A stretch of DNA of 31,121 nt from positions 1 to 31,121 of the IMG/VR virus record IMGVR_UViG_3300030117_000527; one strand, written 5' to 3'. Positions within the stretch are counted from its first letter, which is position 1; every line of letters starts with the position of its first letter. Below are positions 1 to 31,121 of this stretch, one piece after another. The position numbers were made by a program, and so were the translations under genes. This DNA is from a virus. The notes beneath the pieces are model-generated. The model searched no databases. It was not told the origin of the DNA and saw only the letters and a list, made by a program, of their open reading frames with translations.

Positions 1-123
1 GATCCTGAATTAAAATTGAGAGGTGCATATGGCGGTAAAACTAAATATAGTAATGATTTTGTTGAGGCTTTCGAGCCAATGCTTAGAAAAAAAATCATCA
101 AAATGTTAAAGGAGGCATCATGA
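1..123 (+). CDS. C-terminal end of an unknown protein (5' partial)
   Basis: The frame is open from the first base to a TGA at 121-123 and gives the last 40 residues of a basic protein (ends KKIIKMLKEAS). Its stop overlaps the ATG of the exonuclease gene in an ATGA junction, and a strong ribosome binding site for that gene (AAAGGAGG) lies inside its last codons, so it is very probably the upstream member of the same plus-strand operon. I do not recognise the fragment. Start and product lie outside the window. Confidence 0.6.
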   Translation, partial: DPELKLRGAYGGKTKYSNDFVEAFEPMLRKKIIKMLKEAS

Positions 124-1076
124 GTAAGTTACCAGATATGTTAGAGGATCTACCACATAAAAAGGTAGGCGATGCTTATTACTTTCCTAACATGGATAAT
201 AACTTTTATCATAATGGGCCAGGCATATCTTCTTCACACATAAGAAGATTTAGTCAAAGTCAATTACACGCTTTGGAAGAAGTTATAGAGCAGACACCAG
301 CTATGAACTTTGGATCTGCGGCACATTCATTAATTGTAGAGGGTGAGGGAGCATTTTTTAGTGATGTAGTTACTATAACTGGATCTCCATACACCAATAC
401 TAACAAAGCTCTTAAGAAAGAAAGTCTTGATAAAGGTCTTATTGTTATTAATGAAAAGGACAAAGATACCATATATAGTATGCAAAACAGCTTGGTAACG
501 GAGGCGAGAGCTTATCTAAATCCAGATAAAGAGTATCCTAGCACTTTTGATTCACCCTACGAGGTGTCTATATTTTGGTATGAGCAAGATTTATTGTGTA
601 AGACAAGAGCAGATGTAGTTTTGAACCCATTTGATAAACCACATGGGGAAAATGCCATAGTGCTTGTAGATTATAAAACAACGAGTGATTGTTCCGTCAG
701 GGGTTTTACCAATTCGGTAAGGCGGTACTCGTATGATCTACAAGCTGCTTGGTATAAGCGTGGGTTTGAGCAAGCTGGTTTCCAGGTGCATGACTTTGCA
801 TTTGTTGCACAAGAAAAGAAACCACCGTATGCAAGTAAAGTATTTAAGATGAACCATACCGATATGGAAATAGGTTGGAACTTCTTAAGTGATTACTTAG
901 AAGAATACAACAAAGTAGTCTGGAATGGTGGCAAACAAGCAACTATATACAACAGCCCTAACGTTGTTGAGCTAGATACTGGTAACTTTTATAGAGAAGA
1001 AACAACAGACATAACTAAACTTAAAAACGTATGGGAAGAAAAGTCTACAAAGAAGGAGAAACAAAATGACAGATAA
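120..1076 (+). CDS. RecE-like PD-(D/E)XK exonuclease
   Basis: A 318-residue protein matching the phage PD-(D/E)XK exonuclease group (exonuclease VIII/RecE-like, DUF3799 type). Visible landmarks in order: GSAAHSLIVE near residues 65-74 with the conserved His69; KTRADVV at 161-167 with Asp165; LVDYKTT at 182-188 giving the D-x-K metal and catalytic pair (Asp184, Lys186); and the QxxxY motif at Gln208/Tyr212. Such enzymes resect double-stranded ends 5'-3' so that a single-strand annealing or recombinase partner can act. Suitable partners (DUF669 protein, Sak4-like ATPase) are encoded just downstream on the other strand. The start is supported by AAAGGAGG eight bases upstream. It overlaps the next gene by 11 bases. 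The family is fairly sure; processivity and polarity are inferred. Confidence 0.88.
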   Translation: MSKLPDMLEDLPHKKVGDAYYFPNMDNNFYHNGPGISSSHIRRFSQSQLHALEEVIEQTPAMNFGSAAHSLIVEGEGAFFSDVVTITGSPYTNTNKALKKESLDKGLIVINEKDKDTIYSMQNSLVTEARAYLNPDKEYPSTFDSPYEVSIFWYEQDLLCKTRADVVLNPFDKPHGENAIVLVDYKTTSDCSVRGFTNSVRRYSYDLQAAWYKRGFEQAGFQVHDFAFVAQEKKPPYASKVFKMNHTDMEIGWNFLSDYLEEYNKVVWNGGKQATIYNSPNVVELDTGNFYREETTDITKLKNVWEEKSTKKEKQNDR

Positions 1077-1287
1077 TGTAAACCACCCGCCACACTATAA
1101 AAAAGGCCCTATTGAATGTATTGATGCAATAGAGTCAGCTTTAACCTTTGAACAGTTTGTTGGTTACTGTAAAGCAGCAGCTATAAAATATATCTGGAGA
1201 TCTGATTATAAAGATGCAAATATCCAAGATATAGATAAAGCTATATGGTATCTAACTAGACTTAGAAACAAAATGGAGAACAGATGA
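1066..1287 (+). CDS. DUF3310 (SaV-like) protein
   Basis: A 73-residue protein with the DUF3310 pattern: VNHPPHYKKG at the N-terminus, then IECIDAIE, a central GYCKAAAIKYIWR (family form usually GNxxKYxxR) and a final AIWYLTRL. DUF3310 proteins are common in phage replication and nucleotide regions; their biochemical role is not settled. The start lies inside the end of the exonuclease gene (11-base overlap, GGAGAAACAA just before the ATG), and its TGA overlaps the ATG of the next small ORF, so it is a co-translated operon member. Length is normal for the family. Confidence 0.85.
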   Translation: MTDNVNHPPHYKKGPIECIDAIESALTFEQFVGYCKAAAIKYIWRSDYKDANIQDIDKAIWYLTRLRNKMENR

Positions 1288-1361
1288 TGGATCTTAGTTT
1301 TTATGCTGTGATAGGTCTTTTACTTTTAGCTATATATGCGTATATGCAGGATAAAAAATGA
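1284..1361 (+). CDS. Tiny single-pass membrane peptide
   Basis: A 25-residue ORF beginning at the ATG that overlaps the DUF3310 stop (ATGA) and ending in a TGA that overlaps the next ATG (ATGA again). About residues 5-20 form one uninterrupted hydrophobic stretch (FYAVIGLLLLAIYAY), followed by a polar basic end, so a small inner-membrane peptide is plausible. The evidence is the perfect two-sided coupling and the hydrophobic pattern. There is no recognisable family. It could be a translational linker rather than a functional peptide. Confidence 0.45.
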   Translation: MMDLSFYAVIGLLLLAIYAYMQDKK

Positions 1362-1489
1362 ATTTATCAGAACAAATAAAACAAACCAAAAGAGATCTAA
1401 AAAAAGCAAAAGAAAGAACACAACGATTGCAAGATGAGTTGTTTTTGTTAATTTTAGAGGCACAAAAAAAGGGGCACAAAGCCCCTTAA
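1358..1489 (+). CDS. Small charged helical protein
   Basis: A 43-residue ORF starting at an ATG overlapping the stop of the tiny membrane ORF. It is rich in Lys, Glu and Gln with hydrophobic residues at helical spacing, suggesting one amphipathic or coiled-coil helix. Its last codons (GCC CCT TAA) form the descending arm of the hairpin terminator that ends the opposing minus-strand operon. It is the last plus-strand gene before the convergent pair. No family is recognised, and coding status rests on operon spacing only. Confidence 0.4.
   Translation: MNLSEQIKQTKRDLKKAKERTQRLQDELFLLILEAQKKGHKAP
1464..1487 (-). terminator. Rho-independent terminator for the DUF669/Sak4 operon
   Basis: A 7-bp perfect stem AAGGGGC/GCCCCTT (1469-1475 with 1481-1487) and loop ACAAA. 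Read on the minus strand the GC-rich stem is followed by a run of seven T (complement of the A run at 1464-1470), the canonical form, and it lies just 17 bases past the minus-strand stop at 1504. On the plus strand only a weak TTAATTT tail follows, so it may act weakly in both directions for these convergent transcripts. Confidence 0.8.
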
Positions 1490-1503
1490 TTTATAAACTA
1501 ATA

Positions 1504-1965
1504 TTAGAAAGGCGGTACAGCTTCTTTAGGTGGATTCATATCTGAATCAGCCTCTGGTAAATATAATCTGATTTTAGTCTTCTTAGTATTCACCACACCG
1601 TTATCACCTTCAAACTGATCATCAATTTGTTCAGTTTTAAGTATTAGTTTTTTACCCACAAAATCACCATGATTCTCTGGATACTTTTTAAAGCCAACAG
1701 CTTTAGTAAGCCTGGTAAATATCTCCGTGCTTATACGCTTGTTTTTCTCATCTGTACTCCATAAGTTGTACCATTCATTATGATCTTTGTATTTACCACC
1801 ATCAATTTGGTATGTTACTTTTAAAGTCCAGTTACCAGCCTTAGATTTATGTTTATCCGTGGCAATAATTGTCGCATTGTGTTCACCATCTGGTGCTAAA
1901 GGTAAGCCACCAGATGACATTTCCTCTAAGTTATCAAAAAATTCTACATCACCAAAATCAGACAT
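1504..1965 (-). CDS. DUF669 putative ssDNA-binding protein
   Basis: A 153-residue protein of the phage DUF669 type: N-terminal FFDNLEEM, a PDGEHNATIIATDKHKSKAGN stretch, then LKVTYQIDGGKYKDHNEWYNLW and a KAVGFKKYPEN segment. DUF669 proteins sit beside phage recombination genes and are thought to act as OB-fold-like ssDNA-binding proteins. The C-terminus is acidic then ends EAVPPF, resembling the acidic, Phe-terminated tip by which bacterial SSB recruits partners. It starts 8 bases inside the end of the Sak4-like gene, so the two are co-translated, and a terminator follows. The family is fairly confident; DNA binding is inferred. Confidence 0.8.
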   Translation of the reverse strand: MSDFGDVEFFDNLEEMSSGGLPLAPDGEHNATIIATDKHKSKAGNWTLKVTYQIDGGKYKDHNEWYNLWSTDEKNKRISTEIFTRLTKAVGFKKYPENHGDFVGKKLILKTEQIDDQFEGDNGVVNTKKTKIRLYLPEADSDMNPPKEAVPPF

Positions 1966-2680
1966 TTTCTCCTCCCATATTGTCGTTAGTTAATGAAAAC
2001 CCTAACTTTTCAATTAGAGCAGTTATATCAGGTTTTTCAAAGTTTTCTAGTTTACCACTACGATCCTTTGCTTTATAACCTTGTCCATAGACGGTTTGCA
2101 ACCATCTGTTTTGGATATTCTTGCCGTCTTCATCTTGATCTTCAATGATGCGTAAAGCAAGAACCTCATCAAAAAAATATGTAATTGATTCGCCTAACTT
2201 AGTACCAACCATTTTTGGTGCGTGTCTAAGTACGCCATCATCATTTACCACATCTTCTTTACATAAGAACAAAACGTGCATATTTAGATCTCTAAAAGCA
2301 CGCATTAAATTTGTTACAGATTCTTGTACATTACCATATGCCATACGTGGATCTTTGCTACGAGATTTCTCCCATGTTAATAAGATCTCGCTTATTTCAG
2401 ATACTGAATCTAAGCACACTGTGTCATATTGTAATTTACCAGACTTCAAAGCATCATGAAGTTCCATAACTTCTGCTGCTTCTTTTACTTCAATAGCCTC
2501 TACATTGCTTGCATCTTTAATAGATAACAATCCAGCTTCAGCACTTATAACAAGTACCTTGCCTGGACAAGTTTTGGCTAATGTTGTTTTACCCGCTCCA
2601 GCCATTCCATACACCAAGATTTTTGCACCTTGATCCTGTACTAACTTTTGCGGAGATACTATTCTACTTGATAATTCCAT
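1958..2680 (-). CDS. Sak4-like P-loop ATPase (AAA_24), recombination
   Basis: A 240-residue RecA-fold ATPase. Walker A is GMAGAGKTT at residues 25-33 (Lys31, Thr32); a Walker B-like strand YDTVCLDSV ends at Asp91; a further strand VLFLCKEDV near 136-144 fits the sensor region. Length and motif spacing match the phage AAA_24/Sak4 group, regarded as short RecA/Rad51-like recombination mediators that pair with an SSB-like protein. Here the partner is the overlapping DUF669 gene. The start has AAAGGAG about ten bases upstream, and a good promoter (TTCACA-18-TATAAT) lies 36-65 bases upstream of the ATG. A generic phage nucleotide-binding protein is the alternative name. Confidence 0.82.
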   Translation of the reverse strand: MELSSRIVSPQKLVQDQGAKILVYGMAGAGKTTLAKTCPGKVLVISAEAGLLSIKDASNVEAIEVKEAAEVMELHDALKSGKLQYDTVCLDSVSEISEILLTWEKSRSKDPRMAYGNVQESVTNLMRAFRDLNMHVLFLCKEDVVNDDGVLRHAPKMVGTKLGESITYFFDEVLALRIIEDQDEDGKNIQNRWLQTVYGQGYKAKDRSGKLENFEKPDITALIEKLGFSLTNDNMGGENV

Positions 2681-2709
2681 TCTCTATCTCCTTTAAATAA
2701 AAATTAACT

Positions 2710-2738
2710 TGCATATTATATACTACTTATCTACAATA
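2710..2738 (+). promoter_or_regulatory. Sigma-70-like promoter for regulator and primase genes
   Basis: TTGCAT (2710-2715) and TACAAT (2733-2738) with a 17-base spacer point toward the HTH gene at 2778. The predicted start of transcription would be near 2745, leaving a leader of about 30 bases with AGGAG before the ATG. It lies in the only sizeable non-coding gap of the left third and overlaps an opposing promoter. Confidence 0.55.
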
Positions 2739-2745
2739 TGTGAAT
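2716..2745 (-). promoter_or_regulatory. Sigma-70-like promoter for the Sak4/DUF669 operon
   Basis: On the minus strand TTCACA (forward 2740-2745) and a perfect TATAAT (forward 2716-2721) are 18 bases apart and point toward the gene starting at 2680. The -10 lies within the spacer of the opposing promoter, so polymerases at the two promoters would exclude each other. Confidence 0.6.
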
Positions 2746-2754
2746 ATTTTTCAA
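2742..2754. promoter_or_regulatory. Candidate operator dyad
   Basis: An imperfect 13-base palindrome, TGAATATTTTTCA, with five of six base pairs symmetrical. It overlaps the -35 of the minus-strand promoter and sits just after the -10 of the plus-strand promoter, where a repressor could close both. The adjacent HTH protein is the obvious candidate ligand, but no binding evidence exists and such dyads arise easily in AT-rich DNA. Confidence 0.3.
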
Positions 2755-2777
2755 ATAAAAGTTACGAGGAGAAAAAC

Positions 2778-3122
2778 ATGGAAGATACCAACAAAGAAAA
2801 TTTAGTATGGCAAGCTAACTATTATCATAGAATGAAGTCGCTATCATCGCAAAAATTAAAAGAATTTGAAACACTTGGAGTAAAACCTAATCACACTGAT
2901 AGAGTAGTAAAAAGATACACTTTAAAAGAATACATTGAATTTCTAGGACAGAAAAAAGCTGCAGAGGATTTTGGTTGTTCGGAGGCTTCATGTAAGTCAT
3001 GGAGATATGGTTATAGGCAGCCAACTATAAATCAAGCCAAACAAATTATAAAAGCTACTGATGGCAGATTAGATTTTGAATGCATCTTTGGATCAGTAAA
3101 TGATATAGCACAAGAAGCTTAG
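2778..3122 (+). CDS. HTH (Cro/CI-like) DNA-binding protein
   Basis: A 114-residue protein. The chosen start is the ATG at 2778, preceded by GAGGAGAAAAAC; the frame extends upstream to 2709 but that stretch contains the promoter elements. Residues about 49-95 fit a helix-turn-helix of Cro/YdaS type: EYIEFLGQKKAAEDFGCS, then ASCKSWRYGYRQPTINQAKQI, where the second helix follows the family pattern SxxSxxxWxxGxxxP. The N-terminal 45 residues are charged and helical. It is placed exactly beside a pair of divergent overlapping promoters and one base before the primase start, so it probably autoregulates and controls the Sak4 operon. Whether it represses, activates or both cannot be told. Confidence 0.72.
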   Translation: MEDTNKENLVWQANYYHRMKSLSSQKLKEFETLGVKPNHTDRVVKRYTLKEYIEFLGQKKAAEDFGCSEASCKSWRYGYRQPTINQAKQIIKATDGRLDFECIFGSVNDIAQEA

Positions 3123-3123
3123 T

Positions 3124-5247
3124 GTGTTTCAGCTTAACATTACTGAGGATGATACATCCTTAGAGCAAGCTCTTGCCTATTATGACGATGGTTATAATGT
3201 AGTTCCTTTACAAAGATCTAACAAAAAACCACCATCTTTTCTAGGTAGTTGGGAACAATACAAAGAAGTAAGGCCTGATAGAACCCTTGTAGAGTCATGG
3301 TTTAAGGGCAGAGATAACTTACAAGTTGCACTTGTTTGCGGTAAATTTGTTGTTGTCGATGCAGATTCTCCAGAGGCTATGGACTGGGTAGAAAAAAATA
3401 TGCCTGCTTGTCCATTTAAAGTTATAACTGGTAAAGGTATGCATTACTATTATAACAATCCACAAAACTATACTACTTTTGCAACCAGAAGAACTGCTGA
3501 AACTCCCATAGAGAGATTAATAGATATTAGAGGTATGGGTGGATTAATCATTGCACCATATAACAGGCACGCCAACGGACAAGTTTATAAACCAATTACT
3601 TTTCCAGATTGGAAAATACATGACCATAATGATTTACCAGACTTTACAGAAGTTGAGTTTCAAAAAATTACGGGGGTTCCAAAAACAGATACAGGAGTAC
3701 AAACTGCACCATTCTCACTTGATGGTGTTATGGAAGGATCTAGGAATGATGGAGCTGCTAGAATAGCTGGATACTTAATATCAAAGAACGTAAATATACA
3801 ATTTGTAAAAATATTTTTGCAGAACTGGAATAAAAATAACAATCCACCATTGCCACAAACAGAGATAGATAGCGTTGTAGAGAGCGTCAAAAACACTCAC
3901 GATAGAAAGAACAGGATAGCACCATTGTTCATTCAAGCTTCAGAAAGCATACAGAAACCAAAAGACTTATTCAACCCACCAGGACTTTTAAAAGATATGT
4001 TTAAGTTTTGTGAAGAGATAGCACAAGTGCCACAGCCAGAGTTATCACTTATAGGTGCATTAGCTTTAGCTAGTGTTACTTGTGGACGTATTTATAGAAC
4101 TAATATGAATAACTTTTCTTCTATGTATTTCATGGGTATTGCTAAGTCTGGTCAGGGTAAGGAAAACATAAAAACATTTGTCGAGTCGGTACTCAATGCT
4201 AGTGATCACGAAAAGCTTGTAGTAGGAGATGGTTATACATCAAGTGGTGCCGTGCATTCTGTTCTTAAGATGAGGCCAACACAAATAACTATAATGGACG
4301 AGTTTGGTAAAAGATTAGAGGCCATAGGTGCGTCAACCAATACAAATAGAGAGGATGGAATACAAACACTTATGGAGGCATGGGGTCGTTGTCATGGTAC
4401 TTTAAGACCAGATAACTATTCTTTAATGAATGTACAAGAACAATATAAAGAAATGATGATGAGCCGTGTTACGCACAAGCCAGCCATAACACTCGTTGGT
4501 TTATCAGTACCAAAGAATTTTTATAAAGCATTAAATGGTGGCAGAATTGCGGACGGGTTCTTAAACCGTTTTGTGGTTGTTGAATCTACAGAACCAAGAA
4601 GAGTAGGTGAGCTTAAAAAATTTAAATCGCCACCAACATCTATAGTTAATTGGGTGAACTATGTTAGAAGATCTAGGGGAGGAATGACTGATTTATCTCG
4701 TGATAATGCAGAATTAGATTTAGATCAAATAATTTTAAATTTTGATAGAGAATCAGAAGAAATACTACAAGACTTTGCACGAGAAATAGTTAAACGACAA
4801 GATATACTAGAAAAAGATAACCTAGAGCCACTTCTAAGCCGTTCTAAGGAGAAAGCTATGCGTTTGTCTTTATTATGTACTCTTGCATCAAATGCAGATG
4901 CTACAGCCATTACAGGAGATGTAACACGTTGGGCTGTAGATTTTATTAGATACTATGACTTATTATTCATAGAAGCCTGTAGAGATAAGGTAGCCAGTAG
5001 TGCAACAGAGTCAAAGATTAAACAAGTATTATCATTCATTAGATCCAGGAATGGAGAAGGTATATCTAAACGTGAAGTTGATAGACACGAACTATTTAGG
5101 AGTATGAAGTCTTATGAAGTAAAAGAGATTATTGAAAGGCTTAAAAATGCAGGGGAGATACAAGAGGTTGAGATTAAAGTGGGTGGTAAAGGCAGACCAG
5201 CTAAAAGATTTGTAGCTGTAGATCCTACTTTTTTTGAGGATAGTTAA
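3124..5247 (+). CDS. Primase-polymerase / DUF3987 helicase fusion
   Basis: A 707-residue replication protein. Residues about 15-175 are a bifunctional prim-pol domain (AEP type): GYNVVPL at 23-29, catalytic acids in VVVDAD (Asp79, Asp81), GKGMHYYY at 103-110 with His107, and DIRGMGGLIIAPYN at 134-147. Residues about 200-260 look like the PriCT_1 linker. From about 280 a DUF3987-type helicase follows, with a Walker A-like GIAKSGQGKE (338-347, Lys346) and Walker B ITIMDEF (Asp392, Glu393). The last 65 residues look like a winged helix. It likely primes and unwinds phage DNA. It starts with GTG one base after the HTH stop with a poor ribosome site, suggesting coupled translation. Its stop overlaps the opposing late-operon stop. 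Confidence 0.88.
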   Translation: MFQLNITEDDTSLEQALAYYDDGYNVVPLQRSNKKPPSFLGSWEQYKEVRPDRTLVESWFKGRDNLQVALVCGKFVVVDADSPEAMDWVEKNMPACPFKVITGKGMHYYYNNPQNYTTFATRRTAETPIERLIDIRGMGGLIIAPYNRHANGQVYKPITFPDWKIHDHNDLPDFTEVEFQKITGVPKTDTGVQTAPFSLDGVMEGSRNDGAARIAGYLISKNVNIQFVKIFLQNWNKNNNPPLPQTEIDSVVESVKNTHDRKNRIAPLFIQASESIQKPKDLFNPPGLLKDMFKFCEEIAQVPQPELSLIGALALASVTCGRIYRTNMNNFSSMYFMGIAKSGQGKENIKTFVESVLNASDHEKLVVGDGYTSSGAVHSVLKMRPTQITIMDEFGKRLEAIGASTNTNREDGIQTLMEAWGRCHGTLRPDNYSLMNVQEQYKEMMMSRVTHKPAITLVGLSVPKNFYKALNGGRIADGFLNRFVVVESTEPRRVGELKKFKSPPTSIVNWVNYVRRSRGGMTDLSRDNAELDLDQIILNFDRESEEILQDFAREIVKRQDILEKDNLEPLLSRSKEKAMRLSLLCTLASNADATAITGDVTRWAVDFIRYYDLLFIEACRDKVASSATESKIKQVLSFIRSRNGEGISKREVDRHELFRSMKSYEVKEIIERLKNAGEIQEVEIKVGGKGRPAKRFVAVDPTFFEDS

Positions 5248-8200
5248 ACGATTGGCCTACCAGCAACTTGTTCTGCAAAGTCTATACGTTCTGGTGATAA
5301 TGGATCTGTAGGTGATTGCATAGGTTGAACATCTGGTAATTGTAGTTCTGAAGTTTTAAGTGGTGCAGTAACTTGTTCTCTTAGTTGTTGGAATATGTTA
5401 AGACCTTCATCTGTAATACCTTCTACATCACCGCCAGTAACTCCAGCCTCAGTCGCAGCATCTTGTACACCTGTTTCAATAACATCTGTTACAGAGGCAG
5501 CAAAGGGTTGAATTTGACCATCAACATATCGTAAACCAAATTGTCTCAACGTATTGTTAAATATTTTAAAAGCCTGTGTAATGGAACCTGGATCTGTTTT
5601 GGTCATTAATCTTACAAAAGCTCTATTACCAAATAAAGACCTAGCAACTGCAAGACCTGCTACTATCGGCAGGGTGGCTAAAGGTGTAAATATAACAGTA
5701 GCAGCTATACCTGCAGCTACTAAACCACCAGCACCACCTGCTCCTCTACCTACCTCACCAAGAGTTAAAATATCTATTTCTTTTTGGAATGTTCGTAAAT
5801 CTTTTGCAAGCTCTCTTCCAAACATAGCTTCAAGTGTTTCATCACCATATGAATCTAAAGCTGTTTTAAGATTTTGATGTTTAAATACATCGGTAACTTT
5901 ACCTTTACCATTGAAGTCTATAGATTTAGCTAATAGTTTTTGCATACTAGCTTGTTGAATGCTGTTAAACACTTCATCATCAACAGTGTTTTTTAATTTA
6001 ATAATATTAGCTGCACTACCAGGTCTAAAAATACTATTAACTGTTTCTTCAATACCAACTTCAGGTAGTCTTGATATAGCCCTGTTAGCTTCAAATTTTA
6101 ACCTTTCGTCTGAGGCTTTGGCTAAATTTTCTAATTCGTTAATAAATTTTCTACCAGAGGCATAGGCATCTAATCCTTTGCCTTTAAAATCTACAGTGAA
6201 GTCATTTACTAAACTTTTTAAATCTTGTGGTTTTATTCTTGGGCCTATCATATTTAACTGATCAATAGCTCTTAGAACATCTTTACCAGAACTTCTTTTG
6301 GTAACTGGATCTCTAAACAACTCATCAAACTTACCTTGATTTTCCATATCAAATTTTTTCATTTGTCTTGCAAAATCAGTAAAGTTGACACTTGTTAGAT
6401 CATCTTTTGTTGCAACTCTAAAAGCATCATTAAACAATCTTCTTTTAATTTGTGATTTTAGTTCTACTTCCTTTAAAACTTGTTTACCATTTTTAAACGT
6501 AGCTTGTCCTGTTCTAGCAAGGTATTCATCATAACCACGTAATGCATTCACAATATCTGAAAATTCTCCAGGTGCTCCACTTAAAATTGCTCTTTTATAA
6601 ACGTCATCAGCACTGATAGATCCTTTTTGTGCATTTGAAATCAAAGAATCCATTTTTACTTTATCAAACGGCCTCATTCTTTCATAATGCAATTTGTTTG
6701 CAGCTCTTAAATCATCAATAGCCATTGTTATTCTATTGCTTAAAATTGGATTTACATCAATACCAGCTTTTTTCAAATCTGCTTTAATTTGTGCTTTTCC
6801 TGTATCAGCTAATTCAGTAAGCATACTGTCAGCATTTTGTTGTCCAGGTTTGTAATTATCAAACACTTTTACTACATCACTAAGCAAACGTCCTTCAGGT
6901 GAACGTCCAACAACCTCTGTGTGGAAATCTTTTAATCTGCTAACATCATTTCTTATTTGTTTTAAATTAATACCAGCAATTAATTCTCCGCTTTCGTCTG
7001 TTGCGTTATCTAATACTGCTTGAGATCTTTTTCTCATATTTTCTAAAACAGCATCAAGCTGTTGTACTACGCTAGTTTTAATATCAGTTCCTGGAGCTTG
7101 TAAATTCCAAGTATTGCTACTATTTTTATAATCTTTTACCAAACGTTGTGCCTGTAAAACATATTTGTTTACAACACTATTAATAGTTTTGTTTATAATA
7201 CGTGCTTCTTGTGCTGGTCCAGTAACTGCTTCTCTACCGCCAACAGTTCTTACTATTTCTTCTTTATTTCTAGGATCTGCAATGTCTAAAAACTTTTGGT
7301 CAACTGTGCCATATCTTTCACCACTTTCTCGCATAACAGCACTTCTAGATCTAAATAATACATCTTTGAGTGTTTCACCAAATTCTCTTCTACTAGGCAC
7401 CTGGCCGTAATTCCCTATTTCAATAACATCCGAACCAATATCTTTAAGCATTTTTTTCAAACTTTCTGTAACATCTTTTTCTTGGTTTCTTAATTTTTGT
7501 AAAGCTTGGTTTACTGATTCATCTAATCTACCTTTTGATGATTGTGATATATAAGAGTCTAAAGCTGCTCTTTCACTTTTAATACCATTAAGTATGTAGT
7601 CTAGCTCAGCAAACAAAGCATTTTTATTTGCAATATCTCTATTGTTACCTAAGACTTGTTCAGAAATTTGTTGGTACCTACCAGGTAACATTTTTTCTAA
7701 TGATGCCTGTGCTGGTATTGCCCCTCTTGAATATTTCCAATCAAACTTTTTAACTCTACCATCTCGCACAGCTCTAGCTATTTCTTTAGGTGTAGCAGCT
7801 CTTCCTAAATCATTATCAAGTTTTACAACATCTTTATAACTTAAATTTTTTGACATAACGTTCATTAGTCTTTGGTTGTCAATCGGTGCTCTTTTACCTA
7901 ATAACAAGTTGTATAGTTTTGCTGGAACTTCACCAAAAAGACCTTGACCTATTGAACCAATACCAAACTCATATCCTATTAATTTTTTTATTTCTTCAGA
8001 ATCTTGTAACTGAAAACCCTCTTGTGCATCGAGATATTCTTCACCAGCCTTACCTGCAGCAGAACCAGTACCAGCAGCTAACATTCTTGCCATAGGCTGT
8101 CTACCACCAAGCAATGCAGCTAAACCTCTGACAATTCTAGCTTGTGGTAAAAGTGATACTATAGTACCTATTACAGGACCAGCTATACCAGAAAAATCAG

Positions 8201-8663
8201 CTAAATCTCCAGTCTTTAAATTAAAACTATTTTCATCAATAATAGTATTAAGATTTACAATAGTGCCATCTTGAAGTTTTCTCTGTTGTATAGGTAATCC
8301 TAGTATTTCTAAACCTTCAGGTGTTAAAGCTAATTGACCTTTGGTATTTCTAATGTAACCAGATGATCCAACCTCTCCATCAATTACATCTTCTTGTTCT
8401 AAAGGTGATTTAGTTTTAGATAGTCTAGTGAGTATGTCATTAAGAACTTTGTCCTCTTCAGCCATTGTTTCGGCTCTACCAAGTTTTCTTCTTAATTCTT
8501 TATTATTAACCCCAGTTTCATAATCAAAAAATAACTCATCAAAAAATGGTGATACGGTACCTTTGGCTATTTCTGATTTAATTATTTTTCTTGCATCATC
8601 TTCAGTTGCAGCATCAACTATTTGGGAAACACCTGGAGCTATATTGACTCTGAACCTTGGCAT
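5244..8663 (-). CDS. Large putative internal/ejected virion protein
   Basis: A 1139-residue protein, last gene of the late operon. A small N-terminal domain (about 1-35) is followed by an Ala/Gly-rich hydrophobic region (about 158-205), a long charged, mostly helical middle rich in Lys, Arg, Asp and Leu, and a strongly hydrophobic Gly/Ala segment at about 979-1011 that could insert into a membrane. The C-terminal 100 residues are acidic and Pro-rich. Size, helical content and position after three other large virion-like proteins resemble the internal core/ejection proteins of podoviruses (T7 gp15/gp16, P22 gp16/gp20), but no transglycosylase motif is visible. The start shares one base with the preceding stop (TAATG). 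Structural role is inference. Confidence 0.6.
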   Translation of the reverse strand: MPRFRVNIAPGVSQIVDAATEDDARKIIKSEIAKGTVSPFFDELFFDYETGVNNKELRRKLGRAETMAEEDKVLNDILTRLSKTKSPLEQEDVIDGEVGSSGYIRNTKGQLALTPEGLEILGLPIQQRKLQDGTIVNLNTIIDENSFNLKTGDLADFSGIAGPVIGTIVSLLPQARIVRGLAALLGGRQPMARMLAAGTGSAAGKAGEEYLDAQEGFQLQDSEEIKKLIGYEFGIGSIGQGLFGEVPAKLYNLLLGKRAPIDNQRLMNVMSKNLSYKDVVKLDNDLGRAATPKEIARAVRDGRVKKFDWKYSRGAIPAQASLEKMLPGRYQQISEQVLGNNRDIANKNALFAELDYILNGIKSERAALDSYISQSSKGRLDESVNQALQKLRNQEKDVTESLKKMLKDIGSDVIEIGNYGQVPSRREFGETLKDVLFRSRSAVMRESGERYGTVDQKFLDIADPRNKEEIVRTVGGREAVTGPAQEARIINKTINSVVNKYVLQAQRLVKDYKNSSNTWNLQAPGTDIKTSVVQQLDAVLENMRKRSQAVLDNATDESGELIAGINLKQIRNDVSRLKDFHTEVVGRSPEGRLLSDVVKVFDNYKPGQQNADSMLTELADTGKAQIKADLKKAGIDVNPILSNRITMAIDDLRAANKLHYERMRPFDKVKMDSLISNAQKGSISADDVYKRAILSGAPGEFSDIVNALRGYDEYLARTGQATFKNGKQVLKEVELKSQIKRRLFNDAFRVATKDDLTSVNFTDFARQMKKFDMENQGKFDELFRDPVTKRSSGKDVLRAIDQLNMIGPRIKPQDLKSLVNDFTVDFKGKGLDAYASGRKFINELENLAKASDERLKFEANRAISRLPEVGIEETVNSIFRPGSAANIIKLKNTVDDEVFNSIQQASMQKLLAKSIDFNGKGKVTDVFKHQNLKTALDSYGDETLEAMFGRELAKDLRTFQKEIDILTLGEVGRGAGGAGGLVAAGIAATVIFTPLATLPIVAGLAVARSLFGNRAFVRLMTKTDPGSITQAFKIFNNTLRQFGLRYVDGQIQPFAASVTDVIETGVQDAATEAGVTGGDVEGITDEGLNIFQQLREQVTAPLKTSELQLPDVQPMQSPTDPLSPERIDFAEQVAGRPIV

Positions 8664-10630
8664 TACGTACCTAAATCTATGTCAATTACCGATGTATCTT
8701 GTATGTTTTCGTCTGTTCTATATGATGTTGCATTGGCAAAAGAAAATGATTTTATAAGATTAATTATAGGTTCATTAATATTGAAAACGTTTGATTGGTA
8801 ACCAATTTGATCAAAGAAACTTTTAGATGCAATAACTTTATTTTGTTGTTCCATCATTCCATTAATAATATTCTGTCTACTATCTTCTAATTTTTTAAGA
8901 GAAACTGAAGCAGGCGTTCCAAGTTTTATGTCGCCAAATACTTCATCAACTATTTGCCTATCTAAATTAGAAATGGTTTTACCAGATTCTCCTAATATCT
9001 CTCTTACGTTGGCTTGCCTAATAACTTTTAATACAGAGTTTACACGCATTCTTGGGCTTAATTCATCAAAGTCTTTGCCAGTATCAGACTTTATTGCAGC
9101 TTCAACTATGTCTGCTGCTTCACCAAAGAATCCTTTTAAACCAGTAGCACCACCAGATTCTAATGTTTGAATTACGTAATTAAGGTTAGAAAGTGTATTT
9201 GCACTTTTGTTAAATTGTGCTATGTTTTCAGCTAATTCTTCTTCTCTAGTAGTTATTTTGTCTACATCAGTTACCGTAAAATCTTTTTTGCCAGCATTTT
9301 TAGCAGCCTCTACAGCAACTGCAAGAGCTAAATCTCTTTTATATTTTTTATCTTCTTGTTGTTGTAGAAGTTCTCTTGCTGCTCTTTCCTCTGATGCTTT
9401 TGCAGCTCCAGATGCTAAACCTTCTCCCATTTGTCCTGTCCTAACTAATTCACCACCAACGTTTCTTATAAAATCTAAGAACCTATCTGATCCGAACACA
9501 CCAAAAGTTTCTTTTATAACAGGAATTGTTTTTGTATCTAATTTCTCACGAATTTTATCGCCCGTAGTTAATTTGGTATCAACCTTATCTAACTCAATTT
9601 TTGGTGGATCAAACTTGCCATCAAACTTATCTTGTGTATCTAATAAAGTATCAGCTTCTGTTTTATCTATATCAACTTTAGATTCTGCTGGTTGTAGCTC
9701 TCGTATGGCTTCAGCAATACCATCATCTATCATGCTTGTTCTTTTATCAAAACCAGGTATAGGTAAACCAAACTCATCAACACCTACAATAGACTCTTGA
9801 AATCTAGCTCGTCTTTCTGCTGCTTCTTCTGGACTTATGGTTCCTAAAGTTTCGCTTTGAATGGGGCTAGCATCAATTCTTTCTTGTTTTGAAACAAATT
9901 CATCAGGAGGTACTATATATTTTGGTTGTCTAGCCGCTATATCTTCATCTCTAAAATCAAAAGAAGATGCGTCAACTTCTGTATTAAGTTCTGTTAATTC
10001 AGGTGTAAAGTCTTTTATTATATCGCCAACTTGTGCTAGTTTAAAAACGTCCATTAATTGTTCTTGTGTACGACCTCTTCTAAGCATACCTGCATCAAAT
10101 CGGTCAAAATCAAACGAAGCTTGTCCACCAGGATTCTTTTCATCAAATGGAAATCTATCAGTTTTATAATAGTCGATTGGCATGACTTCTGGTAATGGGT
10201 TTCCAGCCTCATCGTAACCTCTTTCTTGAAGACCTGAAAAACCTTTTCTCCCAAGATTTATCATTTGCTCTGCTGCCGTTCCCCCAAAATCTAATGCAAA
10301 TCCACCAACGTCTTGAAATCCTGACTTTAAAGAAATAAAATCTGGTAACATTTCACCAAATTCCATTGTAGCTGGATCAAGAGATGAAATTTTAGCTTTT
10401 CTTTGACCAACAATTTTTCTAAAAATTTGTTTTAAATCTGGACTAATTTCTGTATCTGGATTTTGAATTAAGGCCTCTAAAGTGGGTGCTTCAGCATATT
10501 TTAAAACTTCTGTTATTCCATCTTCTGTTACATAAATTTTTTCGTTATTAATTTTGTCAATAACAAAATAACGTTCGTCTACAGCAGCAGGACCACCATC
10601 TTGAAACATTTTACGTTTCAGAAAATTCAC
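8663..10630 (-). CDS. Putative virion protein, MFQDGG-type
   Basis: A 655-residue protein, acidic and without a signal peptide. The N-terminus carries KRKMFQDGG, a short motif I associate with large virion proteins of uncultured marine phages. The middle (about 200-390) is low-complexity acidic sequence rich in Asp, Glu, Pro and Thr. A coiled-coil-like region at about 400-460 is followed by a helical C-terminal domain containing ESGGATGLKGFFGEA and RVNSVLKVIRQANVREILGE. It is joined to both neighbours by one-base stop/start overlaps. It may be an internal or ejected protein working with the 1139- and 715-residue products. The family is unnamed to me and the function unknown. Confidence 0.6.
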   Translation of the reverse strand: MNFLKRKMFQDGGPAAVDERYFVIDKINNEKIYVTEDGITEVLKYAEAPTLEALIQNPDTEISPDLKQIFRKIVGQRKAKISSLDPATMEFGEMLPDFISLKSGFQDVGGFALDFGGTAAEQMINLGRKGFSGLQERGYDEAGNPLPEVMPIDYYKTDRFPFDEKNPGGQASFDFDRFDAGMLRRGRTQEQLMDVFKLAQVGDIIKDFTPELTELNTEVDASSFDFRDEDIAARQPKYIVPPDEFVSKQERIDASPIQSETLGTISPEEAAERRARFQESIVGVDEFGLPIPGFDKRTSMIDDGIAEAIRELQPAESKVDIDKTEADTLLDTQDKFDGKFDPPKIELDKVDTKLTTGDKIREKLDTKTIPVIKETFGVFGSDRFLDFIRNVGGELVRTGQMGEGLASGAAKASEERAARELLQQQEDKKYKRDLALAVAVEAAKNAGKKDFTVTDVDKITTREEELAENIAQFNKSANTLSNLNYVIQTLESGGATGLKGFFGEAADIVEAAIKSDTGKDFDELSPRMRVNSVLKVIRQANVREILGESGKTISNLDRQIVDEVFGDIKLGTPASVSLKKLEDSRQNIINGMMEQQNKVIASKSFFDQIGYQSNVFNINEPIINLIKSFSFANATSYRTDENIQDTSVIDIDLGT

Positions 10631-12777
10631 TAACTGCCCCCTTGTTTAGGAGCAACAGCACCATAAGCACTGAATGCAGCTCCTAATCCTGCAGCGGCTG
10701 GATCTGTGGGCATACCATATTGTGAGTCAATTCTTGAACTTGCAGCTTGATACCCAGGTAACATAGAACCAATCTGACCTAATACGCCTAATGGACGCAT
10801 TTGTTGTCCCATCTGTTGCTCATATATTCTACCTAATCCAGTTTCAGCAATGCCTCTGCCAGTTGTACCATATCCTGATAGTTCTCCTCTTTGACCTCTT
10901 CTTAGTTCTTCTTGTGTTCTACCCAAGCCAGCCATTTGGCTACCATAACCTGCTAGCTGTCTTCCTAAGTCAGATGCAGCACTTCCTCTGCCTACACCAA
11001 TACCCATAAGTCCTTGAGCTCCAGTTCTTTTAGCTGCTTGCTGTCTTGCAAACTCACTTAATCCTGTGCTTTGTGCTTGTCTAAATCCTGTTTGTCTTAT
11101 ACCGCTTAACGCTTTTGCTAAGCCTTCTCCAAGGTCTTGTCTACGTTCTTCTGCACCAAGTCTTGCCCTACTGCCACCAAATGCACCAGAACTAATCTCA
11201 CGAGCTCTAGCAGCTATATCTTGTTTATCTCCTGCTTTCATTACATCTTCAATAGTTTGTTGTACGACTGCATCCTCATAAGGGTTGTAGAACTGTTGAG
11301 TCATACTAGGGTCATAAGCACCCATAGTATCTTTATATATTTCTTCAGCTTGTGTGTAATAAGGATCTTGGAGTCCTTCTGCTCTTCTTGATTGTTCTAT
11401 AGCTTGATTAACTAAATTTCTGTTTTGTTGTAAAAATGGTTCAAAACCACCTAATCCTGCTACAGCCTGTTGTCTAGCTAATAATTCTAGTGGAGTGAGA
11501 CCTGCAGTTTGTTGTAATGGTACATCACTACCAATTAGGTTAGCACCTGCTTGTTGTAGTTGATTATAAAAACCTGGTGAATCTGCTGTACCAAAATATA
11601 AAGACCTTAACAATGGGTCTGTTTGAACTTCAGAGGCAGATTGTTGTAACAATACAGGATCTATAGGTGCGACAGGCATATTTACAGACATATTAGGATC
11701 TGTGGGAGTTGTAACAGGCTCTGTGCTTATAGTTGGATCCGTAACAGGCGGTTGTATTTCTTGCCCAATTAAACTTGGTGATGTCATACCATCTCCTACA
11801 GAAGGTTGTGTTCTATCTCCATAAGTTCCACTTGTAGGGTCTATTTTTCTTTGTTTTAAACCATAATTACCTATTTGACCTGCACCAGTACCTCTTCTAA
11901 ATTCAGGTCCACCACCTGCACCTAAAACAGGTGTATAAGGTTGACCTGTTTCTGGATTTATTGCCTGTCTTGTGTCTGTAAACCCACCACCAGGTCCACC
12001 TATAGACATGAAATCATCACGTTTAGGTGGTAAAGGCATTTTTTGAAATGGGTCTCGACCTTCTGGTGTTATTCCAGAACCTAATGTTACTTGTGCTAAT
12101 GGTGGGCCTTCGGGTGCTGTTATTTTAGGCATAGAGAGGTCTGCTAAAGAAGGCATCGGAACAGGTCCACTTACGCTTTGATTAGCTCGCTCTATTTCAC
12201 TTGTAGTAAATATAGGTTTAGGACCACCCCCAACATTAGGTCCTGTTGCAGGACCTACACCACTTAAACCAGAGCTGGTGCCAGGGGGTAATTGAGTTCC
12301 CTTTAGTTGTATGGGTTCTTGTGGCACAGCACTTATGACTCCAGGGGCATCTGTTGTTATAAGTCTGCCTGTATTTGTTGGTGGCGATACTGGGCCTGTC
12401 GGTAAATTAGCTATAGGTAAAATACCACTTCCTAATGGCCCACCACCTGTCACTGGAATACCACCTGTTTGTGGTGGTTGTGGTTGTTGTAAAACTGGTT
12501 GTAATGGTTGATTTATGCCACCTATGCCACCTATTGATGGTGGTCTTTGTGGGATTATACGAGGGTCAACAGGAGGTAAAGCTGGACCACCTACTACTGG
12601 TGGTCGTGGAGTTGGAGGTAAGGGTGGACCAAAAGGACTTGGTTGTTCAAATATATTTCTTTCTCCTGGTATATCTAATCCAGGTTCTCTTAACATTGGC
12701 CTTACACCCATAGCAGGCATTGGCCTACCAATTGGAGACATAATTTGATCTTTAAATGCTTGTGATAAAAAGCCCAT
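10630..12777 (-). CDS. Putative virion protein with Pro/Gly-rich N-terminus
   Basis: A 715-residue protein in two halves. Residues 1 to about 370 are extremely rich in Pro and Gly with repeated PPP, GGG and TxPP patches, and are probably disordered. From about 440 a helical domain contains NPYEDAVVQQTIEDV, then AREISSGAFGGSRARLGAEE and LSGIRQTGFRQAQ, a pattern (NPY, AGAFGGSR, GYxxAQ) that recurs in marine phage structural genes. The C-terminal 130 residues are Gly/Gln-rich. The AGAFGGSR domain probably forms a long helical bundle in the virion interior or tail. It sits between two other putative internal proteins with one-base overlaps. It lacks enzyme motifs; function is unproven. Confidence 0.62.
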   Translation of the reverse strand: MGFLSQAFKDQIMSPIGRPMPAMGVRPMLREPGLDIPGERNIFEQPSPFGPPLPPTPRPPVVGGPALPPVDPRIIPQRPPSIGGIGGINQPLQPVLQQPQPPQTGGIPVTGGGPLGSGILPIANLPTGPVSPPTNTGRLITTDAPGVISAVPQEPIQLKGTQLPPGTSSGLSGVGPATGPNVGGGPKPIFTTSEIERANQSVSGPVPMPSLADLSMPKITAPEGPPLAQVTLGSGITPEGRDPFQKMPLPPKRDDFMSIGGPGGGFTDTRQAINPETGQPYTPVLGAGGGPEFRRGTGAGQIGNYGLKQRKIDPTSGTYGDRTQPSVGDGMTSPSLIGQEIQPPVTDPTISTEPVTTPTDPNMSVNMPVAPIDPVLLQQSASEVQTDPLLRSLYFGTADSPGFYNQLQQAGANLIGSDVPLQQTAGLTPLELLARQQAVAGLGGFEPFLQQNRNLVNQAIEQSRRAEGLQDPYYTQAEEIYKDTMGAYDPSMTQQFYNPYEDAVVQQTIEDVMKAGDKQDIAARAREISSGAFGGSRARLGAEERRQDLGEGLAKALSGIRQTGFRQAQSTGLSEFARQQAAKRTGAQGLMGIGVGRGSAASDLGRQLAGYGSQMAGLGRTQEELRRGQRGELSGYGTTGRGIAETGLGRIYEQQMGQQMRPLGVLGQIGSMLPGYQAASSRIDSQYGMPTDPAAAGLGAAFSAYGAVAPKQGGS

Positions 12778-13853
12778 TATACTTGTCCTATTTTATTAAA
12801 TTGCTCAAAAGTTTTCATAAGCTTGTCCATGTTTTCAGCACCCTTTTGTCTATTTGGTGAACCATTTGGTATAAGTTCTATGCCTGTTTCTGTTTTTGTT
12901 ACTTTAAATCCACCTAAACCATTGTTAGCTGCTGATGTCATTACAAACTCACCATCACTCAACATAGCTGGTATATCATCACTTGTGCCTGTTCCTGGCC
13001 CCACTGAAGGACCACCCATACGCATATCTAATTCTTGTAATCCACCATCTTTAGCTCCTCTTATGCCCATATCAAAACCTTGAAATGTTTGTTGAGGCAT
13101 CAAGTCTGGTCGTATTGATGTTCTTATATCTTGTAAACCACCTTGTTTCTTTTCATAATCAGACTTAACTGCTTTACCATAAGCACCAGCTAATAGGAGT
13201 AGTGGTAAATTCATTCCACCACCTTGTGAAGTAGATCCAGTAGCACCTGGTATTAATCCAGGAAAAGCTTTTGAAAGACTTGACTGTATGCCTGATCCTA
13301 CTGGTCCCAAGGTCGATCCAGTAGCACTGCTGAAAAAACCACCAAAAGGTTGTGTTAATCCAGTTGTGATTGTAGAACCATAGTTTCCTGGTCCTGCTGT
13401 CATACCTCCAGCAATTTGTGAAATACCAGGAATACCAGCACCCGCTACAGTTTGTGCAAAATTTGCTAATTTAGGAAATTTAGCTGCTGTAAGACCAATT
13501 TTGGATCCTAGACCACCTAATACACCGCCTAAAGCTTGACCTACTCCAGGTATAAACATAGCAACTGGTGCTACTTTTTTAACTACCTTTTTAAGTTTTT
13601 TACCTAGTTTTTTTAAGAACCCAAACTCTGCCATACCCGTTATTGGATTTATGGACATACCTTCACCAACCCTATATTCATTAGGATTAAGTCCAACCGC
13701 CATCATTTCTTGTTCTATAATTTTTTGTGTTTGTGGAGTAATAACTGGTGGGACTACCATTTCTCCTGGTGCTACGTGAGCAAGCATACTGTCCTCTCCT
13801 CTTCCTAAACCTGCTATGCCTTTACCTGAGTTGTCGATTCTATTCATGCTCAA
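12777..13853 (-). CDS. Putative virion protein with cationic amphipathic helix
   Basis: A 358-residue protein with three recognisable parts. Residues about 16-40 carry GRGEDSMLAHVAPGEMVVP; about 79-120 hold a Lys-rich amphipathic helix (LKKLGKKLKKVVKKV) running into a hydrophobic Gly-rich stretch (APVAMFIPGVGQALGGVLGG); and about 290-312 hold TSDDIPAMLSDGEFVMTSAA. The first and third are related to each other (ML...GEMV / ML...GEFV) and are common in marine phage late proteins. The cationic-then-hydrophobic centre looks membrane-active, which would suit a pore-forming ejection protein. It starts one base after the oxygenase stop. No catalytic residues are evident. Confidence 0.6.
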   Translation of the reverse strand: MSMNRIDNSGKGIAGLGRGEDSMLAHVAPGEMVVPPVITPQTQKIIEQEMMAVGLNPNEYRVGEGMSINPITGMAEFGFLKKLGKKLKKVVKKVAPVAMFIPGVGQALGGVLGGLGSKIGLTAAKFPKLANFAQTVAGAGIPGISQIAGGMTAGPGNYGSTITTGLTQPFGGFFSSATGSTLGPVGSGIQSSLSKAFPGLIPGATGSTSQGGGMNLPLLLLAGAYGKAVKSDYEKKQGGLQDIRTSIRPDLMPQQTFQGFDMGIRGAKDGGLQELDMRMGGPSVGPGTGTSDDIPAMLSDGEFVMTSAANNGLGGFKVTKTETGIELIPNGSPNRQKGAENMDKLMKTFEQFNKIGQV

Positions 13854-13854
13854 A

Positions 13855-14562
13855 TTATTCCTGTAAACATTTTAACCAAAATACTAATAAGTATCTATCT
13901 CCTGATTCTACTGCAAGTCCCCTGTGCATATGAGTAAAACTCGGAAAAATAAGAGCGTGGCCTGTAGGTAATGGCTCAACTGTACCACGTTTTAAAAACT
14001 CAGTTCCGCCACCTTTGTACTTTCCAGTGTTCAAAGGAACTACCATACTAATATCAGCACTTGCATCGTGATGCCAAGCACCTTGTTTTTTATCCTTTAA
14101 ATTATAGTTTGCTATTTGTATTCCGCCACTATCTACGTGTCGATTCCAAATATTCAAAAATATAGGATTTCCTATAGTATATATCGTTTGCATCAAAGAT
14201 TGAAAGATTTGTGGACAATTATCTTGAAAAGTTATTTCTGGTATCTGCCGTAAATTATCTTCTTCTGGGTTAGGATTAAACCCAAAGTATGCCTCTAAAT
14301 TCTTCATTTCATCTAAAAGTATGTTGCAAAACTTTTCTGAAAAAAAAGGAACTGTGTAAACATCTTTTAAAGGTTCTTGAATAATTTTATCTAACTTTGT
14401 GTCTTTTCTAGGCTGCAAACCACTATCTTCATAAAAGTTTACAATAGGTTCTATAGAGTCTTTTACTGCATTAAAAGTATCTTTTTGTATGTACCAATCA
14501 GCAGGATGTTCTAGAAGAATGTTTTTTGTTTTATAGTTTAGGTCTTCTGCTGTATTGATCAT
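13855..14562 (-). CDS. 2-oxoglutarate/Fe(II)-dependent dioxygenase
   Basis: A 235-residue protein whose C-terminal half is a double-stranded beta-helix oxygenase. The iron facial triad is visible as H164-x-D166 in GAWHHDAS and His213 in FPSFTHMHRG; Arg223 in GDRYLLVFWL is placed to bind the 2-oxoglutarate carboxylate. GGGTEF at 184-189 fits the family turn before the second half. Fold and size match phage prolyl-hydroxylase-like 2OG enzymes, which hydroxylate protein residues or nucleobases. Lying among structural genes (4-base overlap with the upstream gene, 1-base gap downstream), it may modify a virion protein or compete for host 2OG; the substrate is unknown. All catalytic residues are present, so it should be active. 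Confidence 0.85.
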   Translation of the reverse strand: MINTAEDLNYKTKNILLEHPADWYIQKDTFNAVKDSIEPIVNFYEDSGLQPRKDTKLDKIIQEPLKDVYTVPFFSEKFCNILLDEMKNLEAYFGFNPNPEEDNLRQIPEITFQDNCPQIFQSLMQTIYTIGNPIFLNIWNRHVDSGGIQIANYNLKDKKQGAWHHDASADISMVVPLNTGKYKGGGTEFLKRGTVEPLPTGHALIFPSFTHMHRGLAVESGDRYLLVFWLKCLQE

Positions 14563-14885
14563 AGTTCTATAGTTATATCGCCATTAGTTTTTACAGAAAC
14601 TGCACCTACTGAAGTTGTCATTTCAAAACCTTTAGGTGAGGTTCTATCGCCTATATCAACCCATTTATTGCCTGTATATACTTGCAGAACACCAACTGTA
14701 GTGTTCCAAATAATACTACCATCGTTAAATTTAAGTGTATTTTTTTCTGCATCACTTATTTGTCTAACGTTATCAAGATCTATAGCACCAAGATTTATTT
14801 CTAATATTCTTACTAATCTATTAAAAATGTCTGAAGTAACTGTATCACTGGCAATAGGTAGTTGTGTTTGTAGTAACTTACTCAT
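14559..14885 (-). CDS. Small virion-associated protein (IIWNTTVGVLQVYTG type)
   Basis: A 108-residue protein with an N-terminal helical part and a C-terminal beta-rich part containing GSIIWNTTVGVLQVYTGNKW, a stretch that recurs in marine phage genomes, and a closing VKTNGDITIEL. Both ends overlap neighbours by 4 bases (ATGA type): the gp10-like gene upstream and the dioxygenase downstream. The Trp/Gly-rich motif looks like the short surface patches in fibre or neck proteins, so a decoration or tail accessory role is plausible. Function is not known. Confidence 0.55.
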   Translation of the reverse strand: MSKLLQTQLPIASDTVTSDIFNRLVRILEINLGAIDLDNVRQISDAEKNTLKFNDGSIIWNTTVGVLQVYTGNKWVDIGDRTSPKGFEMTTSVGAVSVKTNGDITIEL

Positions 14886-16750
14886 CTTTTACCATCTGGC
14901 TTTATATCTATACGTGTAGCTCCTAACCTCCATCCTATTGATAAATTACCATCGTTAGTAGCGTCATCGTCAGACTCAAACCTTAGTGCTATTTGCCTTG
15001 ACCTACTGCGTACATATACTTGTTGAGTAGAAGATGTTATTGCACTTGTGGAGTTGGTTGCGAGAGAATCGCCTGGAAAATTTCTAGTCTTTAAAACAAC
15101 ATTTACATTGCCGTTATTATCGTCTTGTATAAATTTATAATCTGGTATTATTCTTTTTACAAAACTAAATTGATTGCCATCTCCTATATCAAGATCACTG
15201 CTTTCTATAAATACATTGGTCATTGGAGATCCATCTGCGTTAAAACCTGCTTCTTGTTTATATAAATAACCATTGCTTACAGCTCTTGGATAATTGACAA
15301 TACCAGAATCAAGCCAAGCAGTTCTAGACAATTGTCCATAAAACCACAACCCTTCTACATAGTTATATATAACATACCTATCAACTTCTGTAGCATCGCT
15401 TGAACAATAAAACCAACCTACTTCACTTTTGTCTTTAATAGTAAAAGCATTTATTTTAAATGATTGAGTTAGATTAATGTCTCCAAATACGTAATTATGA
15501 ACTGAACAAGGTAAAGTTTGTACGCTACCATTGTATGAATAAAAGTTGTTATAGCTCATCCAGTAAACACCACTTGGTGTAGTAACGGCAGCCTTTGGAC
15601 CTATCAACCCTGTACCTTCGTTAATAAGATTTATACCAAAAGTAAATGGTGGGCCTATGAACTGCATACTATAAAGTGCTGTATCAGTCCAAACTAATAT
15701 TTCTTGTCTTGCTTTTACACCACCAATAATAGATGAGCCACTTGACAACCTTAGTGAACCTGCAGTGTTCGTTGACAAGGGCTCAAAATCTAAAGCATTT
15801 TCTTGATCACTAAATGCTATGAGCATTGGATCTACAGTTCCAGTCCTTGAAGATCCAGATATAGGATCTGCACCTAAAACTATTAGATGTCTATCTTTTT
15901 CAGAGGTAATTACTTGTAAACCTTTAGTAGGCACTAAATTTGCACCTGATATACCAGATAATTCTACAGCTCTTGTTCCTACTCCATTATTTTCTGTCCA
16001 TTGATATATACCTGCTGCTCTTTGATTTATTATTAAATTTTCACCGAAGTTGTCATGAGTCCATATTCTTAATTGATTTGTGTTTCCTAATGATGATGTG
16101 CTGCCAAAAGTCCCAGATCCCCATCCATCTATACCCCAACCAGTACCAGGAACGTAAACATCTAAACCCACACTAATTTGGTAAGTGCCAACAACAGAAG
16201 ACCCACCATTACCTGAATCAGAAGAATTAGCTGTAACTGTTGCTCCAGATGTATCTTTCGCTTCAATTGTATAGCTATTAGCATTTACTATAGTTGCTAT
16301 TTGATACTCTTGATTTAGTACATTTGCTGTTATATTGCCGCCTAATGTTGCAGCTCCACTAAAAGTAACAAAATCGTTTTTTACTGCTCCGTGTGATGTA
16401 TCGGCTACAGTTATAGTGGCATCACCATTGCTTGCAGAAAATGTTACGTCCCCTGCACTTGTGGTTGATCTTATTGGTGTAATATCATTAAAAACATTAC
16501 CAGATTCTATATAGTATTTAAAAGTTGTACCAAGACCTAGATATTTAGTACCTCCAAGTGAAATCCAAGCGTGTAATGCTCTAGCGGTTCCTAAATAAGT
16601 ATTAGATGTTTCTTTTTCCCAACCCCCAAACTTTTCTGGTCTTCCTTTACGAAATCTTACAAGGTTGCAATCAAACCAACCTCCCTCATTGTCGTAGTCA
16701 GTTCCTTCTCTATTTATACCAGGTTTAAATACAAGTTTCTGCAACGGCAT
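14882..16750 (-). CDS. P22 gp10-like packaged-DNA stabilisation / tail hub protein
   Basis: A 622-residue beta-rich protein. The N-terminus (LVFKPGINREGTDYDNEGGW, then CNLVRFRKGRPEKFGGWE) and the following ALHAWISLGGTKYLGLGTT are the typical opening of the phage stabilisation family (Phage_stabilise, P22 gp10). In P22 this beta-propeller protein closes the tail after packaging and prevents genome leakage. Repeated hydrophobic Gly-Thr blades continue through the chain, and the C-terminus ends SIGWRLGATRIDIKPDG. Length is somewhat greater than the P22 protein, with an inserted Thr/Ser-rich repeat region at about 95-190. It supports a podovirus-like tail. It sits 2 bases after the lysozyme stop. 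Confidence 0.78.
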   Translation of the reverse strand: MPLQKLVFKPGINREGTDYDNEGGWFDCNLVRFRKGRPEKFGGWEKETSNTYLGTARALHAWISLGGTKYLGLGTTFKYYIESGNVFNDITPIRSTTSAGDVTFSASNGDATITVADTSHGAVKNDFVTFSGAATLGGNITANVLNQEYQIATIVNANSYTIEAKDTSGATVTANSSDSGNGGSSVVGTYQISVGLDVYVPGTGWGIDGWGSGTFGSTSSLGNTNQLRIWTHDNFGENLIINQRAAGIYQWTENNGVGTRAVELSGISGANLVPTKGLQVITSEKDRHLIVLGADPISGSSRTGTVDPMLIAFSDQENALDFEPLSTNTAGSLRLSSGSSIIGGVKARQEILVWTDTALYSMQFIGPPFTFGINLINEGTGLIGPKAAVTTPSGVYWMSYNNFYSYNGSVQTLPCSVHNYVFGDINLTQSFKINAFTIKDKSEVGWFYCSSDATEVDRYVIYNYVEGLWFYGQLSRTAWLDSGIVNYPRAVSNGYLYKQEAGFNADGSPMTNVFIESSDLDIGDGNQFSFVKRIIPDYKFIQDDNNGNVNVVLKTRNFPGDSLATNSTSAITSSTQQVYVRSRSRQIALRFESDDDATNDGNLSIGWRLGATRIDIKPDGKR

Positions 16751-16752
16751 TG

Positions 16753-17196
16753 TTATACCTCATGCCATTCTTTGCCTTCAAATAGCAAAGCTTCTGCTTC
16801 TCTTCTTCTTACCAAGCCTTGTTTCACTTGCCCACCAGCTTTATTCCATCTTTTAATTTGATTGGGTACATCATTCCAATCTTTATTGTTAAGTCTTTGC
16901 AATAATGTGCTTGAAGATAAATTATTTGGCCCAAGGTTATAAACCCAAGATACTAAAGCATCGAACTCATTTTGTTTTAGATCAGAAGTAACCATATCAT
17001 TAACATATCCTTCGTATTCAGACATTTCTTCTACAAGTAAACTATCTGCTTCTTCTTGTGTAATTGTATCGCCTTCTTTTACACCTTTAGTTGAACCCCA
17101 TCCATATGTCCAAACTCCTGCTGCACATTTGTAAGCTTCTAGTTCACAACCTTCAAATTTTTTAATAAGAGATAAACCTTCTTGTGATATGTTCAT
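16753..17196 (-). CDS. GH24 lysozyme (endolysin) with E-C-T catalytic motif
   Basis: A 147-residue T4-type lysozyme that cleaves peptidoglycan glycan strands at lysis. The catalytic motif E-x8-C-x5-T is exact: Glu15 (KKFEG), Cys24 (YKCAAG) and Thr30 (VWTYGWGST). Many relatives have Asp in place of Cys24; P1 Lyz has Cys. A second Cys17 sits two residues after Glu15, as in P1 Lyz. There is no N-terminal signal or SAR segment, so it should wait in the cytoplasm for the holin. I chose the ATG at 17196 because AAAGGAG lies 8 bases upstream, inside the last codons of the holin gene. The frame extends 19 residues further, but that part overlaps the holin and looks non-native. Confidence 0.9.
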   Translation of the reverse strand: MNISQEGLSLIKKFEGCELEAYKCAAGVWTYGWGSTKGVKEGDTITQEEADSLLVEEMSEYEGYVNDMVTSDLKQNEFDALVSWVYNLGPNNLSSSTLLQRLNNKDWNDVPNQIKRWNKAGGQVKQGLVRRREAEALLFEGKEWHEV

Positions 17197-17197
17197 G

Positions 17198-17677
17198 TTA
17201 CTCTCCTTTGTCGCTGGTGTGAGATGCTCCGAAATAAAACGAAATAATTGCACTTGCTAACCCTCCAAGATAACCAAGCACTAAATTTATAAGTGCTTCA
17301 GAGTTTTGTTCAGGTGGTTGTAGTGTTACTAAAAATATATACCCTAAAAATCCACCTATGGTGAATAAACCTATAATACGAGCAGTCCAATCTTTGCTAA
17401 ATATACCTCTAGCGTTTTGTTTGTCAGCTACTTCTAGCTTAAATACATCTACATCAAGTTCTTTCATTTGTACTTCAAACTCTTGTTCAGCTTTTTTAAG
17501 TTCCATCATTTGTTCTGGAGTAGCGTTTTGTATCGCTTGTTGTACGGATTTTTGATCGTTAGATACACCTAACACTTCTGCTATTTTACCCATAGCCATT
17601 CCGCCTAATGGCCCACTAATTGCTGTGCCTAGTGTTGGTGCAACTGCACCTACTATATTTTTTAATAATCCTTTCAT
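17198..17677 (-). CDS. Holin of the GTA-type 3TM family
   Basis: A 159-residue protein matching the holin family first described for gene-transfer agent release. Residues about 8-37 are a Gly/Ala-rich hydrophobic segment, 45-90 a charged helical stretch, and two clear transmembrane helices follow at about 98-118 (IIGLFTIGGFLGYIFLVTL) and 127-151 (INLVLGYLGGLASAIISFYF), with the conserved KDWTAR just before the first. It would permeabilise the inner membrane to release the lysozyme, whose ribosome binding site is embedded in its 3' end. Its start overlaps the preceding small gene by 4 bases. Confidence 0.82.
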   Translation of the reverse strand: MKGLLKNIVGAVAPTLGTAISGPLGGMAMGKIAEVLGVSNDQKSVQQAIQNATPEQMMELKKAEQEFEVQMKELDVDVFKLEVADKQNARGIFSKDWTARIIGLFTIGGFLGYIFLVTLQPPEQNSEALINLVLGYLGGLASAIISFYFGASHTSDKGE

Positions 17678-17889
17678 ATTAATATGCTCGTTAAAACAGC
17701 TATACCAATTGCACCAAGAAACCCAAACACACCAAAGGTTGCGGCTTTCATAGTTGAATTAATATAGGTGATTTCTTGTTTTATATCAGAAAACTCATTG
17801 AATGCAGTTTTCCAACGCTCGTGTGATATTGTTTCTAACTTTGTAAGCCTTTCTGCAACATCGTTTACTGTCATTTTTTTATTAACCAT
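17674..17889 (-). CDS. XhlA-like small membrane protein, lysis accessory
   Basis: A 71-residue protein: residues about 8-45 form a charged amphipathic or coiled-coil helix (DVAERLTKLETISHERW), followed by one C-terminal transmembrane helix (about 48-70). This layout resembles XhlA-type lysis accessory proteins and other small holin partners. It overlaps the adenylate cyclase stop by 8 bases upstream and the holin start by 4 bases downstream, placing it at the head of the lysis cassette. No good ribosome site precedes either of the two possible Met starts, so it probably depends on coupled translation from the cyclase. Family assignment is tentative. Confidence 0.55.
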   Translation of the reverse strand: MVNKKMTVNDVAERLTKLETISHERWKTAFNEFSDIKQEITYINSTMKAATFGVFGFLGAIGIAVLTSILI

Positions 17890-19642
17890 ATTGTATAGTG
17901 TATATTTTAATTGGTTTTTCTTTACCTTTTACAAAAATACTATCAAGCTCTTTTAACATAATTTGATCGCTAAAGCTACTTGCACTGATAGTATCATAAC
18001 CTATAACAATATCTTCTCCAACATCCTTAGTTGAACTCTCTAGTCTTGCTGCAAGGTTTACTGCATCTCCAATAGCCGTATAATCAAATCTAGTTTCACT
18101 GCCCATATTCCCAATAACTGCATAACCGCTATTCACACCTATGCCTATTTCTACATCTAAATTAGCCATTTTTATTTTGTCTTGAATTTCCATAGCACAC
18201 AAAACTGCAGAATTTTCATGTCCTGGTGTATCCATGGGAGCGTTAAAAATAGCCATCATAGCATCACCTATATACTTATCTACCATACCATCATATCTTT
18301 TAACGGTGTCAGCTTGTATTGTAAGAGCTTTGTTCATAATTTCAGTAACTTCTTCTGGCTCTAGTCGTTCAGATAAAGCAGTAAATCCCCTTACATCTGT
18401 GAATAAAAATGTGCAGTATCTACGTTCACCACCTAATACTAAAGAACTAGGATCATCTTGTAATTTTTTAACTTGGCGTGGATCAAGGTAATGTTCAAAC
18501 TGTTTTTTAATCTGTTGACGTAATTTATATTGTTGTCTAAACCTTAAATAGAAAGCTATAGATCCTGAAATAAACTCTGATATAAGTGTCCAAGATACAT
18601 CTACTAACAAACCTTTGCTTATAAAGTAATATCCTAAACTACCAGTAGTAACCATTAACATGGTTGCAACAGTGATACCCCAAGTTATACCTAAATAATG
18701 AAGTGCAAACCAAACTAAACTAACAAATATAATAAACATCATTAGTTCAGCAGCCAATGACCAATCAGGAATGTATGGACTATCTTGTATTAATATCGAT
18801 TCAGCGAGTGCTGCTTGTATTTTATGTGGCTCTAGCAAGCCTACAGGTGTTGCTACTTGCGGCATTACTCCGTTTGCAGTTACACCTATAAATACAAACT
18901 TACCATTTACTTCCATTTCTTGTAAGTCGGTTTGTGGTGTATCTATCCAACTAATCCATTTACGGCCAAAGCTGTCTGTTTTAACTGGTGGTATTCCTCT
19001 TATTGATATTTCTGATATACCATTATCATTAGTTTTTATAATATAAGTTTTTACATTAAATAAAGCTTTATATATTTGTGTGCCAAAACTAGGTATCCAT
19101 TCATTTTCAGGGGTTTTTACTAAAAGAGGTATTCTTCTAACAAGTTGATCTACATCTGTGGGAGCAATCGCTAAACCTTGAAGTGTGTGATTGGATAAGA
19201 GAAGTAGGTTCTGCTTTACTCCCGTACTTATTATACCACCATTATCATCTCCAAGTACAACGGTTCCAGGAGATGCAGGGTAATTACCTTTCCCATCTTC
19301 AAACATAGCTATAACAGATGGTGCATACCTCAAAGATCTAGCGAAGTCTTCATCACCACCCATTCTGTCTGCTTGTGGAAAAGAGATAACCCAACCAACA
19401 CCTACTGCACCTTTACCTAATATTTGCAATTGTATTTCAGCTAATCTTTGTCTGGGTAAGGGCCAACCACCTTCACGCTCTACATCTTCTTCGGTTATAT
19501 TAAGTATTGTAAAGTTACCTGATTCTTCTGGTGTTTGTATAAAAGCATCAAAAGTTTTTAGTTTTAATATTTCTGTAGGCGTGCTTTGAAATAATAATGG
19601 TAAAGATAGCATTATAAGCACAGGTAATAATAGTCGTTTCAT
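17882..19642 (-). CDS. CHASE2-transmembrane class III adenylate cyclase
   Basis: A 586-residue receptor-type cyclase. A hydrophobic N-terminal segment (4-19) is followed by an extracytoplasmic CHASE2 sensor domain (about 28-290), three transmembrane helices (about 298-316, 320-340, 345-366) and a cytoplasmic class III cyclase domain (about 405-586). Catalytic residues are intact: metal-binding Asp416 (LFTDVRGFT) and Asp460 (DKYIGDAMM), adenine-selecting Lys456 and Thr522 (DYTAIGD), Asn529 and Arg533 (VNLAARLES). Lys/Thr points to ATP, hence cAMP. It follows the FecR gene with no gap and overlaps the lysis cassette by 8 bases. Stimulus and purpose in infection are unknown. Such a full receptor cyclase is very unusual for a phage. 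Confidence 0.93.
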   Translation of the reverse strand: MKRLLLPVLIMLSLPLLFQSTPTEILKLKTFDAFIQTPEESGNFTILNITEEDVEREGGWPLPRQRLAEIQLQILGKGAVGVGWVISFPQADRMGGDEDFARSLRYAPSVIAMFEDGKGNYPASPGTVVLGDDNGGIISTGVKQNLLLLSNHTLQGLAIAPTDVDQLVRRIPLLVKTPENEWIPSFGTQIYKALFNVKTYIIKTNDNGISEISIRGIPPVKTDSFGRKWISWIDTPQTDLQEMEVNGKFVFIGVTANGVMPQVATPVGLLEPHKIQAALAESILIQDSPYIPDWSLAAELMMFIIFVSLVWFALHYLGITWGITVATMLMVTTGSLGYYFISKGLLVDVSWTLISEFISGSIAFYLRFRQQYKLRQQIKKQFEHYLDPRQVKKLQDDPSSLVLGGERRYCTFLFTDVRGFTALSERLEPEEVTEIMNKALTIQADTVKRYDGMVDKYIGDAMMAIFNAPMDTPGHENSAVLCAMEIQDKIKMANLDVEIGIGVNSGYAVIGNMGSETRFDYTAIGDAVNLAARLESSTKDVGEDIVIGYDTISASSFSDQIMLKELDSIFVKGKEKPIKIYTIQYG

Positions 19643-20761
19643 TTAATCACTTTGAGTGATAGTAATAATGCTATCACTTCCCCCGTTAATTTTTATTGTA
19701 TTAGAAATACCATCTTGTATCAAAATAACTGTATATGCAGTACCGCCATCTAAATCTAACCTAACACTTTCACTTACCTCTCTACGCAAACTTACTACGT
19801 TTCCTGTAATTAAAGCTGTTATTTGTGTATCAGGATCTTTGCCAAGCATAGTTCCAGTTATTTGCGTGCTTGTAGCTTGTGCTAATACATCTTCTTCTTC
19901 AGCAATAGCTAAAGCATCTAAAACATTAAGCAGGTCTTCAAGGTAATTTACATCAAGATAATTTATATCTAATTCTGTAAACTCAAGACTGTCTTCTTTT
20001 AAATAGTCCTCTGCAAGATAATCTATATCAAGATCATTAAAATCTAACACGCTATCTGCTTTTGTAGTGGTGTTTTCTTCTTCTACTAGCACTTCTTCTT
20101 TAGGTGGTGTTACTATCAACATATTATCTATAACATCTAGTGTTAGATCTAAAATTACTGGTTTTGTTGGAGCTGACTCGAATACGCTTACTGTAGTCGC
20201 CTCGTATGGTTTATTAAGTAAAACAGTACCCATAGCAGTAACTACCTCTATTTCGCCACTAGAGAGCCCTAGAGCGTCTGGTAGCAATATTATAAGGCTA
20301 CGCCCTAGTTCATCAACTGTAGCAGTAAAATCAGTCCCACGTATTGCTATATTAGCTGTTGGTGTTTTAAGAGTTATGTTCTGTTTATCTATACGGTTAA
20401 GATTGCCTGTAATAAACCTAGCTGTACCAAGACCAAAGGTAAGAGCCATTTTTGCTTTACTTGGGTCTGGATCGTATATGTACTCGTCAATAAGTAGCTG
20501 ACTATGTTCAGTTAATTTAACTGTTGAGTCATCAAGAAATGTAATAGCCATGCGGCCATCTTTAGTTATAGCCTCATCATTACTTTGAATTGCAAACTTT
20601 AGATTTGCATCATAAGGTTTATCTCTTAAGATTTGGGCTGAACCATTTAGTTCAGAAATATCTCCTATATCAGCAGCTTGTGCTTGTACCTTGGTCGTTT
20701 TGAACGACACAAACAGTAGAAGCAGCAGTGCCAGAAATTGAAATGATCTTAAGCCAGTCAT
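19643..20761 (-). CDS. Secreted FecR-domain protein with acidic repeats
   Basis: A 372-residue exported protein. Residues 1-29 are a signal peptide (basic start, LALLLLLFVSF core, AQA before the cut). Residues about 35-195 contain a FecR-type domain, best seen at MALTFGLGTARFITG (105-119) and TPTANIAIRGTDFTATV (133-149). Residues about 236-290 are an acidic repeat built on LDINYL-like units (DIDYL, DINYL, DVNYL). The tail (about 350-370, SNTIKINGGSDSIITITQ) has curlin-like beta-strand spacing. In bacteria FecR domains often sit next to CHASE2 cyclases, as here with zero gap, suggesting it is the periplasmic partner of that sensor. The first 92 bases overlap the curlin-like gene in another frame. 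Confidence 0.85.
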   Translation of the reverse strand: MTGLRSFQFLALLLLLFVSFKTTKVQAQAADIGDISELNGSAQILRDKPYDANLKFAIQSNDEAITKDGRMAITFLDDSTVKLTEHSQLLIDEYIYDPDPSKAKMALTFGLGTARFITGNLNRIDKQNITLKTPTANIAIRGTDFTATVDELGRSLIILLPDALGLSSGEIEVVTAMGTVLLNKPYEATTVSVFESAPTKPVILDLTLDVIDNMLIVTPPKEEVLVEEENTTTKADSVLDFNDLDIDYLAEDYLKEDSLEFTELDINYLDVNYLEDLLNVLDALAIAEEEDVLAQATSTQITGTMLGKDPDTQITALITGNVVSLRREVSESVRLDLDGGTAYTVILIQDGISNTIKINGGSDSIITITQSD

Positions 20762-21404
20762 TATCTTGAGTGCTTAGTTGTTGGATATTAAAGGTTCTTG
20801 AGCCTCCTGTGTGGTCAAGATAGAAATATCCACCTGCACTAGCTGTTACTCCAGTCCCAGTATATGTAACTGTATTATCACTTCCATCTATATCCATAAA
20901 ATTGGTTGCTCCATCTATGTTTATATTTGAAGTAATAGTGTTGTTAGATCCTTGAATAATCCAATCTAAATCAAGTTGTGAAGCTAAAGCTGAAGTACCT
21001 TGATTTAAAGTAAAGGTGTTGCCGCTCCCTGTAACATCTACGTTTTGATTAGAACCATCTGAACTGTAAGTATCTGTAGGATCAACTTGTATGGTAAATG
21101 AATTAGTGCCGCCATCAAACTCATAAAAACCTGTAAAGTTATCAGCAAATATATCACCTAAAAATTTATTGGTTGCACCAATCATATTAATATCAAGTGT
21201 CATGCTGTTACCATCTAAATCAAAGGGAGTTAAATTGCCTGCAGAGCTATTTAACCCACCTATGATATTAGAAATACCTAGTTGTTCTAGGTCTATATTT
21301 GCTCCAGTACCAGATTGTTCTACATATATTTCATTATCAGCCGCGTATGTCGTCAACGCACTCATCATCACAATCAGGCTTATCAATTTTAATTTGTTCA
21401 TCAT
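20670..21404 (-). CDS. Secreted curlin-like beta-repeat protein
   Basis: A 244-residue protein with a signal peptide (KLKLISLIVMMSALTTYA, cut before ADNEIYV). The mature chain is acidic, rich in Gly, Ser, Asn, Thr and Asp, and has curlin-like repeats: EIYVEQSGTGANIDLEQLGISN at the mature N-terminus (written here as the pattern Q-x-G-x4-N-x5-Q-x-G-x2-N), then TGSGNTFTLNQG, IQGSNNTITSNI and IDGSDNTVTYTG. Two Cys lie in the last 13 residues. It directly follows csgG, so it is the likely cargo of that channel. It is the only gene of this block with a strong ribosome site (GAAGGAG), consistent with high output of a fibre subunit. True amyloid formation is unproven; a beta-helical adhesin is the alternative. 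Confidence 0.65.
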   Translation of the reverse strand: MMNKLKLISLIVMMSALTTYAADNEIYVEQSGTGANIDLEQLGISNIIGGLNSSAGNLTPFDLDGNSMTLDINMIGATNKFLGDIFADNFTGFYEFDGGTNSFTIQVDPTDTYSSDGSNQNVDVTGSGNTFTLNQGTSALASQLDLDWIIQGSNNTITSNINIDGATNFMDIDGSDNTVTYTGTGVTASAGGYFYLDHTGGSRTFNIQQLSTQDNDWLKIISISGTAASTVCVVQNDQGTSTSC

Positions 21405-22242
21405 TTAATTCTACTCCTTCGTTTTTGTTTTGTAAAACCCAAAATCCTTTTTCATATCCTGTTTCTACTATTTCTAATATACCACCCTCTATAGCTTTCA
21501 TTAAAGCTATGGTAGATGACTCGTTTCTTGCGTTACCCATTTCTACTTCTACTAGCTCGGTACCTGCCTCAATAAACCTAAATATATCCTCAGATTTTCC
21601 GTAGCTAAATATGGTTTTTTGGCTTAACACTTCTAGCAGGACTTCGCCTGTTGCAACAGAAACCATACGCAAACTTACAGTTATGTTGTCTTCTCGATAC
21701 ATCACACTTTTACCTATACCTAAATACCTAGCACCAGAACCCCCACTTTCTAAATTAGATTCATAAGAAATTACGGCACCTTCTATCAAAATACCAGCAA
21801 ATAAAAGTGGTCTAAGAGCTTTCTTTTTTTCATCTTCACTAGCAGTTTGTTCTCTAGCAGATCTTATAAGTTGTCGTTCTTTGGTTAAGTTATCTAAACC
21901 AACTCTTTCTACGACTCTAAAAAATTGACCATTACCTGCGTGTTTTAAAGCTCTTATTAATAATGCATTTGGCTGTTGGGTTATAGCTGTGCTAAACAGT
22001 GCAAACTCGCTGTTGCTTTTTCTTTGTCCTGTCTGATCTGTAAAGGCGGTTGGATATACAGCTACAACAGGACTTACCTGAGGTATAGGTACGTTTTTAA
22101 GTTCTTTAGATTGTAAATCTTGAATACTTACAACATTATGAGCTGAAAATCTATGTTCGTAAGTATCTTCTAACTGATCAAATGTAGAACAACTAGAAAG
22201 TAAAAGTACCAATAGGAATAACGATAGAAGTGATTGTACCAT
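21337..22242 (-). CDS. csgG: CsgG-family curli secretion channel lipoprotein
   Basis: A 301-residue, full-length CsgG homologue. Residues 1-17 form a lipoprotein signal ending LLSSC (lipidated Cys18, Ser at +2, compatible with outer-membrane sorting). Family blocks run in order: TDQTGQRK (68-75), LFSTAITQQPNALLIRALK (82-100), FFRVVERVGLDNLTKERQLIR (written as the 107-127 region), ILIEGAVISYESN (151-163), SGGSGARYLGIG (166-177), RMVSVATGEVL and SQKTIFSY...FRFIE, the last two forming beta-barrel hairpins in E. coli. In E. coli nine subunits form the outer-membrane channel for curlin. Constriction residues differ: Y51 and N55 of E. coli align with Ser78 and Leu82, while F56 is kept (Phe83). It overlaps both neighbours (50 and 68 bases). 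Confidence 0.93.
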   Translation of the reverse strand: MVQSLLSLFLLVLLLSSCSTFDQLEDTYEHRFSAHNVVSIQDLQSKELKNVPIPQVSPVVAVYPTAFTDQTGQRKSNSEFALFSTAITQQPNALLIRALKHAGNGQFFRVVERVGLDNLTKERQLIRSAREQTASEDEKKKALRPLLFAGILIEGAVISYESNLESGGSGARYLGIGKSVMYREDNITVSLRMVSVATGEVLLEVLSQKTIFSYGKSEDIFRFIEAGTELVEVEMGNARNESSTIALMKAIEGGILEIVETGYEKGFWVLQNKNEGVELNDEQIKIDKPDCDDECVDDIRG

Positions 22243-22693
22243 CTGACTCGGTTATTTTTAGGGTTAATGTTACACCATCACTTGTGTACTCGATAGTATT
22301 CCCCTCTAAAGTGATGACACCTTCGCTTTGCGGTGTTTCTCCGAATAAGTTATTAACTAACTGTCTTGATAGTTCTGCGTAAACTCTGGACTCAAGATTA
22401 CGCATAAACCTTGCAAGAGTAGAGTTTTCTTTTTCTCTTTTGATTTCATCTTGTAAGGCTTTAATTTCTTCTTTAAGTGTAAGTTTGCGGGTGTGTTCTT
22501 GGTTTTCTATGGTTAAGTAATGAGATGATGTTCCTACGCCATTAAAACTAGGCGACTTAAATTTATGTACTATTTGATCTGCTTTTATATTTATAGCTAT
22601 TATTCCTATAAACATAATTAAACCAAAAAACATTACACCAATTAGTATTCTAGTTTTTTCTGCTTCAGTTTCGTTAATCTTTTCTTTGGTCAT
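22193..22693 (-). CDS. csgF: CsgF-like curli assembly protein, membrane-anchored
   Basis: A 166-residue protein. Residues 1-15 are charged, 16-34 hydrophobic (ILIGVMFFGLIMFIGIIAI), then ADQIVHKFKSPSFNG (38-52) matches the CsgF segment FRNPxFGG that in E. coli plugs into the CsgG pore. A charged helix (about 71-95) is inserted, followed by LESRVYAELSRQLVNNLFG (100-118) and a beta region with EYTSDGVTLTLKITESDGT (135-153), both aligning in order with E. coli CsgF. The long n-region makes it ambiguous whether the hydrophobic part is a cleaved signal peptide or an anchor. I chose the ATG at 22693 (AAAGG nine bases upstream) over an in-frame TTG 18 bases earlier. It precedes csgG with a 50-base overlap. 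Confidence 0.8.
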   Translation of the reverse strand: MTKEKINETEAEKTRILIGVMFFGLIMFIGIIAINIKADQIVHKFKSPSFNGVGTSSHYLTIENQEHTRKLTLKEEIKALQDEIKREKENSTLARFMRNLESRVYAELSRQLVNNLFGETPQSEGVITLEGNTIEYTSDGVTLTLKITESDGTITSIVIPIGTFTF

Positions 22694-23024
22694 CTCTATT
22701 CGCCTTTGCAATTTTATTGCTATCTATAAGTTGTGGTACGCCAAGAATAGTTTTAACTAAAGTATCTTGTCTTATAATTTCGTTATCTAAACTTCGTACT
22801 CTATCTATTAATGCTACCAAAATACCATGTTGTGAATCAAGTTTTGTACCAAGTCGTTCTTCTATAGCAGCTATTTGTGCTTCTACTTTTTCATCAACAG
22901 TATCAAGTTTAGTCTCCATACCGTCAACAATACGCATAATTAGTTTGTAAATAAACCAACCAAGCCCTAATGCTGCTGCAATAGGGAATCCAACTTCTTG
23001 AATTAAAGTTACGGCTGATTCCAT
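22674..23024 (-). CDS. Small membrane protein with coiled coil (holin-like layout)
   Basis: A 116-residue protein: an N-terminal transmembrane helix (about 8-32, VGFPIAAALGLGWFIYKLIM) followed by a long coiled-coil-like region with heptad spacing (about 34-90, e.g. LDTVDEKVEAQIAAIEERL) and a polar end. This resembles BhlA/UviB-type holin-like proteins and other small phage membrane proteins, but the match is by layout only. Its start shares a base with the thermonuclease stop and its end overlaps the csgF start by 20 bases, so it is translated together with the secretion module and could be part of it or of lysis. Confidence 0.5.
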   Translation of the reverse strand: MESAVTLIQEVGFPIAAALGLGWFIYKLIMRIVDGMETKLDTVDEKVEAQIAAIEERLGTKLDSQHGILVALIDRVRSLDNEIIRQDTLVKTILGVPQLIDSNKIAKANRDDQRKD

Positions 23025-23404
23025 TAATAATCACCCCAAACTTTTTTCTTTTTGCCTCCATCGTATTCAACGGCATGACCTTCTTTAATAAGAACATCAC
23101 AAATATCTCTGCCGTCTTCTGTATAAGGTATGCCCAATATACGACCGTACTTACCTTTGCCCAACGATTTAATTTTTATATTGCCTACACACAATTCTTT
23201 TAGTCTTTCTTTTGCAGCAAGACCAAGTTTTTTTTCAGCAAGATCACGTGTTCTGCTTTCTGGTGTATCTATACCAGCAAGCCTAACACGTTGTTTGTGA
23301 AGTTTTACATCAAAACCAAGATCTAAAATACAATCAAAAGTATCGCCATCAACGATTCTATCAAGTGTAGCGTTATAAACAAACGCATCGGGTGATTTAG
23401 CCAT
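23024..23404 (-). CDS. Thermonuclease (SNase-like)
   Basis: A 126-residue staphylococcal-nuclease-like enzyme. Active-site residues are all visible: Asp19 and Asp21 in VDGDTF, Arg41 and Glu49 in RVRLAGIDTPES (with Asp46), and Arg88 in GKYGRILG. The OB-fold length is normal. It hydrolyses DNA or RNA with calcium. There is no signal peptide, so it would act in the cytoplasm or within the virion, perhaps degrading host nucleic acid. It starts at a TAATG overlap with the upstream 53-residue gene and stops on the start of the small coiled-coil membrane gene. Confidence 0.9.
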   Translation of the reverse strand: MAKSPDAFVYNATLDRIVDGDTFDCILDLGFDVKLHKQRVRLAGIDTPESRTRDLAEKKLGLAAKERLKELCVGNIKIKSLGKGKYGRILGIPYTEDGRDICDVLIKEGHAVEYDGGKKKKVWGDY

Positions 23405-23565
23405 TAGGATTCTTTAGATTTTTTAACTCTTTTTGTTGTCCAAGCTTCATCTACATCTGGTGTTGATTTGTCATCAGCAACATAATGACCTTTTTTATTC
23501 CTGGTTCTTACTTTTATTTTTTCAGTTCCAGTAACTTTGCTCCACATTTTTTCTAACCAACTCAT
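23404..23565 (-). CDS. Small basic protein (53 aa)
   Basis: A 53-residue Lys/Arg-rich ORF (MSWLEKMWSKVTG start, then KVRTRNKKGHYVADD and WTTKRVKKSK). It has a good ribosome site (AAAGGATAAAGG directly before the ATG), begins in an ATGA overlap with the upstream small gene, and ends in a TAATG overlap with the thermonuclease. The tight coupling on both sides and proper site make it a real gene. It may bind nucleic acid given its charge (net strongly positive). No family is recognised. Confidence 0.6.
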   Translation of the reverse strand: MSWLEKMWSKVTGTEKIKVRTRNKKGHYVADDKSTPDVDEAWTTKRVKKSKES

Positions 23566-23726
23566 CCTTTATCCTTTGCTTTAAGCACGTTTAATGCACA
23601 CCAATCTATTACTTTGTATATGTAACTAAACCAATGATCATCTTTTGGTGTTGGAGTTATTGCTGCTACAACAGAAGCTATAGATATAATTGCAGTAACC
23701 CATACTAATATATTAAGAATTGTCAT
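23562..23726 (-). CDS. Small membrane protein, TPTPKDD type (54 aa)
   Basis: A 54-residue ORF: transmembrane helix at about 3-23 (ILNILVWVTAIISIASVVAA), then TPTPKDDHWFSYIYKVIDWCALNVLKAKD. The pattern TPTPKDD...YK.ID..ALN...AK is one I know from many small phage membrane proteins of unknown role. It has a GGAGGA ribosome site before the ATG, lies within the end of the preceding gene by 14 bases, and ends in an ATGA overlap. A lysis-related function is possible, but nothing in the sequence proves it. Confidence 0.65.
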   Translation of the reverse strand: MTILNILVWVTAIISIASVVAAITPTPKDDHWFSYIYKVIDWCALNVLKAKDKG

Positions 23727-23961
23727 TTTTATCCTCCTCTGGATTATTTAAGACTTCATCTGCTTTTTGTTTAGCAGACTCTATAAATGCGTTTTGAAAC
23801 ACACTTAAACTGGCATTAACTTGGTCAAGTTCAAACTGTATGCGTTTTTGTTTATTAGTTAAATCTAGTATTTGACTATGAAAATATTGTTGTTCGTTAG
23901 TAAGTTCGCTTACTTTAATTTCTTTGTCATCAATCATTACTACTGGTTCTTGCGTAGCCAT
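23713..23961 (-). CDS. Small coiled-coil protein (DUF6447-like)
   Basis: An 82-residue acidic protein: an N-terminal short beta part (PVVMIDDKEIKVSELTNEQ) and a helical remainder with heptad-like spacing (QILDLTNKQKRIQFELDQVNA region), ending in a very acidic tail. The layout (short DGKE-like strand followed by coiled coil) resembles the DUF6447 proteins seen in marine phages. It lies one base after the 115-residue gene's stop and overlaps the next gene by 14 bases. The function is unknown; possibly a fibre accessory or chaperone given its place just after the tail fibre. Confidence 0.55.
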   Translation of the reverse strand: MATQEPVVMIDDKEIKVSELTNEQQYFHSQILDLTNKQKRIQFELDQVNASLSVFQNAFIESAKQKADEVLNNPEEDKNDNS

Positions 23962-23962
23962 A

Positions 23963-24310
23963 TTAAGAACTCAATGTTTTTTGTACAGAAGTTGGCGTAA
24001 TTTTTTTGGCTATATTTGCATCTAATGATGCTTTCATATTAGTTACTTCATCGCTACCTAATGCAGTTTCTACCCAACTTTGTACATCGTTATTAGTAAG
24101 ACTAGACCAATTTTTAAAACTAGATAAATCAGATGTATCTAATGCTTGTGCACCATAACAAGATGCTGTCCAATTATTACCATCACTGTCTTTATTAGTG
24201 TCGTCTGTAGCAACTAATCTCCAATGAACTGTGTGTACGACATTTGATTTGCCACTTTTTGTAGGGTATGTATCACAAGTTTTACAATCCCATGCGTAAG
24301 ATATTGCCAT
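23963..24310 (-). CDS. Conserved phage protein with HWRLVATD motif
   Basis: A 115-residue protein. VVHTVHWRLVATD at about 24-36 is a motif I know from small proteins next to fibre genes of marine phages (usually VV..VHWR). It has a CKTC pair near the N-terminus (9-12) and one further Cys near 51, then a Trp-rich middle (WSSLTNNDVQSWVE) of alpha-helical character. The gene follows the tail fibre by one base and has its own AAGGAG site inside the fibre 3' end. It is probably a fibre-associated or assembly protein; no enzymatic motif is seen. Confidence 0.6.
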   Translation of the reverse strand: MAISYAWDCKTCDTYPTKSGKSNVVHTVHWRLVATDDTNKDSDGNNWTASCYGAQALDTSDLSSFKNWSSLTNNDVQSWVETALGSDEVTNMKASLDANIAKKITPTSVQKTLSS

Positions 24311-24311
24311 A

Positions 24312-26840
24312 TTATTCTCCTTTTAAAATGTTTATCTCAGATTGTAAGGCATCAATCTGCTCTTGTTGTTCTTGTATAGCTTTTATAAGAGGTGTTACTA
24401 ATTTACTGTAATCCATTGAGTAATAACCTTCTTCATTAACATTTATTGCATATGGTATTAGTTCTTCAACTTCTTGTGCTATTAAACCATCTTGAATTTC
24501 GCCACCATCTTTCCATTCAAAGTTTACTGGATTTAATTTATTAACTATTTCTAAACCTTTTGCTTCACCTAAAATATTTTTAAGTCTTGCATCTGAAGAT
24601 GTACCATAAGTTACTGTAGAATTATTGTGGGAAATCTGACTAACAGTTGAGCCACCATTTTTAAATCTAATTACATCTGAAGTATTAGTTGTAGAACTTC
24701 TATTAAAGGTTATTACAGCAGCACCATCATCAAAATTTGGTTGTACGCTTAAAGCTCCAGCAGCCCCTACAGTTGTACCTCCCAAAGTTAAATTACCACC
24801 ACTTGAAATACGCATCCTTTCAGCTAATGTGTTATCTGCCACAGTTTCAAATACCAAGGCACTACTAACTGCATTATCAGCGTTCCATGCTTCTGCACCC
24901 TCAGTTCTAATTCTTCCTGCTGTTGCTATGACATTATTGTCAGACCTTTCAGATTGAAAATTTACAGCAGAACCATAACCACCAGCTTGTGTATTTATTA
25001 TATTTATACCGCTAACATGAGCTGATGCTGAATGGGTTACTAACAAAGAAGTAGAACCTGATGTTAAAATATTTCCATTTGTTCCATCTGAAAACAAAGA
25101 CATATCTGAACCAGCACCAAAAACTATTCTGTTATTGTCTGCCATTTTTTGCCAACTACCAAATATAGCTGTACCTGCATCTGACATATCAAAAGTAATA
25201 GCAGTAACAAAAGAAGAGCCATCAATACCTTGTATTACAAAATCGCCATCAGCTACGATAGATTGAAAAAGTGCGTTGTTGCCATCTTTTTTAACTGTTG
25301 CAAATTGTGTGCCACCATCCAAAAATCTAACTTCACCACCATCATCAGCATCTAATCTTATATTACCTACTACATCAAGTATTAAATCGTTGCCATCAGA
25401 AGCAATAGAACCAAATTTAGTATTATCTTGTCTAAATTCTACTACATCTCCATCATCACTTGTACGATTTAAAAGTTGTACAGTATGACCACTTGATGTT
25501 CCAGTAAATGAATAATTACTTGAACCAGTTCTTATTTCTGCACCGACTGAACTAACTCCAGAACTTGTTTTACCAACTAATACTATTCCTCCAGTTGTAA
25601 CACGGGCTCTTTCTGAACCAGCAGTAATTATTCCTAAATCATCGCTAGTTAAAGTTCCAACACTTGCTACGCCACCAGTATTACCTAAATAAAGTTGATC
25701 AGCACTTGAAGTTCCTGTATTAACTCTTAAACCATTATTTCCTGTAGTTAATAAATCTATAGCATAAGAGCCACCAGCAGTTCCAATCCCTACGGTGCCA
25801 TTTGCATTTATACGCAATCTTTCACTAGCTCCTGTTCCACCATCAGGAGTGGTATAAAAACCCATTCTCCCAGGTAAATCATCTGCACCTGGAGTTCCAT
25901 CTACTTCAACTTCAATCTTAGCTGCATTAGAAAGCATATCATTACCGTCTGATGCACAAAATATTATTTGTCCTAAGTTATCACCATCTTGTATTATTGT
26001 ATTAGAGCCTATTGTTGCATTTCTTGATTTTGTAAACGCTAAAGTAGGAGGAGAAGCATTTGCACTAAATCTGCCTATAGTTAAAGTAGTATCTCCACCA
26101 CCTGTTCCTAATACTTGTAACGCACCCGTTCCGCCAGTATTTGCTATAGAAGTACTACTTCCAATTAAAACAGTATTATCTCCACCATTAACAAAAAGCA
26201 TATTAGCTTCACCATTTGATTCAACTCTAAAATCTACATCAGCACTATCTTCGTTAAATACAGCACCTCCATCTTGGGTTAAAGCTCCGTCAATATCTAC
26301 TACATCTAGGTTAGCTGTGCCATCTACATCTATTGAACCAGCTAAATCTATATCACCATTTACAATCAAGTCGTCTGTAACTGTTAAGTCATCTTCAACT
26401 TTTAAATCTACTACATTTAAACTAGCAAAAGCATCTACTATTGCTGCACCTGAACCTGCACCGTCTGAATAAACTGCTTTTACATCACCTGCAGGTATAG
26501 TTATGTTAGCACCACTACCTTGTGAAATTATTATGTTTTGTGAACCTGACGTTCCGTTTTCTATAAACCAAAGCTTTGATACTGTATTTGGCCCAATAGT
26601 AATAGTACAAGCACTATCAAGAGTACCTGTATATTTTAAATAAATACTTCTGCCGGGGTCTGTTGAACCGTCAGCTATTGTGGTTGTATGTGTGTCTGCG
26701 TTTGTAGTAATAGCTTCAGTGCCAAAACTAAATGCTTCAGCTATTAATTCTAAATTAGTGTTAGTGCTTGTTCCCCAAGTTCCAGCCTCATCACCAGTTG
26801 CTATTTCTTTTAATCTTAAATCATTTACATAAGTTGCCAT
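24312..26840 (-). CDS. Tail fibre/spike with C-terminal S74 auto-chaperone
   Basis: An 842-residue host-recognition fibre. The N-terminal 160 residues (opening TYVNDLRLKEIATGDEAGTW) are typical of virion-attachment regions of marine phage fibres. A repeat-rich beta region (about 160-730) follows, with many DG, GGNTV and TIG turns and repeated LRINANGTVGIG/MRISSGGNLTLGG units usual before S74 domains. The C-terminal 94 residues are an intramolecular chaperone (Peptidase_S74): SDARLK places catalytic Ser749 and Lys754 five apart as in endosialidase chaperones, followed by NPVNFEWKDG, GLIAQEVEELIP and a terminal coiled coil. The chaperone trimerises the fibre and then cleaves itself off before Ser749. 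Confidence 0.9.
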   Translation of the reverse strand: MATYVNDLRLKEIATGDEAGTWGTSTNTNLELIAEAFSFGTEAITTNADTHTTTIADGSTDPGRSIYLKYTGTLDSACTITIGPNTVSKLWFIENGTSGSQNIIISQGSGANITIPAGDVKAVYSDGAGSGAAIVDAFASLNVVDLKVEDDLTVTDDLIVNGDIDLAGSIDVDGTANLDVVDIDGALTQDGGAVFNEDSADVDFRVESNGEANMLFVNGGDNTVLIGSSTSIANTGGTGALQVLGTGGGDTTLTIGRFSANASPPTLAFTKSRNATIGSNTIIQDGDNLGQIIFCASDGNDMLSNAAKIEVEVDGTPGADDLPGRMGFYTTPDGGTGASERLRINANGTVGIGTAGGSYAIDLLTTGNNGLRVNTGTSSADQLYLGNTGGVASVGTLTSDDLGIITAGSERARVTTGGIVLVGKTSSGVSSVGAEIRTGSSNYSFTGTSSGHTVQLLNRTSDDGDVVEFRQDNTKFGSIASDGNDLILDVVGNIRLDADDGGEVRFLDGGTQFATVKKDGNNALFQSIVADGDFVIQGIDGSSFVTAITFDMSDAGTAIFGSWQKMADNNRIVFGAGSDMSLFSDGTNGNILTSGSTSLLVTHSASAHVSGINIINTQAGGYGSAVNFQSERSDNNVIATAGRIRTEGAEAWNADNAVSSALVFETVADNTLAERMRISSGGNLTLGGTTVGAAGALSVQPNFDDGAAVITFNRSSTTNTSDVIRFKNGGSTVSQISHNNSTVTYGTSSDARLKNILGEAKGLEIVNKLNPVNFEWKDGGEIQDGLIAQEVEELIPYAINVNEEGYYSMDYSKLVTPLIKAIQEQQEQIDALQSEINILKGE

Positions 26841-26869
26841 TTATATACCTCTTAAAAATTATACATCAT

Positions 26870-27634
26870 CTATGCAGCAACATCATCCCAGTTAGGAGTT
26901 TGTGTATCTGATACTGTAGTATAGTTTGGAGTTTGTGATTCATCAACTGCTGAATAATTTGGGGTTTGTGACTCATCTATAAGACCCCAAACGCAAATAG
27001 TTCCTAATTCTGATGACAGACCTTGTAAAGAAACACTAACACCAACACCTAATTGCAAAGATACATCCCCTAATGCAGAGGTTGCGGCTATGCCTGTAAT
27101 AATAACTTTTTCGTTGTGATGAACTGTAATGCTACCAATAGCAGAGGTAGCACCTTGTCCTGTGACAGATACATTTGCCTCCCCGTCTACATCGACACTT
27201 ACTGCACCTAGAGTTGCAGTTGCACCTGTTGCGTTTGCAACAGCGCTACCGTTAACACCTACGCCACCTATGGCTGATGTACCTACTTGCGAACTTGGAG
27301 TTATATTGGCTTTTGCAACAACTGTAAGAGAGCCTACAGCACTTGTGGCTAATTGAGATGAAAGTGTTTGATTTGCTTTTGCTACAACTGATGCTGTGCC
27401 TAGAGCAGTTGTAGATGACTGTCCTGCAAGAGTTAAATTAGCCTCACAATCAAAAGTAGGAGTTCCTACCGCTGTGGTGCCTACTTGAGAAGATGGGGTA
27501 ACATTAGCTTTTGCTACAACAGAAACGGTGCCTAAAGCACTTGTGGCTGATTGTCCTGTAACAGAAACTGGTAAAGCTTCGCTCCAGGCACCTTCACCCC
27601 AAGTGCCTCTACCCCAACCAGTTATGTTAGCCAT
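26870..27634 (-). CDS. Repeat-containing virion protein (22-residue repeats)
   Basis: A 254-residue protein. It opens with GWGRGTWGEGAWSEALPV, a Trp-Gly opening common in marine phage tail or neck proteins. Residues 23-217 consist of about nine degenerate repeats of roughly 22 residues with the core VTGQSATSALGTVSVVAKAN; alternating small and hydrophobic residues suggest a beta-solenoid or fibre shaft. Residues 220-252 are three 11-residue repeats (DESQTPNYSAV type). It lies just upstream of the tail fibre in transcription order. It has no enzyme motif; probably a fibre, collar or adhesive structural protein. Repeat number may vary between relatives. Confidence 0.65.
   Translation of the reverse strand: MANITGWGRGTWGEGAWSEALPVSVTGQSATSALGTVSVVAKANVTPSSQVGTTAVGTPTFDCEANLTLAGQSSTTALGTASVVAKANQTLSSQLATSAVGSLTVVAKANITPSSQVGTSAIGGVGVNGSAVANATGATATLGAVSVDVDGEANVSVTGQGATSAIGSITVHHNEKVIITGIAATSALGDVSLQLGVGVSVSLQGLSSELGTICVWGLIDESQTPNYSAVDESQTPNYTTVSDTQTPNWDDVAA
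26879..26977 (-). repeat. Three tandem 33-bp coding repeats
   Basis: Three consecutive 11-residue units (DESQTPNYSAV, DESQTPNYTTV, SDTQTPNWDDV) form the C-terminus of the repeat protein. They are a different repeat class from the 22-residue units before them. The TPNY/TPNW core may be a binding tail. Confidence 0.8.
26984..27568 (-). repeat. About nine in-frame ~66-bp coding repeats
   Basis: DNA repeats inside the 254-residue protein gene, each coding for about 22 residues with the core ...SATSALG..SVVAKAN. Copies 1, 3 and 4 are the most similar; copies 5 and 6 differ in length (24 and 20 residues). The length differences keep the reading frame, as expected for repeat gain and loss under coding constraint. 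Confidence 0.75.
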
Positions 27635-27638
27635 AAGG

Positions 27639-28067
27639 CTAGGCTATTCTTATAATAGCTGTACTTGCTGCTTTAGCTGGAAAAACTATTGTAAAATCAC
27701 CTGCGGTCGATGTTTTGTCACCACCAAAATCAATTGTGGCAACTGATTTATCACCATTTGTATCATTGTAAATCATACAACCTCTGGCTGTGATTGTGGC
27801 TGTGCTGAATGTTAAATCATTAAAATCAGTAACAGCAGTTGTGCCTGTTGCTGAAGGAGTTACGTTAGTTAATGCAGCCCCGCCAGATGTATAGTTTGTA
27901 CCACTTGCTTGTCCAGTAGTTGTAAAAGCTGTAGTTGTTGCGCCTAATGTTGCTGAACTTGTGTATAAAGCTAATTTAAAACTATTACCACTTGAGTTAG
28001 TAAAATTATGCGTACCTGTAAGCAGCTCTACTTTAAAGCTGGTTGTTAATGTTGATGATATTGCCAT
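27639..28067 (-). CDS. Putative virion protein (SSTLxxSFKxELL type)
   Basis: A 142-residue beta-rich, Thr/Ser/Ala-rich protein. The opening SSTLTTSFKVELLTGTHNF followed by FKLALYTSSATLGATTTAF is a pattern I know from marine phage structural genes, where it continues with a TSGGAAL-like segment, as it does here. It lies between the 99-residue conserved gene and the repeat protein in the tail region of the late operon. It probably forms part of the tail or a decoration, but the exact role is not known. Spacing of 1 base to the preceding and 4 bases to the following gene shows it is in the operon. Confidence 0.6.
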   Translation of the reverse strand: MAISSTLTTSFKVELLTGTHNFTNSSGNSFKLALYTSSATLGATTTAFTTTGQASGTNYTSGGAALTNVTPSATGTTAVTDFNDLTFSTATITARGCMIYNDTNGDKSVATIDFGGDKTSTAGDFTIVFPAKAASTAIIRIA

Positions 28068-28068
28068 A

Positions 28069-28368
28069 TTAAATACCTTTTATTATTTTTGCTAAATCTT
28101 CGCTACCACCTTTTGATAACTCTTGTATCAAAGTAGCTTTATATGATTTTATAGCATTTTGAATATATATCAAACATACTTTATAAATTAAATCTCTGTA
28201 GGCCCTAGCTTGGGCTTTTATATGTTCTTCATTATCATCAGAAAAACCAACAATTTTATCTGTAAGCTGTTCTGCCCAAAACTCTGGAGGATGACCGCCA
28301 AATTTTGTTGTTGATACCTCAACCATGCCCAGTTCAGGCACACCATCTGGTGTAATTTTAATTACCAT
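28069..28368 (-). CDS. Conserved marine-phage protein (GGHPPEFWAEQ type)
   Basis: A 99-residue protein with FGGHPPEFWAEQLTDKIVGFSDD at about 23-45 and a helical rest containing QARAYRDLIYKVCLIYIQNAI. This GGHPPEFWA...QARAYRD pattern recurs in small late genes of uncultured marine phages. It starts 7 bases inside the end of the 250-residue gene. Function is unknown; size and conservation suggest a virion assembly factor or minor structural protein. Confidence 0.6.
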   Translation of the reverse strand: MVIKITPDGVPELGMVEVSTTKFGGHPPEFWAEQLTDKIVGFSDDNEEHIKAQARAYRDLIYKVCLIYIQNAIKSYKATLIQELSKGGSEDLAKIIKGI

Positions 28369-29114
28369 TTTTTTGGCTCCACAGGTTCATTCTTTTTAAT
28401 ATGACTATCATACCTGTCTATTAAAGTTGGTTTTTTTGGCAATTCAGGTTCTTGATATTTTATTGCTTCACTTTTTTTCATGCTTACTAAATTACCATTT
28501 TCGTCACTCATTACTAACAAAGGGTCTGCAAGCCTATGATAACCGTATAGTTTGTCTTCGGCAGGAACTGCGGCGTCGAGTAAAAAACTTGATTGTGCAA
28601 CCTCTACTTTTATTCCTTCACTCATGCATTTGCTTAGCCAAAATTCTACACAAGCTCTTCCTGCCTCTGCAAAATATAAATTTCCTTTATAACCAAAATC
28701 AATGCCAAATAATTGAATATGCGCTACTTTGTTATATAAAGCAAATGCTACTGCGTATGCAACAGTGTTATTAAGATAGTGAGAACCCCATTCTGAAAGT
28801 ATTGAGTCTATTGGATATTCAACAAGTCCAGGACATCTTTCATCTAATTCGCAAGTATATATTGGTCCAGGGTGTGTTTTTAAAATTTTTACCATGCTAT
28901 CCGTTTGACCACCAGCGTCATCTGTATCTAAAAATCTGGATGCAGGGTCCATCATAAATACTCTGTCGTGATGTATTACATCAGCTACAGAGTTTATTGC
29001 CCATATTTCATCAAACTTTGCCCCGTGTGATTTAGCCATGCAGTAATCAAACCAACTTTTACCCATGCCTACGATAACTACATTTTTTCCCTCTAGCTCT
29101 GCTATGCGTTGCAT
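28362..29114 (-). CDS. Rossmann-like protein, DUF115/glycosyltransferase-like
   Basis: A 250-residue protein with an N-terminal nucleotide-binding-like strand and glycine turn NVVIVGMGKSWFDY (11-24), then EIWAINSVADVI, a central YLNNTVAYAVAFALYNKV helix and IQLFGIDFGY (133-142). These features fit the DUF115/MptE-like or sialyltransferase-like Rossmann proteins found in phage late regions. It might glycosylate or otherwise modify a virion or host surface component, but catalytic residues cannot be assigned. The C-terminal 40 residues are Lys/Pro-rich. Its ribosome site is strong (AAGGAGATACAT before the ATG), the best in this part of the operon, and a 20-base gap precedes it. Confidence 0.55.
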   Translation of the reverse strand: MQRIAELEGKNVVIVGMGKSWFDYCMAKSHGAKFDEIWAINSVADVIHHDRVFMMDPASRFLDTDDAGGQTDSMVKILKTHPGPIYTCELDERCPGLVEYPIDSILSEWGSHYLNNTVAYAVAFALYNKVAHIQLFGIDFGYKGNLYFAEAGRACVEFWLSKCMSEGIKVEVAQSSFLLDAAVPAEDKLYGYHRLADPLLVMSDENGNLVSMKKSEAIKYQEPELPKKPTLIDRYDSHIKKNEPVEPKKW

Positions 29115-29134
29115 ATGTATCTCCTTTTTTTAAG

Positions 29135-29812
29135 TTAACTTACTTGCGAGCGGAGTGAGTCATATCGGTATTCATCTCTTCTACCTCTTGCCTCGGCTCG
29201 TTGTTTTATTCTTGTAATCTCTTGATTAAACCTAGTTTCATAATTAGTAAGCATATCTGGCTCACCTTTCATAAATGTATGGCCCTCTATCAAAGAACCG
29301 TACAACAATGCATCTCTTGCGTTATTCGATAGCCATGTGCCAGATGTATCAGTGACTAAACTTGTTGGTCTATAAAGATAATGCAGCTCTACTGTGTAAT
29401 CGGCGTCTGGTACAGGCGCTATTGTAATTGTTGAACCTGAACTACTTGAAGTTGCAAAAGATTTATCAAAATCAGCGTAATACTTAGGCAAACCTCTGAT
29501 TGTTGTATCACTTAAATCAGGGCTGTACTCTTGCATAAAGCTTGGATGTTTTTTTAACAAAAAATTATAATCGTTTGTGGTCGAATCAATTACTGCTAAA
29601 GAAAAACTTAAAATAAAATCATTAGGTGCTGTAAGAAATCTACTGCCTGTTGTTAATGTACCTTGCACATTTTTTCTAAAAACATCTTCTTGTACCAAAT
29701 TAAAAATTCTTTCTTCTGCGTTTTTAACAAAATCTGGTATAGTCGCAACAAAAGTTGTTTCATCATTATTTAAATAGTTTTGTATCAAAGTTGTTAATTC
29801 AGAATAAGTCAT
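29135..29812 (-). CDS. Head-tail adaptor, gp6/SU10-like
   Basis: A 225-residue protein. It opens TYSELTTLIQNYLNNDETTF with DFVKNAEERIFNLVQ, the usual start of phage adaptor proteins of the gp6-like/SU10 adaptor family, followed by a beta-rich centre (RFLTAPNDFI, YTVELHYLYRP) and a helical end (ARDALLYGSLIEGHTFMK, NQEITRIKQRAEARG). Such proteins form the ring under the portal. It overlaps the zinc-ribbon gene by 4 bases upstream. This places the head-tail connection at the right side, as expected if portal and capsid genes lie just beyond the edge. Confidence 0.72.
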   Translation of the reverse strand: MTYSELTTLIQNYLNNDETTFVATIPDFVKNAEERIFNLVQEDVFRKNVQGTLTTGSRFLTAPNDFILSFSLAVIDSTTNDYNFLLKKHPSFMQEYSPDLSDTTIRGLPKYYADFDKSFATSSSSGSTITIAPVPDADYTVELHYLYRPTSLVTDTSGTWLSNNARDALLYGSLIEGHTFMKGEPDMLTNYETRFNQEITRIKQRAEARGRRDEYRYDSLRSQVS

Positions 29813-30117
29813 ACTGTGATTGTAACCCCTCCAAGCGATGATGTCATTTTAAATCCCTCAATAGAGTTTCCTAAAATTTTATCATTATTTGTGATGACAT
29901 AACCAAAACCTACTTCTTTATCATTATTGGGTCTGGGTTCGTATAAAGCTTGTGCGTCAGCAACTGTTGGCGTTGGTTCTAATTGTGGATGTTTTGGTTC
30001 GTAGCATTCCGGACAAGTTTTTAATCCGTTCCATTCTTTTTTAAGTTCTAAAAGTTTGTACTCAAATCCACACCTATCACATATTGCTTTGGCAAATTTA
30101 CCGGAAGCATACGCCAT
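29809..30117 (-). CDS. Zinc-ribbon protein of the neck region
   Basis: A 102-residue protein with a four-cysteine zinc ribbon: CDRC at residues 13-16 and CPEC at 35-38, with KEWNGLKTCPECYEPK between and after. The rest is Pro-rich then beta-forming (ending MTSSLGGVTITV). The opening YASGKFAKAICDRCGF and the KKEWNGLK segment recur in marine phages beside adaptor genes. It shares one base with the 221-residue gene stop and overlaps the adaptor gene by 4 bases. A structural or assembly role at the neck is likely; nucleic-acid binding is the alternative reading. Confidence 0.65.
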   Translation of the reverse strand: MAYASGKFAKAICDRCGFEYKLLELKKEWNGLKTCPECYEPKHPQLEPTPTVADAQALYEPRPNNDKEVGFGYVITNNDKILGNSIEGFKMTSSLGGVTITV

Positions 30118-30782
30118 TATCTTGTATAGGGTCTGATTCTAAAAGAAGCCCTATCCTCATCTGTTGATGATGCTCTATCAAATTCTTCTTCATACATTTG
30201 TTTTAGTATTGGTGTTTTTTCAGGAGCTTTTTTAACAGAAAGATAATAAGCAAGTCCTGCTGCAAAACAAGGATAAAACCTAAAAGGCATATCCATTGTG
30301 TTGATTGCTGTATCAGCGTCATCCATTCTTACTATTTTGTTAAATACTAAAACATCGGTGGAGTTTTCTGGAGCTGGCCATATTTTTAAAACAGGCGTGT
30401 TTTGTTTGTCAAGAAAAAATTGCGATGGCCTGCCTGTAGTTGCTTTGACTGGTATATTTAAATATTCACTTCTACTAAGCCTACGCATTGATAATTCTGT
30501 TGTTGTAGTGCCATCTACTCTTCTTAAACTACAATCTAAAACATCAATAACGTTAGAATTTAAAGTATAAGAAGTTGTGTCAGCTGTTACAGTTTGCGTA
30601 GCTTCTTCAATAGTCCACTGGTTTAAACCTCTGTTTGCCCATTCTGCAAGCATTAAATTTATTGAACGTTTTGCAGTAACTAAATCATAACCAGTACGTA
30701 ATTCAAGGCCACATCTTTCAAAAGCTTCTTCAACAAACTCAGTTACGTTAGGTTCGAAATTTGTACTGCTTGATGTTGCCAT
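30117..30782 (-). CDS. Head-tail adaptor / tail accessory protein
   Basis: A 221-residue protein: helical N-terminus (VTEFVEEAFERCGLELRTGYD, then RSINLMLAEWANRGLNQWTIEE), a beta-rich middle with TSYTLNSNVIDVLDCSLRR and PVLKIWPAPE, and a helical end with PFRFYPCFAAGLAYYLSVK and LKQMYEEEFDRA. Secondary-structure order and the WANRG/RAxxIWPxP features resemble P22 gp4-type tail accessory or adaptor proteins of marine podovirus-like genomes. It adjoins both neighbours by one-base overlaps. The adaptor assignment rests on motif memory and context. Confidence 0.65.
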   Translation of the reverse strand: MATSSSTNFEPNVTEFVEEAFERCGLELRTGYDLVTAKRSINLMLAEWANRGLNQWTIEEATQTVTADTTSYTLNSNVIDVLDCSLRRVDGTTTTELSMRRLSRSEYLNIPVKATTGRPSQFFLDKQNTPVLKIWPAPENSTDVLVFNKIVRMDDADTAINTMDMPFRFYPCFAAGLAYYLSVKKAPEKTPILKQMYEEEFDRASSTDEDRASFRIRPYTR

Positions 30783-31120
30783 TATTCTTTCCTGTCATCT
30801 TGATTATACAGATTATCAAATGTTGTATAAGAATCCATATAACTATCATGTTTTTCTGCTGAATGAATATATTGACTAGGAGAAAAATCTGGTGGACCTT
30901 CACCGACACGCCATAAAGCTGGATTTGTTGCTCTTACTCTATTGTTTGGTAGAGCTACAAAATTACCAGTATATTCACCAGCGTCAGTTAAGTATAGCAC
31001 ATGACTTTGTTTATGTTGTGCAGAATCATCAGCTATGCTGTTTTCTGTATAGTCAACTGTGAACATATAAGTCCCTGTATAAAACTCACCACCTATTTTA
31101 CAAATCCAAGGTGATGAGCT
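30782..31120 (-). CDS. Conserved late protein, probably 5' partial
   Basis: The frame is open to the window edge (first readable residues SSSPWICKIGGEFYTGTYMF), while the first ATG inside the window is at 31066 (94 residues). Upstream residues read like protein, with alternating hydrophobic and Gly residues, so the true start may be outside the window; the 31066 ATG has only a weak AGGG six bases before it. The body contains HVLYLTDAGEYTGNFVALPNNRVRA and NPALWRVGEG, a pattern I associate with small late proteins in marine phages. It shares one base with the following adaptor gene. No function is known. Confidence 0.6.
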   Translation of the reverse strand, partial: SSSPWICKIGGEFYTGTYMFTVDYTENSIADDSAQHKQSHVLYLTDAGEYTGNFVALPNNRVRATNPALWRVGEGPPDFSPSQYIHSAEKHDSYMDSYTTFDNLYNQDDRKE

Positions 31121-31121
31121 T

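Follow-up and report, generated by a model that had tools for sequence, protein, structure and literature searches.

The window, as we call the whole stretch of viral DNA analysed here (31,121 nucleotides of the IMG/VR record IMGVR_UViG_3300030117_000527), carries on its minus strand a block of genes (17882-22693) for CsgF, CsgG, a curlin-repeat cargo, a FecR-domain protein and a CHASE2-transmembrane class III adenylate cyclase. CsgF (22193-22693; PF10614, 3.5e-15), a factor associated with the type VIII secretion system (T8SS) pore, has an N-terminal signal or anchor, and CsgG (21337-22242; PF03783, 1.3e-45) is an outer-membrane secretion pore lipoprotein with the lipobox LSSC. These are followed by the CsgA/B-like cargo (20670-21404), for which a beta-solenoid is predicted, by the exported FecR-domain protein (19643-20761; PF04773, 2.3e-9) and by the cyclase (17882-19642; PF05226 for CHASE2, 3.5e-28; PF00211, Guanylate_cyc, 1.1e-20). 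The lipobox, as well as the signal peptides which start the cargo and the FecR protein, were read from the sequence. The overlaps of 50, 68 and 92 bases and the zero gap between the FecR and cyclase genes, all given in the initial annotation, are confirmed by the ORFs. The neighbouring lysis cassette is indeed present and consists of a 71-aa transmembrane ORF (17674-17889) with which the lysis genes begin, a phrog_1544 membrane protein in a holin-like position (17198-17677; 1.3e-25) and a phage lysozyme (16753-17253; PF00959, 2.2e-48). These genes, like the virion structural/stabilization protein that serves as lineage marker (14882-16750; phrog_3287, 5e-70), lie on the same strand and outside the module. 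No Rfam RNA, riboswitches included, reached the gathering score in the window, and promoter-like matches there did not exceed the chance expectation.

The five annotated genes stand, but they do not directly follow the thermonuclease gene (23024-23404, minus strand; PF00565, 2.3e-13), because a sixth gene on the same strand (22674-23024) sits between it and csgF. This first gene of the block, identified by its position and relatives, overlaps csgF by 20 bases and encodes a 116-aa coiled-coil protein with a single transmembrane segment. Its relatives also stand before csgF in the Pelagibacter phage HTVC008M and the Methylophilales phage Melnitz, and therefore the block comprises at least six genes; in total, relatives were found near 176 of 192 viral csgG genes. 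Judged by position it is possibly the gene labelled 'histidine kinase' by Wittmers 2022 (PMC9599517). A histidine kinase identity was rejected, as Pfam shows no kinase domain and the protein is far too short.

The CsgG and CsgF domains of the window are above the Pfam cut-off, and a curlin-repeat subunit is recognized through the cargo family, which together identify a type VIII secretion (curli) system. The window cargo's own Curlin_rpt match (0.047) lies below the cut-off, but 17 out of 22 members of its family match this profile, the best with 4.2e-8. In addition, the cargo profile weakly matches the solved curlins 8c50 and 8enq, and the structure model (pLDDT 80) matches beta-solenoid chains. 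The window CsgG is 48% identical to the CsgG of HTVC008M over 77%. The FxxPxFxG stretch of CsgF is kept in 157 of 164 viral copies, which argues for a canonical CsgG-CsgF pore; a match to solved CsgF was discarded as circular, because the query alignment contained an E. coli CsgF row. While the CsgG pore, CsgF and the curlin-repeat cargo are shared with the enteric curli (csg) system, the block in the window adds FecR and the cyclase, and CsgE was not found.

The block is one co-inherited unit, neither a chance arrangement nor a chimera, and in this respect the reading of the initial annotation is supported. Carriage of the genes separately in related phages, which it regarded as a refuting case, was looked for and not found: among 180 distinct csgG genes of viruses, FecR stands downstream in 128 of 128 loci with enough sequence on that side, and the cyclase in 82 of 84. 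Conversely, csgG stands upstream of the cyclase in 121 of 122 loci, so that separate inheritance is rejected by these counts. The curlin cargo is kept together with csgG in 169/169 loci. A chimeric assembly, the other refuting case, is rejected by an independent contig (L109), which matches the window from 12318 to 24388 at 97.7% and runs straight through both block edges. Purifying selection acts on all five genes (median dN/dS 0.07-0.13), the cargo gene being as constrained as csgG.

As a new idea the five-gene device does not hold, since these genes as a set, together with most outcomes proposed for them, are already described (PMC9599517, PMC7029224, PMC9004378). The module is that published by Wittmers 2022 (PMC9599517) for HTVC023P-type podophages and myophages: a short upstream gene, adjacent csgF, csgG and curlin, and then fecR and, often, adenylate cyclase, in the same order, although the window has one curlin gene. 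The phages are of similar size (57-61 kb). The lineage marker is 32-41% identical to the markers of HTVC023P, HTVC027P, 023Pt_psg01 and DSL-LC04, with 32-34% for the stabilization-type marker of the first three. PolA is present in two long module-bearing contigs and absent from the window, which is a fragment. HTVC008M and Melnitz (PMC7029224, PMC9004378) share the order csgF, csgG, curlin, FecR, CHASE2-cyclase but have T4-like genomes, and a further gene, which is curlin-repeat in Melnitz, separates their fecR from the cyclase gene. The main text of PMC9599517 does not mention CHASE2, and we did not find in that paper the FecR tail, the bacterial operon with FecR and cyclase, the wide pairing of FecR with CHASE2 or the scarcity of cAMP readers in SAR11, all described below. 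A search of the literature available to us found no later experimental studies of pelagiphage curli.

The FecR protein consists of a FecR domain, a disordered acidic linker and a C-terminal beta domain which ends in a curlin-type strand. In its model the N-domain resembles the signalling domain of PupR (Z 15.6, 137 residues, rmsd 2.5) and thus has the FecR fold. Neither a cytoplasmic anti-sigma part nor a transmembrane helix lies ahead of the FecR domain, and the signal peptide leads directly into it, so that this layout does not support an iron regulator of the iron-citrate type. The match of the N-domain to 5ix9, the domain that anchors a large bacterial adhesin, is too weak to use (Z 7.0), and structure comparison gave no clear fold match for the C-terminal domain. 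A curlin-type strand ends 185 of 185 complete viral FecR proteins, which are homologous and thus not independent, and both FecR copies from curli operons of Caulobacteraceae. Such an ending occurs in 36 of 5469 unrelated ORFs and almost never in the remaining bacterial FecR proteins, with only three unrelated cases outside curli operons. In a profile comparison the FecR tail aligned end to end with the cargo, but not significantly (probability 2%, E 0.024).

The link between FecR and CHASE2 drawn by the initial annotation gains support from the pairing of both genes in many bacteria. The output of the CHASE2 partner beside FecR differs: it can be a cyclase (L197, L220 and others), a SpoIIE phosphatase in SAR11 (L181) or a kinase in Burkholderia. 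In the Burkholderia BiofilmReg operon (PMC5192318) an exported FecR-domain protein likewise lies beside a CHASE2 sensor and biofilm is regulated, but there the CHASE2 output is through a histidine kinase, LysM is present in the FecR protein and curli genes are absent; the biofilm-negative insertion hit the response-regulator gene.

The residues D416, D460, K456, N529 and R533 are present in the window cyclase and in nearly all of 172 distinct viral copies. We take these positions to be the two metal Asp, the substrate Lys and the transition-state Asn/Arg of class III cyclases, and by its catalytic residues the protein is assigned to the class III adenylate cyclases. In Melnitz the cyclase carries D at position 522, and N529 is replaced by S. 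SAR11 genomes have hardly any cAMP-binding domains or class III cyclases on the chromosome: cNMP-binding domains were found in nine of 147 sampled SAR11-family genomes, and a class III cyclase above the cut-off in two, both on phage-like contigs. In 15 phage records no cNMP-binding domain was found. Therefore, if the host belongs to SAR11, the cAMP output would be without a known reader. Related contigs with the module turn up in assemblies from the SAR11 family, possibly as binning errors.

Two Caulobacteraceae MAGs (L168, L169) harbour csgF-csgG-curlin-curlin-FecR-CHASE2 cyclase in one operon, which runs counter to the published statement that no such operon occurs in bacteria. For one of them (L169) the flanks are bacterial, with methylmalonyl-CoA mutase, acyl-CoA dehydrogenase and TetR. 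The upstream coiled-coil gene was not found at the Caulobacteraceae operon. In the CsgG tree this operon forms a long branch next to the clade of the podophage lineage, with a support (82, quick method) too weak to give the direction of transfer.

The analysis shows the identity of the parts, their conserved order, the intact catalytic residues and the purifying selection; fibre formation, cAMP production and sensing are inferred as follows. During infection Sec would export the components, CsgG and CsgF would build the outer-membrane pore, and the beta-solenoid curlin cargo would leave through it and assemble into surface fibres. The FecR protein would remain periplasmic or tethered to the fibre, where its curlin-type strand could make contact with the cargo, with the base of the fibre or with the pore. 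The FecR domain would partner the periplasmic CHASE2 of the cyclase, and cAMP synthesis would thus be gated by export or by the state of the fibre. The cyclase would then be an on-board regulator, and the benefit most likely fibre-dependent, with the infected cell aggregating with its neighbours or other phages being blocked. For this known marine-phage curli module, with fibre export and a FecR-gated cyclase, we see the chances as about even. The parts differ in strength: export of curlin is highly probable and a contact between FecR and CHASE2 rather probable, while sensing of curlin or export by FecR is a tentative proposal, and we doubt that cAMP acts through a CRP-type host protein. A more specific version, in which FecR is a fibre-tethered sensor whose strand docks on curlin after its export or blocks the ungated CsgG pore, and whose FecR domain relays this state to CHASE2, is speculative and rather improbable; here the curli system would report its own export via cAMP in hosts otherwise without known cAMP readers. 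Against fibre export with a gated cyclase counts that clumping was not seen with Melnitz (Buchholz 2022, PMC9004378), as do the non-significant alignment of the FecR tail with the cargo, the missing clear fold match for the C-terminal FecR domain and the scarcity of cNMP-binding domains in SAR11-family genomes and phages.

It was proposed earlier (PMC7029224, PMC9599517) that CsgG, with or without CsgF, lacks its CsgE gate and admits small nutrients or cofactors to the periplasm of the starved host, curlin and FecR only stabilising or regulating the pore. A CsgE match is indeed missing in all 15 records searched (the window fragment, 10 other viral records and four Caulobacterales genomes), with a positive E. 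coli control. However, two of these four bacterial genomes have ordinary csg loci, and therefore the absence is not phage-specific. CsgE, although part of the enteric operon, is reported to be non-essential for the curli phenotype (PMC7029224) and so does not strictly define a curli system. As the cargo is also invariably kept with csgG and equally constrained, we regard such an uptake pore as unlikely. About as unlikely is that FecR and the cyclase are passengers from a bacterial source operon and, in the phage, do not work together with the curli genes. They could have come as a package, given the same operon on a chromosome-like Caulobacteraceae contig, and a cAMP reader is not known in SAR11, but genome size is under pressure in phages, dN/dS is low, the catalytic residues are essentially invariant across very diverse phages and every complete FecR copy retains the curlin-type end.

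Lysis timing, in which the pore (pinholin-like) or a regulatory cAMP signal determines when the cell lyses, was among the outcomes listed by the initial annotation and was suggested for Melnitz (PMC9004378). In the window's phage lineage the block adjoins the lysis genes, but in HTVC008M and Melnitz it lies away from them, between replication-side and baseplate genes, which weakens this outcome. CsgG is furthermore a lipoprotein-type outer-membrane pore and not an inner-membrane holin, and a lysozyme gene and genes in holin position are already present in the window phage, so that we consider this explanation quite improbable. Least probable is superinfection exclusion or aggregation through a cAMP-dependent host programme (the host CRP regulon) instead of fibres. 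Although the cyclase is intact by its residues and CRP-cAMP controls csgD in Escherichia coli (reference 21 of PMC9599517), the scarcity of cNMP-binding domains and class III cyclases in SAR11-family genomes argues against it.

If fibre export with a FecR-gated cyclase holds true, surface fibres and a sensor would be given to a streamlined, non-adhesive ocean bacterium, and ideas on aggregation, superinfection and open-ocean carbon flow would have to be revised. The conserved curlin-type end of FecR suggests a concrete physical link from fibre to cyclase, and the presence of this gene set in a bacterial operon is relevant to the origin that has been proposed for the module. As no cAMP reader is known in SAR11, what the cyclase does there becomes a testable question. 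A 1.5-kb unannotated Salmonella phage record, S.Kent 1-2-1, also matches CsgG.

The five minus-strand genes proposed in the initial annotation, and their overlaps, are confirmed by the ORF coordinates: csgF (22193-22693), csgG (21337-22242), a curlin-like cargo (20670-21404), fecR (19643-20761) and a CHASE2-cyclase gene (17882-19642). The CsgF, CsgG, FecR, CHASE2 and cyclase domains all score over the Pfam cut-off. The cargo of the window matches Curlin_rpt weakly (0.047), 17 out of 22 diverse members of its family match this Pfam profile (best 4.2e-8), and its AlphaFold2 model (pLDDT 80) is a predicted beta-solenoid. A sixth gene (22674-23024) is part of the block, because related genes stand ahead of csgF in HTVC008M and Melnitz, two T4-like phages with the same module gene order as the window.

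The novelty is limited, since the module has been published before. Wittmers et al. (2022, PMC9599517) described it for myophages and for nine genomes of the HTVC023P type, including fecR, an adenylate cyclase and a 'histidine kinase', made a case for its transfer between phage families and considered roles in aggregation, superinfection defence and import. The pore was known from pelagimyophages (Zaragoza-Solas 2020, PMC7029224) and from Melnitz (Buchholz 2022, PMC9004378). The parts worth following are the FecR tail and a bacterial operon from Caulobacteraceae.

The window is not a chimeric assembly, as a different assembly contains a contig of its own that matches positions 12318-24388 at 97.7%, past both block edges. 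All five genes are under purifying selection (median dN/dS 0.07-0.13). Viral sequences were collected with csgG, the cyclase and one structural gene as baits, the best 80 for each, which is not an unbiased census; in this set the genes are not carried separately. Of the 180 distinct viral csgG genes, those with enough sequence are followed by fecR in 128/128 cases and by the cyclase in 82/84, and per csgG locus curlin is found in 169/169 and csgF in 190/192. With the structural gene (14882-16750, phrog_3287) as only bait, the distinct contigs of close relatives (at least 85%) with enough room contain the cyclase in 33/33 and fecR in 16/16 cases, whereas the more distant DSL-LC04-like relatives contain them in 0/38 and 0/18. 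Therefore the block looks gained (or lost) as one unit. The module was not found in the regions read of HTVC023P, HTVC027P, 023Pt_psg01 and DSL-LC04. A phage-like contig in a Neomarinimicrobiota MAG bin (PBPT01000002.1, 60,834 bases; L166 and L167) has the module divided between its two ends and is therefore probably a misbinned circular phage genome.

Most likely the module exports curli and has an envelope-sensing cyclase attached to it, to whose CHASE2 domain FecR would report the state of cargo or pore. The initial annotation had already read the genes as a device coupling secretion to cAMP; its five-gene observation and the co-inherited unit stand, its interpretation is only partly supported. 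Curlin export is well supported by sequence homology, and contact between FecR and CHASE2 is supported by genomic pairing. In several bacterial groups FecR genes adjoin those for CHASE2-cyclases, in SAR11 they lie close to CHASE2-SpoIIE genes, and in a Burkholderia biofilm operon a FecR gene is located beside a CHASE2 kinase (PMC5192318). On one SAR11 chromosome (L181, 6581-10558) a short FecR protein is encoded one gene after CHASE2-SpoIIE, and other SAR11 genomes (L257-L260) have FecR adjoining CHASE2 proteins.

That FecR senses the fibre is our hypothesis from its tail. The protein starts with a signal peptide; its FecR domain, which is similar to the one in PupR (Z 15.6), is joined by a disordered acidic linker to a beta domain at the C-terminus. 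The last residues contain the motif [IVLT]x[IVL]xQ in 185/185 complete viral copies, which is one conserved feature and not 185 independent ones, because the tails are homologous. Both FecR copies from the Caulobacteraceae curli operons share this ending, as do 75/199 curlin cargoes, compared with 36/5469 other ORFs. In the other bacterial FecR proteins it recurs in just three unrelated cases, a further match (L273) being a phage contig. In a profile comparison the ends of FecR and cargo align in register, which by itself is not significant.

The nearest solved relatives of the cyclase belong to the bacterial class III cyclases, CyaB among them, and the residue roles given here are those general to class III. 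Conservation across 172 distinct viral copies extends to both metal aspartates (D416, D460), the substrate lysine (K456, one X) and the transition-state arginine (R533). At the transition-state position 529, 157 copies have N and 15 have S, and S, T or D (D in 15) occupies position 522; because of these substitutions, the activity of the 15 S-type and 15 D-type cyclases may differ, judging from the residues. Melnitz has both substitutions; L003 (a viral sequence, 15544-17595) and similar copies are examples of these variants. A cNMP-binding domain occurs in none of 15 phage records, window included (the one positive record of this screen was a bacterial MAG), and in 9/147 genomes of the SAR11 family, which may not be the host of the window phage. 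Two of these 147 have a class III cyclase over the cut-off, both on module-carrying contigs; the absences are approximate, as genome completeness is not given.

Two Caulobacteraceae MAG contigs (L168, L169) harbour a complete csgF-csgG-curlin-curlin-fecR-cyclase operon with a CHASE2-type cyclase, and thereby contradict the published statement that FecR and cyclase are absent from bacterial T8SS operons. The flank scan, which covered L169, found ordinary bacterial genes on its sides. Such operons are rare: neither fecR nor cyclase is near csg in the 25 other alphaproteobacterial csg loci read, a few of these contigs stopping close to the csg genes. The lower G+C of the L169 operon (~51%, flanks ~57%) suggests horizontal gain.

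Elsewhere in the window, 5244-12777 holds three big ORFs on the late strand (1139, 655 and 715 aa), none of which matches a PHROG at the threshold applied, and 13855-14562 encodes a 2OG-Fe(II) oxygenase (phrog_61) flanked by structural genes.

Follow-up and report, generated by a model that had tools for sequence, protein, structure and literature searches.

The window, meaning the whole 31,121-nt stretch analysed here, is an IMG/VR virus record (IMGVR_UViG_3300030117_000527) from a marine phage, a 31-kb fragment without closed ends. Its minus strand carries a 586-aa open reading frame that begins with ATG and lies among tail-fibre, virion, SU10-type adaptor and lysozyme genes, in agreement with the phage context given in a preliminary description of this DNA. 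The product contains a CHASE2 domain (Pfam, residues 12–309, E 3.5e-28, 99.3 bits, over the cut-off), i.e., the full sensor reported there, followed by a Guanylate_cyc domain (residues 410–583, E 1.1e-20, 74.4 bits against a cut-off of 21.9). Because both domains exceed their Pfam cut-offs, a chance open reading frame was rejected. The CsgF, CsgG and FecR genes directly upstream (Table 1) change how this cyclase is read.

Table 1. Genes of the cyclase locus and its immediate neighbours (positions in the window).
Feature	Position	Strand	Basis
Phage lysozyme (endolysin)	16753..17253	-	Pfam Phage_lysozyme, E 3.1e-48
Holin-like protein (inferred), downstream of cyclase	17198..17677	-	Two C-terminal hydrophobic stretches; adjoins lysozyme
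CHASE2 + class III adenylate cyclase (predicted), 586 aa	17882..19642	-	Pfam; intact residues; CyaB fold match
FecR-domain protein, N-terminal hydrophobic stretch (likely signal peptide)	19643..20761	-	Pfam FecR, E 2.3e-9; hydropathy
Curlin-like repeat protein, 244 aa (CsgA/B-type, inferred)	20670..21404	-	HTVC008M CsgB-annotated protein, 29% identity
CsgG outer-membrane curli secretion pore	21337..22242	-	Pfam CsgG, E 1.3e-45
CsgF	22193..22711	-	Pfam CsgF, E 3.8e-15
116-aa protein, hydrophobic helix + likely coiled coil (by eye), cassette head	22674..23024	-	Hydropathy, 11–33

The catalytic residues D416, K456, D460, T522, N529 and R533 were all located in the protein, as the preliminary description had them. 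D416 and D460, which we take to be the metal-binding aspartates, and N529 and R533, presumably the transition-state residues, place it among class III nucleotide cyclases. K456 and T522 correspond to the Lys and Thr/Ser adenine pair, which we assume to be the rule for class IIIb adenylate cyclases. The encoded protein is very probably an active nucleotide cyclase, and cAMP is its likely product.

The AlphaFold2 model of a single chain (mean pLDDT 82.1, pTM 0.56, built on an alignment of 21 rows) begins with a helix (residues 2–17), followed by an alpha/beta domain (CHASE2), three helices (295–316, 318–342 and 350–382) and the cyclase fold. A crude hydropathy scan flagged only 4–22 and 296–314; the three transmembrane helices claimed earlier are thus reproduced by the model and not by the scan, and their count is that of the AlphaFold2 model alone. 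Together with the Pfam domain, the modelled membrane helices are those of a CHASE2 receptor, the CHASE2 part of which should be located in the periplasm. A one-chain model of this pTM does not show dimerisation. The class IIIb assignment is borne out by the predicted structure, since the cyclase part matched Pseudomonas aeruginosa CyaB (3r5g; Z 24.5, rmsd 2.2, 179 residues, 37% identity) and OaPAC (Z 24.8), with all matches listed in the fold comparison falling on the cyclase domain. CyaB is also the best solved relative by phmmer (6.7e-32) and has the same Lys/Thr substrate pair. The sensors differ: CHASE2 in the window and a membrane domain of its own in CyaB, which we take to be distinct from CHASE2.

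The window contains CsgF, CsgG and curlin-like genes in this order, followed by FecR and the cyclase, i.e., the composition of the type VIII (curli; T8SS) cassette of pelagiphages. Assignment of the curlin-like protein depends on its similarity to the HTVC008M protein only, as Pfam and PHROG searches gave no match, and NCBIfam profiles matched the cassette below cut-off in every case. The 116-aa protein at the cassette head had no Pfam match, and no kinase domain was found in it at the Pfam threshold; it is probably the gene labelled HK, for histidine kinase, by Wittmers et al. (PMC9599517), and it is this label that is in doubt, not the membership of the gene in the cassette. This small head gene (window, 22674–23024; L002, 3845–4407; L003, 4210–4848) is double at some loci. 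The holin-like protein belongs to phrog_1544, a family of unknown function.

Among the matches listed, all 76 related viral loci that extend 4.5 kb or more upstream show one arrangement: 116-aa gene, CsgF, CsgG, curlin-like, FecR, cyclase. These loci were collected by cyclase similarity, so the count means that the cyclase is accompanied by the cassette and not the converse. The cyclase is therefore the last gene of a fixed cassette and no lone captured gene. In the window the FecR gene adjoins the cyclase start with a gap of 0; among the matches listed, 121 of 132 loci have a FecR stop lying 0, −1 or −4 nt from the cyclase start. This spacing points to translational coupling of FecR and cyclase.

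Some proteins of the window matched the podoviruses HTVC023P (50 kb compared; 7 of 32 proteins) and HTVC027P (compared in part; 8 of 32) at 25–49% identity. Replication genes (exonuclease VIII-like, Sak4-like and Prim-Pol/DUF3987) lie at 120–5247; the exonuclease, Sak4-like, SSB-like and primase genes had no match in the stretches of HTVC023P (50 kb) and HTVC027P compared. Matched virion genes beside unmatched replication genes suggest that this phage is a mosaic or a separate podovirus lineage. GC content is 0.40–0.43 at 11001–13000 and 27001–28000 versus about 0.35 elsewhere, and these GC-rich parts hold virion-side genes without a clear family.

Wittmers et al., Zaragoza-Solas et al. and Buchholz et al. 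are presumed here to be the authors of PMC9599517, PMC7029224 and PMC9004378, respectively. Wittmers et al. (2022, PMC9599517), in the available text, describe a T8SS cassette that includes FecR and adenylate cyclase from both HTVC023P-type podoviruses and myoviruses; in their account it is of alphaproteobacterial origin, has been transferred across families and is expressed in metatranscriptomes. Podovirus copies are described there as typically nested within myovirus ones; in the present cyclase samples myovirus copies are few. Curli genes were also described in pelagimyophages (Zaragoza-Solas et al. 2020, PMC7029224) and in Melnitz (Buchholz et al. 2022, PMC9004378), as far as the available text of both papers goes, and the word “cyclase” is absent from their main text. 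The word “CRP” is absent from the main text of PMC9599517, which is the only paper on a phage-encoded adenylate cyclase found in the open-licence PMC literature. That curli cassettes of pelagiphages contain an adenylate cyclase and FecR is thus largely known already, and the novelty attributed to a phage adenylate cyclase does not hold in view of the available text of that paper.

The window is another member of this cassette type, in a phage whose other genes are distantly related to HTVC023P-type phages. Like the window, the cassettes of HTVC008M, Melnitz and HTVC023P-type phages contain CsgF, CsgG, curlin-like, FecR and adenylate cyclase genes in identical order. The window cyclase is only 31–36% identical to those of HTVC008M and Melnitz and, unlike in known pelagiphage cassettes, FecR is followed in the window by the cyclase without another curlin gene in between. 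As far as the literature was searched, four results given below are new: the residue census, the selection estimate, the counts of host receptors and the pairing of FecR with the cyclase where curli genes are absent.

At least hundreds of viral contigs carry a CHASE2 cyclase gene. For the residue census, 147 phage copies were aligned (144 IMG/VR loci, the window, HTVC008M and Melnitz, among the matches listed), with locus L001, a copy of the window, dropped. Eighty of these loci were chosen by CHASE2 motifs alone; the patterns of the first locus search lie within CHASE2 only, and one pattern of the second includes K456 and D460. Among the matches listed, D416, K456, D460 and R533 are present in 147 of 147 copies and N529 in 146, with Ser in Melnitz, and position 522 is occupied by Ser in 80 copies, Thr in 66 and Asp in one. 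The Melnitz cyclase (L003, 8917–10968), in which Ser replaces the transition-state Asn and the Thr/Ser position is occupied by Asp, also bears a C-terminal extension absent from the window copy; with the catalytic Asn replaced, activity may be compromised in one relative or more. Sixty pairs sampled from 799 at 86–97% identity, again among the matches listed, gave a median dN/dS of 0.103 over the full length, 0.115 in CHASE2 and 0.084 in the cyclase part. Both halves are under purifying selection; for this reason gene decay was rejected, and the earlier argument against a decaying passenger stands.

Bacterial relatives of the phage cyclase are mostly alphaproteobacterial CHASE2 cyclases of about 27–32% identity. 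Twenty-three phage representatives separated from 81 bacterial rows with SH-aLRT support of 98 in a first tree, which was made without three bacterial cyclases shorter than 640 aa. In a second tree, to which phage copies from SAR11-like bins were added, two long-branch bacterial rows were removed and the set was thinned to 12 phage and 40 bacterial rows; the split had support of 100. Phage cyclases thus form one clade separate from their bacterial kin, and a single recent capture, named in advance as one outcome that would speak against the original proposal, was rejected. The stem under the podovirus-type copies is long (1.86–1.93 changes per column).

Sinorhizobium meliloti CyaD1, CyaD2 and CyaK and proteins of Bradyrhizobium and Paracoccus combine CHASE2 with a cyclase as in the window, often with FecR adjoining. 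Unlike the phage copies (mostly 577–589 aa), the alphaproteobacterial proteins are mostly 727–840 aa long and end in a C-terminal tail that phage cyclases have lost. FecR was found in 29 of 73 bacterial loci with at least 600 bp upstream, directly upstream on the same strand in 14 of the 29, and was not found within the available flanking DNA of the other 44, where the profile may overlook divergent FecR. In the annotated plasmid loci, four of four, a FecR gene lies close to the cyclase; in one case it is on the opposite strand and separated by another gene. The pairing in bacteria is common, not obligate. No CsgG lies near the cyclase in any of 84 bacterial loci (0/84), which also sets them apart from the phage copies. 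FecR and CHASE2 cyclase look like a bacterial sensor pair independent of curli that was combined with curli genes in phages, and the data yield a testable hypothesis about the signal sensed by the cyclase.

The indicated host of the phage is SAR11. The pointers are the cultured phages HTVC008M (host HTCC1062, per its record) and HTVC023P/HTVC027P, and two phage contigs from SAR11-like bins, co-binning being weak host evidence for phage contigs. The SAR11-like family (117 genomes, including G210) was located through the SAM-V riboswitch and putatively assigned to SAR11 on the features of G210, which has two strong SAM-V matches (best 84.7 bits), a size of 1.2 Mb and 31.5% GC around the match; the SAM-V riboswitch is taken by us to be a SAR11 marker. 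A class III cyclase above cut-off was found in 2 of the 117 genomes, with one more match below cut-off, and a class I cyclase in none of the 117. CsgG is present in the same two genomes on the identical contigs, and both contigs (G394:C1 and G430:C11) are phage. G394:C1 holds the whole cassette with SNase and lysozyme genes, its cyclase and FecR being 61% and 73% identical to those of the window. SAR11-type cells carry few regulators, according to the available text of a review (PMC11102524), and no paper testing a host receptor for phage cAMP was found in the open-licence PMC literature.

The data are best explained, with a fair degree of confidence, by a membrane-bound class IIIb adenylate cyclase that closes a pelagiphage type VIII (curli) cassette, would be driven by FecR, would make cAMP and, if SAR11 is the host, would have a target other than CRP. 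The cyclase itself is real, conserved and mostly known; the absent cAMP receptor is the interesting part.

It had been proposed that cAMP from the phage would reprogram host cAMP–CRP control and so rewire the host transcriptome. The cyclase is catalytically intact, and CHASE2 cyclases of S. meliloti feed the CRP-type regulator Clr (PMC13001267, in its available text). Nevertheless, this is unlikely for a SAR11 host: the cNMP_binding domain was not found in 112 of the 117 genomes of the family, although ribosomal S7, the yardstick of completeness, was found in 96 of them. Across the whole class, 107 of 142 genomes have the domain. Five family genomes have it, and the four ORFs inspected are one regulator with a Crp-type HTH, a 112-aa lone domain, an acyltransferase fusion and an ABC exporter; in the fifth genome (G446) the match score and ORF length equal those of the acyltransferase fusion. 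The Crp-type regulator, and a host that is inferred rather than proven, leave some room for this proposal. No cNMP_binding protein was found in 24 phage records, window included (HTVC008M and Melnitz whole, the other 22 fragments or of unknown completeness). CRP is absent from the greater part of the family. Action of cAMP on something other than CRP is rather likely; P-II proteins were rejected as a general target, being present in only 18 of the 117 genomes.

In the favoured scheme, i.e., the FecR-driven cyclase closing the curli cassette, an infected cell would assemble an outer-membrane pore from CsgG and CsgF and export the curlin-like protein through it. Periplasmic FecR could then sense the state of the pore, the fibre or the envelope and drive the CHASE2 receptor, turning on conversion of ATP to cAMP at the inner membrane; if SAR11 is the host, the cAMP would bypass any CRP regulon. 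FecR and the CHASE2 receptor would represent an older bacterial sensor pair attached by the phage to curli genes. In the Fec system, FecR connects an outer-membrane barrel to inner-membrane signalling. That FecR may read the CsgG/CsgF pore or the fibre follows from analogy with NsrA, the outer-membrane barrel through which S. meliloti CHASE2 cyclases answer a protein signal (PMC13001267), and with the Burkholderia BiofilmReg operon (PMC5192318), both according to the available text. Like the window, that biofilm-linked operon holds a periplasmic FecR-domain protein and a CHASE2 receptor; its output is a histidine kinase with a response regulator, and that of the window is a cyclase. The chances of FecR being coupled to CHASE2 are about even.

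The cyclase could instead be a mere ATP drain, or a late stress device timed with lysis, the identity of its product being irrelevant. Such a role agrees with its position next to the holin-like and lysozyme genes and with a receptor that is absent from the phage records and rare in the SAR11-like family. It is improbable, since a conserved CHASE2 sensor with a FecR gene directly adjoining speaks for regulated signalling and since the HTVC008M and Melnitz cassettes have no annotated lysis gene alongside.

Production of cCMP or cUMP by a Pycsar-like cyclase, or by a phage counter to cyclic-mononucleotide defence, is suggested by PADLOC PycC models that match the catalytic domain (best 1.3e-27). 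The best match spans only the domain shared by class III enzymes, K456 with Thr/Ser at 522 and CyaB as the closest fold fit ATP, and the curli context and full CHASE2 receptor are at odds with such a function, which is very improbable; a Pycsar defence system was rejected, as none of the 24 records, window included, has a cNMP-binding effector. A functionless passenger of the curli module, kept through linkage, would suit the curli regions that lack FecR and cyclase (PMC9599517, in its available text) and is very unlikely given dN/dS of about 0.1 in both domains and an active site invariant, bar one Asn, in the 147 copies among the matches listed.

A more extended version of the favoured scheme is offered tentatively and is itself doubtful: a trans-envelope relay in which FecR would read the curli pore or fibre and the CHASE2 cyclase would pass the signal through cAMP to a new, non-CRP target in a streamlined host having lost both cAMP signalling and its receptors. 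If true, a second-messenger system would be brought by a virus into a cell having none, the target belonging to the phage or the host. SAR11-type hosts rank among the most abundant marine cells, and if phages install cAMP production in CRP-free cells, the target is something new. The cultured pair HTVC008M/HTCC1062 allows a direct search for it.

Three minor observations concern other loci. An 8.3-kb contig from a SAR11-like bin (G449:C9; L240, L246) encodes the 112-aa lone cNMP-binding protein together with a 20-bit class III cyclase match; this may be either a stray contig or a small signalling locus of native origin. In the window, SNase is encoded upstream of the cassette (23024–23404), but in G394:C1 (L250, 12830–13225) its gene lies between cyclase and lysozyme, as if the cassette moves en bloc. 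G430:C11 (L252) also carries the cassette, and its FecR, CsgG and CsgF are 53–55% identical to those of the window versus only 31% for the cyclase, which in one phage lineage either evolved fast or was swapped.

Follow-up and report, generated by a model that had tools for sequence, protein, structure and literature searches.

The CsgG protein encoded in the window (the whole 31,121-nucleotide stretch analyzed, from a marine phage, IMG/VR record IMGVR_UViG_3300030117_000527) differed from E. coli CsgG at two of the three residues that form the pore constriction, and one of these changes, a hydrophobic residue in place of Asn55, was found throughout the sampled phage group of the window and in none of the sampled bacterial CsgG. 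The initial annotation, which described an altered and perhaps wider pore suited to a different cargo or to a leak, was partly supported: the observation was real with a corrected alignment and one ring was chemically unlike that of sampled bacteria, while the suggestions of greater width and of a leak were unsupported. Probably, on the evidence of sequence and gene order, CsgG together with CsgF serves as a secretion pore for the curlin-like protein that is encoded beside it.

The gene, strand, and coordinates of csgG (Table 1) had been given correctly in the initial annotation, as had the identity of its product. A single open reading frame encodes the 301-aa protein, which matched PF03783 at an E of 1.3e-45 (155.8 bits, cut-off 20.8). 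The closest solved relatives were E. coli CsgG chains (phmmer, E about 2e-48, about 41% identity), and the predicted model had the CsgG fold, with top Foldseek matches to 6l7c, 6l7a, 6si7, and 4uv3 (E to 8e-22, 40-42% identity for the best entries) and a Z of 17-19 over 191-228 residues against solved CsgG in a second aligner (VIA). The barrel hairpins were conserved in the alignments to E. coli CsgG, as previously described. By the lipobox rule, Cys18 in LLLSSC, invariant across a 53-row alignment, is predicted to be the acylated cysteine of a lipoprotein signal. The enterobacterial CsgG equivalog model (NCBIfam PRK15184) scored 184.2 bits, below its cut-off of 505; judged by these profiles, the protein belongs to CsgG but not to its enterobacterial type. 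The last 68 bases of csgG (21337-21404) are also the first 68 of the curlin-like gene, and this shared DNA encodes both the C-terminal tail of CsgG and the signal peptide of the putative cargo.

Table 1. Features of the curli-type module and neighboring genes in the window (positions are those of the window).
Feature	Position	Strand	Remarks
Small membrane/coiled-coil protein, 116 aa, upstream of csgF	22674..23024	(-)	Position of the "histidine kinase" in Wittmers 2022
csgF	22193..22693	(-)	ATG start (listed TTG start at 22711); PF10614
csgG, outer-membrane curli secretion pore subunit	21337..22242	(-)	301 aa; PF03783; CsgG fold; Cys18 lipoprotein signal (predicted)
Constriction loop of CsgG, residues 76-83, SNSEFALF	21994..22017	(-)	E. 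coli equivalent PYPASNF, residues 50-56
Curlin-like protein, predicted to be secreted, putative cargo	20670..21404	(-)	Signal peptide, then all-beta repeats
FecR-domain protein of module	19643..20761	(-)	PF04773, 2.3e-09
CHASE2-adenylate/guanylate cyclase of module	17882..19642	(-)	PF05226, 3.5e-28; PF00211, 1.1e-20
159-aa protein, two hydrophobic stretches, directly before endolysin	17198-17677		PHROG 1544
Endolysin, separate lysis gene	16753..17253	(-)	Phage_lysozyme, 3.1e-48; PHROG 7 endolysin, 1e-62

In E. coli, Tyr51, Asn55, and Phe56 (mature numbering; PMC6957492) were reported to form three rings stacked at the narrowest part of the pore; in full numbering these are Tyr66, Asn70, and Phe71 (PMC7304575). 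The conserved Lys75 and Ser84 enclose eight residues (SNSEFALF) in the phage protein and seven (PYPASNF) in E. coli, and this difference of one residue requires one gap in the alignment. Both phmmer against the solved E. coli chains and MAFFT over all rows placed Tyr51 opposite Asn77, Asn55 opposite Leu82, and Phe56 opposite Phe83. Wherever a single gap is set, Tyr51 falls opposite Asn or Ser and Asn55 opposite Ala or Leu, so the claim that two of the three key residues are altered holds under every such placement, and the E. coli triad is absent from phage CsgG, which has Asn77 (or Ser78), Leu82, and Phe83. Residues 78, 82, and 83 were indeed Ser, Leu, and Phe, and the correspondences proposed for Leu82 and Phe83 stood, whereas pairing Tyr51 with Ser78 is obtained only under a gap placement other than that chosen by the aligners. 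The earlier account of the loop thus named the altered residues correctly but overlooked the extra residue and Phe80. An identical loop with its following residues occurred in 146 of 159 related loci among the matches listed (some contigs fetched twice), and its composition is therefore not due to chance. Residues 74-84 had a pLDDT below 50 in the predicted model, so no pore diameter was obtainable from it.

The constriction columns were compared across 97 non-redundant podo-type, 63 myo-type, and 123 non-redundant bacterial CsgG, where podo-type refers to contigs near the window and myo-type to contigs near HTVC008M; these labels follow the query by which a contig was fetched, not taxonomy. 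The bacterial set excludes, on account of their phage-type module, L085, L086, and L087 (bacterial MAG records) as well as L168-L170, and L177 and L182 were dropped at scores below 150 bits; the bacterial group of an earlier alignment comprised 128 rows, with L085-L087 still inside. Viral scans covered the best 80 of 265, the best 80 of 586, and the best 80 of 194 matches, the genome-contig scan 80 of 193 relatives, and the genome samples the best 30 of 38 and the best 20 of 22 matches. Because the scan patterns touch the start of the loop, the 47 genome-sample rows were tallied apart. CsgG was absent at an E of 1e-20 from 24 of 29 class-sample loci, and loci L409-L411 stood outside the counts. 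L085 (Maricaulis MAG), L086 (Flavobacteriaceae MAG), and L087 (Rhodobacteraceae bin) are contigs with a phage-type curli module; L085, on which a phage lysozyme and a virion-protein gene were found as well, is a phage contig in a Maricaulis MAG, and L168 is a 3-kb contig that may not be viral.

Among the matches listed, the E. coli triad was present in 45 of the 123 bacterial CsgG, all with the enterobacterial loop KPYPASNF, and absent from the other 78; every sampled CsgG lacking the enterobacterial loop also lacked the triad. The triad was found in 5 of the 47 genome-sample rows (best-scoring loci only). Residues in the Tyr51 column of the listed bacterial matches were Ser (46), Tyr (45), Asn (10), Ala (7), Thr (5), Gln (4), Ile (3), Val (2), and Lys (1), with Ser or Asn in 56 of the 123 rows, and the longer loop was seen in 35 of the 76 rows from scans and in 28 of the 47 from genome samples. 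As aligned here, a missing Tyr51 and a longer loop are ordinary among bacteria, and the triad is an enterobacterial feature, not a rule of the family; a misleading hint of a leak function is thereby taken away.

The Asn55 column gave a different result. In the 123 bacterial rows listed it held Asn (53), Thr (41), Ser (19), Glu (6), Asp (3), or Arg (1), and a hydrophobic residue in none, versus all 97 of the listed podo-type rows (Leu in 96, Met in 1); the 63 listed myo-type rows all had Gln. The Phe56 column was Phe in 65 of the bacterial matches listed, Leu in 36, Tyr in 11, Trp in 8, and Ile in 3. Phe80 was present in all 160 phage rows, and the bacterial matches listed had Phe there in 3 of 123 rows and Tyr in 6 more. 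Leu82 is the unusual residue by this alignment, with a hydrophobic side chain at the Asn55 column peculiar to the phage group of the window among the matches listed. A Ser/Leu pair common in bacterial CsgG would have made the altered constriction unremarkable, and only the Ser part of that pair proved common, since just 45 of the 123 bacterial rows had Tyr and 56 had Ser or Asn, while none had Leu at the Asn55 column. The pore can accordingly be called chemically different at the Asn55 ring but not at Tyr51, where the change is ordinary. The proposal that the altered residues mark a special phage pore was rejected for Tyr51, where bacteria often have Ser, Asn, or other residues, and kept for the replacement of Asn55 by Leu. 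Text searches of the literature, covering articles without their supplements, recognized no comparison of phage CsgG constriction residues with those of other CsgG.

In a 93-row tree, all 22 phage-type rows formed one clade (support 100/99), with the window, its relatives, L085, and L168 on one side and HTVC008M, Melnitz, and their kin on the other. The nearest outgroups of the core podo-type rows, L085 and L168, had Ser at the Asn55 column, indicating that Leu82 is derived, and a hydrophobic residue at column 82 was confined on the tree to the core podo-type rows. The simplest account is that Leu82 was gained once, at a later point, in the lineage leading to the window. Among 107 distinct podo-type sequences, the amino-acid pair difference was 0.0023 in the core loop versus 0.135 in residues 52-271 outside 74-89, and the synonymous difference among the 107 distinct nucleotide sequences was 0.345 in the core loop versus 0.389 elsewhere; the loop ranked 19th most conserved of 212 eight-residue windows. 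Because the amino-acid difference was tiny while the synonymous difference was similar, a working loop has been retained. The corresponding amino-acid values were 0 versus 0.0635 in enterobacterial-type CsgG and 0.2156 versus 0.1912 in myo-type CsgG, in which residues 76 and 80-83 were invariant and 77-79 variable. These comparisons indicate that the podo-type loop is under purifying selection, which does not specify the purpose selected for, and that the constriction loop differs between lineages and is largely fixed within them.

CsgF matched PF10614 at 3.8e-15 over profile positions 6-132 of 132, and its layout ran from a membrane or signal helix, through the CsgG-binding peptide with PSFNGVGTSSHYLTIE, to the remainder of CsgF. 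E. coli CsgF was reported to add a second ring to the pore at Asn17 (PMC6957492, PMC7304575). As phmmer of CsgF against solved chains gave nothing reliable, the equivalence of residue 17 was taken from the ungapped peptide after P-x-F. Among the matches listed, residue 17 was Thr in all 149 motif-bearing podo-type rows (the motif was unmatched in 5 of 154) and Tyr in 78 of 79 myo-type rows, with Gln in Melnitz; enterobacteria have Asn and alphaproteobacteria mostly Phe. Both constriction rings, so aligned, differ from those of E. coli, and both vary among bacteria. N28, G32, and N37, reported as invariant in 35 bacterial CsgF (PMC12311626), were missing from podo-type phage CsgF. The window group pairs Leu-Phe in CsgG with Thr in CsgF, and the sister phage group pairs Gln-Leu with Tyr. 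Across the 81 of 93 tree rows readable at both CsgG residue 56 and CsgF residue 17, the combinations were aromatic/small in 18, aliphatic/large in 38, aromatic/large in 21, and aliphatic/small in 4; ring chemistry at the two positions tends to alternate between lineages, an aromatic residue at one constriction going with a small residue at the other, with exceptions. Compensation between these residues is suggestive and is not claimed here, given few deep branches, a single split in the phages, and exceptions including Melnitz.

The minus-strand order of the module was small membrane protein, CsgF, CsgG, curlin-like protein, FecR-domain protein, CHASE2-cyclase, 159-aa protein, and endolysin. 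By the analysts' own flank rule and homology search, in which some contigs were fetched twice, the podo-type partners among the matches listed were present wherever the flank sufficed for CsgF (138/138), the curlin-like gene (147/147), FecR (136/136), and the cyclase (120/120), and an endolysin relative was found in 49 of 52; for the myo-type matches listed the counts were CsgF 78/78, curlin-like 61/61, FecR 48/48, cyclase 23/24, and endolysin 0/22. Of the loci listed, 138 of the 159 podo-type and 78 of the 82 myo-type had a relative of the small membrane protein, and profile searches matched the window protein to no kinase family. The 159-aa protein is a holin candidate by position only. No match to CsgE was found in any of three records, namely the window (possibly a fragment), HTVC008M, and Melnitz.

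The curlin-like protein of the window scored 14.1-14.6 bits against PF07012, below the cut-off of 20.7, which its relatives in HTVC008M and Melnitz exceeded; the HTVC008M relative is annotated CsgB. Its model was all-beta (pLDDT 80.7), and Foldseek against solved structures gave no match at an E of 0.001 or better (best E 0.12). In most myo-type rows, the putative cargo was 22-28% identical to its podo-type counterpart. The hydrophobic part of the CsgA-binding crevice in E. coli CsgG was described as I121, L172, L236, and W237 (PMC6957492). At these positions, the 159 loci among the matches listed had W in 158, L in 159, I or V in 159, and F or Y in 158; the polar part (T31, G32, D238) was not retained in phage CsgG. 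Such a pattern would fit a related but different cargo N-terminus.

In the secretion reading, which we consider probable, CsgG and the adjacent CsgF would assemble in the outer membrane of the infected cell into a pore with two constrictions, through which the curlin-like protein would be exported. The phage ancestor probably already had a loop unlike the enterobacterial one, with the lineage of the window later gaining Leu where bacteria keep a polar residue. The identities of CsgG and CsgF, the CsgG fold, the conserved gene order, the single phage-type clade, and the purifying selection on the loop were all observed, and secretion is favored because CsgG never stands without CsgF and the curlin-like gene where the flank suffices and because the hydrophobic crevice residues stay hydrophobic. 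Counting against it are the lost polar crevice residues, a cargo below the curlin cut-off and with no significant structural match, a CsgF without N28, G32, and N37, the failure to find CsgE, and the reported absence of clumping in Melnitz-infected cells (PMC9004378). The different cargo raised in the initial annotation is possible, the curlin-like gene lying directly downstream of csgG in 147 of 147 podo-type loci with enough flank among the matches listed. The wider pore suggested there found no support, as Leu replaces Asn, Phe is added, and the loop was modeled at low pLDDT.

Whether the loop itself was tuned to the phage cargo, with Leu82, Phe83, and Phe80 making a more hydrophobic passage by adaptation and not by neutral lineage drift, is a separate matter, and such tuning is possible but doubtful. 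The hydrophobic column 82 (97/97 phage and 0/123 bacterial rows among the matches listed), the derived state of Leu82 in core podo-type rows with Ser in L085 and L168, the strong purifying selection on the loop, and the different polar cargo-binding residues all point toward it. However, purifying selection was equally seen in enterobacterial-type CsgG (0 vs. 0.0635) and so is no proof of adaptation to a new cargo; Leu82 was gained once on the tree, which gives the adaptive reading no replication, and the myo-type phages, with a related cargo, have Gln. An unlikely elaboration is that the pore was re-patterned at both constrictions, with Leu82 and Phe83, perhaps with Phe80, forming a hydrophobic gate that would admit an unfolded chain but keep out water and ions. 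If true, CsgE would be dispensable, and the pore would be the opposite of a leak.

A pinholin-like pore that leaks or sets the time of lysis, as proposed by Buchholz et al. 2022 (PMC9004378) and entertained in the initial annotation, is very improbable. Since no CsgE plug was found in the three records, the pore could stand open, and the module lies shortly before the endolysin gene in the window, with an endolysin relative in 49 of 52 podo-type loci among the matches listed. However, CsgF and a curlin-like gene are always found with CsgG where the flank allows, the endolysin is encoded separately, and no residue change indicates a wider pore. The lipoprotein signal of CsgG indicates the outer membrane, whereas pinholins act in the inner membrane (PMC9004378). 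The Melnitz argument also derived partly from absent csgA and csgB, and that record has two curlin-repeat proteins over the cut-off. Least probable of all is that the infected cell takes up nutrients or cofactors through the pore, an idea raised in PMC7029224 and PMC9599517; the FecR-domain gene within the module might hint at uptake, but CsgF and the invariably present curlin-like gene would be left unexplained.

The phage-only Leu ring together with the changed CsgF ring represents a defined and testable variant of the pore. The CsgG-CsgF complex is the pore used in a major nanopore-sequencing technology.

Phage-encoded curli genes were reported by Wittmers et al. 2022 to be widespread in the ocean; the module was described there from myoviruses as well as from HTVC023P-type podoviruses, as lacking CsgE and having an affinity to alphaproteobacteria (PMC9599517). 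Zaragoza-Solas et al. 2020 proposed sibling capture or uptake (PMC7029224), and for Melnitz a role like that of a pinholin or secretin was put forward by Buchholz et al. 2022, whose reasons included the presumed lack of csgA and csgB and a modeled CsgF unlike that of E. coli (PMC9004378). The Melnitz record (MZ577097.1) has two curlin-repeat genes near csgG (L083:5734-6453 and L083:7512-8528), and both proteins pass the PF07012 cut-off, although the 2022 paper reports csgA and csgB as lacking; these repeats weaken one main argument for a lysis role there. A 1.5-kb record of Salmonella phage S.Kent 1-2-1 (L084, OR851715.1) was rejected as a phage CsgG, as it holds enterobacterial csgF/csgG and is likely a host contaminant.

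E. coli CsgG (4uv3, 6l7a, 6si7, 7brm) shares its fold and barrel hairpins with the window protein but has a loop one residue shorter, Tyr51, Asn55, and Phe56, and Asn at CsgF residue 17. Alphaproteobacterial CsgG (Sphingomonas, Hyphomonas, Erythrobacter) resembles it in the eight-residue loop and in Ser at the Tyr51 column, and differs in having mostly Thr at the Asn55 column, Leu at the Phe56 column, and Phe at CsgF residue 17. HTVC008M and Melnitz CsgG (48% and 44% identity to that of the window) share the clade, the module, the eight-residue loop, and Phe80; unlike the window, their loops (KPSTKFSQL and KPSQRFSQL) have Gln at the Asn55 column and Leu at the Phe56 column, and CsgF residue 17 is Tyr in HTVC008M and Gln in Melnitz versus Thr in the window. 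The HTVC023P-type T8SS module has the same order as the window, from small membrane protein through CsgF, CsgG, curlin-like protein, and FecR to cyclase, again with CsgE not found, and a portal-adaptor-type protein (39.6%) indicates kinship of the window with HTVC023P. The second curlin-like gene between FecR and cyclase in that module is absent from the window, and the two virion proteins of the window that were tested shared 33-45% identity with the best-matching annotated phage proteins. The system in the window is one more example of the pelagiphage type VIII secretion module already in print.
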